From assembly GCA_948567375.1 (NCBI GenBank), contig OX419756.1, positions 7,569,001 to 7,633,000 of the forward strand: a stretch of DNA of 64,000 nucleotides. Direction: 5' to 3'. The notes under the pieces are model-generated. The model did no database searches. It was not told the DNA's origin and saw nothing but the letters and a program-made list of their open reading frames with translations. Source of the stretch: Lunularia cruciata (lineage: Eukaryota; Streptophyta; Marchantiopsida; Lunulariales; Lunulariaceae). Shown here in pieces: positions 1 through 64,000 of this stretch (its first letter is position 1; each line of letters opens with the position of its first letter). The position numbers and the translations under genes were made by a program.

Positions 1-191
1 CAATGTAGGACCACATGGAGCAATTACCATTGAAATGAAGTTTGCATACAAGGCATTCATGAAAAAATCAAAGCAACCTTTGCCAAGAAGAGACATAAGA
101 ATAACATGTGACATGTGAGAAGTTACAAGGATTTGGCATAGAGAGCAATTGTGGAAGCCATTATGAAGTTATTCAAGCACAAAATACCACC
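1..191 (+). repeat. Fragment of unclassified repeat family I
   Basis: This left edge resembles, in the opposite orientation, the stretch around 39400-39530: a shared block reads roughly 'caagg ... gaagccattatgaagtt ... caagcacaaa'. It holds no usable ORF. It is probably the sequence into which element A inserted, but no matching target duplication is visible on the far side of A, so that is inference. Confidence 0.4.
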
Positions 192-689
192 TATTTAAGA
201 ATATGGAGGGTATGGATAAGTTAGTTAAGACTAAGGAGGTAGCAAATAGGCCAAATTAGTCAAGAGTTATAAAAATATTCTAGAAGCATCTAAGAAACTA
301 CTTGGTACATTCCCAAGTATTGGGTTATGTGCATGCCAAGTAGTAACTTCTAGGAGGAAGCTTCTTGGGAAGCTTACCAGCTAGCTTAGCTTGCACACTA
401 AGTAGATGGGAATTTATTGGGAATCTTCCAACTAGCTTAGCTTAGATGCCAAGTAGGCGGCTTCTAGAAGGAAGCTTCTTGATAAGCTTCTTGGTTAGCT
501 TAGCTTGCATTCCAAGATGATGACTTTTAGGATACTTCTTGAGAAGATTCTCAAGAGCCTTATGTAATCCTTTTATATACCAGAGTCCAAGCTCATGCTA
601 AACATTTAGAGTTTCCCCTCATTCAAGAGTCCCAATGTGATTTTTCACTTTGGTCTTCCATTCTCCTATTTTCTCTTTGGCCTTTTACA
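192..689 (+). repeat. 5' LTR of element A
   Basis: Aligns with the 3' LTR of A (5879-6217 plus 19605-19681) and with the LTRs of C1 and C2. It contains repeated AAGCTTCTTGGGAAGCTT-type palindromes, a TATA-like stretch near 572 and a terminal CTTTTACA at 689. The expected start TGTAACAATATGG is decayed, so the left edge is good to about 5 bases. Positions 690-705 hold a degraded form of the TGGTATCAGAGC primer site. Confidence 0.75.
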
Positions 690-899
690 TTGATATAGTA
701 GGAATGGGATAGATGAAATTTAAGGATAACCAAATCTAGTTTTGACAAACCATTCAGATTCTTGTGTCCATGTACTACCTAAGTATCATTTCATGCAATT
801 CATCATCTCATGTTTTGGATATAATTTTCTGAATGTGATCAACTTGTCCAATGAACTCTTGGTACTTTTGATTGTATCTTATGGAGAATAATGGACGTG

Positions 900-3603
900 T
901 TGCATCTACATGTTGAATTTGATAATAGATAGTTTGATAGTGTAGTAGTCATGGTGGCAATGACCAAGGTAATCATGACCATGCAACAACACATTGAACA
1001 CCTTACTTGATTGTTGGAAGAACAAGATCACTAATGACAAGAGCATGTAGAGAGAGCACCAGCTTGAGAAGGAGAAGAGAAAATCTAATTTCCAAAGCCC
1101 AAGGCATTTGAAGACAAGAATCTCCCAAGCATAATGGAGAATTTTGTTATTTTGAATGTTATTAAAATATAATATTAATATTAAATGTTATTTTGAAGCT
1201 ACAAATCTTCAAGATGAACAAAAGCAAATTCTCTTAGCTTCAAGCCAATTGGATGGAGTGGCAAAGCTATGGTTGCAATTTTGAGTGGAGTGAGTTGAAT
1301 GATAAGTTGTTGCACCAGTCTTGACATGGGAAGAATTTAAGAATGCAATAATTGGTTGATTTCTTAACTATAAATGTCACACAAGCTGCACGATATAGGT
1401 TGACAAAGGTGAAGTTGATTGGCTCTAAAAGAAGCTATATCACATAATTCCAAAACACCATTATGAAAATTCTAGATATGTTGGAAGGTGAAGCTCTAGA
1501 TTCATTTATGAGGGGCTTGATAGCATGAACCAAATTGAAGGTGACTATGCAAGAGCTAAAACATTTGGAAGAAGCCATGCAATTGGTTGAGTGTTTTGAT
1601 TCCTCGGTTGCAATGAAAACTTGGCCATGACCTTAACTTCCACAAAATCTACCAATGCCATACACATGGGTGGAGGAGCCGATACCAATGTAGATTGATG
1701 CCATCCAACAAAGACCACATGGCATTATAGATGGAGAAAGATTAGGACAAAATGGTGGTTGCTTTTATAATTGCTAAATTGGACATCCATTGTAGAATGT
1801 CCACTCAAGAGTGGAGGATAATGATCAAGGAAACAAAGAATCCCAATAGGAGAGTTTGAGCCACCTCATGGGAACTTGATTAGTTCCAATCAAATTGAAG
1901 CTCAACATATGCTAGTTTATTTCACTTGTAAGGTATAATATTTGATCATTGTTGTAGGATTTTGGAAGTTCAAAGAATTACATGTCCATGCAATTAGCAA
2001 AGGAATTCCTATCAAGCCAATAATTGGAATTAGATTGATGATGGCGGATAGTAGAAAAAGTTCTACATTCTGTACCTCACATCCTATTATATTCAAGATT
2101 AAGAAGGAGTATTTAGAGTGTATGAGGTTTATAGTGGCACCTCTACACTATGATGTCATTCTAGGTTTGCCTTAGTTTGAATATCATAAAGTTCAATTTG
2201 ATTAGACCTGATAAAAAATTCAAGTACAATGCCTAAGGTAAGAATTACAATTAGGATGTTTGGCACCTTTGAGTAAGTCACCTAAGAATAATCAATCCTT
2301 AGATGGGAAGTCTATCACTAAAGCAACCATAGAGCAAGCTTTGGAGGAAGATAAACCTATTATTTTAATGTGGATCAAGTCAATTATGCATGGAGAGTCT
2401 GAGAAGGGCTAGAATCCTCATAAGCAATGATTGATCAAACAATTTAGGATTTTTTAGATATGTTTTTGGATGATTTGCCAAAGGGATTACACTCCAATCA
2501 TGGTATGCTTTTCAAGATTTAGTTATTGCTAGGAAGTACTCCAATGAGTAGACCAATCTATTGGCTCTCACCAAAGGAGTTGGATGAGATTCAAATAACA
2601 TTGTTCAAATAACATAAGATTTCATTCAACATAGTACATCTTTGTAGGGAGCACTGGTACTATTTGTGCAAAAGAAGGATGGAGGACTTTGCTTCTATAT
2701 TGATTTCCGTGGTCTCAATGACAAATGCATATCCCTTGCCTCGAATTGATGACTTGCTAGATTGATTGAGTGGAGCATAATACTTCTCCAAGTTAGATAT
2801 TCAAAGTGGCTATTGGTAGATTCCCATTAATAGAGAAGATATGCAAAAGATTATATTTTGTACAAGGTATGGGCATTTGAGTGGAGAGTTTTACCTTTTG
2901 GGGTCACTAATGCTCTTGCAATCTTCATAGATCAGATGCATTGGGTGTTGGATGAGCTATTAGATTGGTACATGGTAGTATTCTTGGATGATATTTTAAT
3001 CTAAAGCAAGATGGAGGTAAAACATGCAAATCACATGTAAGAAGTCCTAAGATGACTATGTCAATGGAAGTTTTACTACAAGAATTCAAAGTGCGCCTTT
3101 TGGCAAAAGGAAGTTTCCTTCTTGGGTCACAAGATCTCATTGGAGGGATCAAGATGGAAGAGAAGAAAATCAAGACCATTATTGATTGGCCTACTCTATA
3201 GGATGCCACAAAATTATGGGCAATTAATGGATTGGTGAGTGTTTATCAATGGTTCATCCACTACTATGCTCATGTGACTGCACCATTGATTGACCTCTTG
3301 GGGAAGAACTCAGGCTTTTAGTAGACCACCAAGCACAAAGAAGCATTACAAAAGCTGTAACATATACTATCTTCAAGCCCCATTCTTCAACTATATGACC
3401 AAACTATCTTGTGTGGTTAATTTCAATGCTTCTAACTTTGCCATTGGAGCCATATTGCAACAAGAATTCTCAGATTTACATCTCATTTCCTTTGTTGTCT
3501 TACTTACTAAATACTATAGATAGGAATCGCTCTACTTGAGATTGTGAACAACTAGCAATGGTATATACCACCAAGGTATGGAGACATAATCTCTTGGGGA
3601 AAC
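900..3603 (+). pseudogene. Element A gag-protease-RT remnants
   Basis: Conceptual translation, with many stops and frameshifts, follows C2. A gag-like stretch lies near 1080-1560. Protease and downstream sequence lie at 1942-2175 (ending HYDVILGLP), and RT at about 2540-3060 with a decayed FLDDILI box near 2983-3000. The connection and start of RNase H reach 3603. Stops at 3319-3321 (TAG) and 3537-3539 (TGA) sit at the same codons as in C1 and C2. No intact product is possible. Confidence 0.75.
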
Positions 3604-4190
3604 TATAATACCAATAGTTAGACATAATATCTCAAGGTGAAAATTGGCTTAATAACATATCAAAGGATGTTAAATATGATGGACTGAGTAGATCAGATAG
3701 AGATATCACTAAAAGAGTACTTTTATTAATAAAGTAGAAGTTGAAAATAACCTAAAAACTTTAGAGCTAATTTTGGAGGCCTAAATGGGTGAATTTGGCC
3801 TTGAAAACGAAGTCACTTTCTCCAATTTTGGAAAAAGGTTTTGCTTTTCTCCCCCCACTATTTTTCTCATCAAAAGCTTTCCAACAATACCTCATCCATG
3901 CAATTTTGAACTCCTTATAAGAAGATTCTCTAAAGATTCCCTTTAGTCAAACCAACCAGATAGAATAAGGACCAACATGTCACTCATCCAAGCAACTAAT
4001 CTAAGGATAGTGCTTGCTGACATGTCACCAATCCATGTATTTGATCCAAGAGTAGAGCTTTTTTTTAGAGGATCTTCTTTGCTATATAATAGAGTCAAGT
4101 GCTCCTTTGAGGTATTGTAGTATTGAGTGTGAAGCCTTGTGTTTCTTCTCTTGCATTTCTCTGAAGGTCTCCTATCCTTGAAAGATTACA
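3604..4190 (+). repeat. Solo LTR (family G) inserted in element A
   Basis: The C2 copy provides an uninterrupted reference. In A the sequence stops after CTTGGGGAAAC (3603) and resumes at AAAACAAGTGATC (4191). The insert runs from TATAATACC to GATTACA, LTR-like with TG mutated to TA, and is flanked by GAAAC (3599-3603) and AAAAC (4191-4195), a 5-bp duplication with one change. It has no coding capacity. A second copy, reversed, flanks element D (20233-20565 and 38191-38464). Confidence 0.8.
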
Positions 4191-4195
4191 AAAAC

Positions 4196-5878
4196 AAGTG
4201 ATCATGCAAATTGATCATAAACCCTTGTTACAAACATTACATTTGGAATACATGCAAAGTCGACATCATCAATAAGAGGAATGACTATAGTTTTTTGACC
4301 TCAAACTTGAGTACAAACTCGATAGGTTCCATGTCATCCTTGATGCCATATTACAACTACCAAATTTGAAGTCTCTTCCTCTCATTGCAATGGCAATTAC
4401 AATAGTGTTAATTCACTCCAAGGTCAAAATTGAGTTTAGACTCTATAACAAGACTCCTTCTTTAAGATTGTACAAGGTTGTCTTGTTGTATATGATAAAA
4501 AATACAACAACTTCCCCTTCAAGGAAGGCCTTTTATTCTAGGAGAACCAGATCTATGCTCTAGCCAAGGGTGATCTATGACTGACGTGACTTTAAGAAGC
4601 CCATGACTTACACCAAGCACGGTCACATGGATGTGGATAAGACCTTGGGTACCCTACAATGCCAATGGTGGTGGCTAAACATAGTTTACAAGATGTTCAA
4701 GAGTTTGTCTAGTCTTGTGAGACATGCCAACACAATAAGGCCAACAACCAAAAACTGAGTGAACTCCTTCAACCACTTCCCATCCCATCTGGTTGATGGG
4801 AACATGTGAACTTAGGTCTCATCATATCCTTACCCAAGACAAAGCAAGATCACACAACAATTGTGATGTTTAGGGATAAGCTTAGTAAGCAAATTCATTT
4901 GGCACCAACCTTTGATATAGTGGATGCTCTAGCATGGGCCTAGATCTACTTTAAAAATGTCTTCAAGCATTGTATGATGCATGGGGTACTCATCTCCAAT
5001 CGTGATCCTCGTTTCATCAAAAAAATTTGGCAAGCACTCTTCCAAATACTCAATACCAAGCATGCTTTGTTCATGGCCTATCACACTCAAACTGATTGAA
5101 AAACCAAATGTGAAATTTTCACCTTGGGTGATATGATGCATGCCTTTGTCAACATTAACCATACCAATTGGGATGAGTGTCTTGCAATTGCTGAGTTTGC
5201 CTACAATAATTTCAAATGGGAAAGCATCGGATTCTTTGCCTTCTTCCTTAATTTTAGCCAAGACCCACTTGTTCTAGATTCCCTTCTTTCTCCTCCTCCA
5301 TCTCATGTCCTTCATACATTCACCTTCTTGACCACAATATCCCAATCCCTACAGCAAACCAAATCTCATCTCCTTGAAGCTCAAAGTTGTCAAAAATAAT
5401 ATGCGGACCAACGTTTTTGTAATCTTACTATTCAACTTGGTGATAAGGTCATGCTTTCTTCTAGTAAACTGCCCCTCCCACTAGATAACTAAGTTTCTAA
5501 ACTTAATCCTAATTGGATAAGTCCATTTGATATCACCCAAATTCATTTCTCTTGTTGCTTATTGACTTGCCTTGCCTTCTTATATGCAAATCTATCTTAT
5601 CTTTCATGTTATCTTCCATCCATATTCTTTTTCCTTTTGTATCTAACCCCCTCCTCCTCCCATACCTACCAACAATCATGATGAGTATGAAGTTGATAGT
5701 ATCTGTGCACATCACCATATTCAACATAAGCGCTAACAACATATTGAGTACAAGGGCCTTTGGAAAGGGTATCCCTTTCATGATACCACTTGGGAGCCTC
5801 TAGAATGCACAAATGGCTATCTAGGAGTTTGAAGCTTCCATGGTGACAAAGACGTCACCAAGAAGTGGTGGAAGAATA
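4196..5878 (+). pseudogene. Element A RNase H - integrase - chromodomain remnants
   Basis: Continues the pol region after the solo LTR. The integrase core is recognisable from about 4780 to 5230. A chromodomain follows at about 5678-5840 (EYEVDSI ... EYKGLWKGYP ... TTWEPL), the module chromoviruses use to target heterochromatin. A TGA at 4578-4580 is shared with C1 and C2 where an Arg codon is expected. The region is dead. Confidence 0.75.
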
Positions 5879-6217
5879 TGTAACAATATGGAGTTTACAA
5901 ATAAGTTAATTAATGCTAAGGAAGTAGCAAATAGGCCAAATTAGCCAAGAGTCATAAAAATATTCTAGAAGCATCTAGGAAGCTACTTGGTACCTTCCAC
6001 AATATTTGCATTTTAAGTGGTGATTTCTAGGAAGAAGTTTCTTGATAAGCTTTTTGATTAGCTTAGCTTGCACACCAAGTAGATAGGAAGCTTCTTGGGA
6101 AGCTTCCAACTAGCTTAGCTTACATACCAAGTAGACGGTTTTTGGAAAGAAGCTTCTCAAGAGCCTTGTATGTTCTCTATAAATACCAAAGTCCAAGTTC
6201 ATGCTAGGCATCTAGAG
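5879..6217 (+). repeat. 3' LTR of element A, left part
   Basis: Begins TGTAACAATATGG and runs through the HindIII-like palindrome array and a TATA box (CTATAAATACC near 6177). It stops at CATCTAGAG (6217), where element B starts, and resumes at 19605. The junction reads GAG|B|TTTC, matching GAGTTTCC in the 5' LTR, so nothing was duplicated or lost at the insertion. Confidence 0.85.
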
Positions 6218-6671
6218 TGTCACGCCATTTGTAGTGTCGCATCTAGATGCTTGGACATTGGACTTCTAGTGATAGTAGTTAGAGTTATTTCAGCAGTTTC
6301 TCAAAGACTACTTTCCGACGGTTAGATTTTGTGTTTGGGGTACTGACTTCATGGTGAAGCCCACCATCACTTTGCACTATTTGCACCGTTGAGGGTGCCG
6401 TCAATGGGACTATTAGGGTTCAGACCTAGCTCAAGTCAAGGGGGTGTAATTTTGAAGTGCAGCTCTAGAGAGCTTGCTTCTCTGATGTTGAGCTTTTGAG
6501 TTCTTGGCTATGGTGGACAGAGGCCGGCGAGCGTCACCTAGATTCTCTATGCTTGAGTGGGTGTGGCTTGACTGTAATGAGTGCCCAGTTGTTGGTAGTT
6601 TATAGAGTGATAGATCAAGTACTGATTTGAGTTGAGTTGAGTTGAGTTGAGAGTGGTAAACAATCTGATTA
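6218..6671 (+). repeat. Split direct repeat A1 of element B
   Basis: This 454-bp block from TGTCACGCC to CTGATTA is repeated near the 3' end as A2 (19071-19515), at roughly 85-90% identity by eye. After CTGATTA the 5' copy continues CATCAAAGAAG, while the 3' copy continues into repeat B2. It contains a short TTGAG microsatellite (about 6630-6655). D and E start at exactly the same base. Confidence 0.85.
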
Positions 6672-7264
6672 CATCAAAGAAGTGAAGTCAAGGGGAAATT
6701 GGGTGCAGGAACTTTGAGTGTTGGTGGTATCTCCAAGCTCGGTGGATCATTGGTAGCTCAATTCAAGTTCAGCTTTTCCCTAGTGTGTAGAAGCTCGTTC
6801 AATTGATGCAGATTTGGTAGTAAGGCAGACCGTGTGCGGAAGCGCTGTCCAATTTTTGAGCAAAGAAGAAGCAAATTTTGAGCAGTGGTTGTGATTTTGA
6901 ACTCAAGAGGTGAATGCAAGACCAATTTGCTGCGAGTTGGGCTTAGAAAGTCAGCTTCAAGGCATAGGGCTATGAGAGGCTACAAAGGCCTAGAAGGCTA
7001 GCTAGTTTAGAGTAGATCTTGGTCATTGGTTGGCAAAATCTGCCTTTCTTGCTAGATTGTGCGCAATAGGGTTTGACCCCTAGATCTCTTGTTCCTAGAC
7101 TGGTGCCCTAGCCAACTAGTCCACCCTCACTTGTTGTCCTAGTGACTGTGCCACTGTTATCTATACACATGTAGCTTTGGCTAGGAGAGACAATTTGATC
7201 CCATTCTTGGTGATCATGGTAGCTTAGGACTTAGATACGAACTTCTCTTATTTCAAATGCCAAA
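6672..7264 (+). other. 5' leader of element B (U5-like), non-coding
   Basis: This 593-bp stretch has no ORF of note. It is conserved in D (36997-37741 plus 29059-29204) and partly in E. If A1 is read as R and the B repeats as U3, this is the U5 position, but it is not repeated at the 3' end as a normal LTR would require. Confidence 0.6.
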
Positions 7265-7277
7265 TGGTGGCAGAGTC
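7265..7277 (+). promoter_or_regulatory. Candidate tRNA primer-binding site, element B
   Basis: TGGTGGCAGAGTC begins with the TGG that pairs with a tRNA CCA tail. It lies about 430 bases before gag and is preserved in D (29046-29058). It resembles the plant initiator-Met site TGGTATCAGAGC but is not identical. I did not assign a tRNA. Confidence 0.5.
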
Positions 7278-7695
7278 AATCCCATGTTGTGTTATGAGAT
7301 GGAGGGTTTTTGTTTAGATTTCTTGTGATTGGACCCCCTCCATTCTCTATTTCCTGTTTGTGCACCACGTTTGTGTGAGGTGCTTTGACTTTTGAGCGTA
7401 GGTGCTCTGGTGTGCTCTCGGTAGTGAGGCTGGAGTGATGACCAATTAGACTACCTTTGTTTCTCTCCGGTGAGGTAGGAAGTGATGACCTGCAGACCGT
7501 GAGAGTGCATGTTATGATGGCAGGTTACAGGTTGCCCTTTCACCTAGTGTAGTTATCTTGGTTAGAGTTACATTAGTGGGTGGTGCTTAGTTGGTATTGG
7601 CACTTGGTGGTGTTGGCACTTGGTGGGGCACTTGCGGTTGCGACTTGCCGTTGCAGTTGGTGGTTTGGGTTTGTTGTTGCGGTTACTTGGTCACG

Positions 7696-9334
7696 ATGGA
7701 GTTCTTTGGGGATTCCAAAGGAGTTAGCCCTGTAGTATGTAGTGGGTTTACTCAGAGTGGTGCTTAGTATCAGCCTATATCTTAGGTCCTAGTGAGGGAG
7801 GAGATTGACTCTGAGTTGGAGTTCGACACAGGAGCTGATTCAGTTGAGAGTGCATTTGGTGTGTCCGCATCGTTGTTGTGGGACATGGACAAGATTTATG
7901 GGGCTTCCAACGGCCCTAGGCGTTACTCTGGTATAGTGGGTACCATTGAGTTGGATGACTTCATCCATGAGTTTGATAGTTGGTGTGATCTGCAGCAGAT
8001 GCAGAACTTGACTTTGTTCACACCCTTCATGGCATGGAAGGGGTTGTTTTAGCACTTGGAGTGTCCGCCAATGGATGACTACCATGAGTTTAGGAGAGCT
8101 CATTTGGAGGAGATTGAGTTATAGAGACAATATTGGTCTCCGAACTATGTCTCCATCACTTCATGTTTGGTGGCCAGGAGTAGATTTGCTGTACCTATGA
8201 GTTCTAGCTCAAGTAGTGTTGGTGGAGCTAGTGGAGGTGCACTAGCGGGAGATAGTGCTACTACGAGTAGAGGTACCGCTGCAGGAGGTGGTGTGGTACC
8301 AGGGTTTAACCCCATGGTGGAGTTCTTCTTGTGTTTGAGGTAGAACTACCAAGGAGTACAGATTGACAAGTTGAGGAGCTTGCAAGAGTTCCAGCGGAAG
8401 GCTAGAGAGAGCCTACGCGAGGCATACACTTGCATGAGGTGGCTGATCAGTTTCACTCAGGGAGTTACTAAGGCCCAGGCAGTCCAGTTTTGGTATGGGA
8501 TACTAGACAAGGAGTTGCGACGTAGAGTTTGTGATGCTACGTTGTTACATGCTACTTTGCCTACTTTGGCAGTGGTTGGTTGAGCGTATTGAGCTCAACA
8601 TGGTAGAGGAGAGAGTGGTGACATCTAGATTTGGTAGGGAGACCTCATCCATGGCTGTGACTTCTTCTAGAGTGCAAGAGAGTGCACCACGCCCAGTTGG
8701 TTTTTGAGGACAAGTTGGACAGCCCAGATCCTATGGAGCAAGTGGAGGGCCTAGTGGAGTTAGACCCTTACCTTCATTTGTAGGTCAGCAGCAGCCAGTG
8801 AGTGGTAGTGTAGCTTGTTGGACTTGTGGTGGACCTCACCATAGGAGAGAGTGTACTCAAGGCAGCGGACTTGATACCTTTGGTGCATCACAGCCAACAC
8901 AGAGGCAGTGTGAGCATTGCCACAAATTTGGTCATACTAGTGACCGGTGTTTTGACCTACACCCGGAGTTACGGAGTAGTAGGGCTGCTATGGTAGGTAG
9001 TAGCGGAGCTCCAGTTCATGGAGGACGAGGTGGTGGTAGAGGATCTACACCTAGTAGGGGTGCAGTACGTGCCCTTACTTTTGACACAACTATGGCTACT
9101 CGGATTGAGCAGTTGGTGTAGAGATTGGCTAGTATGGCTATTGCTCAGAGGAGATCAGATTCGGGTGTTGAGGCTTCCACCTCATATGTTGGTGATAGAG
9201 ATGCTTTGGACTTCATGTGTGGAGCAGCACAGGTGGATGTATATGCAGCAGTGACTAGGAGTGTAGTATGTGCTCCTGAGCCTAGAGGAGCATCAGTGGA
9301 GTTGGACCCACAAAGAGGAGAGGTTGGGAGATAG
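7696..9334 (+). pseudogene. Element B gag, broken
   Basis: An ATG at 7696 opens the frame (D has ACG there). The capsid-like part runs to about 8581. After a frameshift come a Ser/Gly-rich tract and two CCHC zinc knuckles at about 8816-8950: C-x2-C-x3-H-x5-C (CWTCGGPHHRREC) and C-x2-C-x4-H-x4-C (CEHCHKFGHTSDRC). Stops at 7765, 8050, 8122, 8341, 9119 and 9332 interrupt it. Five of these replace CAG, CAA or TGG codons kept in D; 8341 replaces AAG. Gag would form the particle and bind RNA. Confidence 0.8.
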
Positions 9335-10559
9335 GTCAGACTTCCCCAATCTTTCATACTATCTGAGGCATTGCAGACAATATCCATGGTTCCTAGATGT
9401 CCCTGTGTAGGTGTGGTAGGTGGTGATGGAGTGCATGATGGACTACCTACTAGTCAGCCACATGCTACTACATAGACTGAGTCTAGCATGATGTTGAGGG
9501 CGGCTCAATTGATTATGCGGTGTCCTTTGTTTTTGGCCAATGACATGTTTACATTGGGAGTTGACCCAACTCCAATGTTCTGGTTGGCTGCCACACATTG
9601 TGAGAGTAGGGATGATGCGGTTCCTACTACTAGGGTAGAGGTGGTTGATAGTGGAGCTGACTTGGTTGAGGAGCATGGGATCCATTCAGCAACCAGTGGT
9701 TTATGGCAGGCAGCAACGGCTAGATTGGAGGAGTTGCTAGCTAGACTGGCCTTTGAGAGAGTGCGGTTTACACTTGGTGTTGTCCTATTGGATAACCAAA
9801 GGGGGATTTTTTGTTTGGTGGGACCTTCAAGGAAAGTCTATACACCACAGAGAGTCTTGTTAGACTCTGGTGCACAACTCCTTATGTTGGGGAAGGCTGC
9901 AGTTGTCGATCTAGAGTTACAGAAGACCGTGTGGAGAGGTGTCCATTTCAGATCCAGACATCTCTAGGTGGTGGTTTGACATAGTATATCACACATGGGG
10001 AGCTTGTTGTCCAGGTTTAGCTTGGTCATCCGACTGATAGCTCGGTGGTGAGAGCTCAGGCTATTGCAACAATAGCTGAGTCATATGATGTGCTAGTTGG
10101 GGGAGCAGTGTTATACCCCATGGGTTTCAGCATTGACTATTGGGAGGAGACAACCTCTTATAGACCTAATTGGCAGTTTGGTGAGGGACGGGTATGTCGC
10201 CTATAGTATGCTTTAGTAGTGGCAGTCTTGGCTCACTACAGTCCGGGACCATGGTAACATCAATTTTAGCTTTCAGTGGTGCAATTACTTGGCCTGATGA
10301 CTTGTTGGAGGGGAACGCCCATGCAAAGTGTACTCTAGTACTAGAGGAGATCACTTGGCTTTGGAGTACGAGTGGGATTGTTCCATCCACCTTGGATGTT
10401 CCATTGTGGAGTTCCGAGGAGGCATTGTAGCAACATGCAGATAAGTTGGTGCAGTAGGCTTGGAGTGGAGCCTTTGTACCATCAGCAAATGAGTGTGAGG
10501 ATGAGCTTTTAGAGGCAATTGCTTTAATACCTTTGGATACCACACTCATTGCTTGGTAG
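9335..10559 (+). pseudogene. Element B aspartic protease region, broken
   Basis: The readable stretch 9488-9967 carries LLDSGAQ, the Asp-Ser-Gly signature of retroviral-type aspartic proteases, about 10 residues before its end. A one-base deletion near 9928 relative to E shifts the frame, and the sequence continues in another frame toward the methyltransferase. A TAG lies at 9473-9475. The region after the DSG (to 10559) is conserved in D and E but matches nothing I recognise. In D the protease and the start of the methyltransferase share one 413-codon open stretch, so both belonged to one polyprotein. Confidence 0.75.
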
Positions 10560-11340
10560 TATCTAGTAGAGGGGATATGCCTATTGGAGTTGTTTGGTGG
10601 GATCAGCACCGGACTAGCTGCGGTGTTACAAGCGGGTATCCGAGTACAAAGGTACTTGTATGTAGAGAGAGATGAGGCTGCTAGGCAAGTCTCTCTACAT
10701 CATGTGGCACACTTGGCCTATCGGTATCCGGAGTTATTACCAATGTTAGCAGTTAGGGGTTACCAAAAGGCCTTACCAGGAGACATTTCCTTACTGGGGG
10801 CGCATGATATGGAGAGACATGGGCCTATTCACTTGGTGATTTTTGGATGGCCATGTCAAGGACATACACATGTTGGTAGAGGATTGGGTCTTCAGGATCC
10901 TCGTTCTGGTGTGTTTTGGGAGATGTTATGGATATTACGACATCTCCAGGTTCATCAGTCCATTTCTCTAGCTTACCTTTTGGAGAATGTTCCTTTGATG
11001 GGTGATTCTTGCACCAGAGTGGTGGCGAGTACACATCAGGTCCATTCAAGGATGGGACCTTCTGTATTGTTAAATGCAGCTAGAGTGGGATCACGGGCTC
11101 ATCATCTTTGTCTTTGGTGGACAAACCTCTTACCCAAAGAGGTTTTACAATGCGCTTATGATGGGATTCAACGACTTGACCACATCCTTGTTGATGATAT
11201 CTTGGATGTTGGATGCTAGTCTCAGACAGTAGTAGTGGTTGATAGGTCACCTATGGTAGTGGTGAACTTAGTTGGATAGCCTAGAGCCGCATTTCCCACA
11301 CTCATGAGTTTCCCAGGCTCTCATGCTTTTTGAGAGGGAG
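10560..11340 (+). pseudogene. Element B C5-cytosine DNA methyltransferase domain (DNMT3-like)
   Basis: Transfers methyl from S-adenosylmethionine to cytosine C5. Motif I LELFGGISTGL (10584-10620) is the SAM-binding loop. Motif IV GWPCQG has the catalytic Cys at 10854-10856. Motif VI LLENVP is at 10977-10994. A DNMT3-type stretch reads VGSRAHHLCLWWTNLLP (about 11085-11135), where DNMT3 enzymes have 'AHRARYFWGNLP'. A target-recognition-like tail follows to about 11330. The open stretch ends with TAG at 11217-11219; D and E read CGT/CGC and continue. It lies between protease and linker in all three copies, so it is part of the element and not an interrupted host gene. Retrotransposon DNMTs are known from charophytes and dinoflagellates. 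Confidence 0.9.
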
Positions 11341-11504
11341 GACCTCGACTTGTTTGGGACTCACACTTATAGTAGTTGGTGGAGCCCAACGCTGTCGTCG
11401 GGAAAAGGCCAGATGAGAGTGATGAGGACTGGACAGCAAAGAGTTTTAAAAAAAAAGAATGTCAGATGAGCTTGGTAAGGAGTGGTAGTTGGAAATTTTG
11501 TGAA

Positions 11505-11650
11505 AGGAACAGAAAAGGTTTTGCAAAGGACAGGAACAGGAAAAGGTTTTTTTGCAAGGGACAGGAACAGAAAAAGGTTTTGCAAAGGACAAGAACAAAA
11601 AAAAGGTTTTTTGCAAAGGACAGGAACAGAAAAAGGTTTTTTCCTACGAA
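11505..11650 (+). repeat. Short tandem repeats in J
   Basis: Four to five imperfect copies of a roughly 32-36-bp unit built on 'ggacaggaacagaaaaaggtttt(tt)gcaa'. Translations on either strand are repetitive and show no domain. Confidence 0.8.
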
Positions 11651-11850
11651 GGAGGAATGAAGAGGGGAAAAGCGAGGAGACAAGGAAGTCAAGGGGGTTT
11701 GGGGAGGGACAGGAACAGTTCGAAAGGGGTTTTGGGAATTGGAGGTAAGGTAGGAAGAATGGGGAGAGAGAAGAAAAAAGGGAAGGGCAAGAGACAGACG
11801 GACGATCGATCGAGAGAACAGAGGAAGAGCGTGTTGCAGCAGCAACAGCG

Positions 11851-12196
11851 GAGTTCAGGTTTCGAAGGAGGAAGCAGGAAAGAGAGAGAGGGATCAAATA
11901 GGAACAAGGAAACGCAGGGGAGATAAGGTCATCGACGGAGAGTGATCAAAGAGAGAACTGGGAATAGAAAAGAAAAAGAAAGAGAAGGAAGGGAAAAACA
12001 GAGTTCAGATTTGGAACAAGGGAATAGAGGAGAGAGTTTTGACGAATTGAAGGAGTGTTGTGACAGGACTGGGAAAAATAAAGAGTTCACAAATTGCATG
12101 GAGGGTTTTGAGACTTTTTTTTTGCAGAGTTCAGGTTTCGAAGGAGGAAGCAGGAAAGAGATAGAAGGATCAAATAGGAACAAGGAAACGCAGGGG
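11851..12196 (+). repeat. 70-bp direct duplication in J (11851-11920 and 12127-12196)
   Basis: Both blocks start GAGTTCAGGTTTCGAAGG and end AAACGCAGGGG with very few differences, separated by about 206 bp of purine-rich sequence. No coding role is evident. Confidence 0.85.
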
Positions 12197-12640
12197 AAGG
12201 AAGGAGGTGGAAGGGACTGGGTTGATTACGAAGGGGCTTTGCGTGTATTTCTTGGCTCTCCATCTTCATGGTGAAAGGATAATTGGACTGTGCAAAAGTT
12301 TCAGCTTCTGTACGTGGATGTACCGGTTGTGTTCAAATCCTCTCCCCGTCCATAGCAAATGCGGGTTCAGATGCTCTGCTGTGTTTGAACACACAGAAGT
12401 CAAATTGCTCACCGTCTAGTTGACTTGTTCTCGACATATGTCGGCTAAGAAGGATTTTGCTACAACGAGATTGTGGAACAGGCCAGTTTGGGTCCCTGTG
12501 GTTGATGAATGTGGAGGAAGTAGACAGGAACTGGGTATCGTTGGGTCTTAGATTCTAGGGTCATGCAGGAAGATCCCGTGTTTCTCTCCTGGGCCGAAAG
12601 GGAAGTTGGCAAGGTTGGGCAGGAGTTGAGTTTTCACAGT

Positions 12641-13055
12641 GAGAAGGACTGCCAGTTTTGGGAAATGAGGAGAAGAGTTTCCGGAAAGTGCAGGGGATTT
12701 CAAGAGAAATAGTAGGGAAGTGAGGGAGAAATATCAAAAGTGAAAAGATCTGCCAAATTTTGGGAAATGAGGAAGAGAGTTTTGGGAAAGTGCAGGGGAT
12801 TTCAAGAGAAACAGTAGTGAAGTGAGGGAGAAATATCGAAAGTGAAAAGATCTGCCAAATTTTGGGAAATGAGGAGGAGAGTTTCGGGAAAATGCAGAGG
12901 ATTTCGAGAAAAGACAGTAGGGAAGTATTGAGAATTATCGAAAGGTAAGAAGGGGTGCCAGTTTTCCGGAAATCAAGAGAGGAGTTTCAGAGAGAGAAAG
13001 TTGTAGAAGATTTTGAGAAAAGAACAGTAGAGTTTCAGGAAGTTTGCATAGGATT
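12641..13055 (+). repeat. Tandem array of about 101-bp units in J
   Basis: Units start at 12641, 12742, 12844 and about 12947. The first three are clearly alike (ctgccaRttttgggaaatgagg ... gggatttc); the fourth is diverged. Not coding. Confidence 0.8.
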
Positions 13056-15212
13056 TTCGAGAGAAGTGGCAGAAATATTAGTGAGAGGAAAGACTGAGGG
13101 TTTTCAGAAAATCCCAGAGAGTTTCAAGAGAGAAAGTTGCATAAAAGGTTGCAGAAATTTCCGAGAAGAAGGAGATAGAGGGTTTTGAATTTTGGCAGAG
13201 AGCAGTAAGTAGCGACGGGAGAAGAAGGACAGAAAGGAAACGGAATTGGAATGACAAGGGAATAAACAAAAAGGTCTAGAGAGTAGGGAGTGGAGGATCG
13301 TGGAGACAGGAAGGAGTGAGGTATCGTGGAGTCAGAAGAAAGGAGGAGAATTACAGAAAATACAGAAAGAAGTGAAAGATTGTGGAGGCAAGAAAAGGCA
13401 AAGAATCAAGAGAAGGCATTTCGAGTTTGACAAAGTGCAGTAAGGTTCAAGTTGGGAGGAAGCACTGTGTATCGGTGATTTAGTCAGCGGAGGCCTTGTG
13501 AGTTAGTTTCTAGAACATGTATGTTGAAGAGATGGACTTCTGCAGGCAAATTGGGAGCAGAGCAGAGGATGAGATGAAAGCAATAGGTTTCAAAATGGCT
13601 ATCTATTGATGATGCTGAGTTAGTTTGAGAACATGGCGCATACAAGTGCCGGATCTTCTTGTCTTTTGGCGCGGTGGGCAGTTCCTTGTAGAAGATTTGG
13701 AAGTGACTTTAGGTTTGACCCGCCAATCCAGGGAGTAAGAAAGATTAAATTGGTGATGGTGAGACCGGGAGGACCGATCGATGGACCTGCAGTAGCTTAA
13801 GTTGGATTATTTCTGGATCGAGTGAATTGTGGGACTGGAGGACCAGTGAGAGGAGTTTCTTAGTTTTTTGTTGCAGTGTATTGTCATCTGCCGTTGTCTT
13901 AGTGCATTCTCTTGTCTTACTGTCATCAAACCAAATTGAGTTCTTGGAGTGTTATTTGCGGTTTCATATAGTATATATCAGGGGAAATGTGTTTGAGAAA
14001 ATTTGATCAGTGCATTGGCTTGGATTTATTGGGAGCACTAGAATGAGGAGGAGCAGCAGGTGTGCTGCTGCGGCTTGAGTTTCTCCAATGGGACTGAAGC
14101 AAGAACTGAAGCAGATTTTATCGGCAAACCAATAGAAGCAAGTACAAACTCGCGAGCGAGAGCAGATCCTTGTGTTGTCGTACTTCTTGGGCCTCGTCTT
14201 ATTGAGGCCAGACCTGGAAAATGAGTGATCTTATCGTATGAAGGGCAGAGATGGGAGTGACGGTGATTGACTGCTGCTGCTTGGGACAGATCTGGAAGAG
14301 AATTGGACAGAGAATCTGTTACTAGTTGAAGGTTTCATCCAAAACTTACTCGAGGAGCAGAGAAAGAAAGGCCTAACTAGCTTGCAAAGGGAAAGTGGAC
14401 AGGAACAAAAGAAGAGAGAAGTCATGTTCAGCTCAGGATAATACGAGGACTGGATATAGAAACTCAATATGGGACTCGTCGGGAGCTTCTACCAGGCGTA
14501 GAGTCCTATGGCAAGAACAGTGCAGAGCGTTCGGGAAGATCTAACATACCAGAATATCGAAGAGAAAGGAGAATCCCAAGGAAGGACCTACAGGACAGTG
14601 GAGACATGGAAAGAACGACAAATTGGAGATGATGCAGAACATGGGGATGACGAGTTGTAGGGAATAGGAAATAGGACCTGCTCAATTCCTTTTCTTTCTT
14701 CATGTGCTTGGCTAGTTAGTGTGCTTCAGTTTGGTCACTGTTTGGTTAGGAGCCGTGTGTCATGGCTCAAAGGATTATAAACTGTGAAACTTGGAATTGA
14801 GATGGAAATGAGATTCCGAGTGATTGAGTGTGTGTACTTGATGTGCAAACAGCGGTAGGAAAGATAATAATAATGTTTTTATTTTACTTCTTTTTTACAC
14901 TCAGTCCGGATTATGTAGATGGGTCAGCACATTTAACCAATTGCTCGGGATTGAGTCCGGTTGCATAACTTGTGGACAACTCCACAAAACCCCACCAGAT
15001 CATTCTCTTTGGAAGATCAGTCTGAGCCAGAACTGCAAAACCCACCAGACCAAAAACATATTAAAGCCGAGGATAATAGACCAACCAAGAGGTCAAGAAT
15101 AATGAGCCGGGACTAATAATAGACGGTACAAGAAGGACAAAACACTCCAAAAGCCTAAGCATAGGCAGCCAGGTGCCCAGCGCAATCTCGAGACCATACG
15201 ATCCCCACGACA
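13056..15212 (+). other. Right part of J, non-coding
   Basis: G/A-rich sequence continuing to about 14500, then more balanced sequence with an AT-rich patch (about 14860-14900). No ORF longer than about 80 codons and no recognised domain, LTR or RNA gene. The end CCCCACGACA mirrors the start of J. Confidence 0.5.
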
Positions 15213-15216
15213 ATGC

Positions 15217-15780
15217 TGATGAGAGAGAGCGGGTGATGGGTTTTTGCACCAATATTACCGCTGTTCCAGCAATGTCAAAGGCATCCAAGCGATAGGTGTT
15301 AGGTCAGGCTATGGACCTGAACTATTTGACCTGGATTGTGAACCTTGGCTTGGTAGAGCAACGTAGGATGCGCTTGATAGGCATCACCACTCGGACACTT
15401 GTGAGCCTTGTGCCTATTGAGATGATTCAGGCACATGCTGGGGGCAATGGACCGAGTGGACATGGTATTCTTGGGACACATCCAGTAGCTACTAGGGAGA
15501 GTGGTCTACTTGGAGTCCATCCAGGTGAGTGTGGGCTACTTGGATTACACTCTTGGTCCACATGGGATGCAACTAGAGGACATGTGGAGCTTGCAGCCAT
15601 AGTGGAGTGAGTTTTTCACAATGAGATTAGGACCTCTAGTGGTCGGAAGCATGACACTATTGCTCCCAAGGGCCCAGTGTAGCAGCCAGTCAGTACGTCT
15701 TCCACTCCTACTATAGTTATAGAGGATACTTGGAAGCCAGATCTTGGACCCAAGCTTAATGGAGAGGAAAGACGGAGGGT
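15217..15780 (+). pseudogene. Element B linker domain between methyltransferase and RT
   Basis: The best stretch is 15296-15610. It reads in frame with the RT that follows, and homologues occur in D (24567-24926) and E (56605-57051). A block with three G-x-LG-x-H units (GILGTHP, GLLGVHP, GLLGLHS) is conserved. I do not recognise the family. It could be part of the methyltransferase target-recognition region, a second protease-like fold, or a domain specific to this family. Confidence 0.6.
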
Positions 15781-17160
15781 TTGGAGGTTCTTGAGGAGCT
15801 ACACAAGTTGTTTTGCCTTTAGTATGAAGGATTTGGGTGCTTTAAAAGGACCTAGTATACGGATTGAGCTGACTAGCGATACACCAATTTTCTGATGTCC
15901 TTATCAATATAGTGAGATGGAGAGGACATTGATTCAGAGCTGGAGTAGTGACCTTTTTGAGGCTGGTTTGGTGGAGATTTCACATAGAGAGTATGCATCA
16001 ACGACAATGATACCAACCAAGAAGGATATGCATGGCAACTACACAGATAGGCGGATGTGTGGAGATTACCGTCCTATCAACCAACAAACCAGGGCTGATT
16101 GGTATGCCATGCCTACACCGGAGGAGATTTTTGATGCAATTGGGCATGCAAAGGTCTTCAGTACTTTGGATCTTTGAGCAGGATATCATTAGTTGCCAAT
16201 TAGGGAGGAGGATAAGTCCAAGACAACATTCTGGGCTATTGATCCTCACAATAAGGATGTGTTATATCAATGGAGGTTCTTACCATTTGGGTTGAAGAAC
16301 GCTCCTATTGAGTTCTAGAGGGTCATGGATAGGATCCTAGCTAGATTGGATTTTGCTCTTGCTATATTGATGACATTTTGGTTTATAGCACTATTGTGGA
16401 GGAGCATGAGAGACAATTGTTGGAGGTGTTTGAGAGGTTGAGATCTCATGGACTCAAATTACATCTTGGGAAGTGTTGGTTCTTCCATGAGCAGGTTGAG
16501 TATTTGGGTCACACTATCTACCCCGGAGGACTTGGTGTTCAGCAAACCAAGGTGGAGGCTATTGCATGTATTCCTTGGCCTACGGATGTGAGCAAAGTGC
16601 AAGCATTCCTTGGGTTGGCAAACTTCTATCGCCGCTATGTTAGAGGATTTAGTGCCATTTGCCAAGGCCTTGACGAAGCTGACCAAGCTTACATAGGAGT
16701 GGTGTTGGGGAGATGAGCAGGAGAGAGCTTTTGTAGAGCTCAAAGAGAGGTTGACATCTGCTCCTATTTTGAGGAGACCAATTAGAGGACGACCATTTCA
16801 GGTTCACATTGATTGGAGTATGTTGGGGCTTGGAGCAATGCTCACCCAACATGATGATGAGGGGAAGGAGTTTGTGGTGGCCTATGCTAGTTGCTCCAAC
16901 AATTCAGTGGAGGCAAAGTATAGTTCATATGAGGGAGAGTGCTTGGCAGTAGCACATTTCCAATGTTACCTATTTGGTAACCCTTTCACTCTCATCATTG
17001 ATCATCAGCCACTGAAGTGGGTGATGGAGTTGGACAAGCTTTCAAGGAAGCTTGCATGATGGGCTCTGATTTTGCAGGAATATCATTTCATGGTTGTTCA
17101 CAGACCTGGAGTGGTGAACCGTGATGCAGATGGGTTGAGGAGAAACCCATGTCCCAGCCA
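15781..17160 (+). pseudogene. Element B reverse transcriptase and RNase H, broken
   Basis: RT shows CGDYRPINQQT (domain 3), the FLPFGLKNAP stretch near 16275 and the catalytic CYIDDILVYS near 16357-16386. The connection reads FLGLANFYRRYVRGFSAI. RNase H follows at 16751-17150, with DWSMLGLGA, YEGECLA, DHQPLKW and NRDADGL carrying the acidic residues. Stops (for example at 16174) and frameshifts near 16320-16380 and 16650-16700 break it. The family type is Ty3/gypsy. Confidence 0.85.
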
Positions 17161-17379
17161 GCAGGATCAGACCGGAGCATGTTGGCATGGTGAGACAAAT
17201 GAGGAGATGGTGCTAGGTTGGCATGCATTGGTCTTTTTGTGTATATTTTCTGAGGCTTTGGTGGTATCTCTCCCAATGCATATACGAGGAGTTATTGAGG
17301 TTACAGATCTAGAGAGTGAAGATATTGGTACAGTTTAGCAAGACATTCATGATGATGTCTTAGTGATAGACTATCTTTA

Positions 17380-18407
17380 CATTGGTGTTGTGGGAGGCAT
17401 AGTTGAGGCCAAGGAGAGAGACCGTGTTCTTCAAAGAGCTAGATAGTTTAGATTGGAGGGTAGACACCTTTTGCGTATATGGGAGGATGGTAGAGTGCAA
17501 GTAGCATTCTACCATCCTCCCTTCTAGCATAGAGATCACAGTTGGTCCGTCATGCTCATGAGGAGCTAGGACATTTTAGAGTAAAGCATACATATAGCTT
17601 ACTCCAGAGTCATTATTGGTGGCGCGGTATGGAAACCAAGGTACAACGCTTTGTTGCCAGATGTGTGGTTTGTGATCGAGTTAGAGCATCATTCAATGCT
17701 CCTACGCCACATCTACATCCATTACCTATCATGGGATTGGGTTATTGTTGGAGTTTGGACTTTGCCGGACCTTTATCGCTGATTGTGAGGCATCATTGGT
17801 ATGTTTTGGTGATGGTGGAGCACTTCTCCAAGTGGATTGAGTTAGTAGCACTTCCTGACAAGTCTAGTGAAGGGACAACTTACTCGTTCCTGGATCAAGT
17901 TCTTAGTCATTTTGGTGCACTAGCTGAGGTTTTGACTGATCAGGGTACAGAGTTCCTGGGAGAGTTTCAGGTCTTGTATGACAAGGCTTTGATTGATCAT
18001 CATACTACATCCCGAGATCACCCTAAGGCAGATTGCTTAGCAGAGAGAGTGGTTTAGACGGTGAAGAGAGGATTGCAAAAGTATGGTTTGCAGAGAGGCC
18101 ACTTTGGAGATTGGGATCTCTAGTTACCTTGGTTGGCCATGGGCTATCGGTTCAGCCGGCAAGCCTCCTTGGCATCCTTCTCTCCATACTTTCTACTCTA
18201 TGGACAAGATCCAAATTTACCTACAGCCATTCATCAAGATGCTACTATAGTTTTGGACTTGGATGACCCCGATGTATGGATGAGCGCATGTTCTCAACGG
18301 GCAAAGATCTTTCAGAGAGTGATGCCATGGCCTTTGAGAACTTGGCGATTGCTCAACATAGAGATACTTTATGCTATGCTACCATTTGAGGAGGAGGTTA
18401 TAGACCC
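17380..18407 (+). pseudogene. Element B DDE integrase
   Basis: The N-terminal HHCC zinc finger is visible (HAHEELGH ... CVVCDRV, 17551-17690). In the catalytic core, the first Asp is in SLDFAGPL (about 17755), the second in LTDQGTEF (about 17935) and the Glu in LAERVV (about 18040). The open stretch 17542-18057 ends at a TAG where Gln is expected (VVQTVKRGL). The sequence continues in frame from 18058, with FSRQASLASFSPYFLLYGQ and onward. A complete DDE triad argues for integrase-based insertion, in tension with the missing target duplication. Confidence 0.85.
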
Positions 18408-18794
18408 TTGATCCGTTGCTTTCATCCAGGCGACTATGTATATCTACAGCAGATATCACCAACAACACTTGATGTTTCCATAGGCTGCACTATCTTGAGA
18501 GTGCATGAGGTTTTGCCATTTGGAGTCCTTATGTTGGAAGGACGTGATGGTGTTGTTTGGAAGGATCATGTGTGCAATTATGCGCCATGCCACCTCCCAA
18601 ACATTGATGGTATTATGGACCCAAGCTTGGCACTTGTACGTGCAGGCTTGAGGTGTATGTTATGTGGCTCTTCTGGTAGAGCTGCTACTATGTTAGTGTG
18701 TGATAGCTGTTTGAGAGGATGGCATATGGCATGTATGACTCCTCCCCTCACAATGGTTTCTCAGGGACAATGGTTATGTTCTAGATGTATTTGA
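18408..18794 (+). pseudogene. Element B integrase C-terminal region ending in a PHD finger
   Basis: This 128-codon open tail of the polyprotein starts with an SH3-like integrase end (FHPGDYVYLQQ ... GVVWKDHV). It closes with a PHD finger at 18654-18791: C-x2-C-x11-C-x2-C-x4-H-x2-C-x14-C-x2-C, with the hallmark Trp two residues before the penultimate Cys (QWLCSRC), then a stop. PHD fingers commonly read histone H3 tails, so this would replace the chromodomain of chromoviruses. In B all eight zinc ligands are present; in D one is lost. The segment is open, but the upstream polyprotein is broken. Confidence 0.85.
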
Positions 18795-18962
18795 CCTATA
18801 GCTAGTTCATTCTTTATATGGTATAGGTTGCAGATAGGCAACTAACGATGGGGTTCCATAGCACCCGACTTCCTGATCTTTGCCCATTATAGGGTATACC
18901 ATATACTTAGAGTAGATGGCTATCTTGAGTTAGAGGGATCTAACCGCCAGCTAGGGGGGCAA
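18795..18962 (+). other. 3' untranslated region and polypurine tract of element B
   Basis: Non-coding, conserved with D (21228-21420). It ends in CTAGGGGGGCAAT (about 18951-18963), a polypurine tract that would prime plus-strand DNA, directly before repeat B1. Confidence 0.65.
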
Positions 18963-19070
18963 TTGTGGCACTTTAGAGTCTATGTATGACTTATGTGTGA
19001 GTTATGCTTCTATAGTGTATGATGTTGACAATGATGTATGTTGTGTAGCAATATATATACACATGATAGC
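18963..19070 (+). repeat. Split direct repeat B1 of element B
   Basis: 108 bp from TTGTGGCACTTTAGAGTC to ACATGATAGC, directly after the polypurine tract. It is repeated as B2 at 19516-19604. D has the same pair at 21120-21227 and 20566-20665. Confidence 0.85.
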
Positions 19071-19515
19071 TATCACGCCATTGTAGTGTTGTATCTAGAT
19101 GCTTGGACATTGGACTTCTAGTGATAGTAGTTAGAGTTATTTCAACAATTTCTCAGAGACTACTTTCCAACGGTTAGATTTGGTGTTTGGGGTATTGACT
19201 TCACGGTGGGGCTCACTGTCACTTTGCACCATTTGCACCATCAAGTGTGCTATTAGTGGGACCAATAGGGTTCAGACCTAGCTCAAGTCCAAGGGGTATA
19301 CTTTTGAAGTGCAGCTCCAGAGAGCTCACTTCTCTATTGAGCTTTTGAGTTCTTGGCTATGGTGGACAAAGGCTAGCAAGCGTCACCTGGATTCTCTATG
19401 CTTGAGTGGATGTGACTTGACTGTAATTAGTGCCAAGTTGTTTGCAGTTTATAGAGTGACAGATCAAGTACTGATCTGAGTTGAGTTGAGTTGAGAGTGG
19501 TAAACAATCTGATTA
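19071..19515 (+). repeat. Split direct repeat A2 of element B
   Basis: 445-bp second copy of A1, from TATCACGCC (TG changed to TA) to CTGATTA. It shares B-specific differences with A1 (for example GGACTTCTAG where D has GGARTTCYAG), suggesting both were made from one template at the last transposition. Confidence 0.85.
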
Positions 19516-19604
19516 TTGTGGCACTTTAGAGTCTATTTTATGCTTATATAGTGTATGATGTTGACAGTGATGTATGTTGTGTAGCAATGTATATACGCAC
19601 AACA
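19516..19604 (+). repeat. Split direct repeat B2 of element B
   Basis: 89 bp from TTGTGGCAC to GCACAACA, related to B1 with an internal deletion. It ends exactly where the LTR of A resumes (TTTCACTC). Confidence 0.85.
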
Positions 19605-19681
19605 TTTCACTCATTTTTTGTCTCAATGTGATCTTCCACTCTAGTCTTCCATTCTCCTTTTTCTCTCCTTGATCTTTTACA
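19605..19681 (+). repeat. 3' LTR of element A, right part
   Basis: Continues the LTR interrupted at 6217. It matches the end of the 5' LTR (CAATGTGATYTTYCACT ... CATTCTCC ... CTTTTACA). Confidence 0.8.
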
Positions 19682-20232
19682 CGCAACCATTACAAATTGC
19701 TCCTTGCACATGTGCATGATTAATACAATAAAGAGTCATCAATTGCAATTGTTGATTTGTTGCTACCACATTTAACTCACTAAATTTCAAGCCAAGAAGC
19801 CTCTAGGCCAAATTTATTTTTACAGCCAAAGATCATCCCAAGGCAAATGATTTCCTTGCCAAAGGTTTTCATTGACTAAAATTCTTCTTTGTTGAAGAGG
19901 CTTATCCCATACTCTTCAACAAATCTATTGCTATTGGTCTTCCCATGGCACATTCCTTCTTCATCATCTTTCCCCTTAAGAGTGCAGTTTCAGTTGGGGT
20001 GGAAAGCAAACAAAAATAAGCCTTCCTTCTTCCCTATTGATAGCTATTTCTTCATCTTATTGAGTAAATTAAGTAATTTGAAAGAAATAATGTACCTTAA
20101 AAAGAGATGAGGTGTAAGACCTCCTTCAATTTATCTTCCCTTGCCTTCTTGGCATAGATTTCATTGTGCATTGCTCCAAACCAAGGTAGTATAATCTACA
20201 ACTTTGAGGCACTACTTTTGGTATTGGGGAAT
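19682..20232 (-). repeat. Unclassified repeat (probably family I), left part
   Basis: 551 bp between A and the G2 LTR. It has stops in all frames apart from a 73-codon stretch with no recognisable domain. Placement with family I (38465-42355) rests on position across the G2 insertion and weak similarity. Confidence 0.35.
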
Positions 20233-20565
20233 TGTAATGTTCCAAGGACAGGAGAACCTCCAAGAGAAGAAACATAAGGCTTCAATCATCAATACTCTGA
20301 TGCCCCCAAAGGAGCACCTTATCTTTATTATATAATAAGGAGGATCACCTCCTCAAAGAGATCTCTGTCTTTGGATAAGATACATGGATTGGTAACATGT
20401 CACCAAGCTCTACTCTTAGATTAGTTGCATGGATGGGTGACATGTCCATCTTTGTTCTATTTGGTTGGTCAAACAAATTTGACTAGAGGGAATATTTAGA
20501 GAATCTTCCTATAGGAAGCTCAAAATAGCATGTGTGATATACCGGTGAGCAGCTCTCAAGAAGGT
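20233..20565 (-). repeat. LTR of family G (G2), left part, reversed
   Basis: Aligns with the reverse of the solo LTR at 3604-4190: TGTAAT start, 'agagaagaaac', 'gtgacatgtcc', 'ttgactagagggaat'. It breaks off at 20565 where D begins and resumes at 38191. Flanks GGAAT (20228-20232) and AGAAG (38465-38469) are not a convincing duplication. Confidence 0.7.
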
Positions 20566-21227
20566 TGTTGTGCATATATACATTGCTACACAACATACAT
20601 TGCTGTCATACACTATAGAAACACAACTCACACATAAGTCATACATAGACTCTAAAGTACCACAATAATCAAATTGCTTACCACTCTCAACTCAACTCAA
20701 CTCAACTCAGATCAGTACTTGATCTTTCACTTTATAAACTGCCAACAATTGGGCACTAATTACAGTCAAGTCACACCCACTCAAGCATAGAGAATCCAGG
20801 TGAAGCTCGCCGGCCTTTGTCCACCATGGCCAGGAACTCAAAGGCTCAACATCAAAGAAGTGAGCTCTCTGGAGCTCACTTCAAAACTATACCTCCTGGA
20901 CTCGAGCTAGCACCAAAACCCTAACAGACCCGCTGATGGCACACTCGATGGTGCGAACGGTGCAAAGTGACGGTGGGCCCCACCGTGAAGTCAGTACCCC
21001 GAACATGAAATCTGACCGTCAGAAAGTAGTCTCTGAGAAACTGCTAGAATAACTCTAACTACTATCACTAGAACTCCAATGTTCGAGCATCTAGATGCAA
21101 CACTACAAATGGTGTGACAGCTGTCATGCTTATATACATCACTACACAACATACATTGCTATCAACATCATACACTATAGAAACAAAACTCACACATAAG
21201 TCATACATAGACTCTAAAGTGCCACAA
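20566..21227 (-). repeat. 3' repeat cluster B1-A2-B2 of element D
   Basis: In element sense: B1 21227-21120 (108 bp) after the polypurine tract, A2 21119-20666 (454 bp, TGTCACACC to TTGATTA), and B2 20665-20566 (100 bp, TTGTGGTAC to GCACAACA). The A2|B2 junction (GATTA|TTGTGG) is the same as in B, so it existed before either insertion. Confidence 0.85.
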
Positions 21228-21420
21228 TTGCCCCCTAGCTGGCGGTTAGGTCCCTCTAACTCCAAATAGCCATCTACTCTAAGTATATAGTATACCCTCT
21301 AATGGGCAAAGATCAGGAGGCCGGGTGTTATGGAGCCCCATCGTTAGTCGCCTATCTGCAATCTATACCATATAAAGAATGAACTAGCTATAGGTCAAGT
21401 ACATCTAGGACATAACCACT

Positions 21421-22802
21421 ATCTCTGAGGAGCCACCGTGAGGGGAGGAGTCATACATACCATATGCCATCCTCTCAAATAGCTATCACACACTAACATA
21501 GTAGTAGCTCTACCAGAAGAGCCACATAACATACACCTCAATCATGCACGTACAAGTGCCAAGCTTGGGTCCATAGTACCATCAATGTTTGGGAGGTGGC
21601 ATGGTGCACAATTGCGCACATGATCCTTCCAAACAACACCATCATGTCCTTCTAACACAAGGACTCCAAATGGCAAAACCTCACGCACTCTCAAGATAGT
21701 GCGGCTTGTAGAAACATCAAGTGTTGTCGGTGCTGTCTGCTGTAGATATACATAGTCGCCTAGATGAAATCGACCAATCGAGGGTCTATAACCTCCTCCT
21801 TGAATGGTAGCATAGCATAAAGTATCTCTATGATGAGCAATCACCAAGTTCTCAAAGGCCATCCAAAAAATCTTTGCCCGCTGAGAACATGCGCTCATCA
21901 ATACATCGGGGTCATCCAAGTCCAAAACTACAGTAGCATCTCAATGAATGGCTGCAAGTAAATTTGGATCTCGTCCATAGAGTAGAAAGTATGGAGAGAA
22001 GGATGCTAAGGAGGCTTGCTAGTTGAACCGATAGCCCATGGCCAACCAAGGTAATTGGAGATCCCAATCTCCCAAGTGGCCTCTTTGCAAACCATACTTT
22101 TGCAACCCTCTCTTCACCGTCTGAACCACTCTCTCTGCTAAGCCATCTGCTTCAAGGTGATCTCAGGATGTAGTACGATGATCAATCAAAACCTTGTCAC
22201 ACAAGACCTGAAACTCCCCCAAGAACTATGTACCCTAATCAATCAAACCTCAGCTGGTGCACCAAAATGACTAAGAACTCGATCCAGGAACAAGTAACAT
22301 GTCCCTTCACTAGACTTGTCAAGAAGTACCACCAACTCAATCCACTTGGAGAAGTGCTCCACCATCACCAAAACATACCGATGATGTCTCAGAGTCAGTG
22401 GTAAAGGTCCGGCAAAGTCCAAACTCCAATGGTAACCCAATCCCATGATAGGTAATGGGTGTAACTGCGGCGTAGGAGCATTGAATGATGCTCTAACTTG
22501 GTCACAAACCACACATCTGGCAACAAACTGCTGTACCTTGGTCTGCATACCGTGCCACCAATAATGACTCTAGAGTAAGCTATATGTACACTTTACTCCA
22601 AAATGTCCAGCTCCTCATGAGCATGACGGACCAACTGTGGTCTCTGTGATGGAAGTGGTACTACTCGCACTCTACCATCCTCCCATACACGCAAAAGGTG
22701 TCTACCCTCCAATCTGAACCGTCTGGCTCGCTGAAGAACACGATCTCTTTCCTTGGCCCCAACTGTGCCACCCACAACACCAGTGCAAAGATAGTCCATC
22801 AC
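21421..22802 (-). pseudogene. Element D integrase and PHD finger, broken
   Basis: The integrase zinc finger and core are spread over 22593-22802 and 22243-22548 (CVVCDQVRASF, SLDFAGPL). The C-terminal part is 21542-21925. Translating past a TGA gives the PHD finger at about 21421-21540 with one zinc ligand changed (DSYLRGWH, Cys to Tyr), and Gln to stop before WLCPRC. Several stops and frameshifts interrupt it. Confidence 0.8.
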
Positions 22803-23000
22803 TAAGACATCATCATGAATGTCTTGCTGAACTATACCATTATCTTCACTCTTTGGATATGTGACCTCAATAACTCCTCATGTATGCGCTGAGAGAGATA
22901 CCACCAAAGCCTCTGCAAATATACACAAAAAGGCCGATGCATGCCAACCTGGCACCATCTCCTCATCTGTCTCACCATGCCAACATGCTCCGGTCTGATC

Positions 23001-24381
23001 CTATTGGTTGGGACATGGGTTTCTACTCAACCCATCTGCATCACGGTTCACCACTCTAGGTCTGTGAACAATCGTGAAATCATACTCTTGTAAAATTAGA
23101 GCCCATCGTGCAAGCTTCCCTGAAAGCTTGTCAGACTCCATCAACCACTTCAGTGGCTGATGATCAGTGATGAGAGTGAAGGGGTTACCAAGTAGGTAAC
23201 ATCGGAAATGTGCTACTGCCCAAACTGCTGCCAAGCACTCTCCCTCATATGAACTATACTTCACCTCCGCTGAATTGTTGGAGCGACTAGCATAGGCCAC
23301 CACAAACTCCTTCTCCTCATCAGCATGTTGGGTGAGCACCGCTCCAAGCCCCAACATACTCCAATCAATGTGAACCTAAAATGGTCGTCCCCTAATTGGT
23401 CTCCTCAAAATAGGAGCACATGTCAACCTCTCCTTGAGCTCTACAAAAGCTCTCTCCTGCTCATCTCTCCAACACCATGTAAGCTTGGTCAGCTTCGTCA
23501 AGGCCTTGGCAATGGCACTAAATCCTCTAACATAGCGGCGATAGAAGTTTTCCAACCCAAGGAATGCTCGCACTCTGCTCACATCCGTAGGCCAAAGGAA
23601 TACGTGCAATAGCTTCCACCTTGGTCTGCTGAACACCAAGTCCTCCGGGATAGAGAGTGTGACCCAAATACTCAACCTACTCTTGGAAGAACCTACACAT
23701 CCCAGGATGTAATTTGAGTCCATGAGATGTCAACCTCTCAAACACCTCCAACAACTATCTCTCATGCTCCTCCATAGTAGTGCTATAAACCAAAATGTCA
23801 TCAATATAGCACCAAACAAAATCCAATCCAGCTAGGATCCTATCCATGACCCTCTAGAACTCAGTAGGAGCGTTCTTTAACCCAAATAGTAAGGACCTCC
23901 ACTGATATAACACATCCTTGCCGTGAGGATCAATAGCCCAAAATGCTATCTTGGACTTATCCTCCTCCCTGGTTGGCAATTGATGATATCCTGCTCAAAG
24001 ATCCAAAGTACGGAAGACCTTTGCATGCCCAATCGCATCAAAAATCTCCTCCGGTGTAGGCATGGCATACCAATCAGCCCTGGTCTGTCGGTTGATAGGA
24101 CGGTAATCTCCACACATTTGCCTATCTGTATAGTTGCCATGCATATCCTTCTTGGTTGGCATCACTGTCGCTGATGCATACTCTCCATGTGAAATCTCTA
24201 CCAAACCAACCTCAAAAAGGTCACTACTCCGGCTCTGAATCAATGTCCTCTCCATATCACTATATCGATAAGGACATCGGAAAACTAGTGTGTTGATAGT
24301 CAGCTCAATCCGTATACCAGGTCCCTTTAGAGCACCCAAATCCTTCATACTGAAGGCAAAACAACTCGTGTGACTCCTCAA
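23001..24381 (-). pseudogene. Element D reverse transcriptase and RNase H, broken
   Basis: RNase H lies at 23001-23390 (YASRSNNSAE, YEGECLAAVWAVAHF, TDHQPLKWLMES, NRDADGLSRNP), essentially complete. RT is split over 23376-24381; the CYIDDILVYS region (about 23770-23810) reads as VWCYIDDILVYS. A Cys-Gly-Asp-Tyr-Arg-Pro block lies near 24090-24115. Stops and one frameshift relative to the linker interrupt it. Confidence 0.8.
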
Positions 24382-24566
24382 GAACCTCCAAACCCTCCGT
24401 CTTTCCTCTCCAGTAAGCTTGGGTCCAAGATCTGGCTCCCAAGTATCCTCTATAACTATAGTAGGAGTGGAAGACGTACTAACTGGCTGCTACATTGGGC
24501 CCTTGGGAGCAGTAGTGTCATGCTCCCGACCACTAGAGGTCCCAACCTCTGTGTGAAAAACTCCCT

Positions 24567-24926
24567 CTACTCTGGCTGCAAGCTCCACACGTCCTCTGGC
24601 TGCATCCCATGTGGACCAAGGATGTAATCCAAGTAGCCCAGGCTCACCTGGATGGACTCCAAGTAGACCACTCTCCTAGTAGCTACTGGATGTGTCCTAA
24701 GAATACCATGTCCACTCCGTCTATTGCCCTCAACATGTGCTTGAATTGTCTTGATAGGCACAAGGCTCACAAGTGTCTGAGTGGTGATGCCTATCAAGCG
24801 CATCCTACGTTGCTCTGACAAGCCAAAGTTCACAATCCAGGTCAAACAGTTCAGGTCCATAGCTTGACTAACACCTGACGCCTGGATGCCTCTGACACTA
24901 CTGGAACAATAGTAATACTGGTGCAA
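24567..24926 (-). pseudogene. Element D linker domain
   Basis: A 119-codon stretch in the same frame as the methyltransferase of D, homologous to the B and E linkers (QAMDLNCLTWIVNFGL, RMRLIGITTQTLVSLVP). Domain not recognised. Because it is in frame with the DNMT here and with RT in E, it ties the methyltransferase and RT into one ancestral polyprotein. Confidence 0.6.
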
Positions 24927-24989
24927 AAACCCATCACCCGCTCTCTCTCATCAGCGTTGGGCTCCACCAACTAATGTAACTGTGAGTCC

Positions 24990-25765
24990 CAAACAAGTCG
25001 AGGTCCTCCCTCTTGAAAAGCATGAGAGCTTGGGAAACTCGAGTGTGGGAAATGCAGCTCTAGGCTGTCCAACTAGGTTCACCATTGCCATAAGTGACCT
25101 ATCAGCCACTACCATTGTCTGAGACAGACGCCCAACATCCAAGATATCATCAACAAGGATGTGGTCAAGTCGCTAAATCCCATCATAAGCGCACTATAGA
25201 ACCTCTTTGGGTAAGAGGTTCGTCCACCAAAGACAAAGACGATGAGCCCGTGATCCCACTCTGGCTGCATCTAACAATATAGCAGGTCCCATCCAAGAAT
25301 GGACCTGATGTGTACTCGCCACCACTCTAGTGCGAGAATCACCCATCAAAGGAACGTTCTCCAAAAGGTAAGCTGGAGAAACAGATTGATGAACTTGGAG
25401 ATGTTGTACTATCCATGACATCTCCCAAAACACACCAAAACAAGGATCCTGAAGACCCAAACCACGGCCGTCACGTGTATGTCCTTGACATGGCCATCTA
25501 GAAATCACTAAGTGAATAGGCCCATGTCTCTCTAGGTCATGCACCCCCAGTAAGGAAATGTCGCCAGGTAGGGCCTTCTGGTAACCTCTAACTGCTGACA
25601 TTGGTAATAACTCCGGATACCAATAGGCCAAGTGTGCCACATGATGTAGAGAGACTCGCCTAGCAGTCTCATCTCTCTCTACATACAAGTACCTCTATAC
25701 TCGTATACCCGCCTATAACACTGCAGCTAGTCCGGTGCTGATCCCACCAAACAACTCCAATAGGC
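24990..25765 (-). pseudogene. Element D C5-cytosine DNA methyltransferase domain
   Basis: Motif I LELFGGISTGLAAVL lies at about 25760-25716. Two TAG codons follow (CAG/CAA in B). The rest is open from 25688 to 25194: MYVERDETARRV, PCQGHT with its Cys at about 25488-25490, LLENVPLMGD, and VGSRAHRLCLWWTNLLP. The tail with QPRAAFPTL reaches about 25000. PCQ and ENV are intact although the element is dead, so the domain was under selection while the family was active. Confidence 0.9.
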
Positions 25766-26954
25766 ATATCCCCTCTACTAGATACTGCCAAGCAATGAGT
25801 GTGGTATCCAGAGGTGTCAAAGCAATTGCCTCTGGAGGCTCATCCTCACACTCATCTCCTGATCGTACAAAGGCTCCACTCCAAGCCTGTTGCACCAATT
25901 GATCTGCATGTTGTTGTAATGCCTCCTCTGAACTCCACAATGGAACATCCAAGGTGGATGGAACAATCCCACTTGTACTCCAAAGCCGAGTGATCTCCTC
26001 TGGTACTAGAGTATCCTTTGCATGGGTGTTCCACTCCAACAAGTCACCAGGCCAAGTAACTGCACCATTGAAAGCTAAAACTGATGCTGCCATGGTCCCG
26101 GACTGTAGTGAGCCAAGACTACCACTACTGAAGCGTACTGGTAGGCAACATACCCGTCCCTCACCAGACTGCCAACCAGGTCCATAAGAGGCTGTCTCCT
26201 CCCAATAGTCAATGCTGAAACCCATAGGGTATAACACTGCTCCCCCAACTAGCACATCATATGACTCAGCTATCGTTGCAATAGCCTGAGCTCTAACCAC
26301 CGAGCTATGAGTCGGATGACCAAGCTGAACCTGGACATCAAGCTCTCCACGTGTGATGTACTGTGTTGAACCACCACCTAGAGATGTCTGGATCTGAAAT
26401 GGACACCTCTCCACATCGACAACTGTAGCCTTCCCCAACATAAGGGGCTGTGCACCAGAGTCTAACAAGACTCTCTGTGGTGTATAGACCTTTCCTGAAG
26501 GTCCCACCAAATGAAAAATCCCCCTTTGGTTATCCAATAGGACAACACCAGGTGTAAACCGCGCTCTCTCAAAGGCCAGTCTAACTGGCAACTCCTCTAG
26601 TCTAGCCGCTGCTGCCTGCCATAAACCACTGGTCGCTGAACGGATCCCATGCTCCTCAACCAAGTCAGCTCCACTGCCAACCACCTCTGCTCTAGTAGTA
26701 GTAACTGCACCATCCCTACTCTCACACAACATGGCATCCAACCAGAACATTGGGGCTGGGTCAACTCCCAATGTAAACATGTCACTGGCTGAAAACAAAG
26801 GATGCCGCATAATCAGTTGAGCCGCTCCCAACATCATGCTAGACTCAGTTTGTGTAGTAGCAGGTGGCTGACTAGCAGGTAGTCCATCATGTACTCCATC
26901 ACCACCTACCACACCTGCACTAGGATGTCTAGGAACCATGGATGTTGTTTGCAA
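25766..26954 (-). pseudogene. Element D protease region, in frame with the methyltransferase
   Basis: This is most of a 413-codon open stretch. The LLDSGAQPLMLGK protease signature lies near 26440-26480 (reverse). About 220 residues of conserved but unrecognised sequence follow (YDVLVGGAVLYPMGFSIDYW, WSTSGIVPSTLDVPLWSS), running straight into LELFGG of the methyltransferase. This copy gives the clearest evidence of a protease-DNMT polyprotein. Confidence 0.8.
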
Positions 26955-27011
26955 TGCCTCAGATAGCGTGAAAGACTGGGAAAGTTTGACCTGTCTCCCA
27001 ACCTCTCCTCT

Positions 27012-28600
27012 CTATGGGTCCAACTCCACTGATGCTCCTCTAGGCTCTGGAGCATGTACTACACTCCTATTCACTATTGCAAATGCATCCACTTGTGCTG
27101 CTCCGCACATGAAGTCCAAAGCATCTCTATCACCAGCATATGAGGTGGAAGCCTTAGTACCCAAATCTGATCTCCTCTGAGCAATAGCCATACTAGCCAA
27201 TCTCTGCTCCAACTGCTCAATCTGAGTAGCCATAGCTGTGTCAGAAGTAAGGGCAAGTATTGCACCCCTACTAGGTGTAGATCCTCTACCACCACCTCTA
27301 CCACCTCGTCCTCCATGAACTGGAGCTCCTCTACTACCAGCCATATCAGCCCTACCACTCCGTAACTCCGGGTGTAGGTCAAAACACCGGTCACTAGTGT
27401 GACCAAATCTGTGGCAATGCTCACATTGCCTCTGTGATGGCTGTGATGCACCCGAGGTATTAGGTCCACTGCCCTAAGTACACTCTCTCCGATGGTGAGG
27501 TCCACCACAAGTCCAACAAGCAACCCCACCACTCATTGGCTGCTGCTGACCTAAAAATGAGGGTAAGGGTCTAACTCCACTAAGCCCTCCACTCGCTCCA
27601 TACGATCTGGGCTATCCACCTTGTCCTCAAAAACCAACTGGGCGTGGTGCACTCTGCTGCACTCTAGAAGAAGTCACCACGGTGGATGAGGTCTCCCTAC
27701 CAAATCTAGATGTCACCACTCTCTCCTCCACCATGTTGAGCTCAATATGCTTAGCCAAACCAAAGACTACTGCCAAAGTGGGTGAAGTAGCCTGCAACAA
27801 TGTAGCATCACAAACTCTATGTCGTAACTCCCTGTCCAGTATCCCATACCAAAACTAGACTGCTTGGGCCTTAGTAACTCCCTGAGTGAGATCAGCTGCC
27901 TCATGCGAGTGTATGCCTCGCGTAGGCTCTCTACAGCCTTCCGTTGGAACTCTTGCAAGCTCCTCAACTTGTCAGTCCGCACTCCCTGGTAGTTCTTCCT
28001 CAAACACAAGAAGAAATCCACCATGGGGTTAAACCCCGGTGCCACACCACCTCCTGCAGCAGTGCCTCCACTCGTAGTAGCACTATCTCCAACTAGTGCA
28101 CCTCCACTAGCTCCACCTACACTACTCGAGCTAGAACTAGTAGGTACAGCCGATCTACTCCTGGCCACCAAGCCTGAAATGATGGAGACATAGTGTGGAG
28201 ACCAATACTGTCTCCATAACTCAATCTCCTCCAAATGAGCTCTCCTGAACTCATGGTAGTCGTCCATCGGTGGACCCTCCAAGTGTTGAAACAACCCCTT
28301 CCATGCCATGAAGGGTGTGAACAAAGTCAGGTTCCGCATCTGCTGCAGATCACACCAACTATCAAACTCTTGGATGAAGTCATCCAACTCAATGGTACCC
28401 ACTGTACTAGAGTAACGCCTAGGGCCTTTGGAGACCCCATAAATCTTGTCCATGTCCCACAACAACGGTGCGGACACACCAAGTGCACTCTCAACTGAAT
28501 CAGCTCTTGTGTCGAACTCCAACTCAGAGTCAATCTCCTCCCTCATTAGGACTTGAGATACAGGCTGATACCAAGCACCACTCCGTACTGCAAGGCTAAC
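27012..28600 (-). pseudogene. Element D gag, broken
   Basis: The capsid part is open from 28726 to 27767 with a frameshift near its end. The first possible element-like start aligns with the ATG of B at about 28617, where D has ACG. The second part carries CWTCGGPHHRREC and CEHCHRFGHTSDRC zinc knuckles (about 27370-27520), then a Gly/Arg-rich tract, and is in frame with the protease downstream. Confidence 0.8.
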
Positions 28601-29045
28601 TCCACTAGAATCTCCAAAGAACTCCGTCGTGACAAAGTAACCGCAACAGCAAACCCGAACCACCAACTGCAACCGCAAGTCGCAACCGCAAGTACTCCTC
28701 CAAGTGCCAACACCACCAAGTGCCAATACTAACTAAGCACCCCCAACTAATGTAACTCTAACTGAGATAACTACACTAGGGGAAAGGGCAACCTGTAACC
28801 TACCATCATAACATGCACTCTCACGGTCTGCAGGTCATCACTTCCTGCCTCACCGGAGAGAAACAAAGGTAGTCTGACTGGTCATCACTCCAGCCTCACC
28901 ACCGAGAGCACACCAGAGCACCAACGCTCAAAAGTCAGGGCACCTCACACAAACGTGGTGCACAAACAAGAAACATAGAATGGAGGGGGTCCAATCACAA
29001 GAAATCTAAACAAAAACCCTCCATCTCATAACACAACACAAGACT

Positions 29046-29058
29046 GACTCTGCCACCA
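29046..29058 (-). promoter_or_regulatory. Candidate primer-binding site, element D
   Basis: Reverse complement reads TGGTGGCAGAGTC, identical to the site in B at the same place relative to gag. Confidence 0.5.
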
Positions 29059-29204
29059 TTTGGTATTTGACATAAGAGAAGTTCATATCTAAGTCCTAAG
29101 CTACCAGGATCACCAAGAATGGGATCAAACTGCCTCTCCTAGCCAAAGCTACATGTGTATAGATAATAGTGGCACAATCGCTAGGACAACAAGTGAGGGT
29201 GGAC
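29059..29204 (-). other. Leader of element D, part next to gag
   Basis: Non-coding. It matches B 7118-7264 and is cut at 29204 by F, resuming at 36997. Confidence 0.7.
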
Positions 29205-29881
29205 TGTAACACCCATTTGTGCATGTGTGTGGTATTGTGATATTTAGCTTGGTATTACAAGTACTTAAGAGATATTATTTATATAGAGATAAATGATGGT
29301 TCTATATTAGTCATGGTTAGCTAAAGTTAGTCATAGTTAAGATAGATGGGACCTTACTTTAGAGGAAGTAGAAAAGATGAGCACCACTATTTTGGATTTT
29401 AGTGTGTTGACTTGGTATTATTCCTAGGTGTTTGGCTTTGGGGAAAGAGTTGAGAACTCTTGGGCCCGCAAGCCTTTTTGTTTTGGATTCTTCTTTAGTC
29501 CAAGGATAGCCCATGTGAAGGAATCCTTGCTTTAGTGGTTGGGTCAAGATAAGGGGAATATGCCCATGTGAATGGATATTCCTTTCTATTTTTTGACTTT
29601 ACTTGACTTTTAGTCTAGTAACTTGAGTTACTACGGTAATTAGTAACTTTGGTACGTAACTATTTCACAAGTATATAAACAAGGGGTGAGGAGGTACTCA
29701 TCATCCTTTCATTTGCAACTATCTCTCTCATTGAGTTCTCTAGTGAGCAATGTCTTGAGTCTTGGAGTGTTAGCCTTGGAGGAGTATGATGGAGTTGGGG
29801 TTCCTTGCCTTCTTAGTCCATGGTGCGCTACCATAATAGCCATCAGAGGTTCATCCTGAGTGAGAGACAAGCCGGCTCACA
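29205..29881 (+). repeat. 5' LTR of element F
   Basis: 677 bp, TGTAACACCC to GGCTCACA. A TATA-like 'gtatataaacaagg' lies near 29670-29685. By eye it differs from the 3' LTR by three substitutions, all transitions near the right end, and two single-base indels. Confidence 0.9.
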
Positions 29882-29885
29882 TTTA

Positions 29886-29903
29886 TGGTTCCGTTGCCGG
29901 GAC
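29886..29903 (+). promoter_or_regulatory. tRNA-Glu primer-binding site of F
   Basis: TGGTTCCGTTGCCGGGAC is the 18-base complement of the 3' end of plant tRNA-Glu including CCA, four bases after the LTR. It would prime minus-strand synthesis. Confidence 0.8.
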
Positions 29904-29922
29904 CTCTCTAGAAGGCAAGATA

Positions 29923-30093
29923 ATGTTCCGCGTCCAATTCTACATTAGGCAGAAGGAGGCTATGAGAGCTCACTTGGAGAGAACATTAGGAGAGGAGAGG
30001 GCTGAACTTATGTTAGAGAACCAAGATCCATTTGTATACCCTGTAGTTCATTATGATGTCTTTGAGGTGATTTTGTACATCTTGTACACATGA
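29923..30093 (+). CDS. Small ORF (56 aa) in the F leader, copy 1
   Basis: ATG at 29923 just after the primer site; stop at 30091. The C-terminus reads PFVYPVVHYDVFEVILYILYT. It resembles the ORF at 31218-31382 (PFV-P-V-Y-x5-V-YILY). Function unknown; it could be coding or the tip of a duplicated exon. Confidence 0.45.
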   Translation: MFRVQFYIRQKEAMRAHLERTLGEERAELMLENQDPFVYPVVHYDVFEVILYILYT

Positions 30094-30741
30094 GAGGAAT
30101 TGGAGAGATTGTGTGAGGTGGATTGCAGATTTTGGAGATTAAGGTGATTTTGGGCAAAATCTCAAGTTTGAGATCTGGACTTGAGATTTCTACACATGAT
30201 AACTTGGGTTATCTTTCAGTTAGCACACTTGAAATTATTGAGAGAGCTTCTATGCGCATTGGGCTAGAATTTTTGAAAGTTGATAGGGTAAAGTGCTCCC
30301 GCAACTGCATGCTCTCTGGAAAATTGTACAGAGTCTGCCATTTCTTCAATTTTCAGTGAATTGTCTTGCAAATTTCCAAGAAAATTTAATGCATTGTATC
30401 CTACCTGCTGCCACAAAAATTAGAGAGAGATCAGTTTTGCGCAGGGCGTTATGAGTTTTTGAAGTGAGGGGGGTGGTTTTCAGACCAAATCTGAAATATG
30501 GGTGCTGAATAGAAAGGTGTCTAGGTCAAATGGCTCGATGAAAAGATCTGAAATTTTGCAGGGAGGGACGCCCTAGAGTTGTGATCAAGTGTGGAAAATT
30601 TGAGAGGACTGTGACATATTGGTTGGGAGATTTGAGTGACATTGTGAGGAAGGGTCAATTCTGCAGAGTGGAGATCTCATGCATGAGAAGTTTGAGATCA
30701 ACAAAAAGCATGTTTGAGTGTTTAGATTCATCTTGGGGAAC
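30094..30741 (+). other. F leader between small ORF and ORF0
   Basis: No clear gene. The longest ATG-like stretches (about 60-80 codons) have no recognised domain. It may be the broken 5' part of ORF0. Confidence 0.4.
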
Positions 30742-31215
30742 ATGGAGGGTCATCAAGAGTGGAAGTTGAGATTATGCAAGGTTCCCCAAGGGTTTGAGGT
30801 GATTGTAGGGGTGGATTTGAGGAAAAGAGAGTTTACAATAGAATTTGAAGAGAGTGTTGAGAGGATCCAAAAACCTACACCACTTGGAGGAAAGAGTGAG
30901 TCTAAGTGCTTTCTATGTGGAGAGAAGGGACATAAGGCAAGTTCATGTCCATGGATCTTTGAGAGCAAGAGATTGAGGGAAAGGAGAAGCTTACTTGACT
31001 TGGGTTTGCATGTTGGACCTTCTTCACCAAGATTGGGAGGGAGAAGATCTAAGACCAAGGAGTTGTGTGAGGTTTGTGGAGTTGAAGGACTTCCAAAAGG
31101 ACATGAGTGTAGTGGAGTAAAAGCACTTTTGGAAACTTTGGTGAAGGATCTTGGAGAGAGTCTTAGTACAGCTACAGAAATACTACCACCTTCATCAGCT
31201 AGTTCTCAAGATTAG
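30742..31215 (+). CDS. F ORF0: 157-aa zinc-knuckle protein upstream of gag
   Basis: First in-frame ATG at 30742; stop TAG at 31213. Residues about 52-65 form a CCHC zinc knuckle (CFLCGEKGHKASSC). A second Cys/His cluster CEVCGVEGLPKGHEC follows near residue 113. The C-terminus is Ser/Pro-rich. It lies two bases before the next ORF (31218) and 232 bases before gag, which has its own knuckle. Zinc knuckles usually bind RNA. This is an extra ORF beyond the usual gag-pol set, and its role is unknown. The upstream sequence may once have extended it. Confidence 0.55.
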   Translation: MEGHQEWKLRLCKVPQGFEVIVGVDLRKREFTIEFEESVERIQKPTPLGGKSESKCFLCGEKGHKASSCPWIFESKRLRERRSLLDLGLHVGPSSPRLGGRRSKTKELCEVCGVEGLPKGHECSGVKALLETLVKDLGESLSTATEILPPSSASSQD

Positions 31216-31217
31216 TG

Positions 31218-31382
31218 ATGGAGATAATCTTTCAACTTATGGATAAACTATCCATGAGAGTTAGATTAATATGCACTCTAGGATTTGATGTTGCTATAGA
31301 AATCTTGGAGCAACCTGAACCTTTTGTGTTCCCTAGAGTGGATTATTCTCAGATGGTGTTAGTCATGTATATACTCTATTAG
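31218..31382 (+). CDS. Small ORF (54 aa) in F, copy 2
   Basis: ATG 31218 to TAG 31380. The C-terminus PFVFPRVDYSQMVLVMYILY aligns with the first small ORF, and the N-terminal halves share MR-x2-L-x2-TLG. It follows ORF0 after two bases. Confidence 0.45.
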   Translation: MEIIFQLMDKLSMRVRLICTLGFDVAIEILEQPEPFVFPRVDYSQMVLVMYILY

Positions 31383-31447
31383 TAATAGAGTGAGAGAAAA
31401 AAAAAGAGAAAAAAATTGAGAGAAAAGAAAGATAGTGAGGGGTTAAG

Positions 31448-32440
31448 ATGGGGAAAATTCCGGTTTTCTTTGGCAAGGATAGAGAAGATGTGGAGGCCTT
31501 TGTGAGAGACTTCAAGAGAGCTTGCATAGGAAACAATGAGAGGAGGAAGAATGAGTGGGCCTCATTATTACCAGATTTCTTTGAGGATGCAGCACTTACA
31601 TGGTATGAGTCAGAATACCAAAAGAGAGAGAGGAGAGAGGGGGAAGAGGAGTCTTGGGAGACTTTGACTTCAGCACTCATTGAGAACTTTCTTCCTGATG
31701 AGAGTTATGAGAGATTGATGAGTGAGGTTACATTTCTCAAGCAAGGAGATGGAGAGAAAGTGAGGGTCTATGTGGAAAGAGTGGAAAAGTTAGAGTCCAG
31801 ATTTCGCATAGTGTTGAGGAAGGGTGGGGATGATGTGGAGACTACAATGATTGGCATAGGGGCCATGCTCACCAAGAATTTTGTGGGAGGGTTGAGACCA
31901 CAAATTAGAAGCAAGGTGAGATATGAGAAACCTTCTTCCAAGGTTGAAGCTATCAAGATCGCAATTCGTATGGAGGAGAGTTTGGAAGGAGATGAGAGTG
32001 ATTTGGTGGTGAAGGAGGTTGTGCATCCTCCTCAAGGCTACAAGTATGGTGGAACTTCTGATACTTTGGTGACAAGGGTTGCACCACAAGTAGTAGTTGC
32101 TCCAGTTCTTGCACCTCCACCAAAAGATCCACTCCAAACCATCACAGAACAACTTGCGGATCTCAAGATCAATGTGGTGCAACTATGGGAGAAGAGAGAG
32201 GTGGATCAGAATGTAGGGAGAGGGCCTAGGAGTTATGGAAACTATCCATATAGAGGAGGCCAACCAGCCAACAATTTCAATGATAGAAATTGTTTTGGTT
32301 GTGGAGGAAGAGGCCATATCCAAAGGAATTGCCCAAATTCCACTTACCATGGAGGAAGGGTTATGAGGGAGCCAATAGAGGGAAAGAGGGAGGTAGTGAA
32401 ACCCAAGTGGCTCCTAATCCCAACAAAGGTAAGGGGATAG
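31448..32440 (+). CDS. F gag polyprotein
   Basis: 330 aa, ATG at 31448, intact. The N-terminal retrotransposon gag domain (AALTWYESEYQ ... WETLTSALIENFLP) builds the particle. A CCHC zinc knuckle CFGCGGRGHIQRNC near residue 282 binds RNA. The frame stops at 32438, while an overlapping frame (-1) carries the protease. A possible slippery site lies at 32380-32386. Confidence 0.85.
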   Translation: MGKIPVFFGKDREDVEAFVRDFKRACIGNNERRKNEWASLLPDFFEDAALTWYESEYQKRERREGEEESWETLTSALIENFLPDESYERLMSEVTFLKQGDGEKVRVYVERVEKLESRFRIVLRKGGDDVETTMIGIGAMLTKNFVGGLRPQIRSKVRYEKPSSKVEAIKIAIRMEESLEGDESDLVVKEVVHPPQGYKYGGTSDTLVTRVAPQVVVAPVLAPPPKDPLQTITEQLADLKINVVQLWEKREVDQNVGRGPRSYGNYPYRGGQPANNFNDRNCFGCGGRGHIQRNCPNSTYHGGRVMREPIEGKREVVKPKWLLIPTKVRG

Positions 32441-33450
32441 CATCCATAGATGTGGTTGAGAGCAAGTATGAGAAGGGAGAGTGCTCAAACTCCAAGGGTC
32501 TTAATTTGGAGCTTTTGGCACAAGAGAAGAAGAGAGCTCGTTTTGCAGAGGATGTTCACTCTTCTCAAGGATTTACTTCAAGCAAGGATACTCCTATGTC
32601 AACTAGGAGCACTCGCACCTCAACACCATCAACAACAAAGACTCCAAGGAAGAAGTTGGGGATGGAGGACTTCTTGATCTCAAAGCAACAATGGAACTAC
32701 AATGTGTTGGAGGATGTTGGTAGTCACAAGGCTAACATCACAGTGGGCCAATTAATTGCTTTGAACCCTACCTTGAGAAAGGAGCTTAGAGGTGGTTTGA
32801 GTTCTACAAGGAGCAAGAAGAAGAAGAAGGCAAAAGTTCCAGTATCAATGGGGGTGGTGGATGCCAAGCCAACACCATGGGAGGCTTGTGAATATGCCTC
32901 CAAGATTGATGTGAGAGTGAATGGTCACAACATCAAGGATGCATTGGTTGATGGAGGATCAGCAATGAATGCCATGTCAGAAAGGTTGATGAAGAAGTTG
33001 GGTATGATACCCTCAAGACCTTCAACATTTGTGGTGAGCATGGCAAACAAGCAACAAGTTCGACCAGTAGGGGTGATGGATAAGGTGGTAGTTTCAGTTA
33101 TGGGAGTTCAGAATCTCATGACTTTCCAAGTCTTGAAGGATTCAAGCTATGACTTACTTCTTGGGAGGCCATGGTTGAGAGCAGCACGCACAACTGATCG
33201 ATGGCACAAAGGGTACTTGAGGATTGGGCCATCAAACCATAGAGTCACTGTTCCTGTGACTAACACCACCAACACTTCACATTCAGATACCCCATCTTCT
33301 GATTATTGGGAATCAGATTCTGAAGAAGGAGCTTCAGGTGTGGACACAAGCATAGAAGAGGAGACTTCCACGGAGGAGGATGAATCTGAATCTGATTCAG
33401 ATGTGTATCCTTTGTGTGCTATGGATTTTGCACCTAAGCCAGAGGTTTAG
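32290..33450 (+). CDS. F protease-containing pol segment
   Basis: Open in the -1 frame relative to gag, overlapping it by about 150 bases with no ATG at its start, as expected if it is reached by frameshifting. A Lys/Ser/Thr-rich stretch is followed by the protease: DALVDGGSAMNAMSERLMKKLG (Asp-Gly-Gly-Ser instead of the usual Asp-Ser/Thr-Gly; near 32938-33003) and YDLLLGRPWLR. An acidic Glu/Asp/Ser tail ends at an in-frame TAG (33448). The same frame continues into RT 21 bases later. Confidence 0.8.
   Translation: MFWLWRKRPYPKELPKFHLPWRKGYEGANRGKEGGSETQVAPNPNKGKGIASIDVVESKYEKGECSNSKGLNLELLAQEKKRARFAEDVHSSQGFTSSKDTPMSTRSTRTSTPSTTKTPRKKLGMEDFLISKQQWNYNVLEDVGSHKANITVGQLIALNPTLRKELRGGLSSTRSKKKKKAKVPVSMGVVDAKPTPWEACEYASKIDVRVNGHNIKDALVDGGSAMNAMSERLMKKLGMIPSRPSTFVVSMANKQQVRPVGVMDKVVVSVMGVQNLMTFQVLKDSSYDLLLGRPWLRAARTTDRWHKGYLRIGPSNHRVTVPVTNTTNTSHSDTPSSDYWESDSEEGASGVDTSIEEETSTEEDESESDSDVYPLCAMDFAPKPEV
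32380..32386 (+). promoter_or_regulatory. Candidate -1 ribosomal frameshift site
   Basis: G GGA AAG in gag codon phase fits the X-XXY-YYZ pattern, inside the gag/protease overlap and about 50 bases before the gag stop. Z = G is usually weak in eukaryotes, and I did not fold the sequence downstream. Confidence 0.4.
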
Positions 33451-33471
33451 AAGGACCCAGATAAATCACCA

Positions 33472-36273
33472 TTGACACTTGAGGAGGTAGAGAGAAGGTT
33501 ATCTACCCTCAAGTATGGCCCAAATGTTACCAAAGAGGAGAAGGTGAGATTTGAGGAGATTTTCCGCAAGTTCATCCATGTGTTTGCTTTTAGTTACAAG
33601 GATTTGAAGGAAGTCACCTTGGAGGAGCACAAGATAGAGGTGGAGTCACATGCAAGACCAATCCGCCAAAAGCAACGTCGCATTAGCCCACCAATATCTT
33701 TGGTTGTGAAGGAGGAGATTGATAAGCTCAAGGAGGCTGGATTTATCTTTGAGGTGGAGAATTCAGAATGGGTGTCTCCAATTGTCATTGTGAAGAAAAA
33801 GAATGGCAAGCTTCGGGTATGTGTGGATTACAAGAAGCTCAATGCTGTTACCAAGAAGGACTACTACCCATTGCCATTCATTGATGAGATCTTGGAGGAG
33901 GTTGCAGGTCATGAGAGGTATAGTTTTGGAGATGGTTATAGTGGATATAACCAAATCAAGATTGCACCAGAGCATCAACAACTCACCACATTCACCACAC
34001 CTTGGGGAACTTACGCTTTCAAGGTCATGCCTTTTGGGCTTTGCAATGCTCCAGCCACATTCCAACGGTTCATGAACAAGGTATTTGAACCTTTCATTGG
34101 GAAATTTGTGAGAGATTTCATTGATGACTTTTGTGTCTATGGGAGCAAGGAGGAGCACTTTGAGCACCTAATCAAAGTCTTGCAACGCTTGGATGAGGAA
34201 AATGCATCACTCAACCCAGAGAAGTGCATTTTTGGATGTGAAGAAGGTCTACTTTTGGGGCATATCATCTCCAAGGATGGAATAGCAGTTGATCCTGAGA
34301 AGGTGAGGAAAATCTCAAACCTTCCATTCCCTTCAAGCTTGACAAAGTTACGCCAATTCTTGGGGATGGTTGGGTACTATAGGAGGTTCATCTTCTCATT
34401 TTCCAACAAGGCTTATGCATTGACCATCTACATGAAGAAGGGTGTAGATTACATGGTGATTTTGGAAGACAAGGAGGCTCTCAAAGCTTTTGAGGAGCTC
34501 AAGCAATCCCTTGTTGTAGCTCCAATTCTTGCTAAACCTGATTGGAGTAAACCTTTCATCCTCTACACTGATGCTTCTAATGTAGCTATAGGATGCACTC
34601 TTAGTCAATTAGACCAAGATGGGCATGATCATCCAATAGCTTATGCTAGTAGGCAGATGGTTTCAGCAGAGAAGAACTACTCTATCATGGAGAGAGAAGG
34701 GTTGGTAGTGATCTTTGGTCTCAAGAAGTTTAGACACTACTTGATTGGAGGGAAAGCCACCATTGTCACGGATCAAAAGGCTTTGAAGTACATCTTCAAC
34801 AAGCCTAATGTTGAAGGGAGACTAGCAAGGTGGATGATACTCTTGTCTGAGTATGACTACACCATTGAAGATAGGCCAGGAAAGAAACATGCAAATGCTG
34901 ATTTATTATCTAGAGCCTATGATCATGATGGAGATGAGCCAGTGGATGATTCCTTCCCGGATGAGGAGCTCATGACAATCTCAGTCACTCAAGAGGTTCC
35001 AATGGAGTACAAGGAGATTGTGGATTTTGTGACAAAAGGTAACTATCCAGAAGGGATGCATGCTAGGGAGAGGAAGGCCCTTGCAGCAAGATCTAGACCT
35101 TACACAATGGTGGAGGATAGTCTTTTTCACCAAGGAGCAGATGGTCTACTTCGAAGAGCAGTGGGTAAGGAAGAGTCTATCCTACTCATAAAGGAGTTTC
35201 ATGAAGGTTTAGTATGTGGAGGACACTTTGCAGGAAAGGTGACTGCTTTCAAGATTCTAGATGCAAGTTACCATTGGAGAGGGATTTTCAAGGATTGTCT
35301 TGATTATTGCAAAACTTGTCATGTTTGTCAAGCTTTTGCTAGAAAGTCTACATCCACTCCACCACTTAGATCAATTCCATTGTTAGGACCTTTTGAGAAG
35401 TGGGGAATTGATTTTGTAGGTCCTCTCAATAGAACCCCAAGGAACAATCGGTACATTGTGGTAGTTACTGATTACCTTACCAAGTGGGTTGAGGCTAGAC
35501 CATTGAGGGACAAGAATGAAGATGAAGTGGGTAGATTTCTTTATGAACGCATTATCACTAAGTTTGGATGCCCTTTGGAGTTGGTTTCTGCTAGAGGAGG
35601 AGAGTTTACATGAAGCATTACTACAGCCATGCTACGACATTTCTCTATCACACATAGAGTAACTACATCCTATAAGCCAAATTCCAATGGCTTGGAAGAG
35701 AGAACCAATCAGACCTTGTGCATGATGTTGGCCAAAGATGCAGAAATGGAGGGGGCTAAACATCATTGGGACAAGAGGATTCATGCAGTTTTGTGGGAGT
35801 ATAGGACAACCATGAAAACTTCCACTGGATATTCTCCATTTCAATTGGTGTATGGTATTGAGTCTACCTTACCTATTCACTTTGATCTTCCTACCTTCCA
35901 AAGCATTCATAGGAGATTGAAGAAAGCACAAGGAGGTGATGCAAAGAAGTCAAGGAAGGATCAACTCATGGAGTTGGAAGAGGCAAGAGCAGTTGCTATG
36001 GTTCGAGTGGAGCAAGCCCAAAGGAAACAAAAGGAGAGCTATGATAAGAGGCAAGACAAGAAGAAGGTGGAGCCTTTCAAAGAAGGTGATTGGGTAATGT
36101 TTTTTGATTCCATTCGATTCAAGAGAGTGCAAAAGAAGTTTTTGCCTAAGTACTTTGGACCTTTCATAGTGGAGAAGGTGTGGGGCAATTACACCTATGA
36201 TCTCAAGGAGTTGGGAGGAAGATACTTTGATAGGATTAACCATGATAAGTTGAAGATGTACCATAGAAGGTAG
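33472..36273 (+). pseudogene. F reverse transcriptase - RNase H - integrase
   Basis: One frame from 33451 to 36273, interrupted only by TGA at 35611-35613. RT: CVDYKKLNAVTKKDYYPLP, YSGYNQI, PFGLCNAPATFQR, FIDDFCVYG (about 34120-34145). RNase H: LYTDASNVAIGC, MEREGLVVIFGLKKF, TDQKALKY, HANADLLSR. Integrase: zinc finger CKTCHVCQ; first Asp in GIDFVGPL; the position of the second Asp reads SARGGEF (Ala, GCT); Glu in GLEERTN. The C-terminal GPFIVEKVWGNYTYDL region closes it with no chromodomain. The lost Asp and the stop make integrase inactive. Confidence 0.85.
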
Positions 36274-36309
36274 AGAGACCTTCACTTTGAGGACAAAGTG
36301 AAAACTTAG

Positions 36310-36321
36310 TCCGGGGGTAAA
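36310..36321 (+). promoter_or_regulatory. Polypurine tract of F
   Basis: TCCGGGGGTAAA directly before the 3' LTR, typical of plant Ty3/gypsy plus-strand priming sites. Confidence 0.75.
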
Positions 36322-36996
36322 TGTAACACCCATTTGTGCATGTGTGTGGTATTGTGATATTTAGCTTGGTATTACAAGTACTTAAGAGATATTATTTATA
36401 TAGAGATAAATGATGGTTCTATATTAGTCATGGTTAGCTAAAGTTAGTCATAGTTAAGATAGATGGGACCTTACTTTAGAGGAAGTAGAAAAGATGAGCA
36501 CCACTATTTTGGATTTTAGTGTGTTGACTTGGTATTATTCCTAGGTGTTTGGCTTTGGGGAAAGAGTTGAGAACTCTTGGGCCCGCAAGCCTTTTTTTTT
36601 GGATTCTTCTTTAGTCCAAGGATAGCCCATGTGAAGGAATCCTTGCTTTAGTGGTTGGGTCAAGATAAGGGGAATATGCCCATGTGAATGGATATTCCTT
36701 TCTATTTTTTGACTTTACTTGACTTTTAGTCTAGTAACTTGAGTTACTCGGTAATTAGTAACTTTGGTACGTAACTATTTCACAAGTATATAAACAAGGG
36801 GTGAGGAGGTACTCATCATCCTTTCATTTGCAACTATCTCTCTCATTGAGTTCTCTAGTGAGCAATGTCTTGAGTCTTGGAGTGTTAGCCTTGGAGGAGT
36901 ATGATGGAGTTGGGGTTCCTTGCCTTCTTAGTCCATGGTGCGCTACCATAATAGCCATCAGAGGTTCATCTTGAGTGAGAGACAGGCCGGCTCATA
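36322..36996 (+). repeat. 3' LTR of element F
   Basis: TGTAACACCC to GGCTCATA (the 5' LTR ends CACA). Followed by GGAC, the right target duplication. Confidence 0.9.
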
Positions 36997-37741
36997 GGAC
37001 CAGTTGGCTAAGGCACCAGTCTAGGAACAAGAGATCTAGGGGTCAAACCCTGTTGCATATAATCTAGCAGGAAAGGCAGATTTTGCCAACCAATGACCAA
37101 GATCTACTCTAAACTAGCTGGCCCTTGTAGGCCTTCGTAGCCTCTCATAGCCCATAGCCTTATGCCTTGAAGCCTCTAAACACCCAAATGAGGCCTTTCT
37201 TGTTGCCACTTCAAACCTCCTCCAAAATTGGTGAAACTTCTCCAAATCTGCAAAAGTCCTCCAAACTAGCAAAACTCCTCCAAATCTGGCCAAAATCTGA
37301 CATAAATCCCAACCAAAATCTGACATAAAATCTAACGTTAACCCTAAAGATGGCTGTCCATCAAATCCTCCGCTAACTTTCTACTCGAGCTAAATTGACA
37401 ACACGAGTTTTTCCAAATCACAAATTCATGAGAAGAGCTTCCCAACTCCACCTTCAATTTGACTTTTTGAGCCCAAATTGCAGCAAATTGGTCATGCCTT
37501 CACCTCTTGAGCTCAAAATCACAACCACTGCTCGAAATTTGCTCCTTCTTTGCTCAAAATTTGGCCAACGCTTTCGCACACCGTCCGCCTAATTGCCAAA
37601 TCTGCATCAATTGAACAAGCTTCTGCACACTAGGGAAACACTGAACTTGAATTGAGCTACCAACAATCCACCAAGCTTGGAGATACCACCAACACTCAAA
37701 GTTCTTGCACCCAATTTCCCCCTGACTTCACTTCTCTGATG
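36997..37741 (-). other. Leader of element D, distal part
   Basis: Resumes the leader of D after F. It matches B 6672-7117 and E 53996-54592 in reverse. D and E carry a Thr/Ser-rich piece (37180-37320) that is absent from B. Non-coding. Confidence 0.65.
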
Positions 37742-38190
37742 TAATCAGATTGCTTACCACTCTCAACTCAACTCAACTCAGATCAGTACTTGATCTATCA
37801 CTCTATAAACTGCCAACAACTGGGCACTAATTATAGTCAAGCCACACCCACTCAAACATAGAGAATCCAGGTGATGCTTGCCAGCCTCTGTCCACCATAG
37901 CCAGGAACTTGAAGGCTCAACATCAGAGAAGTGAGCTCTCTAGAGCTCACTTCAAAACTATACTCCCTGGACTCAAGCTAGCACTGATACCCTTACGGTC
38001 CCGCTGACGGCACACTTAACGGTGCGAATGGTGCAAAGTGACGGTGGGCCCCACCGTGAAGTCAATACCCCGAACATGAAATCTGACCGTCGGAAAGTAG
38101 TCTTTGAGAAACTGCTAGAATAACTCTAACTACTATCACTGGAACTCTAATGTCCGAGCATCTAGATGCGGCACTACAAATGGCATGACA
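37742..38190 (-). repeat. Split direct repeat A1 of element D
   Basis: 449 bp; in element sense it starts TGTCATGCC at 38190 and ends CTGATTA at 37742, followed by CATCAGAGAAG as in B and E. Confidence 0.85.
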
Positions 38191-38464
38191 AGACAAATAG
38201 GGGGTGGGGGGTAGGAGGTAGGAGAGGGAATGAAAGATGAAAGGAGGGCCAGTTTTTCTATTTTCAAGGCTTAATTCATCCATTTAGGCCTCCAAAATTG
38301 GCTCTAAAGTTTTAAGGGTGTTTTTTGGCCTTTGCCCTATTAGTTGAAGTACTCTTTTGGTGACAACTCTATCTAATCTACTTAGTCCATCATATATAAA
38401 ATCCTTTTGGATATTACCAAGCCATTTCCACCTTTAGACAGTATGTATAGCTAATGGTATTACA
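38191..38464 (-). repeat. LTR of family G (G2), right part, reversed
   Basis: Continues the LTR after D and ends GGTATTACA at 38464. It aligns with the reverse of 3604-3880 (TCCATTTAGGCCTCC, AGTACTCTTTT, CCATCATAT). Confidence 0.7.
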
Positions 38465-41400
38465 AGAAGTAGGAGCTTCATCAACTATGAAAGTACTCCT
38501 ACCAAATGTATGATGAAGTGGATCTCCTCCAAAACTTGGGTGGTGGTGGTGATTTTACTTGCTTTTCCTTCTCCTTTTAGGTGTAGTTTTAGGAGAAGTA
38601 GCATCAACTTCAACTTCAACTGGTTCTTGAGCTTCCACTTCTATCTCTACTTAGTTCTCACCTTTAGCTCTTACTTCCTCTTTTGGCCAAATATCATCGT
38701 GAACTTTGGGATGAATTTTGTGGGTTCCTTCCTTGGAGTTAAAGTAGCTCATAAAGCAAGGTTGGAAGGTTATTGGAGATGGTGTAAATTTTCTCCTTGC
38801 TCTCCTTCTTCTTCTTTTGCTACAATTGCATACTTGTCTAGTAGGAGCTGATTGAGCATCCTTGTATTGCTCTCCTCTTCTTTTGATGTTGCAAACCATT
38901 GTAATGTGAATGATCATTCTTCTTATTTTACCTCTTGATCTTCTTCTCTGGTTTCTTCCCTCAAAGCTACTTCTTCATCTTTGTCCAAAGTTACATCAAT
39001 AATTTGTGGATTTCTTCTAGCCTTCTTGTTTGCTAAGATGAAGGTTTTCTTTGGAGAAGGAGCGTGCTTCTTCATCATCTTTGTGAAGGGGAAAAAATTT
39101 CATGTCTTTGTATACTCCATATCTGCTTCTCAATACTTCTTGATCATCAACTTCCCTTTGGCTTGGGAAGCAAAGTACCACATGGGAGGGTAATGACCAA
39201 GGAACCACTTCCATTCTTCATTGTTCAATAGGTTGAGACCCATGTAAAAGTGAATAACAAAAGTTGATAGGTAAGTAGCTCTACTATCTTCTACAAAGTC
39301 ATAATGGATGGAGCTTACATGCAAGTAAAATTTGTTTGCCTAGTTCACTAGTTCTCTTGCATACATGTAATGAAAGAAGATTGCTAGGCTATTTGTTAGA
39401 TAAGTTGTTTGTTTGTGCTACAGCAACTTCATAATGGCTTCTAAAATTTCTCTTTGGGCTGGATCCTTGCAAAACTCTCCAACCATTGTTCTTGTTTTGC
39501 TTCTCCTTGAAAGTGGCCTTGATTTTGTCAATCAAGTACACTTTTGAGTACTAGGTGTTGATGGTCATAGCACTTGATGGCAATACATCTAGTCCTAGTA
39601 CATACTTTTGGTGCTCCTTGGTCCAACAATAGAGGTTTCCTCTCAAATCCCTATTGTTTCTCTTCCTTCTCCTTATGTTTTGTAAATGATCTTAAAGTAA
39701 CTCAAATTCCAATCCTAAAGCAAGAACCCCAAGTGCTTTCTATTTATTACCTCTCTTCTACAATACACATTTGTTCTTTAAGTGGAATGATGGCTTGGAA
39801 GGGCTTCGTCATTGGCTTTTGAACAAACACAATCTTTAGTCTCAAGGATGTTGGAAGAATGTAGGCAAATGTGGGTTGGTTGGAAAGTAGAAATATACAA
39901 GAGCCAGAACTTCTTAAAGGAATTTGGTTGTGGCTAAGATTGAAGACAAAGTATTTGTTTATGAAAGTGGAATTGACTATCACCCACTTTGGTTTATAGG
40001 CAAGATCTTTAGTCTTTTAGTGAATCAGGAGTGGTTAGATACTCCTTCTCCCCACACATCACATATTTGGTGCAGAGTAACTCTCCACACATGAAAACTA
40101 TTTGTTTCAATAGTCTCACTTGCCAATGCAAGGACTTTGCCAAAATGCCAAAATTCTCTCATAAATGAAACCACCATTCTTGAATATAAAACAATTTTTT
40201 TCAACCAAGAGGTAGCATATTCAAATAGGTATACAATGCTTGATGGTTAGCATGTCTAAGCTAAAGTGCTTATGGAGCAAAGTTCTTTTGGTACAAACAT
40301 GTTTTGGCTGAAGTCTCTTTGTGCCAAAGCTACATAGCTTTGACCAATCTTTGGGTTCATGTCAAATGTGGCATTCTTCCATAAATAAGCCTTCAACTTT
40401 GGACTCTCTTACTTATGTTGTTGGAGTAGATAAACAAAACCTCTTAGTTGAAGGATTCTTCAACTAAGAACTTTTGTTCCTAAACATTAAATTAAGCTGC
40501 TTTATCTTTACAAAAAAGGTGAATTAATAAAAAATTAAATTTTTAAAAAATGTGTGTACCGTATCACCCCAAAGATCCTTTCACTCCAAAGGTTGAGAAC
40601 TACTCTTCTCCAAAAACATAACTATAAAGGTGTCATTGCATTGGTTGAATGTCTTTGCCTTTTGATTCCATGATACTATCAATGCTCCAAATTAGACCCA
40701 ACCACTCAATACATTGATCCACTCCTTTATTTCTCCATACAATAGAACACTTGTGATCCTATTTCAAAATCCCTCACCTTTACTTGACATAGATACTCAC
40801 CAACACTCAAAATGAAAGAATAAAATGACAAAGGACTTAGAGTCTGTTTTAATAAACTTCAATTGGAACAAAATTGAAGCCTAAAATTCATTTTATGCTT
40901 TGCCTCAAAGAGATCCAACAATTAAGTGGATGTATAGAAATCTTATGATTCTATCTACATTGTCTACTAAAGTTTCCAATCATATCTTATCCTAATCACA
41001 TGCATGTTAATTAGGTGACTTATATGTGTTAAGGAACGTGTTAGATTATCCCCAAAGATAATTTGAAATTTACATTTCTTTGGACTTACAACTCCAAAGA
41101 ATTATACAACCTGAAGGCACTCTTCTTCAAAGGTATTTACAACTATGAAGGTCTTTGAATAAATTCCTACTCTCAAGGTTCTATAGCTATGAAGAGCTTC
41201 TTTCCATGAAGTATGCTTGGCATAAAGTTTCTAATATAAAGGACTACCTTTGCCTTTAAAATTCTGAAATAAGAGTTTAGTTTACTTCATTTGTCTAGCT
41301 TTCAAAAACATATGGGTATCAAAAATTTCTGTAAACTTCCTATCCAAGTGCTACCTAGGCCTAAAAATCAATTGATATACCTTTTCTTCTCTTCTAGCTT

Positions 41401-42355
41401 CTAGACATGCAATTGAAGTTAATCTAGTTTGCTTTTGTTGCTCTCCCTTGTCCTACTTTGCTTTTATTGCTCTCCCTACAATGTGATCTTTGGCCTCTTC
41501 TAGCTGCTTGATGGCTATCCTCTAAGTGCTAGTTCAAGATCATCACTTCTTCCTTTAAATCTTCTAACATTCAAGATTGATCAAACTCCTTCTCATCTCT
41601 TTCCTTTCTTCAACTCTTTGGTTAGGTTCTTCAATTGGGTTGCCACCTCCTTGCAATAATTGGACATTTATAGCTCCAAAATTACTTCTTGGATTTTGGA
41701 ATCTCTAACTTGCCCTAAATGCTTACCACTTCTTCATCTTAGGTGTTAAGTTGGTCTTTGTACTCAAGTTGCTTTTGATTCTATTTTAGCTAAAGGGTTC
41801 TCAATTCTCCTTGCAACTTTGTGATTTCATGTTTGTATTGGTACAATCCACTACAAAGGAAGTGTTTGGCTATTTTACCTCTTGGTTTTCCTATATAAGT
41901 CATTTACCTTCCTTGCTTTTTGCTTGTACAAGTTCCTCATCTTTGCTATTTTTTCCTTTGATTGGTCCTCCTTTGCATTCAAAGCGTAGATTACCTTATG
42001 AAGTTTTTTAATCAAGGTTTTATAATCCACCACATTGGGATATACTTCTTGGTACTTGGCTTAGAGTAGTTCCATTAGTTGTAGAGTTGCTTCCACCCAA
42101 TGAATGATGGGATGTGCTCCTTCTTGCACAAGCACTTGGGTTTCTTGAGCCAACCTTCTCCTACTTTGACATGCACCTCCAATAGAGAGTCTTTGCTTTC
42201 TTCTTCCACTTCCACTTCTATTTCTGGCTAATAATATTTGGCTTTTTTGTTGATCTTTGGGCCAAAAGTTCTTCTTTGGTTATTCTTTGGTGTTCAATTG
42301 CTCTTCTTGGTTGGAGCTCGGAAGTACTTTGGGTTGGTGTGATGTTCACCTTGGT
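38465..42355 (-). repeat. Unclassified old repeat, family I
   Basis: 3.9 kb with only short broken ORFs. On the - strand two stretches read like old protein (39130-39324 with KWFLGHYPPMWYFASQ, and 39747-39983), but I recognise no domain. A second fragment lies at 61279-62105 and a small one at 1-191, so it is repetitive. It ends at the LTR of C1. The 38510-39060 and 41360-42250 parts are T/C-rich low-complexity on the + strand. Confidence 0.5.
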
Positions 42356-42781
42356 TGTAAAAGACCAAATCTGCGGAAAGAAATAGGAGAATGGAAACTC
42401 ACATTGGGACACTTGAATGAGGGAAAACTCCAAATGCCTAGCATGAGCTTTGGCTTTGGTATTTATAGGTAGCATACAAGGCCCTTGAGAAACTTCTCAA
42501 GAAGCTTTCTCAAGCCGCTTTCTTAGAGTGCAAGCCAAGTTAACTAGGAAGCTTCTCAAGAAGCTTCCTTTTAGAAGTTGCTTACTTGGCGTGCAAGCTA
42601 AGCTAGTTGGAAGCTTCTAGAAACTTCCTTCTAGAAGCTACTTACTTGAAGTGCAAGCTAAGCTAGCCGGGAAGCTTCCCAAGAAGCTTCCTAGATACTT
42701 TTGGAATATTCTAGGCTAATTTGTCTTATGTGCTACTTCGTGAGCCCGACTAACTTTGTTGCTAAACTCCATATTGTTACA
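42356..42781 (-). repeat. 3' LTR of C1
   Basis: 426 bp, TGTAACAATATGG (at 42781, reverse) to CTTTTACA (42356). Contains GAAGCTTC/TTCTAGAA palindromes. Confidence 0.85.
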
Positions 42782-44246
42782 TATTCTCCCGCCGCTAGTT
42801 GGTGACATCCTTGTCGCCAATGAAGCTTCAAATTCTTGGATGGTCATTTGTGCATTCTAGAGGTGAGAAAGAGGTTTCCAGGTGGCATCATGAAGGAGAT
42901 ACCCTTTCCAAAGGACCTTGTACTTGGTATGTTGGCAACGGCCTCATTGAATATGGTGACGTACGAGGATACAATCAACTTTGTACTCCTCATGATCATT
43001 GATAGGGACAAGAAGAGGGGGAGGTTGGACTCGAGAGGAAAAGGAAGAGTGGTTAGGAACAAAGGGTTTCAACTTGGAAACATGAAAGACAAGATGGATA
43101 CGCATGTGACAAGGCAAGGCAAGTCAATAAGCAACAGGAGAGACAATTTGGGTGATATCAAAGTGTCCTATCCAATTAGGAGCAAGTTTACAAACTTGGG
43201 TATCAATTGGGAGAGGGAGGTTACTAGAGGATAGCATGACTTTATCACCAACTTCAAAGGTGAGATCACAACGATGGTGGTCCACATATTGTTTTTAGGC
43301 GGTTTTGAGCTACAAGGAGGTGAGACTTGGCTTGTTGGAGAGATTGGGATATAGTGGTCAAGAATGTGGAAGTATAAGGAACCTGAGATGGAGGGGGAGC
43401 AAGAAGAGAATCTGGAACAAGCAGATCTTGGCCAAAATTAAGAAAGAAAGGAGAAAATCCGGTGCTTGCCTATTTGGAATTGTTGTAGGCAAAATCTATA
43501 ACTACAAGATATTCATCCCAATTGGTATAGTGGACATTGACAAAAGCATGCAACATATCCTCCAATGAACAATTTTCACGTTCGGTTTGTCCATCAATTT
43601 GAGGATGATAGGCCGTGGACAAAGCCAGCTTGGTGCTGAGTATCTGGAAGAGTGCATGCCAAAACTTCTCCATAAATCAAGGATCACGGTTGGAGATGAG
43701 TACACGTGGCATCCCATGATCCTTGAAGATATTGTTGAAGTAGATTTGCGCTAAGGTTGGAGCATCCACGGTTTCATAGGTTGGTGCCAAGTGGATTTGC
43801 TTACTAAGCTTATCCAAAAACACCACAATTGCGGTGTGTCCTTGTTTTGTCTTTGGCAAGGATGTGATGAGATCCAAGCCCACATGCTCCCAGTGAGCCG
43901 ATGGAACGGTGAGTGGTTGAAGGAGTCCACTCAGCTTCTGGTTGCTGGCCTTGTTACGTTGGCAACTCTCACACAATCGGACAAATTCTTGAACATCTCA
44001 TGTCATGTTGGGCCACCACCATTGACGTTAGAGGGTACTCAAGGTCTTGTCCACACCCATGTGACCCGCGATGGGTAAATCCTGGGCTTCTTGAAGGCGC
44101 ACAATTCAAAGATCACCTTTAGCTAGACCATAGATCCGGTCCTCATGGAATAAAGGGCCTTCCTTGATGGAGAAGGTGTTGTACTCCTTATTGCATGCCG
44201 TAAGGTGACCATGTACCATTTGGAAGAAGGGATCTTGGTGTAGAGT
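42782..44246 (-). pseudogene. C1 integrase C-terminus and chromodomain, broken
   Basis: The integrase core is at 43470-43976 (SAHWEHVGLDLITSLPK, FLDKLSKQIHLAPT). The chromodomain (YEV-x-CILARRHI, EYKVL-KGYP, ATWEP pattern) is read in reverse at about 42815-43010. A TGA at 44106-44108 (shared with A and C2) replaces Arg. Polypurine CGGCGGGAGAATA precedes the LTR. Confidence 0.75.
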
Positions 44247-44251
44247 TGACT

Positions 44252-44663
44252 TGTAACAATATAGAGTTTAGCAATGAAGTAAGTCGGGCTTACAAAGTAG
44301 CACATAAGACAAATTAGCCTAGAATATTCCAAAAGTATCTAGGAAGCTTCTTGGGAAGCTTTTCGGCTAACTTAGCTTGCACTTCAAGTAAGTAGCTTCT
44401 AGAAGGAAGCTTATGGAAGCTTCCAACTAGCTTAGCTTGCATGCCAAGTAGGTGGCTTCTTGAGAAGCTTCCTAGTTAACTTGGCTTGCACTCTAAGAAA
44501 GTGGCTTGAGGAAGCTTCTTGAGAAGCTTCTCAAGGGCCTTGTATGCTACCTATAAATACCAAAGCCAAAGCTCATGCTAGGCATTTGGAGTTTTCCCTC
44601 ATTCAAGTGTCCCAATGTGAGTTTCCATTCTCCTATTTCTCTCCTTGGATTTGGTCTTTTACA
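44252..44663 (+). repeat. 5' LTR of C2
   Basis: TGTAACAATATAG to CTTTTACA. TATA box CTATAAATAC at 44551-44560; transcription would start about 30 bases later. An array of GAAGCTTC palindromes lies upstream. Confidence 0.9.
44343..44530 (+). promoter_or_regulatory. Array of heat-shock-element-like modules in the C2 LTR
   Basis: GAAGCTTC (nGAAnnTTCn) at 44343, 44416, 44464, 44511 and 44523, and TTCTAGAA (nTTCnnGAAn) at 44397, all upstream of the TATA box. This is the binding pattern of heat-shock factors. The same array is in the LTRs of A and C1 and the 3' LTR of C2. Confidence 0.5.
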
Positions 44664-44664
44664 T

Positions 44665-44676
44665 TGGTATCAGAGC
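44665..44676 (+). promoter_or_regulatory. Initiator-Met primer-binding site of C2
   Basis: TGGTATCAGAGC, one base after the LTR; matches the usual plant initiator tRNA-Met site. Confidence 0.85.
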
Positions 44677-44934
44677 AGAAAGGGGATGGATGGAATTTAT
44701 GGATCACCAAATCCACTTCCACCAAACCATTGAGATTTTTGAGTCCAAATACTACCCAAGCATTGTTTCACACAATTCATCACCTCGCACTCTGGAAAAG
44801 ATTTTCTACATATGATCACCATATCTGAGGAACCCTTGGTGCTTCCGATTGTTACTTATGGAGAATGGTGGACGTGCTGTTTTTATGTGTCAATAAATTA
44901 GATAGATTTAGAGTGGTGTGATAGAGGAGCAACC

Positions 44935-45848
44935 ATGGCGGCAATACCTGATGTTATCCTTGCTATGCAACAATAAATCGAGCACCTTACTCAATTGTTG
45001 GATGAACAAAATCTTTGATGACAAGAGTAGGTGGAGAGAGTACCAATTCAAGAAGGAGAAGATCAGATCAGATTCCCTAAACCCAAGGTATTTGAAGGTA
45101 AGAATCTTCCCGGTGCAGTGGAGAATTTTGTATTTGATTGTGAATGTTATTTTGAAGCCACCAATCTACAAGATGAGCGAAAATAGATTCTCTTGGGTTC
45201 TAGCCAATTGGATAGAGTAGCAAAGCTATGGTGGAGATTCACAGTGGGGCAAGCAAAACGACAAATAGTTGCACCAATCTTGACATGGGCAGAATTCAAG
45301 AGTGCAATAATTAGTGGTTCTAAGCTATAAATGCCACATGAGCTGCACGGGATAAGTTGGCAGAGTTGTAACAGACGGGCTATAAGAAGTTACATCATGT
45401 AGTTCCAAAACACCATCATGCAAATTCCACATATATTAGAAGGTGAAGCTCTGGATCAATTCATGAGGGGCTTGAAGGCGAGAACCAAATTAGAGGTAAC
45501 CATGCAAGAGCCACAACACTTGGAGAAAGCCATGCGATTGGCCAAACGTTTTGATTCCTTGGTGGCAACAACTTGGTCTTGACCTCGACCTCCACAAAGC
45601 CTACCAATACACTACACACAAGTGGAGGAGCCAGCACCAATGGAGATTGATGCAATTCAACAAAGACCACTTGGCACGGTAGATAGGGAGAAACTGCGAC
45701 AAAATGGTGGTTGTTTTTAGTGTCACCAGTTGGGGCATCGCATTGTTGAATGTCCACTCAAGAATAGATGACCTCAACAAGTTGCCCAAATGGAGGTTGT
45801 GGAGCCAAATGATCAGGGAAATGAGGAATCCCAATAGGAGAATTTGAG
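44935..45848 (+). pseudogene. C2 gag, broken
   Basis: Starts MAAIPDVILAMQQ at 44935 and quickly meets stops. A gag core (NLPGAVENFVFDCECYFEATNLQD, WWRF) is followed by one CCHC knuckle CF-x-CHQLGHRIVEC near 45712-45750 (its third residue is a TAG). Confidence 0.75.
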
Positions 45849-46626
45849 CTGCCTACTGGGAGCTTGATTAGTTCCAATGAGATTGAAGGCTTGACCTATG
45901 CAAGTTTGCTTCACTTGCAAGGTATGATATCTACTTGGGGTTATAGGACAATTTTTGATTTTGGAAGTTCAGAGAATTGCATGTCTATGCAAGTAGCAAA
46001 GGAATTAGGTATTCCTATCAAGCCAGTGATTTGAAGTAGTTTGATGATGACGGATGGTAGAAAGGGTTCTGTATTCCGCACCTTGCATCCTGTTATCTTC
46101 AAGATTATGAAGGAGTATTTGGAGTCTATGAGGTTTGTAGTGGCACCTCTACACTATGATATCATTTTGGGTCTACCTTGGCTTGAAAGTCATAAGGTTC
46201 AATTTGATTGGACCCGACGCCAAATTCAAGTACAACACCAAGGTAGGAATTTCCAATTAGGTTGTTTGGCACCTTTGAGTAAGACACCTAAGAATAGTCA
46301 ATCCCAAGATGGGAAGTTTGTTGAGAAGGTAGCCATAGAGCAAACCTTGAAGGAAGTGGAGTCCCAAGATGGGAAGTTTGCCAAGAAGGCAACCATGGAG
46401 CAAGCTTGGAAGAGAGATGAGTCCCTAGAAGGGAAGTTTGTTAGTAAAGCAGCCATAGAGCAAGCTTTAGAGGAAGATAAGTCCATATTTACGGTGTGGA
46501 TCAAGCCGATTGCACAAGACCAATTTGTGGAAGACCGAGAGCCTCATCAAGTAATGGTTGATTGGATAGTTAAGGAGTTTGTGGACGTTTTTCCGAATGA
46601 TCTGCCAAAGGGATTACCCTCCAATT
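45849..46626 (+). pseudogene. C2 protease region
   Basis: FDFGSSENCMSMQVAKELGIPI (about 45955-46020), where C1 reads DSGSS, so the catalytic Ser of the DSG triplet is Phe here. The open stretch 46041-46628 carries HYDIILGLPWLESH, then repeated 'SQDGKFAKKATMEQAW'-like units (three copies). Confidence 0.75.
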
Positions 46627-47930
46627 GAGGTATGCCCTTCAAGATCAAGTTATTGCCAAGGAACTCCAGTGAGTAGACCAATCTATCGGCTCTCACCAAA
46701 GGAGTTGGAGGAGTTGCGAACAACACTTACAGAGTTGTTGGAGAAGGACTTCATACAACATAGTACCTCTCCTTGGGGAGCCCCGGTACTATTTGTTCCA
46801 AAGAAGGATGGAGGACTTCATTTCTGTGTTGATTATCATGGGCTCAATAAGCAAACTATGAAGAATGCATATCTCTTGCCTCGGATTGATAACTTGCTTG
46901 ATCAACTAAGTGGAGCATGTGACTTTTCCAAGTTGGATCTTTGCAGCGGCTATTGGCAAATTCCAATTGATAGAGAGGATGTGCAAAAGACTGCCTTTCG
47001 CACAAGGTATGGGCATTTTGAGTGGAGAGTTTTACCTTTTGGACTCACTAATGCTCTAGTAGTCTTCATGGATCAGATGCATCGGGTGTTGGATGGAATA
47101 TTGGATTGGTCAATGGTGGTGTTCTTGGTTGATATCTTAATCTATAGCAAGAGAGAGGCAGAATATGTGAATCATGTGCGAGAAGTCCTAAGACGACTAC
47201 GATAATGGAAATTTTATTGCAAGAAGTCAAAGTGGGTCTTTTGGTAGAAGGAGGTTACCTTCTTGGGTCATAAGATCTCCTTAGAGGGGATCAAGATGGA
47301 AGAAGAGAAGATCAAGGCCATTATTGATTGGCCTACCCCGAAGGATGCTATGGGCATTCAATAGATTGGCCAATTTTTACCGACGATTCATCCACTATTA
47401 TGCTCATGTGGCTACACCATTGACTGACCTCTTGGGAAAGAACTTGAGCTTCTAGTGGAACACCAAGCATGAAGAAGCATACCAGAAGTTGAAACATATG
47501 GTGTCTTCAAGACCCATTCTTCAACCATATGATCCTCAACTACCTTGTGTGGTTGATTTTCATGCTTCTAACTTTGCAATTGGAGTTGTGTTGCAATATG
47601 AATTCCCAGATGGACTACATCCTATTGCCTTTGTGTCTTGCCAACTAAATACAGCTGAAAGAAATTACTCTACTTGAGATCAAGAACAACTTGCAATGTT
47701 ATATGTCACCAAGGTATGGAGACATTATCTCTTGCGGAAACAAGTGATCATGCAAATAAATCACAAGCCATTGTTGCAGACCTTACACCTAGAGCACATG
47801 AAGAGTTGACATCATCAATGGGAAGAGCAACTCCAATTGTTTGACATCAAACTTGAGTACAAACCAGGTTGGTTCCATGTCATCCTTGATGCTCTATCAC
47901 AATGACCTAATTTGAAGTCTCTTCTTCTCA
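46627..47930 (+). pseudogene. C2 reverse transcriptase and RNase H, broken
   Basis: [40 protein letters not shown]. The active site reads FLVDILIYS, whereas C1 keeps FLDDILIYS, so one catalytic Asp is lost (about 47128). RNase H: VVDFHASNFAIG. Stops include TAG 47453-47455 and TGA 47675-47677, both shared with A and C1. Confidence 0.8.
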
Positions 47931-48880
47931 TCGCGGCAGCAATTATGACGGTGTCAATTGACTCCAAGATCCATTACAAGTTTTGGTTAGCTCTACAATA
48001 AGATCCCTTCTTGCAAATGGTACATGGTCATCTAACAACAGGTGACAAGGAGTACAACACCTTCTCCTTCAAGGAAGGCCTTCTATTCCATGCAGACCGG
48101 ATCTATGTTCCAGCCAAAGGTGATCTTTGACTTGTGCGCCTTCAAGAAGCCCATGATTTACCCATCTCGGGTCACATGGGTGTAGACAAGACCTTGGGTA
48201 CCCTCCAACATCAATGGTGGTAGCCCAACATGACACAAGATGTTTGAGAATTTATCCGATTGTATGAGAGCTGCCAACATAACAAGGCCAGCAACCAAAA
48301 GCTGAGTGGACTCCTTCAACTGCTTGCCATTCCATCAGCTCATTGAGAGCATGTGAGCTTGGATCTCATCACATCCTTGCCAAAGACAAAACACGGACAC
48401 ACCGCCATCATGGTGTTTGTGGATACGCTTAGTAAGCAAATCCACTTGGCACCAACCTGTGATACCATGGATGCTCCAACCTTAGCACAAATCAACTTTG
48501 ACAATATCTTCAAGCATCATGGAATGCCACGCGTACTCATCTCTGATTGTGATCCTCTATTTATCAGGAAGTTTTGGCAAGCACTCTTTCAAATACTCGG
48601 CACTAAGCTTGCTTTGTCCATGGCCTATCATCCTCAAACTGATGGACAAATCGAACGTGAAAATCGTACATTGGAGGATATATTGCGTACCTTTGTCAAT
48701 GTCCACCATACCAATTGAGATGAATATCTTGCCACTACAGAATTTGCCTACAAAAATTCCAAATAGGCAAGCACCAGATTCTCTCCTTTCTTTCTCAATT
48801 TTGGCCAAGATCTGCTTGTTCCAGATTCTCTTCTTGCTCCTCTTCCATCTAAAGTTCCTCATACTTCCACATTCTTGACC
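47931..48880 (+). pseudogene. C2 integrase, broken
   Basis: TGA at 48128-48130 (shared) precedes the zinc-finger region (GHMGVDKTLGTL, YESCQHNKAS). Core 48353-48718: first Asp in LDLITSLPK, second in LISDCDPLF, Glu in GQIEREN; all three kept. Confidence 0.8.
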
Positions 48881-49229
48881 ACCATATCCCAATCTCTCCA
48901 ACAAGCCAAGTCTCACCTCCTTGTTGCTCAAAATTGCAAAAAACAATAGGTGGACCACCATTGTTGTGATCTCACCTTTGAAGTTGGTGATAAAGTCATG
49001 CTATCCTCTAGTAACCTCCCTCTCCCACTTGATACCCAAGTTTGTAAACTTGCCTCTAATTGGAATGGACCCTTTGATATTACCCAAATTGTCTCTCTTG
49101 TTGCTTATTGACTTGCCTTGCCTTGTCTCATGCGTATCTATCCTATCTTTCATATTTCCAGTTGAAACCCTTTGTTTCTAAACACTCTTCCTTTTCCTCT
49201 TGAGTCCAACCTCCCCTTCTTCCTATCCC

Positions 49230-49410
49230 TATCAATGATCATGAGGAGTACAAAGTTGATTGTATACTTGCACGTCGCCATATTCAACAAGGCCGTCGCC
49301 AACATATGGAGTACAAGGTCCTTTGAAAAGGGTATCCCCTTCATGATGCCACATGGGAACCTCTTTCTCACCTCCAGAATGCATAGATGGCCATCCAAGA
49401 ATTTGAAGCT
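49230..49410 (+). pseudogene. C2 chromodomain
   Basis: EEYKVDCILARRHIQ, then MEYKVL-stop-KGYPLHDATWEPLSHLQN: a chromodomain with Trp replaced by TGA. In chromoviruses it binds methylated histone H3 and directs integration to heterochromatin. Confidence 0.8.
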
Positions 49411-49452
49411 TCATTGGCAACAATGACATCACCAACTAGTGGCGGGGGAATA

Positions 49453-49880
49453 TGTAACAATATGGGGTTTAGCGACAAAGTTAGTCGGGCTTACAAAGTA
49501 GCACATAAGACAAAGTAGCCTAGAATATTCCAAAAGTATTTAGGAAGCTTCTTGGGAAGCTTTCTCGACTAACTTAGCTTGCACCTCAAGTAAGTAGCTT
49601 CTAGAAGGAAGCTTTTGGAAGCTTCCAACTAGCTTAGCTTGCACGCCAAGTAGGCGGCTTCTAGAAGGAAGCTTCTTGAGAAGCTTCCTAGTTAACTTAG
49701 CTTGCACTCTAAGAAAGTGGCTTGAGGAAGCTTCTTGAGAAGCTTCTCAAGGGCCTTGTATGCTACCTATAGATTCCAAAGCCAAAGCTCATGCTAGGCA
49801 TTCAAAGTTTTCCCTCATTCACGTGTCCCAATTTGAGTTTCCCATTCTCCTATTTCTCTCCTCAGATTTGGTCTTTTACA
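49453..49880 (+). repeat. 3' LTR of C2
   Basis: 428 bp, TGTAACAATATGG to CTTTTACA, with the palindrome array; the TATA box is changed to CTATAGATTC. Confidence 0.9.
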
Positions 49881-49885
49881 TGATT

Positions 49886-51130
49886 GAAACTTATTTTGGA
49901 CCTTGGAGTCAACTGACACCGTTGAAATTGTTGTTGTGATGAGAGGAAGAGACTTCAAATCAGGTCATTGTGATAAAGCATCAAGGACATAGAACCGACC
50001 TGGTTTGTACTCAAGTTTGATGTCATACAGTTGGAGTTGTTCCTCCCATCGATGATGTTGACTCTTCATGTGTTCCAAGTGTAAGGTCTGCAACAATGGT
50101 TTGTGATCAGCTCGCATGATCACTTGTTTCCCCAAGAGGTAATGCCACCATACCTTGGTGGCGTACACCATTGCAAGTTGTTCTTGATCTCAAGCAAAGT
50201 AGTTTTGTTTAGTGTTATTGAGTTGGCAAGACACAAAGGCAATGGGATGGAGTCCATTTGGGAATTCTTGTTGCAACACGGCTCCAATTGCAAAGTTAGA
50301 AGCATCAAAATCAACCACACAAGGTAGTTGAGGATCATATGGTTGAAGAATGGGTCTTGAAGACACCATATGCTTTAACTTCAGGAATGCTTCTTCATGC
50401 TTGGTGGTCCACTAGAAGCTCAAGTTCTTTCCCAAGAGGTCAATCAATGGTGCAGCCACATGAGCATAATAATAGATGAATAGTGGGTAAAAATTGGCCA
50501 ATCCACTGAATGCCCATACTTTTGTAACATCCTTTGGGGTAGGCCAATCAATAATGCCCTTGATATTCTCTTTGTCCATCTTGATCCCCTCTGATGAGAT
50601 CTTATGACCCAAGAAGGTAACCTCCTTTTGCCAAAAGGCCCATTTTTACTTCTTGCAATAAAATTTCCATTGTCGTAGTCGTCTTAGGACTTCTCGCACA
50701 TGATTCACGTGTTCTGCCTCTCTCTTGCTATAGATTAAGATATCATCCAAGAACACCACCATTGACTGATCCAATATTCCATCCAACACCCGATGCATCT
50801 GATCCATGAAGACTACTGGAGCATTAGTGAGTCCAAAAGGTAAAACTCTCCACTCAAAATGCCCATACCTTGTGCAAAAGGCAGTCTTTTGCACATCCTC
50901 TCTATCAATCGGAATTTGCCAATAGCTGTTGCAAAGATCCAACTTGGAAAAGTAACGTGCTCCACTTAGTTGATCAAGCAAGTCATTGATCCGAGGCAAG
51001 GGATATGCATTCTTCATAGTTTGCTTATTGAGCCCATGATAATCAACACAAAAATGAAGTCCTCCATCCTTCTTTGGAACAAATAGTACCGATGCTCCTC
51101 AAGGAGAGGTACTATGTCATATGAAGTCCT
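49886..51130 (-). pseudogene. C1 RNase H and reverse transcriptase
   Basis: RT core 50646-51017 is open and keeps FLDDILIYS, LDLCNSYWQIPI and [10 protein letters not shown]. RNase H and connection lie at 49965-50620. TAG at 50412-50414 and TGA at 50190-50192 (reverse) are shared with C2 and A. Confidence 0.8.
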
Positions 51131-52040
51131 TCTCCAACAACTCTGTAAGTGTTGTTTGCAACTCCTCCAACTCCTTTGGTGAGAGCCGATAGATCAGTCT
51201 ACTCATTGGAGTACTCCCTAGTAGTAACTTGATCTTGAAGGGCATACCTCAATTGGAGGGTAATCCCTTTGGCAGATCATCCGGAAAAACATCCACAAAC
51301 TCCTTAACTATCCAATCAACCATTACTTGATGAGGCTCTTGGTCTCCACAAATTGGTCTTGTGCAATCAGCTTGATCCACACCACAAATACAGACTTATC
51401 TTCCTCTAAAGCTTGCTCTATGGCTGCTTTACTAACAAACTTCCCTTCTAGGGACTCATCTCTCTTCCAAGCTTGCTCCATGGTTACCTTCTTGGCAAAC
51501 TTCCCATCTTGGGACTCCACTTCCTTCAAGGTTTGCTCTACGGCTACCTTCTAGACAGACTTCCGATCTTGGGACTGACTTTTCTTAGGTGTCTTACTCA
51601 AAGGTGCCAAACAACCTAATTGGAAATTCCTACCTTGGTGTTGTACTTGAATTTGGCGTCGGGTTCAATCAAATTGAACCTTATGACGTTCAAGCCAAGG
51701 TAGACCTAGAATGATATCATAGTGTAGAGGTGCCACTACAAACCTCATACACTCCAAATACTCCTTCCTAATCTTGAAGGTAACAGGATGCAAGGTGCGG
51801 AATACAGAACCCTTTCTACCATCCGCCATCATCAAACTACTTCAAATCACTGGCTTGATAGGAATACCTAATTCCTTTGCTACTTGCATAGACATGCAAT
51901 TCTTTGAACTTCCAGAATCAACCAAAATCTTACAACCCCGATTAGATATCATACCTTGCAAGTGAAGCAAACTTGCATAGGTTGAACCTTCAATCCTATT
52001 GGATATTATCAAGCTCCCAATAGGTGGCTCGAAATCTCCT
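51131..52040 (-). pseudogene. C1 protease region
   Basis: Protease signature DSGSSKNCMSMQVAKELGIPI read in reverse at about 51875-51935, with the same 'QDGKFAKK' repeat units as C2 near 51400-51560. Confidence 0.75.
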
Positions 52041-52950
52041 ACTAGGATTCCTCATTTCCCTGATCATTCTGCTCCATGACCTCCACTTGGGCAACTTGTT
52101 GAGGTCGTCCATTCTTGAGTGGACATTCAATAATGCGATGCTCCAATTGGCAACAATAAAAACAACCACCATTTTGTCACAATTTCTCTCTATCTGCTAT
52201 GCCAAGTGGTCTTAGTTGAATGGCATTAATCTCCATGGGTGCTGGCTCCTCCACTTGTGTGTATTGTATTGGTAGGCTTTGTGGAGGTCGAGGTCAAGAC
52301 CAAGTTGTTGCCATCCAAGAATCAAAATGTTCGGCCAACCGCATGGCTTCCTCCAAGTGTTGTGGCTTTTGCATGGTTATTTCTAATTTGGTTCTCGCCT
52401 TCAAGCCCCTCACAAATCAATCCAAAGCTTCACCTTCCAATATATCTAGAATTTGCATGATGGTGTTTTGGAACTACATGATGTAACTTCTTACTAAGCC
52501 AATCTATTTCAACTCTGCCAACTTATCCCGTATAGCTCGTGTGGCATTTATAGCTTGGAACCGACTAATTATTGCGCTCTTGAATTCTACCCATTTCAAG
52601 ATTGGTGCAACAATTTGTTGTTCAGCTCGCTCCACTAGGAATCTCCACCATAGCTTTGCTACTCCATCCAATTGACTAGAAGCCAAGAGAATTTGTTTTT
52701 GCTCATCTTGTAGATTGGTAGCTTCAAAATAACATTCAAAATCAAACACAAAATTCTCCACCGCACCCGGAAGATTCTTGCTTTCAAATACCTTGGGTTT
52801 AGGGAATTTGATCCGATCTTCTCCTTCTTGAATTGGTACTCTCTCCACCTACTCTTATTGTCAAAGATCTCATTCATCCAACTATCGAGTAAGGTGCTTG
52901 ATTTATTGTTGCATAGCAAGGATAACATCAGGTATTGCTACCATGGTTGC
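52041..52950 (-). pseudogene. C1 gag
   Basis: Open from 52848 to 52504 (FPKPKVFESKNLPGAVENFVFDFECYFEATNL pattern, LWWRFLVE). The CCHC region lies near 52140-52170. Stops flank both sides. Confidence 0.75.
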
Positions 52951-53214
52951 TACTCTATCACACCACTCCCAATCTATCTAATTTATTAACACATAGAAAC
53001 AACACATCCACTGTTCTCCATAATTTACAATCTGAAGCACCAAGGGTTCCTTAGATATAGTGATCATATGCATAAAATCTTGTCCAAAGTGCAAGGTGAT
53101 GAATTGTGTGAAATGATGCTTGGTAGTATTTGGATGCAAAAATCCCAATGGTTTGGTGGAAGTAGATTTGGTGGTCCATAAATTCCATCCATCCCATTCC
53201 TGCTCTGATACCAA

Positions 53215-53546
53215 TGTGAGAGACCAAATCCAAAGAGAGAAATAGGAGAATGGAAACTCACAATGGGACACTTGAATGAGAGAAAACTCCAAATGCCTAG
53301 CATGAGCTTTGGCTTTGGTATTGATAGGTAACATACAAGGCACTTGAGAAGCTTCTCAAGAAGCTTCCTTCTAGAAGCTGCCTACTTGGGGTGCAAGCTA
53401 AGCTAGTTGGAAGCTTCTAGAAGCTTCCTTAAGCTTCCTTCTAGAAGCTACTTACTTGAGGTCAAGCTAAGCTAGTCGAGAAGCTTCCCGAGAAGCTTCC
53501 TAGATACTTTTGGAATATTCTAGGCTAATTTGTCTTATGTGCTACT
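53215..53546 (-). repeat. 5' LTR of C1, truncated by E
   Basis: Primer site GCTCTGATACCA (reverse of TGGTATCAGAGC) at 53202-53213, then the LTR from its end to GTGCTACT at 53546. The last about 60 bases of the LTR (its TGTAACAATATGG start) are absent. Confidence 0.85.
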
Positions 53547-53995
53547 TGTCACATTATTTGTAGTGCCGCGTCTAGATGCTCGGACATTGGAGTTCTAGTG
53601 ATAGTAGTTAGAGTTATTCTAGCAGTTTCTTAGAGACTACTTTCCGATGGTTAGATTTTGTATTCGGGGTACTGACTTCACGATGGGGCCCACCGTCATT
53701 TTGCACCGTTTGCACCGTTGAGTGTGCCATCAGCGGGACCGTAAGGGTTTTAGAGCTAGCTTGAGTCCAGGGAGTATAGTTTTGAAGTGAGCTCCAAAGA
53801 GCTCACTTCTTTGATGTTCAGCCTTCGAGTTCTTGGCTATGGTGGACAAAGGCCGGCAAGCGTCACCTGGATTCTCTATGCTTGAGTGGGTGTGGCTTGA
53901 CTGTAATCAATGCCTAGTTGTTGGCAATTTATAGAGTGACAGATCAAGTATTGATCTGAGTTGAGTTGAGTTGAGAGTGGTAAGCAATCTGATTA
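53547..53995 (+). repeat. Split direct repeat A1 of element E
   Basis: 449 bp, TGTCACATT to CTGATTA, then CATCAAAGAAG; closest to A1 of D. Confidence 0.8.
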
Positions 53996-54592
53996 CATCA
54001 AAGAAGTGAAGTCAGGGGGAAATTGGGTGCAGGAACTTTGAGTGTTGGTAGTATCTCTAAGCTCGGTGGATTGTTGGTGGCTCGATTCAAGTTCAGAGCT
54101 TTCCTAGTGTGCAAAAGCTCGTTCAAATGATGCAAATTTAGCAGTTAGGCGGACTGTGTGTGGAAGCGCTGGCCAAATTTTGAGCAAAGAAGGAGCAAAT
54201 TTTGAGTAGTGGTTGTGATTTTGAACTCAAGAGGTGAAGGTAGGACCAATTTGCTACGAGTTGGGCTCAAAAAGTCAAATTGAAGGTGGAGTTGGGAAGC
54301 TCTTCTCATGAATTTGTGATTTGGAAAAATCCATGTTGTCAATTTGGCTTGAGTGGAAAGTTAGCGGGGGATCTGGCAGACATCCATCTTTAGGGTTTAT
54401 GTCAGATTTTGGTTGGGATTTACGTCAGATTTTGGCCAGATTTGGAGGAGTTTCGCTAGCTTGGAAGACTTTCATAGATTTGGAGAAGTTTCGCCAATTT
54501 TAGAAGAGGTTTGAAGTGGCAACAAGAAAGGCCTCATTTGGCTTTTAGAGGCTTCAAGGCATAGGGCTGTGGGCTATGAGAGGCTACGAAGG
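53996..54592 (+). other. Leader of element E
   Basis: Non-coding; matches the D leader in reverse. Ends in the fold-back at the deletion junction. Confidence 0.65.
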
Positions 54593-54616
54593 CCTCTCGT
54601 AGCCCACAGCCCTATG
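54560..54616 (+). repeat. Fold-back inverted repeat at the E deletion junction
   Basis: Left arm 54560-54583 and right arm 54593-54616 are inverted copies (24 bp, one mismatch) around a 9-base loop. B and D have only the left arm; the right arm sits exactly where the leader jumps into the protease region. Confidence 0.8.
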
Positions 54617-55708
54617 GATGGAGTACATGATGGACTACTTGCTAGTCAACCACCTGCTACTACATAGACTGAGTCTAGCATGATATTAGGGGCGGCTCAG
54701 CTGATTATGCGGCATCCTTTGTTTTCAGCTAGTGACATGTTTACATTGGGAGTTGACCCAGCCCCAGTGTTCCGGTTGGCTGCCACGTTGTGTGAGAGTA
54801 GGGATGGTGCAGTTCCTACTACTAGAGCAGAGGTGGTTGGTAGTGGAGCTGACTTGGTTGAGGAGCATGGGATCCGTTCAGCGACCAGTGGTTTATGGCA
54901 GGCAGTAGCGGCTAGACTGGAGGAGTTGCCAACTAGACCGGCCTTTGAGAGAGCACGGTTTACACCTGGTGTTGTCTTATTGGATAACCAGAGGGGGATT
55001 TTTTGTTTGGTGGGACCTTCAGGGAAGGTCTGTACACCACAGAGAGTCTTGTTAGACTTTGGTGTGCAGCCCCTTATGTTGGGGAAGGCTACAGTTGTCG
55101 GTCTGGAGTTACGGAAGACCGATGTGGAGAGGTGTCCATTTCAGATCCAAACATCTCTTGGTGGTGGTTTGACATAGTACATCACACGTGGAGAGCTTGT
55201 TATCTAGGTTCAGCCTGGTCATCCGACTAATAGCTCGGTGGTGAGCACTCAGGCTATTGCAACGATAGCTGAGTCATATGATGTGCTAGTTGGGGGAGCA
55301 ATGTTATACCCTATAGGTTTCAGCATTGACTATTGGGAGGAAACAACCTCTTAAAGACCTGGTTGGCAGTTTGGTGAGGGACGGGTATGTCGCCTACCAG
55401 TACGCTTCAGTAGTGGTAGTCTTGGCTCACTACAGTACGTGACCATGGCAACATCAGTTTCAGCTTTCAGTGGTGTAGTTACTTGGCCTGGTGACTTGCT
55501 AGAGGGGAACGCCCATGCAAAGGATACTCCAGTACCAGAGGAGATCACTCGGCTATGGAGTACGAGTGGGATTGTTCCATCCACCTTGGATGTTCCATTG
55601 TGGAGTTCAAAGGAGGCATTGCAGCAACATGCAGATCAGTTGGTGCAGTAGGCTTGGAGTGGAGCCTTCGTACCATCAGGAGATGAGTGTGAGGATGAGC
55701 CTCTAGAG
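54617..55708 (+). pseudogene. Element E protease region
   Basis: Open at 54680-55177. The catalytic motif reads LLDFGVQ (Ser of DSG changed to Phe). The rest continues in the frame of the methyltransferase past several stops. Confidence 0.75.
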
Positions 55709-56560
55709 GTGATTGCTTTGACACCTCTAGATACCACACTCATTGCTTGGCAGTATCTAGTAGAGGAGATATGCCTATTGGAGTTGTTTGGTGGGATCAG
55801 CACTGGACTAGTTGCGGTGTTACAGGCGAGTATCCGAGTACATAAGTACTTGTATGTAGAGAGAGATGAGATTGCTAGGCAAGTCTCTCTACATCATGTG
55901 ACACACTTGGCCTATTGGTATTTGGAGTTATTACCAATATCAGTAGTTAGAGGTTACCAGAAGGCCCTACCAGGAGACATTTCCTTACTGGGGGCGCATG
56001 ACCTAGAGAGACATGGGCCTATTCACTTGGTGATTTCTGAATGGCCATGTCAAGGACATACACGTGCTGGTAGAGGATTGGGTTTTCAGGATCCTTGTTC
56101 TGGTGTGTTTTGGGAGATGTTACGGATACTACGACATCTCTAGGTTCATCAGTCTGTTTCTCCAACTTACCTTTTGGAGAATGTTCCTTTGATGGGTGAT
56201 TCTTGCACCAGAGTGGTGGCAAGTACACATCAGGTCCATTCTTGGATGGGACCTGCTGTATTGTTAGATGCAGCCAGAGTGGGATCACGGGCTCATCGTC
56301 TTCATCTTTGGTGGATGAATCTCTTACCCAAAGAGGTTCTACAACGCGCTTATAATGGGATTCAACGACTTGACCACATCCTTGTTGATGATATCTTGGA
56401 TGTTGGGCGTCAGTCTCAAACAGTGATAGTGGCTGATTGGTCACCTATGGCAGTGGTGAACCTAGTTGGACAGCCTAGAGCTGCATTTCCCACACTCATG
56501 AGTTTCCCAGGCTCTCATGCTTTTTGAGAGGGAAGACCTCGACTTGTTTGGGACTCATAG
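55709..56560 (+). pseudogene. Element E C5-cytosine DNA methyltransferase domain
   Basis: Almost complete in one frame (55709-56143 and 56174-56527, joined by a TAG where Gln is expected). LELFGGISTGL near 55780; PCQGHT with Cys at 56048-56050; LLENVPLMGD near 56175; VGSRAHRLHLWWMNLLP; tail with QPRAAFPTLMSFPGSHAF. Best copy for judging the domain end. A frameshift separates it from the linker. Confidence 0.9.
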
Positions 56561-57150
56561 TTACAGCAGTTGGTGGAGCCCAACGTTGATGAAGAGAGTA
56601 GGCGATGGGTTTTTGCACCGGTATTACCATTGTTCTAGCAGTGTTAGAGGCATCTAGGCATAAGGTGTTAGGTCAAGCTATGGACTTGAATTGTTTGACC
56701 TGGATTGTGAGCCTTGGCTTGGCAGAGCAGCTTAGGATGCGCTTGATAGGCATCACCACTCGGACACTTGTGAGCCCTGTGCCTATCGAGACGATTCAGG
56801 CACATGCTAGGGGCGATGGACTGAGTGGACATGGTATTCTTGGGACACATCCAGTAGCTACTAGGGAGAGTGGTCAACTTGGAGTCCATCCAAGTGAGCA
56901 TGGGCTACTTGGATTACACCCTTGGTCCACATGGGATGCAGCTAGAGGACGTGTGGAGCTTGCAGCCAGAGTGGAGGGAGTTTTTCACACAGAGGTTGGG
57001 ACCTCTAGTGGTCGGGAGCATGACACTATTGCTCCCAAGGGCCCTGTGTAGCAGTCAGTCAGTACGTCTTCCACTCCTACTACAGTTACAAAGGATACTT
57101 GGGAGCCAAATCTTGGACCCTAGCTTACTAGAGAGGAAAGACGGAGGGTT
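56561..57150 (+). pseudogene. Element E linker domain
   Basis: Best copy of the linker (56605-57051, in frame with RT): RMRLIGITTRTLVSPVPIET, then GILGTHP, GQLGVHP, GLLGLHP. Not recognised. Confidence 0.6.
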
Positions 57151-58520
57151 TGGAGGTTCTTGAGGAGTCACACGAGTTGTTTTGCCTTCAGTATGAAGGA
57201 TTTGGGTGCTCTTAAGGGACCGGGTATACGGATTGAGCTGACTAGCAACACACCAGTTTTCTGACGTCCTTATCGATATAGTGAGATGGAGAGGACATTG
57301 ATTCATAGCCGGAGTAGTGACCTTTTTGAGGTTGGTTTGGTGGAGATTTCACATGGAGAGTATGCATCAGCGATAGTGATGCCAGCTAAGAAGGATATGC
57401 ATGGAAACTATACAGATAGGCGGATGTGTGTAGATTACCGTCCTATCAACCGACAGACCAGGGCTGATTGGTATGCCATGCCTACACCGGAGGAGATTTT
57501 TGATGCAATTGGGCATGCAAAGGTCTTCAGTACTTTGGATCTTCGAGCGGGATATCATCAGTTGCCAATCAAGTAGGAGGATAAGTCCAAGACAACATTC
57601 TGGGCTATTGATCCTCACGGCAAGGATGTGTTATATTAGTGGAGGTTCTTACCATTTGGGTTGAAGAACGCTCCTGCTGAGTTCCAGAGGGTCATGGATA
57701 GGATCCTAGCTGGATTGGATTTTGCTTGGTGCTATATTGATGACATTTTGGTTTATAGCACTACAGTGGAGAAGCATGAGAGACAGTTGTTGGAGGTGTT
57801 TGAGAGGTTGAGATCTCATGGACTCAAATTACATCTTGGGAAGTGTAGGTTCTTCCACGAGCAAGTTGAGTATTTGGGTCACACTATCTACCCCGGAGGA
57901 CTTGGTGTCCAACAGACCAAGGTGGAGGCTATTGCACATATTCCTTGGCCTACGGATGTGAGTAGAGTGCGAGCATTCCTTGGGTTGGCAAATTTCTATT
58001 GCCATTATGTTAGAGGATTTAGTGCCATTGCCAAGGCCTTGACAAAGCTGACCAAGCTTACATAAGAGTGGTGTTGGGGAGATGAGCAGGAGAGAGCTTT
58101 TGTAGAGCTCAAGGAGAGGTTGACATCTACTCCTATTTTGAGGAGACCAATCAGGGGACAACCATTTCAGGTTCACACTGATTGGAGTATGTTGGGGCTT
58201 GGAGCGGTGCTCATTCAACATGATGATGAGGGAAAGGAGTTTGTGGTGGCCTATGCTAGTTGCTCCAACAATTCAGCGGAGGCGAAGTATAGTTCATATG
58301 AGAGAGAGTGCTTGGCAACAGTTTGGGCAGTAGCACATTTCCGATGTTACCTATTTGGTAACCCCTTCACTCTCATCACTGATCATCAACCATTGAAGTG
58401 GTTGATAGAGTCCGACAAGCTTTTAGGGAAGCTTGCACGATGGGCTCTGATTTTATAGGAGTATGATTTCACGGTTGTTCACAGACCTGGAGTGATGAAT
58501 CGTGATGCAGATGGGTTGAG
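57151..58520 (+). pseudogene. Element E reverse transcriptase and RNase H
   Basis: RT from 57286: DYRPINRQT, LDLRAGYHQLPI, CYIDDILVYS (about 57729-57758), FLGLANFY. RNase H from 58120: HTDWSMLGLGAV, YERECLATVWAVAHF, TDHQPLKW. One frame throughout, with TAG/TAA stops at a few Gln or Trp codons. Confidence 0.85.
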
Positions 58521-59210
58521 TAGAAACCCATGTCCCAGCCAGTAGGATCAGACCAGAGCATGTTGGCATGGTGAGACAGATGAGGAGATGGTGCCAGGTT
58601 GGCATGCATTGGCCTTTCTATGTATATTTGCATAGGCTTTGGTGGTATCTCTCTTAGCTCATACAGGAGGAGTTATTGAGGTCACAGATCTAGAGAGTAT
58701 AGATATTGGTACAGTTCAGTGAGATATTCATGATGATGTCTTAGTGATGGACTATCTTTGCACTGGTGTTGTGGGTGGCACAGTTGGGGCCAAGGAGAAA
58801 GACCATGTTCTTCAGCGAGCCAAACGGTTCAGATTGGAGGGTAGACACCTTTTGCGTGTATGGGAGGATGGTAGAGTGCGAGTAGTACCACTTCCATCTC
58901 AGAGACCACAATTGGTCCATCATGCTCATGAGGAGCTAGGACATTTTGGAGTAAAGCGTACATATAGCTTACTTCAGAGTCATTATTGGTGGCGCGGTAT
59001 GTAGACCAAGGTACAGTAGTTTGTTGCTAGATGTGTGGTTTGTGACCAAGTTAGAGCATCATTCAATGCTCCTACGCCACAGTTACACCCATTACCTATC
59101 ATGGGATTGGGTTACCGTTGGAGTATGGACTTTGCCGGACCTTTACCGCTGATTGTGAGACATCATCGGTATGTTTTGGTGATGGTGGAGCACTTCTCCA
59201 AGTGGATTGA
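58521..59210 (+). pseudogene. Element E integrase, truncated
   Basis: Zinc finger region HHAHEELGHFGVKRTYSLL (58744-59004), then CDQVRASF and SMDFAGPL with the first catalytic Asp. Ends at HFSKWIE (about 59209); second Asp and Glu are lost. Confidence 0.8.
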
Positions 59211-61278
59211 AAGCACTCCATCTTTCTTTGGTACAAATAGTAATGGTGCTCCCCATGTAGATGTACTATGTCATATGAAATCCTTCTCCAACAACTTGGT
59301 CAATGTTGTTCAAAGTTCTTCTAACTCCTTTGGTGAGAGCCAATAGATTGGTTTTCTCATGGAAGTACTACTTGGCAATAGCTCAATTTTGAAATGCATA
59401 CCTCAATAAGAGGGTATCTCCTTTGGAAGATCATCCAAAAACTTGTAAACTATTTGATCAACCATTGGCTCTTGATCCTCATTAGAATCCCCTTGTGCAA
59501 CAAGTTTGATCCACACTCCAACAATATGGATATCTTCCTTCAAATCTTGCTCTACAATTATTATGCTAATAAAATTTCCATCTTTGGATTGATTATTCTT
59601 AGGTATCTTACTCTAAGGTGCCAAATAACCTAATTGGTAATTCTTACCTTGGTATTATACTTGAATTTGTTATTGTGCCCAATCAAATTGAACCATATGA
59701 CGTTTAAGCCAAGAAGACCTAAAATGATATCTTAGTGTAAAGGGGTGACTAACAATTTTATGTACTCAAAATACTCCTTCCCAAGTGTAAATGTAACAAT
59801 TTATGAGGTTCAAAAATTCAAAACCCTTTCTACCATCTCCCATCATCAGCTTGCTACCTAATATTGGTATATGAATACCTAATTCCTTTGCTAATTATAT
59901 GGATATGCAATTCTCAAAACTTCCAAAATCAACCATTTTACAACTAGAATTGGATATCATACCTTGCAAGTGAATCAAAATTGCATAAGTCAAGCTTTCA
60001 ATCCTATTAGAACTAATCAAGTTCCAAGTAAGTGGCTCAATATCTCCTACTAGGATTCTTTGTTTCCTTGATCTATAAACTCTGTCTGGATAACTAGTTG
60101 GGGTTGTCTATTTTGGCATGGATTTCCACAATGTGATATCCAATTTGGTGACAATAAATGAAACCACTATTTTGTCACAACCCACGTGATATCCATTGGA
60201 TGGCATCAATCTCCATTGGTACCAAACGTCCACTTGTGCTTGGTGTGTTTGCATGTTCTATGAAGATCTAGGTCAAGCCCAATTTGTGATAACCAAGGAG
60301 TCAAAGCACTCAACTATTTTCATGGCTTCTTTTAGATGCTTGGATTCATGCACAATTACTTGCAATTGGTACATGATTTCAATTCTCTCTTAAAGCAATC
60401 CAAAGATTCGCCTTCTTGTATGTGTGTAATCAACATCATGGTGTTCTAAAACTAAGGAACGTAACTTCTCACTAAGCCAATCTATATATCAATCTTGTGC
60501 AACTCATGCAACATTCACAACTTGGAATTGCACAATGTCTAACTAATTATTTTTTTGTTATAAAAATAAAACATCTCTTCCCAAACTGTACTTGCAATTT
60601 TTATTGCATACGGCTTTCTCTATGCGTTCTTTATTATTTTTATAATTTAAATTTTTGTAATAAATGTGCTAAATAGTTGGTTTGAATAATATTTAAATAC
60701 CAATTAATTTTTTTTAAAGAAGTTATTTGTCCAAAATTTAAAGAAATTAATTTTGTTTTCTCTAATTCAATAATTCTCAAGTCAAAATCAGAGAGACAAA
60801 TTGCCATTGAGGTTGCTCCACTCAGACTCACCACTAGAGTTTTTTTGCTCCATCTAATTGACTTGAAGCCAAGAGATTTGTCTCCAATCAAAATTCATGG
60901 CTTCAAAATAACATTTGCAATCAAACAAAAAATTCTCTACTACTCCCCATAGATCCTTACTTCAAAGACCTTTGGATTTGGAAATCACACTCAATCTTCT
61001 CCTTCTCAAAATACCACTCTTTCCAATTGCTCTCTTCCAACATTCAAGTAAGATGCTATGTCTATTATTGCATGGCAATTATAACTTTGGGCATTACCAC
61101 CATGACTACTTCTCATTATAGTCTTCTGTTTCTTTATGTTAACATGTAAATACAACACGTTCACCATCTTTATAAGGTAAAATTGGAAGGATCAATCGCT
61201 CCTCAAACAAGATGATTCTAGTGATTTTACTAACTCCTTAGATTTTACTAACACTTATTCTAACTCCATATTATTACA
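59211..61278 (-). mobile_element. Element H: very decayed chromovirus fragment, reversed
   Basis: Follows the C family in reverse: RT start (59212-59350), protease and QDGKF region (59500-59960), gag (60200-61100). A stray LTR end ACTCCATATTATTACA lies at 61263-61278. AT-rich decay and no open frame. The 60540-60780 stretch is low-complexity AT-rich. The LTR body is missing here; a piece lies at 62338-62620. Confidence 0.65.
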
Positions 61279-62105
61279 TGTTTCCTCTCAAGTCCTTTGT
61301 AGTCGTCCCTCTTCCTTTTCATCTCATGGATGATCTTGAAGTCACTTACCTCCAAATTCAAGAGCAAGAATCCAAGATGTTTTCTTTAGATCAATTCATT
61401 TCTATGATGGATTGCAAAGTTGTTTATTATTGGACTCAAAGAATGGCTTCAAGGGTCTTCCTCAAAGGTCTTTGAACAAACACCATGTTTCTTATTGAAT
61501 TTAGGTCGGGTCCAAAGACAAAGGATGGACAACTCTAAAGGCTTCCTAAGACTTGGAAATTCTAAGTTCACTCAAACCTAAAAATGAAATCACTATTTGA
61601 AAAGTAAAATTGATAAGTGTGCACTTGGTTTTATAGCAAAATTCTTCAATCATCATTCTTTACTAATAGAGTAGTTGGTGAGCCATCCTTCTCCACACAT
61701 GCAAACAAAACCTTTTGTGAGAAGTCCCCTTCTACACATGCAAAATCCTTGTTGAATGCAAAAAGTCTCCCTTGATTGCATATGGTCATTGGTTGCAATA
61801 TTTACCTAGGGGTGATACATTCAAATTGATATATGGTCTTTGGGTGCAATGATATCCTGACCAAAGGTCTTTGGATACAAAGGTACTTGATATTGAATTC
61901 TTTGCCTCCAACCATCATTTTGCATTCTTCCTTTAGAGTGCTTTTGGCTTTGTACTTGTTCCCTTTGTACCATGACATGTGTAGACATAACTCCAAAAGA
62001 AACTCAGCTATGAATTTTTTCTTCCTAAACAAGAAATTATTCTACTATATCTTTATGCACAAGAGTGAAATTAACAAAAAAAACACATTTTGTAAAATTG
62101 TGTGA
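61279..62105 (-). repeat. Second fragment of repeat family I
   Basis: Aligns loosely with 39600-40560 ('gtttcctctcaa', 'gatcttraagtMac', 'gaacaaacaM', 'cctaaacaNgaaatt'), giving independent support that family I is repetitive. Confidence 0.5.
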
Positions 62106-62337
62106 ACCACAAAAGACTTGAATTATCATAACAACATGTAGTTGAGATACTTATTGTAAGACTTGTATTATATATACTACATCATTGATATATATGAGGA
62201 ACTTGATGTTGGAACTTTAATATATAAAAGAGGGATAATAACACTTAAAAGAAATGATTTATGATTTCATTTAGGGAAATCCTTATATGAGTACAAGTTA
62301 GATCTACATCTTAACTTTAATAGGACAATGGAAGATC
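62106..62337. other. AT-rich sequence, nothing recognised
   Basis: No ORF, repeat or RNA gene seen. Confidence 0.5.
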
Positions 62338-62620
62338 AAAGTAAAAGATCACATTGAGACTCTTGAATAAAGAAACTTTGAATGCTTAGCATGAGCATTG
62401 ACTTTGGTATTTATAAGGAGCATACAATGCTCTTGAGAAGTTTCCTTATGCTACTTTCTTGGAGTGTAAGCCAAGTTAACCGAGAAACTTTTCTAGAAGG
62501 AAGTGACTTTGGTATTTATAAGGAGCATACAATGCTCCTGAGAAGTTTCCTTACGCTACTTTCTTGGAGTGTAAGCCAAGTTAATCGGGAAAATTTTCAA
62601 GAAGCTTCCTTCTAAGATAA
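62338..62620 (-). repeat. Chromovirus LTR fragment with a 105-bp tandem duplication
   Basis: Matches the C-family LTR in reverse ('gaatgcttagcatgagc', 'ctttggtatttata', 'gtaagccaagttaa'). The block starting TGACTTTGG at 62399 repeats at 62504 with few changes, a local duplication not seen in the other LTRs. Confidence 0.65.
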
Positions 62621-64000
62621 TTTAAATAAAATCTATAGCACAAAGATATTATTACACCAAATCTTAAATTAGTGTTTGCTTGTACTTATATGAATATTAT
62701 CCTTTCTCTATATATCTTTCTAAGTACTTATCGTAAATAGAGGACTTAATTCAAAAAAGATGTCCCAAAATATTTATTTGGAAATTTAGAAATAAATTTA
62801 ACCAGATCTATTGCTCATCATCCTCAAGTAATATGCAAAGAGAGAAGCTAATAAAAACATTAGAGACATATATGCGTGTATACCAAATAGAAATATTGGA
62901 TATATTTTACTTTATTATTTCTTATTAGCTGCTTTCATTCATAAAAAAAATTTAAAATACATTTGAAATTATTATACCTTGATATAAGATGAAGAATTAA
63001 TTAGGTCCTTTACTTTCACTATAATACTAGATTATGAAATATAACCACCAAAGTTGCTACAATTATAGAATTTGTACATCTAATTTATTGAAGTGTGGAC
63101 ATGTTCAAGAGAAATTATAGTCATACAGATTAATAAAAGCAATAAATTGTTACATATAGATAAAATTGAAACTCAAGTTGTGAAATCAAGTAGTGTGATT
63201 GATGAAAGAATCTTCATCTAGTGCAAATACATTATCATATATTTGCACATTTACCATCCTAACATAAATAAAAGAAGAGTATTGCTTTTATCATTTAGAG
63301 TTATTATTTCACATACAATAGTATCATATGCTTTATTTATTTACCTTTAAATAACACAAGTTTAATATCAGATACTTTACTAATGGATATTGAAAAGATA
63401 TTTTCCACTTGAAGAATAAATAAGAGGAATTTAAAATAAAATATCTTTTTACAAAATAAACATAAAATTGTTTGTATCAAAAGATTTAGTACTTGATCTA
63501 AAAGGGTATATATATTGAATGAATTCATATGTAAAATTTTAGTTCACCTAATAATTGCACCATTATTAGTGGTGAAGTTGAAAGATTCATATTCGGTATC
63601 ATATAGTCAGTATGTTTGACTTAAATAGGAGAAAATATCCAATGATATCTATAATCTTTGCATGCCATATTTCGTTCAAGGTACTTTCGAGAGTACTATC
63701 TTAAATGGTTTCTATAATCATCTTTGATTAGTTGAACATTGATATACTTATACTTCAATGTATAAAGAAAACTAATCCCTTATTATTATATCACCTATCA
63801 ATACCTTCATTTGTAGATATTTGTATATTTCCTTTGAATCATGTAACTACCTGACTCAATCATATTGTTTATAATCCTAAACTTTCCCTTCTTCCCATCC
63901 TCCTTGTTTTCACTAGCAGTCGTTTTTTCTGTTCGACTTTCCGCTTTGGATTGTTCTTGTTTAGCATCCATATAAGATACGTAGATGTACTTACTGTTAT
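62621..64000. other. AT-rich sequence without recognisable features
   Basis: No ORF above about 65 codons. I could not assign the sequence to any element in the window. It may be old decayed retrotransposon or ordinary intergenic DNA. Confidence 0.5.

What the first reader, a model, noticed from the sequence alone, without database searches (positions are those of the whole stretch)
10560..11340. A Ty3-like retroelement family carrying its own DNMT3-like cytosine methyltransferase
Three independent copies (B 10560-11340, D 24990-25765, E 55709-56560) hold a C5-methyltransferase between protease and RT. Seen: SAM motif LELFGGISTGL, catalytic PCQ, ENV, and a DNMT3-type AHRLCLWWTNLLP stretch. 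PCQ and ENV are intact in all three although the elements are dead, which implies past selection. Known: retrotransposon DNMTs were reported for charophytes (Ty3/gypsy) and dinoflagellates (copia). The combination here with a PHD finger and split repeats is, to my knowledge, undescribed. Inference: the element could methylate its own DNA, or hide from or exploit host silencing.
Basis: partly seen in the sequence, partly recalled or inferred. Interest (0 to 1): 0.96.

Follow-up and report, generated by a model that had tools for sequence, protein, structure and literature searches.

The report
Jumping gene carrying a DNA-methylating enzyme
In a land plant, probably a liverwort, a large family of Ty3-type jumping genes carries its own DNMT3-like DNA-methylating enzyme and a histone-reading PHD finger, and its unusual repeats suggest that it inserts from a circular DNA copy.

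Summary
Confirmed and widened. Copies B, D and E carry a DNMT3-type methyltransferase between protease and RT of a Ty3/gypsy pol. Pfam finds it above cut-off only in B, but relatives and copies agree. The genome is 566 Mb, probably the liverwort Lunularia cruciata (inferred). Of 20 fetched copies, 20 have DNMT-RT-RH-INT-PHD-b-A, 15 the left A, 18 the terminal b; 12 of 12 copies chosen by RT alone carry the DNMT. The b-GC-A joint occurs 2,120 times. Coding differences show purifying selection on the DNMT (0 of 300 neutral runs as low). Relatives occur in Marchantia, Sphagnum and Calypogeia; 51 of 90 polyproteins have another order, RT-RH-DNMT. New here: TG...CA ends with 4-bp target duplications (5 of 5 usable copies), so an integrase, not a tyrosine recombinase, made these DIRS-like repeats; and 153 A|b joints with extra bases. 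Of 18 listed with two or more, 13 copy the primer-site or polypurine side, as in circle junctions. I read the repeats as LTRs permuted by integration from a circle. Precedent: KnitGypsy-Dnmt3 (charophyte). What the enzyme methylates is inferred.

The parts
6218..6671 (+). Copy B: left repeat A (element starts TGTCAC...)
8269..8601 (+). Copy B: gag capsid-like piece (no Pfam hit; same place in 18 of 20 fetched copies)
8810..9118 (+). Copy B: gag zinc-knuckle-like piece (motif by eye; no Pfam hit)
9719..9964 (+). Copy B: protease-like piece (LLDSGAQ by eye; no Pfam hit; some relatives carry PF13975 or PF13650)
10446..11393 (+). Copy B: DNMT3-type methyltransferase, motifs I to VIII
11394..15211 (.). 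Insertion that splits the DNMT of copy B before motif IX; holds tandem repeats
15212..15364 (+). Copy B: DNMT motifs IX and X
15896..16662 (+). Copy B: reverse transcriptase (in two frames)
16640..17143 (+). Copy B: RNase H
17539..18231 (+). Copy B: integrase (H2C2 and rve)
18429..18791 (+). Copy B: integrase C-terminal module with PHD finger
18962..19063 (+). Copy B: internal repeat b, directly after a G-rich polypurine tract
19073..19515 (+). Copy B: right repeat A (88% identical to the left A)
19515..19604 (+). Copy B: terminal repeat b
37742..38190 (-). Copy D: left repeat A (D is split by a younger element, 29205-36994)
27765..28045 (-). Copy D: gag capsid-like piece
27210..27524 (-). Copy D: zinc-knuckle-like piece
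26381..26606 (-). Copy D: protease-like piece
24807..25898 (-). Copy D: DNMT3-type domain, full length with stops
23508..24276 (-). Copy D: reverse transcriptase
23022..23510 (-). Copy D: RNase H
21947..22637 (-). Copy D: integrase
21401..21760 (-). Copy D: PHD module
20571..21228 (-). Copy D: right end b-GC-A-b (b 21228-21127, A 21119-20666, b 20666-20571)
53547..53995 (+). Copy E: left repeat A
54911..55157 (+). Copy E: protease-like piece
55640..56730 (+). Copy E: DNMT3-type domain, full length with stops and a frame change
57268..58032 (+). Copy E: reverse transcriptase
58030..58524 (+). Copy E: RNase H
58909..59210 (+). Copy E: integrase, cut off near 59210; the right end of E is missing

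Best explanation
An LTR retrotransposon family of Ty3/gypsy type, about 9.9 kb, whose pol carries a DNMT3-type cytosine methyltransferase between protease and RT and a PHD finger after the integrase. SHOWN: the architecture, fixation of the DNMT in the copies sampled, past purifying selection, the ends, the target-site duplications, the varied A|b joints. INFERRED replication: the unit repeated in the cDNA is b-GC-A, lying between polypurine tract and primer-site position. The two cDNA ends (A side and b side) are joined into a circle. The DDE integrase then cuts not at that joint but at the palindrome GACA-GC-TGTC inside the repeat, giving TG...CA ends, and inserts the DNA with a 4-bp duplication. 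The integrated form is therefore A-coding-b-GC-A-b, a permuted LTR that looks like the split repeats of DIRS. INFERRED role of the enzyme: the DNMT part of Pol methylates the element's own double-stranded DNA, and the PHD finger guides the integration complex to nucleosomes with a given H3 tail, so that new copies arrive methylated and in silent chromatin, do little harm and are tolerated. My odds: family identity 0.97; purifying selection on the DNMT 0.85; circle plus internal cut 0.7; methylation of own DNA 0.45; PHD targeting 0.5. The confidence given is for the whole chain.
For: Domains. DNMT3 type: closest solved relatives DNMT3A/3B by sequence; AlphaFold model pLDDT 70.2, pTM 0.70, whose 50 listed Foldseek hits are all DNMT3A, 3B or 3C, alone or in complexes; motifs I to X in unrearranged order. 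Fixation: 20 of 20 copies found by PF00145 (by construction) and 12 of 12 found by RT. Selection: DNMT ratio 0.44, neutral median 0.89, 0 of 300 as low; 0.43 outside the stretch used to find the copies. Repeats: left A in 15, internal b and right A in 20, terminal b in 18 of 20; 2,120 b-GC-A joints, control 0. Ends and 4-bp duplications: 5 of 5 copies with both true ends in view (L016 dropped, its terminal b is lost). G-rich tract directly before b in 20 of 20, some with base changes. Extra bases at A|b: 3 of 16 parsable copies, 153 genome-wide; of the 100 listed, 18 have two or more extra bases, 11 of them a start of the primer-side sequence and 2 an end of the polypurine side. PHD module in 58 of 90 polyprotein relatives.
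Against: No activity was measured, and the related KnitGypsy-Dnmt3 domain gave no methylation in yeast, which its authors call inconclusive. Of 100 listed joints 82 have a single extra base, which is weak evidence, and 34 of 100 match neither side. The same variant in several copies may be inherited. The number of joints without extra bases was not obtained. The old window copies B and D show no target duplication. No tRNA was matched to the primer-site position. The DNMT is less constrained than RT (0.44 against 0.29), and INT is not clearly below its null (16 of 300). CG and CHG decay of the repeats needs no element enzyme: the host has its own DNMTs.
Confidence: 0.55

Rival explanations
1. 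The DNMT is a passenger: captured once, carried along in pol, without function.
For: DNMT is less constrained than RT and RNase H (0.44 against 0.29 and 0.27); PCQ is intact in only 6 of 12 RT-selected copies, though those are dead copies.
Against: 0 of 300 neutral simulations as low; kept in relatives at 35 to 70% identity with motifs I to X; kept through a change of its place in pol.
Confidence: 0.12
2. The enzyme works on RNA (genomic RNA or a primer tRNA), not on DNA.
For: DNMT2 shows that this fold can methylate tRNA (recalled); the isolated KnitGypsy domain did not methylate yeast DNA.
Against: Sequence and fold are nearest to DNMT3, with DNMT2 far behind (1e-13 against 1e-4); SymbioDIRS-Dnmt3 domains methylate DNA at CG.
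Confidence: 0.15
3. The element is a DIRS-type (tyrosine recombinase) element that borrowed a Ty3 pol; its split repeats arise by the DIRS route.
For: The A-coding-b-A-b layout equals that given for DIRS elements and for KnitGypsy-Dnmt3.
Against: Pol has H2C2 and rve integrase domains; insertions carry 4-bp target duplications and TG...CA ends in 5 of 5 usable copies. No tyrosine recombinase appeared in the Pfam scans, but only chosen pieces were scanned.
Confidence: 0.05
4. The split repeats are the product of linear DNA: each element copies its right end by template switching, without a circle.
For: Most A|b joints in fetched copies (13 of 16) have no extra bases and could be inherited through a template.
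Against: 153 joints carry extra bases, and 13 of 18 longer ones match the outer edges of the cDNA, as end joining would give; the copy with the most alike repeats (L017, 1 difference in 449) has a 5-base variant.
Confidence: 0.25
5. Two separate captures of a DNMT3, one before RT and one after RNase H, rather than one capture and one change of place.
For: Dinoflagellate DIRS elements took up DNMT3 twice. Domain orders differ (51 against 9 of 90).
Against: All retro-DNMT rows form one side of a branch against the few cellular rows used (99 with 4 cellular rows; 100/99 with 3), and both kinds carry the same PHD module. But few non-DNMT Ty3 and cellular DNMT rows were in the trees.
Confidence: 0.25

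Closest known systems
KnitGypsy-Dnmt3 of Klebsormidium nitens (de Mendoza et al. 2018, PMC5890265; abstract, sections on K. nitens, yeast assay and discussion read)
   Same: Gypsy pol with an unrearranged, intronless DNMT3-type domain; DIRS-type split repeats; purifying selection on the domain reported there
   Different: Host is a land plant; thousands of joints in the genome; PHD finger after the integrase (not mentioned there); ends, 4-bp duplications, palindromic internal joint and joint heterogeneity described here. No K. nitens sequence was compared, so shared descent is untested
SymbioDIRS-Dnmt3 and SymbioLINE-Dnmt of Symbiodinium (same paper)
   Same: Retroelements with a C5-DNMT; SymbioDIRS has DNMT3 in Pol, split repeats and two domain orders
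   Different: DIRS uses a tyrosine recombinase, LINE none of these repeats; here a DDE integrase and target duplications
Chromoviruses (chromodomain Ty3/gypsy)
   Same: A histone-reading module after the integrase
   Different: PHD finger in place of a chromodomain; no chromodomain was found in the PHD-bearing piece scanned
Orchid Ty3/Gypsy elements with an AlkB-type m6A demethylase (PMC9289625; abstract and passages seen)
   Same: A Ty3 element that took up a nucleic-acid-modifying enzyme
   Different: RNA demethylase in an extra reading frame, not a DNMT in pol

Membership tests
Ty3/gypsy LTR retrotransposons | pol with RT, RNase H, then rve integrase | tested here: met
Ty3/gypsy LTR retrotransposons | TG...CA ends and short (4 to 6 bp, recalled) target duplications | tested here: met
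   4 bp in 5 of 5 usable copies; not seen for the old copies B and D
Ty3/gypsy LTR retrotransposons | complete LTR at both ends | tested here: not met
   left end has A only, right end b-GC-A-b; read as a permuted LTR
Ty3/gypsy LTR retrotransposons | primer binding site matching a tRNA | not tested
   host tRNA search unanswered; only the place after the left A is seen
KnitGypsy-Dnmt3 kind | Gypsy pol with DNMT3-type domain in the same frame | tested here: met
KnitGypsy-Dnmt3 kind | DIRS-type split repeats | tested here: met
KnitGypsy-Dnmt3 kind | common descent with the K. nitens element | not tested
   no protein named as Klebsormidium appeared in the listed hits (one search listed 120 of 946)
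DIRS order | tyrosine recombinase instead of DDE integrase; no target duplication (recalled) | tested here: not met
   rve integrase; 4-bp duplications
DNMT3 family | motifs I to X in the canonical order with PC, ENV and RxR | tested here: met
   about half of the RT-before-DNMT relatives have ECQ for PCQ (25 of 49)
DNMT3 family | nearer to DNMT3 than to DRM, DNMT1/CMT, DNMT2 or bacterial enzymes | tested here: met
   by tree only against 2 host DNMT3, 1 host DRM and DNMT3A
DNMT3 family | de novo methylation of DNA | not testable with these tools
   needs an assay
Chromoviruses | chromodomain after the integrase | tested here: not met
   PHD and no chromodomain in that piece

The most novel reading that the evidence does not exclude
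A widespread green-lineage clade of Ty3-type elements couples three things: a DNMT3 writer, a PHD reader and a circular DNA intermediate that a DDE integrase opens at a palindrome inside the LTR. This would be a distinct life cycle (permuted-LTR retrotransposons) in which the circle is written on before integration; one change of order moved the DNMT from before RT to after RNase H; and its bursts helped to inflate a liverwort genome.
Probability: 0.4. Interest if true: 0.92.

Novelty: new variant of a known kind. Interest (0 to 1): 0.82.

Why it matters
Transposons are the main targets of DNA methylation, so one that has kept its own de novo methyltransferase for the span separating several bryophyte lineages turns the usual story round. 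With thousands of joints in one genome, relatives annotated in the model liverwort Marchantia, and natural variation in domain order, the question of what a retroelement gains by methylating DNA becomes testable in a land plant with good genetics. The permuted LTRs with integrase-type target duplications also point to a way of integrating from circles, which linear-cDNA models of LTR elements do not foresee.

Tried and rejected

Led nowhere: viral-contig scans with P0001 and A5 gave no relative, A1 could not be used; no DNA of relatives was obtained, so split repeats and target duplications were seen in this genome alone. Searches of the host genome for tRNAs, for a P0147-like second lineage, for the DNMT by protein and for the joint without extra bases did not complete. 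NCBIfam gave only the general dcm superfamily below cut-off. Paper searches (10 of 10, one open-access library, no preprints) listed no paper on DNMT-bearing retroelements of bryophytes; absence from print is not shown.

Rows dropped before counts: L016 in the target-duplication count (terminal b lost; the script printed False for it); L012, L016, L021, L022 in the A|b count (not parsable); copies with frame breaks or with repeat divergence of 0.032 or more in the selection test (DNMT 9, RT 12, RH 11, ZK 12, PHD 11, INT 10 of 20 used); in the careful tree every second RT-before-DNMT row and one window row were left out.

Full report
1. The observation. The three regions named hold a C5-methyltransferase: PF00145 at 8e-6 in B, 1.5e-4 in E and 0.059 in D, of which only B passes the curated cut-off. 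Against a relative's protein the domain runs in B over 10446-11393 and 15212-15364, in D over 25898-24807 and in E over 55640-56730. Copy B has RT, RNase H, H2C2 and rve integrase and a PHD finger by Pfam; its gag-like, zinc-knuckle-like and protease-like pieces have no Pfam hit. B is split by a 3.8 kb insertion before motif IX; D is split by a younger Ty3 element at 29205-36994; E is cut off near 59210.

2. Type of enzyme. The nearest solved structures by sequence are DNMT3A and 3B (6e-12 for P0001, 1.3e-13 for a profile), ahead of HaeIII, DRM-like, DNMT2 and HhaI enzymes. The motif order is not rearranged as it is in DRM. A model of the domain from one natural copy with 27 relatives (pLDDT 70.2, pTM 0.70) has DNMT3A, 3B or 3C entries in all 50 listed Foldseek places, best E 2.1e-11, TM-score about 0.7 by target length.

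3. Genome. The window is C2:7569001-7633000 of a genome of 565.8 Mb; eight contigs of 60 to 85 Mb seen in the lists hold 98.6% of it. Relatives of the DNMT with names are from Calypogeia, Sphagnum, Marchantia and the alga Closterium. A paper passage gives 565.6 Mb for the liverwort Lunularia cruciata and ties its size to Ty3/Gypsy (PMC12885004, passages), and another reports Ty3/Gypsy bursts there (PMC9985172, abstract and passages). That the host is L. cruciata is my inference from size and relatives.

4. The family. PF00145 gave 123 scored places of 2,161 candidates (lists are capped or partial). I fetched 20 of these places as 10 kb stretches. DNMT, RT, RNase H, integrase and PHD pieces are found in 20 of 20 (integrase partial in L024), protease-like and zinc-knuckle-like in 19, gag-like in 18; left A in 15, internal b and right A in 20, terminal b in 18 (some left ends lie outside the stretch). 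Copies chosen by RT alone, with no regard to DNMT, carry the DNMT in 12 of 12 (12 fetched of the 20 planned and of 150 scored). The b-GC-A joint occurs 2,120 times with up to 3 mismatches, control 0. If each stood for a full copy of about 9.9 kb that would be about 21 Mb, an upper-end inference since fragments count too.

5. Selection. Pairwise coding differences among copies with alike repeats give non-synonymous to synonymous ratios of DNMT 0.44, RT 0.29, RNase H 0.27, PHD 0.38, zinc knuckle 0.51, INT 0.60. A neutral simulation with the CG/CHG/CHH decay measured in the A repeats gives medians of 0.74 to 0.97; 0 of 300 runs are as low for the first five, 16 of 300 for INT. A simpler null agrees for DNMT: mean 0.73, lowest of 40 runs 0.56. 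Pairs share copies, so this is strong but not a formal P value. PCQ is intact in 20 of 20 PF00145-found copies, which is biased by the way they were found, and in 6 of 12 RT-found copies.

6. Ends and joints. Copies begin TGTC and end GACA. In the 5 copies with both true ends in view the 4 flanking bases agree exactly and the fifth does not; lengths are 9,703 to 9,925 bp. The internal b-A joint reads GACA-GC-TGTC, a palindrome, in 10 of 20 copies, with base changes in 9 and not parsable in 1. It has the form expected if two integrase-processed ends (CA-3') lay two bases apart. A G-rich tract (GCTAGGGGGGCG or a variant) lies directly before b in 20 of 20, and left A is followed by ACATCAGAGAAG or a variant where a primer site would sit. 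Between right A and terminal b, 13 of 16 parsable copies have no extra base, three have ACATC, G and A. Genome-wide 153 joints have 1 to 16 extra bases, control 0. Of the 100 listed, 46 equal a start of the primer-side sequence, 20 an end of the polypurine side, 34 neither; of the 18 with two or more bases the numbers are 11, 2 and 5. This is the pattern known for retroviral two-LTR circle joints (recalled). Hence the reading: cDNA with b-GC-A as LTR, circle through A|b, cut by integrase at the inner palindrome, insertion.

7. Decay. Differences between left and right A in 15 copies are 0.2 to 8.2%; C-to-T type changes per site are 0.077 at CG, 0.040 at CHG and 0.008 at CHH. So inserted copies have been methylated at CG and CHG, which host enzymes can explain: the genome has two DNMT3-like loci with introns, a DRM with rearranged motifs and a CMT/DNMT1-like piece (by eye).

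8. Relatives and domain order. A search for long proteins gave 90 polyproteins, all with the DNMT by construction. The five pieces DNMT, RT, RNase H, integrase and PHD are all found in 43, PHD in 58. Nine have the window's order (five Marchantia, one Sphagnum, three unnamed), 51 have RT-RNase H before DNMT (unnamed metagenome or EukProt rows and Monoraphidium neglectum), 30 show neither RT nor RNase H (18 of these have protease before DNMT). No PHD piece was found in the bryophyte gene models with the window's order (they are partial), so PHD in bryophytes is shown here for the window's host only. In the RT plus RNase H tree the RT-first rows are one clade (100). In a careful DNMT tree they are one clade at 92/80; the DNMT-first rows are not one clade in the best tree, but that is not rejected (AU p 0.23); all retro-DNMTs stand apart from three cellular rows at 100/99. 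One capture with one later change of place is the simplest reading; thin sampling of other Ty3 and DNMT3 leaves two captures open.

9. What it works like and what it is. It works like a Ty3 element at integration and like a DIRS element in repeat layout. It belongs with Ty3/gypsy by pol, ends and duplications, fails the test of complete LTRs at both ends, and fails DIRS by integrase and duplications. Its kind, a Gypsy element with DNMT3 and split repeats, was described as KnitGypsy-Dnmt3 (abstract and named sections read). That paper's yeast assay was inconclusive for the K. nitens domain and positive at CG for SymbioDIRS domains. A 2025 survey mentions DNMT3 inside retrotransposons only as previously reported (PMC12344493, passages).

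10. Role. The closest solved PHD fingers belong to H3-tail readers such as PHF12, KMT2D, DPF3, CHD4, PHF21A and AIRE (their H3 binding is recalled). A writer of DNA methylation and a reader of histone tails in one Pol suggests that new copies are methylated and placed in silent chromatin. This is the least certain step.

Noticed in passing
29205-36994 (+): A young Ty3 element without DNMT (repeats 99.4% identical, gag/protease/RT/RNase H/integrase in reading frames of 165 to 713 aa) inserted in copy D.
   Followed up: partly
355-6218, 42356-53547, 59210-61216: Several older nested copies of another Ty3-like family without a DNMT hit (LTR-like repeats 44252-44664 and 49453-49881 about 91% identical).
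   Followed up: partly
11394-15211: Insertion in copy B's DNMT with tandem repeats of period 31/59 (11505-11642) and 102 (12638-12944); no coding match looked for beyond one reading frame.
   Followed up: no
relatives P0212-P0274: Second domain order RT-RNase H-DNMT-integrase-PHD in 51 of 90 polyproteins; motif IV is ECQ in 25 of 49 such rows where PCQ is usual.
   Followed up: partly
P0147 (Calypogeia fissa): A second, distant DNMT lineage in one liverwort, with a protease domain and WECQG in motif IV.
   Followed up: no
P0117: A retro-DNMT protein filed as from a bacterial MAG (Candidatus Obscuribacterales), more likely eukaryote DNA in the bin.
   Followed up: no
L019: This copy's flanks look like another copy's A repeat, so the family seems to insert into itself.
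   Followed up: no
L022: Right A is followed by primer-side sequence instead of terminal b, perhaps a tandem or recombined copy.
   Followed up: no
L001/L029, L004/L030, L002/L031, L003: Host loci that look like two intron-bearing DNMT3 genes, a DRM with rearranged motif order and a CMT/DNMT1-type gene (by eye).
   Followed up: partly
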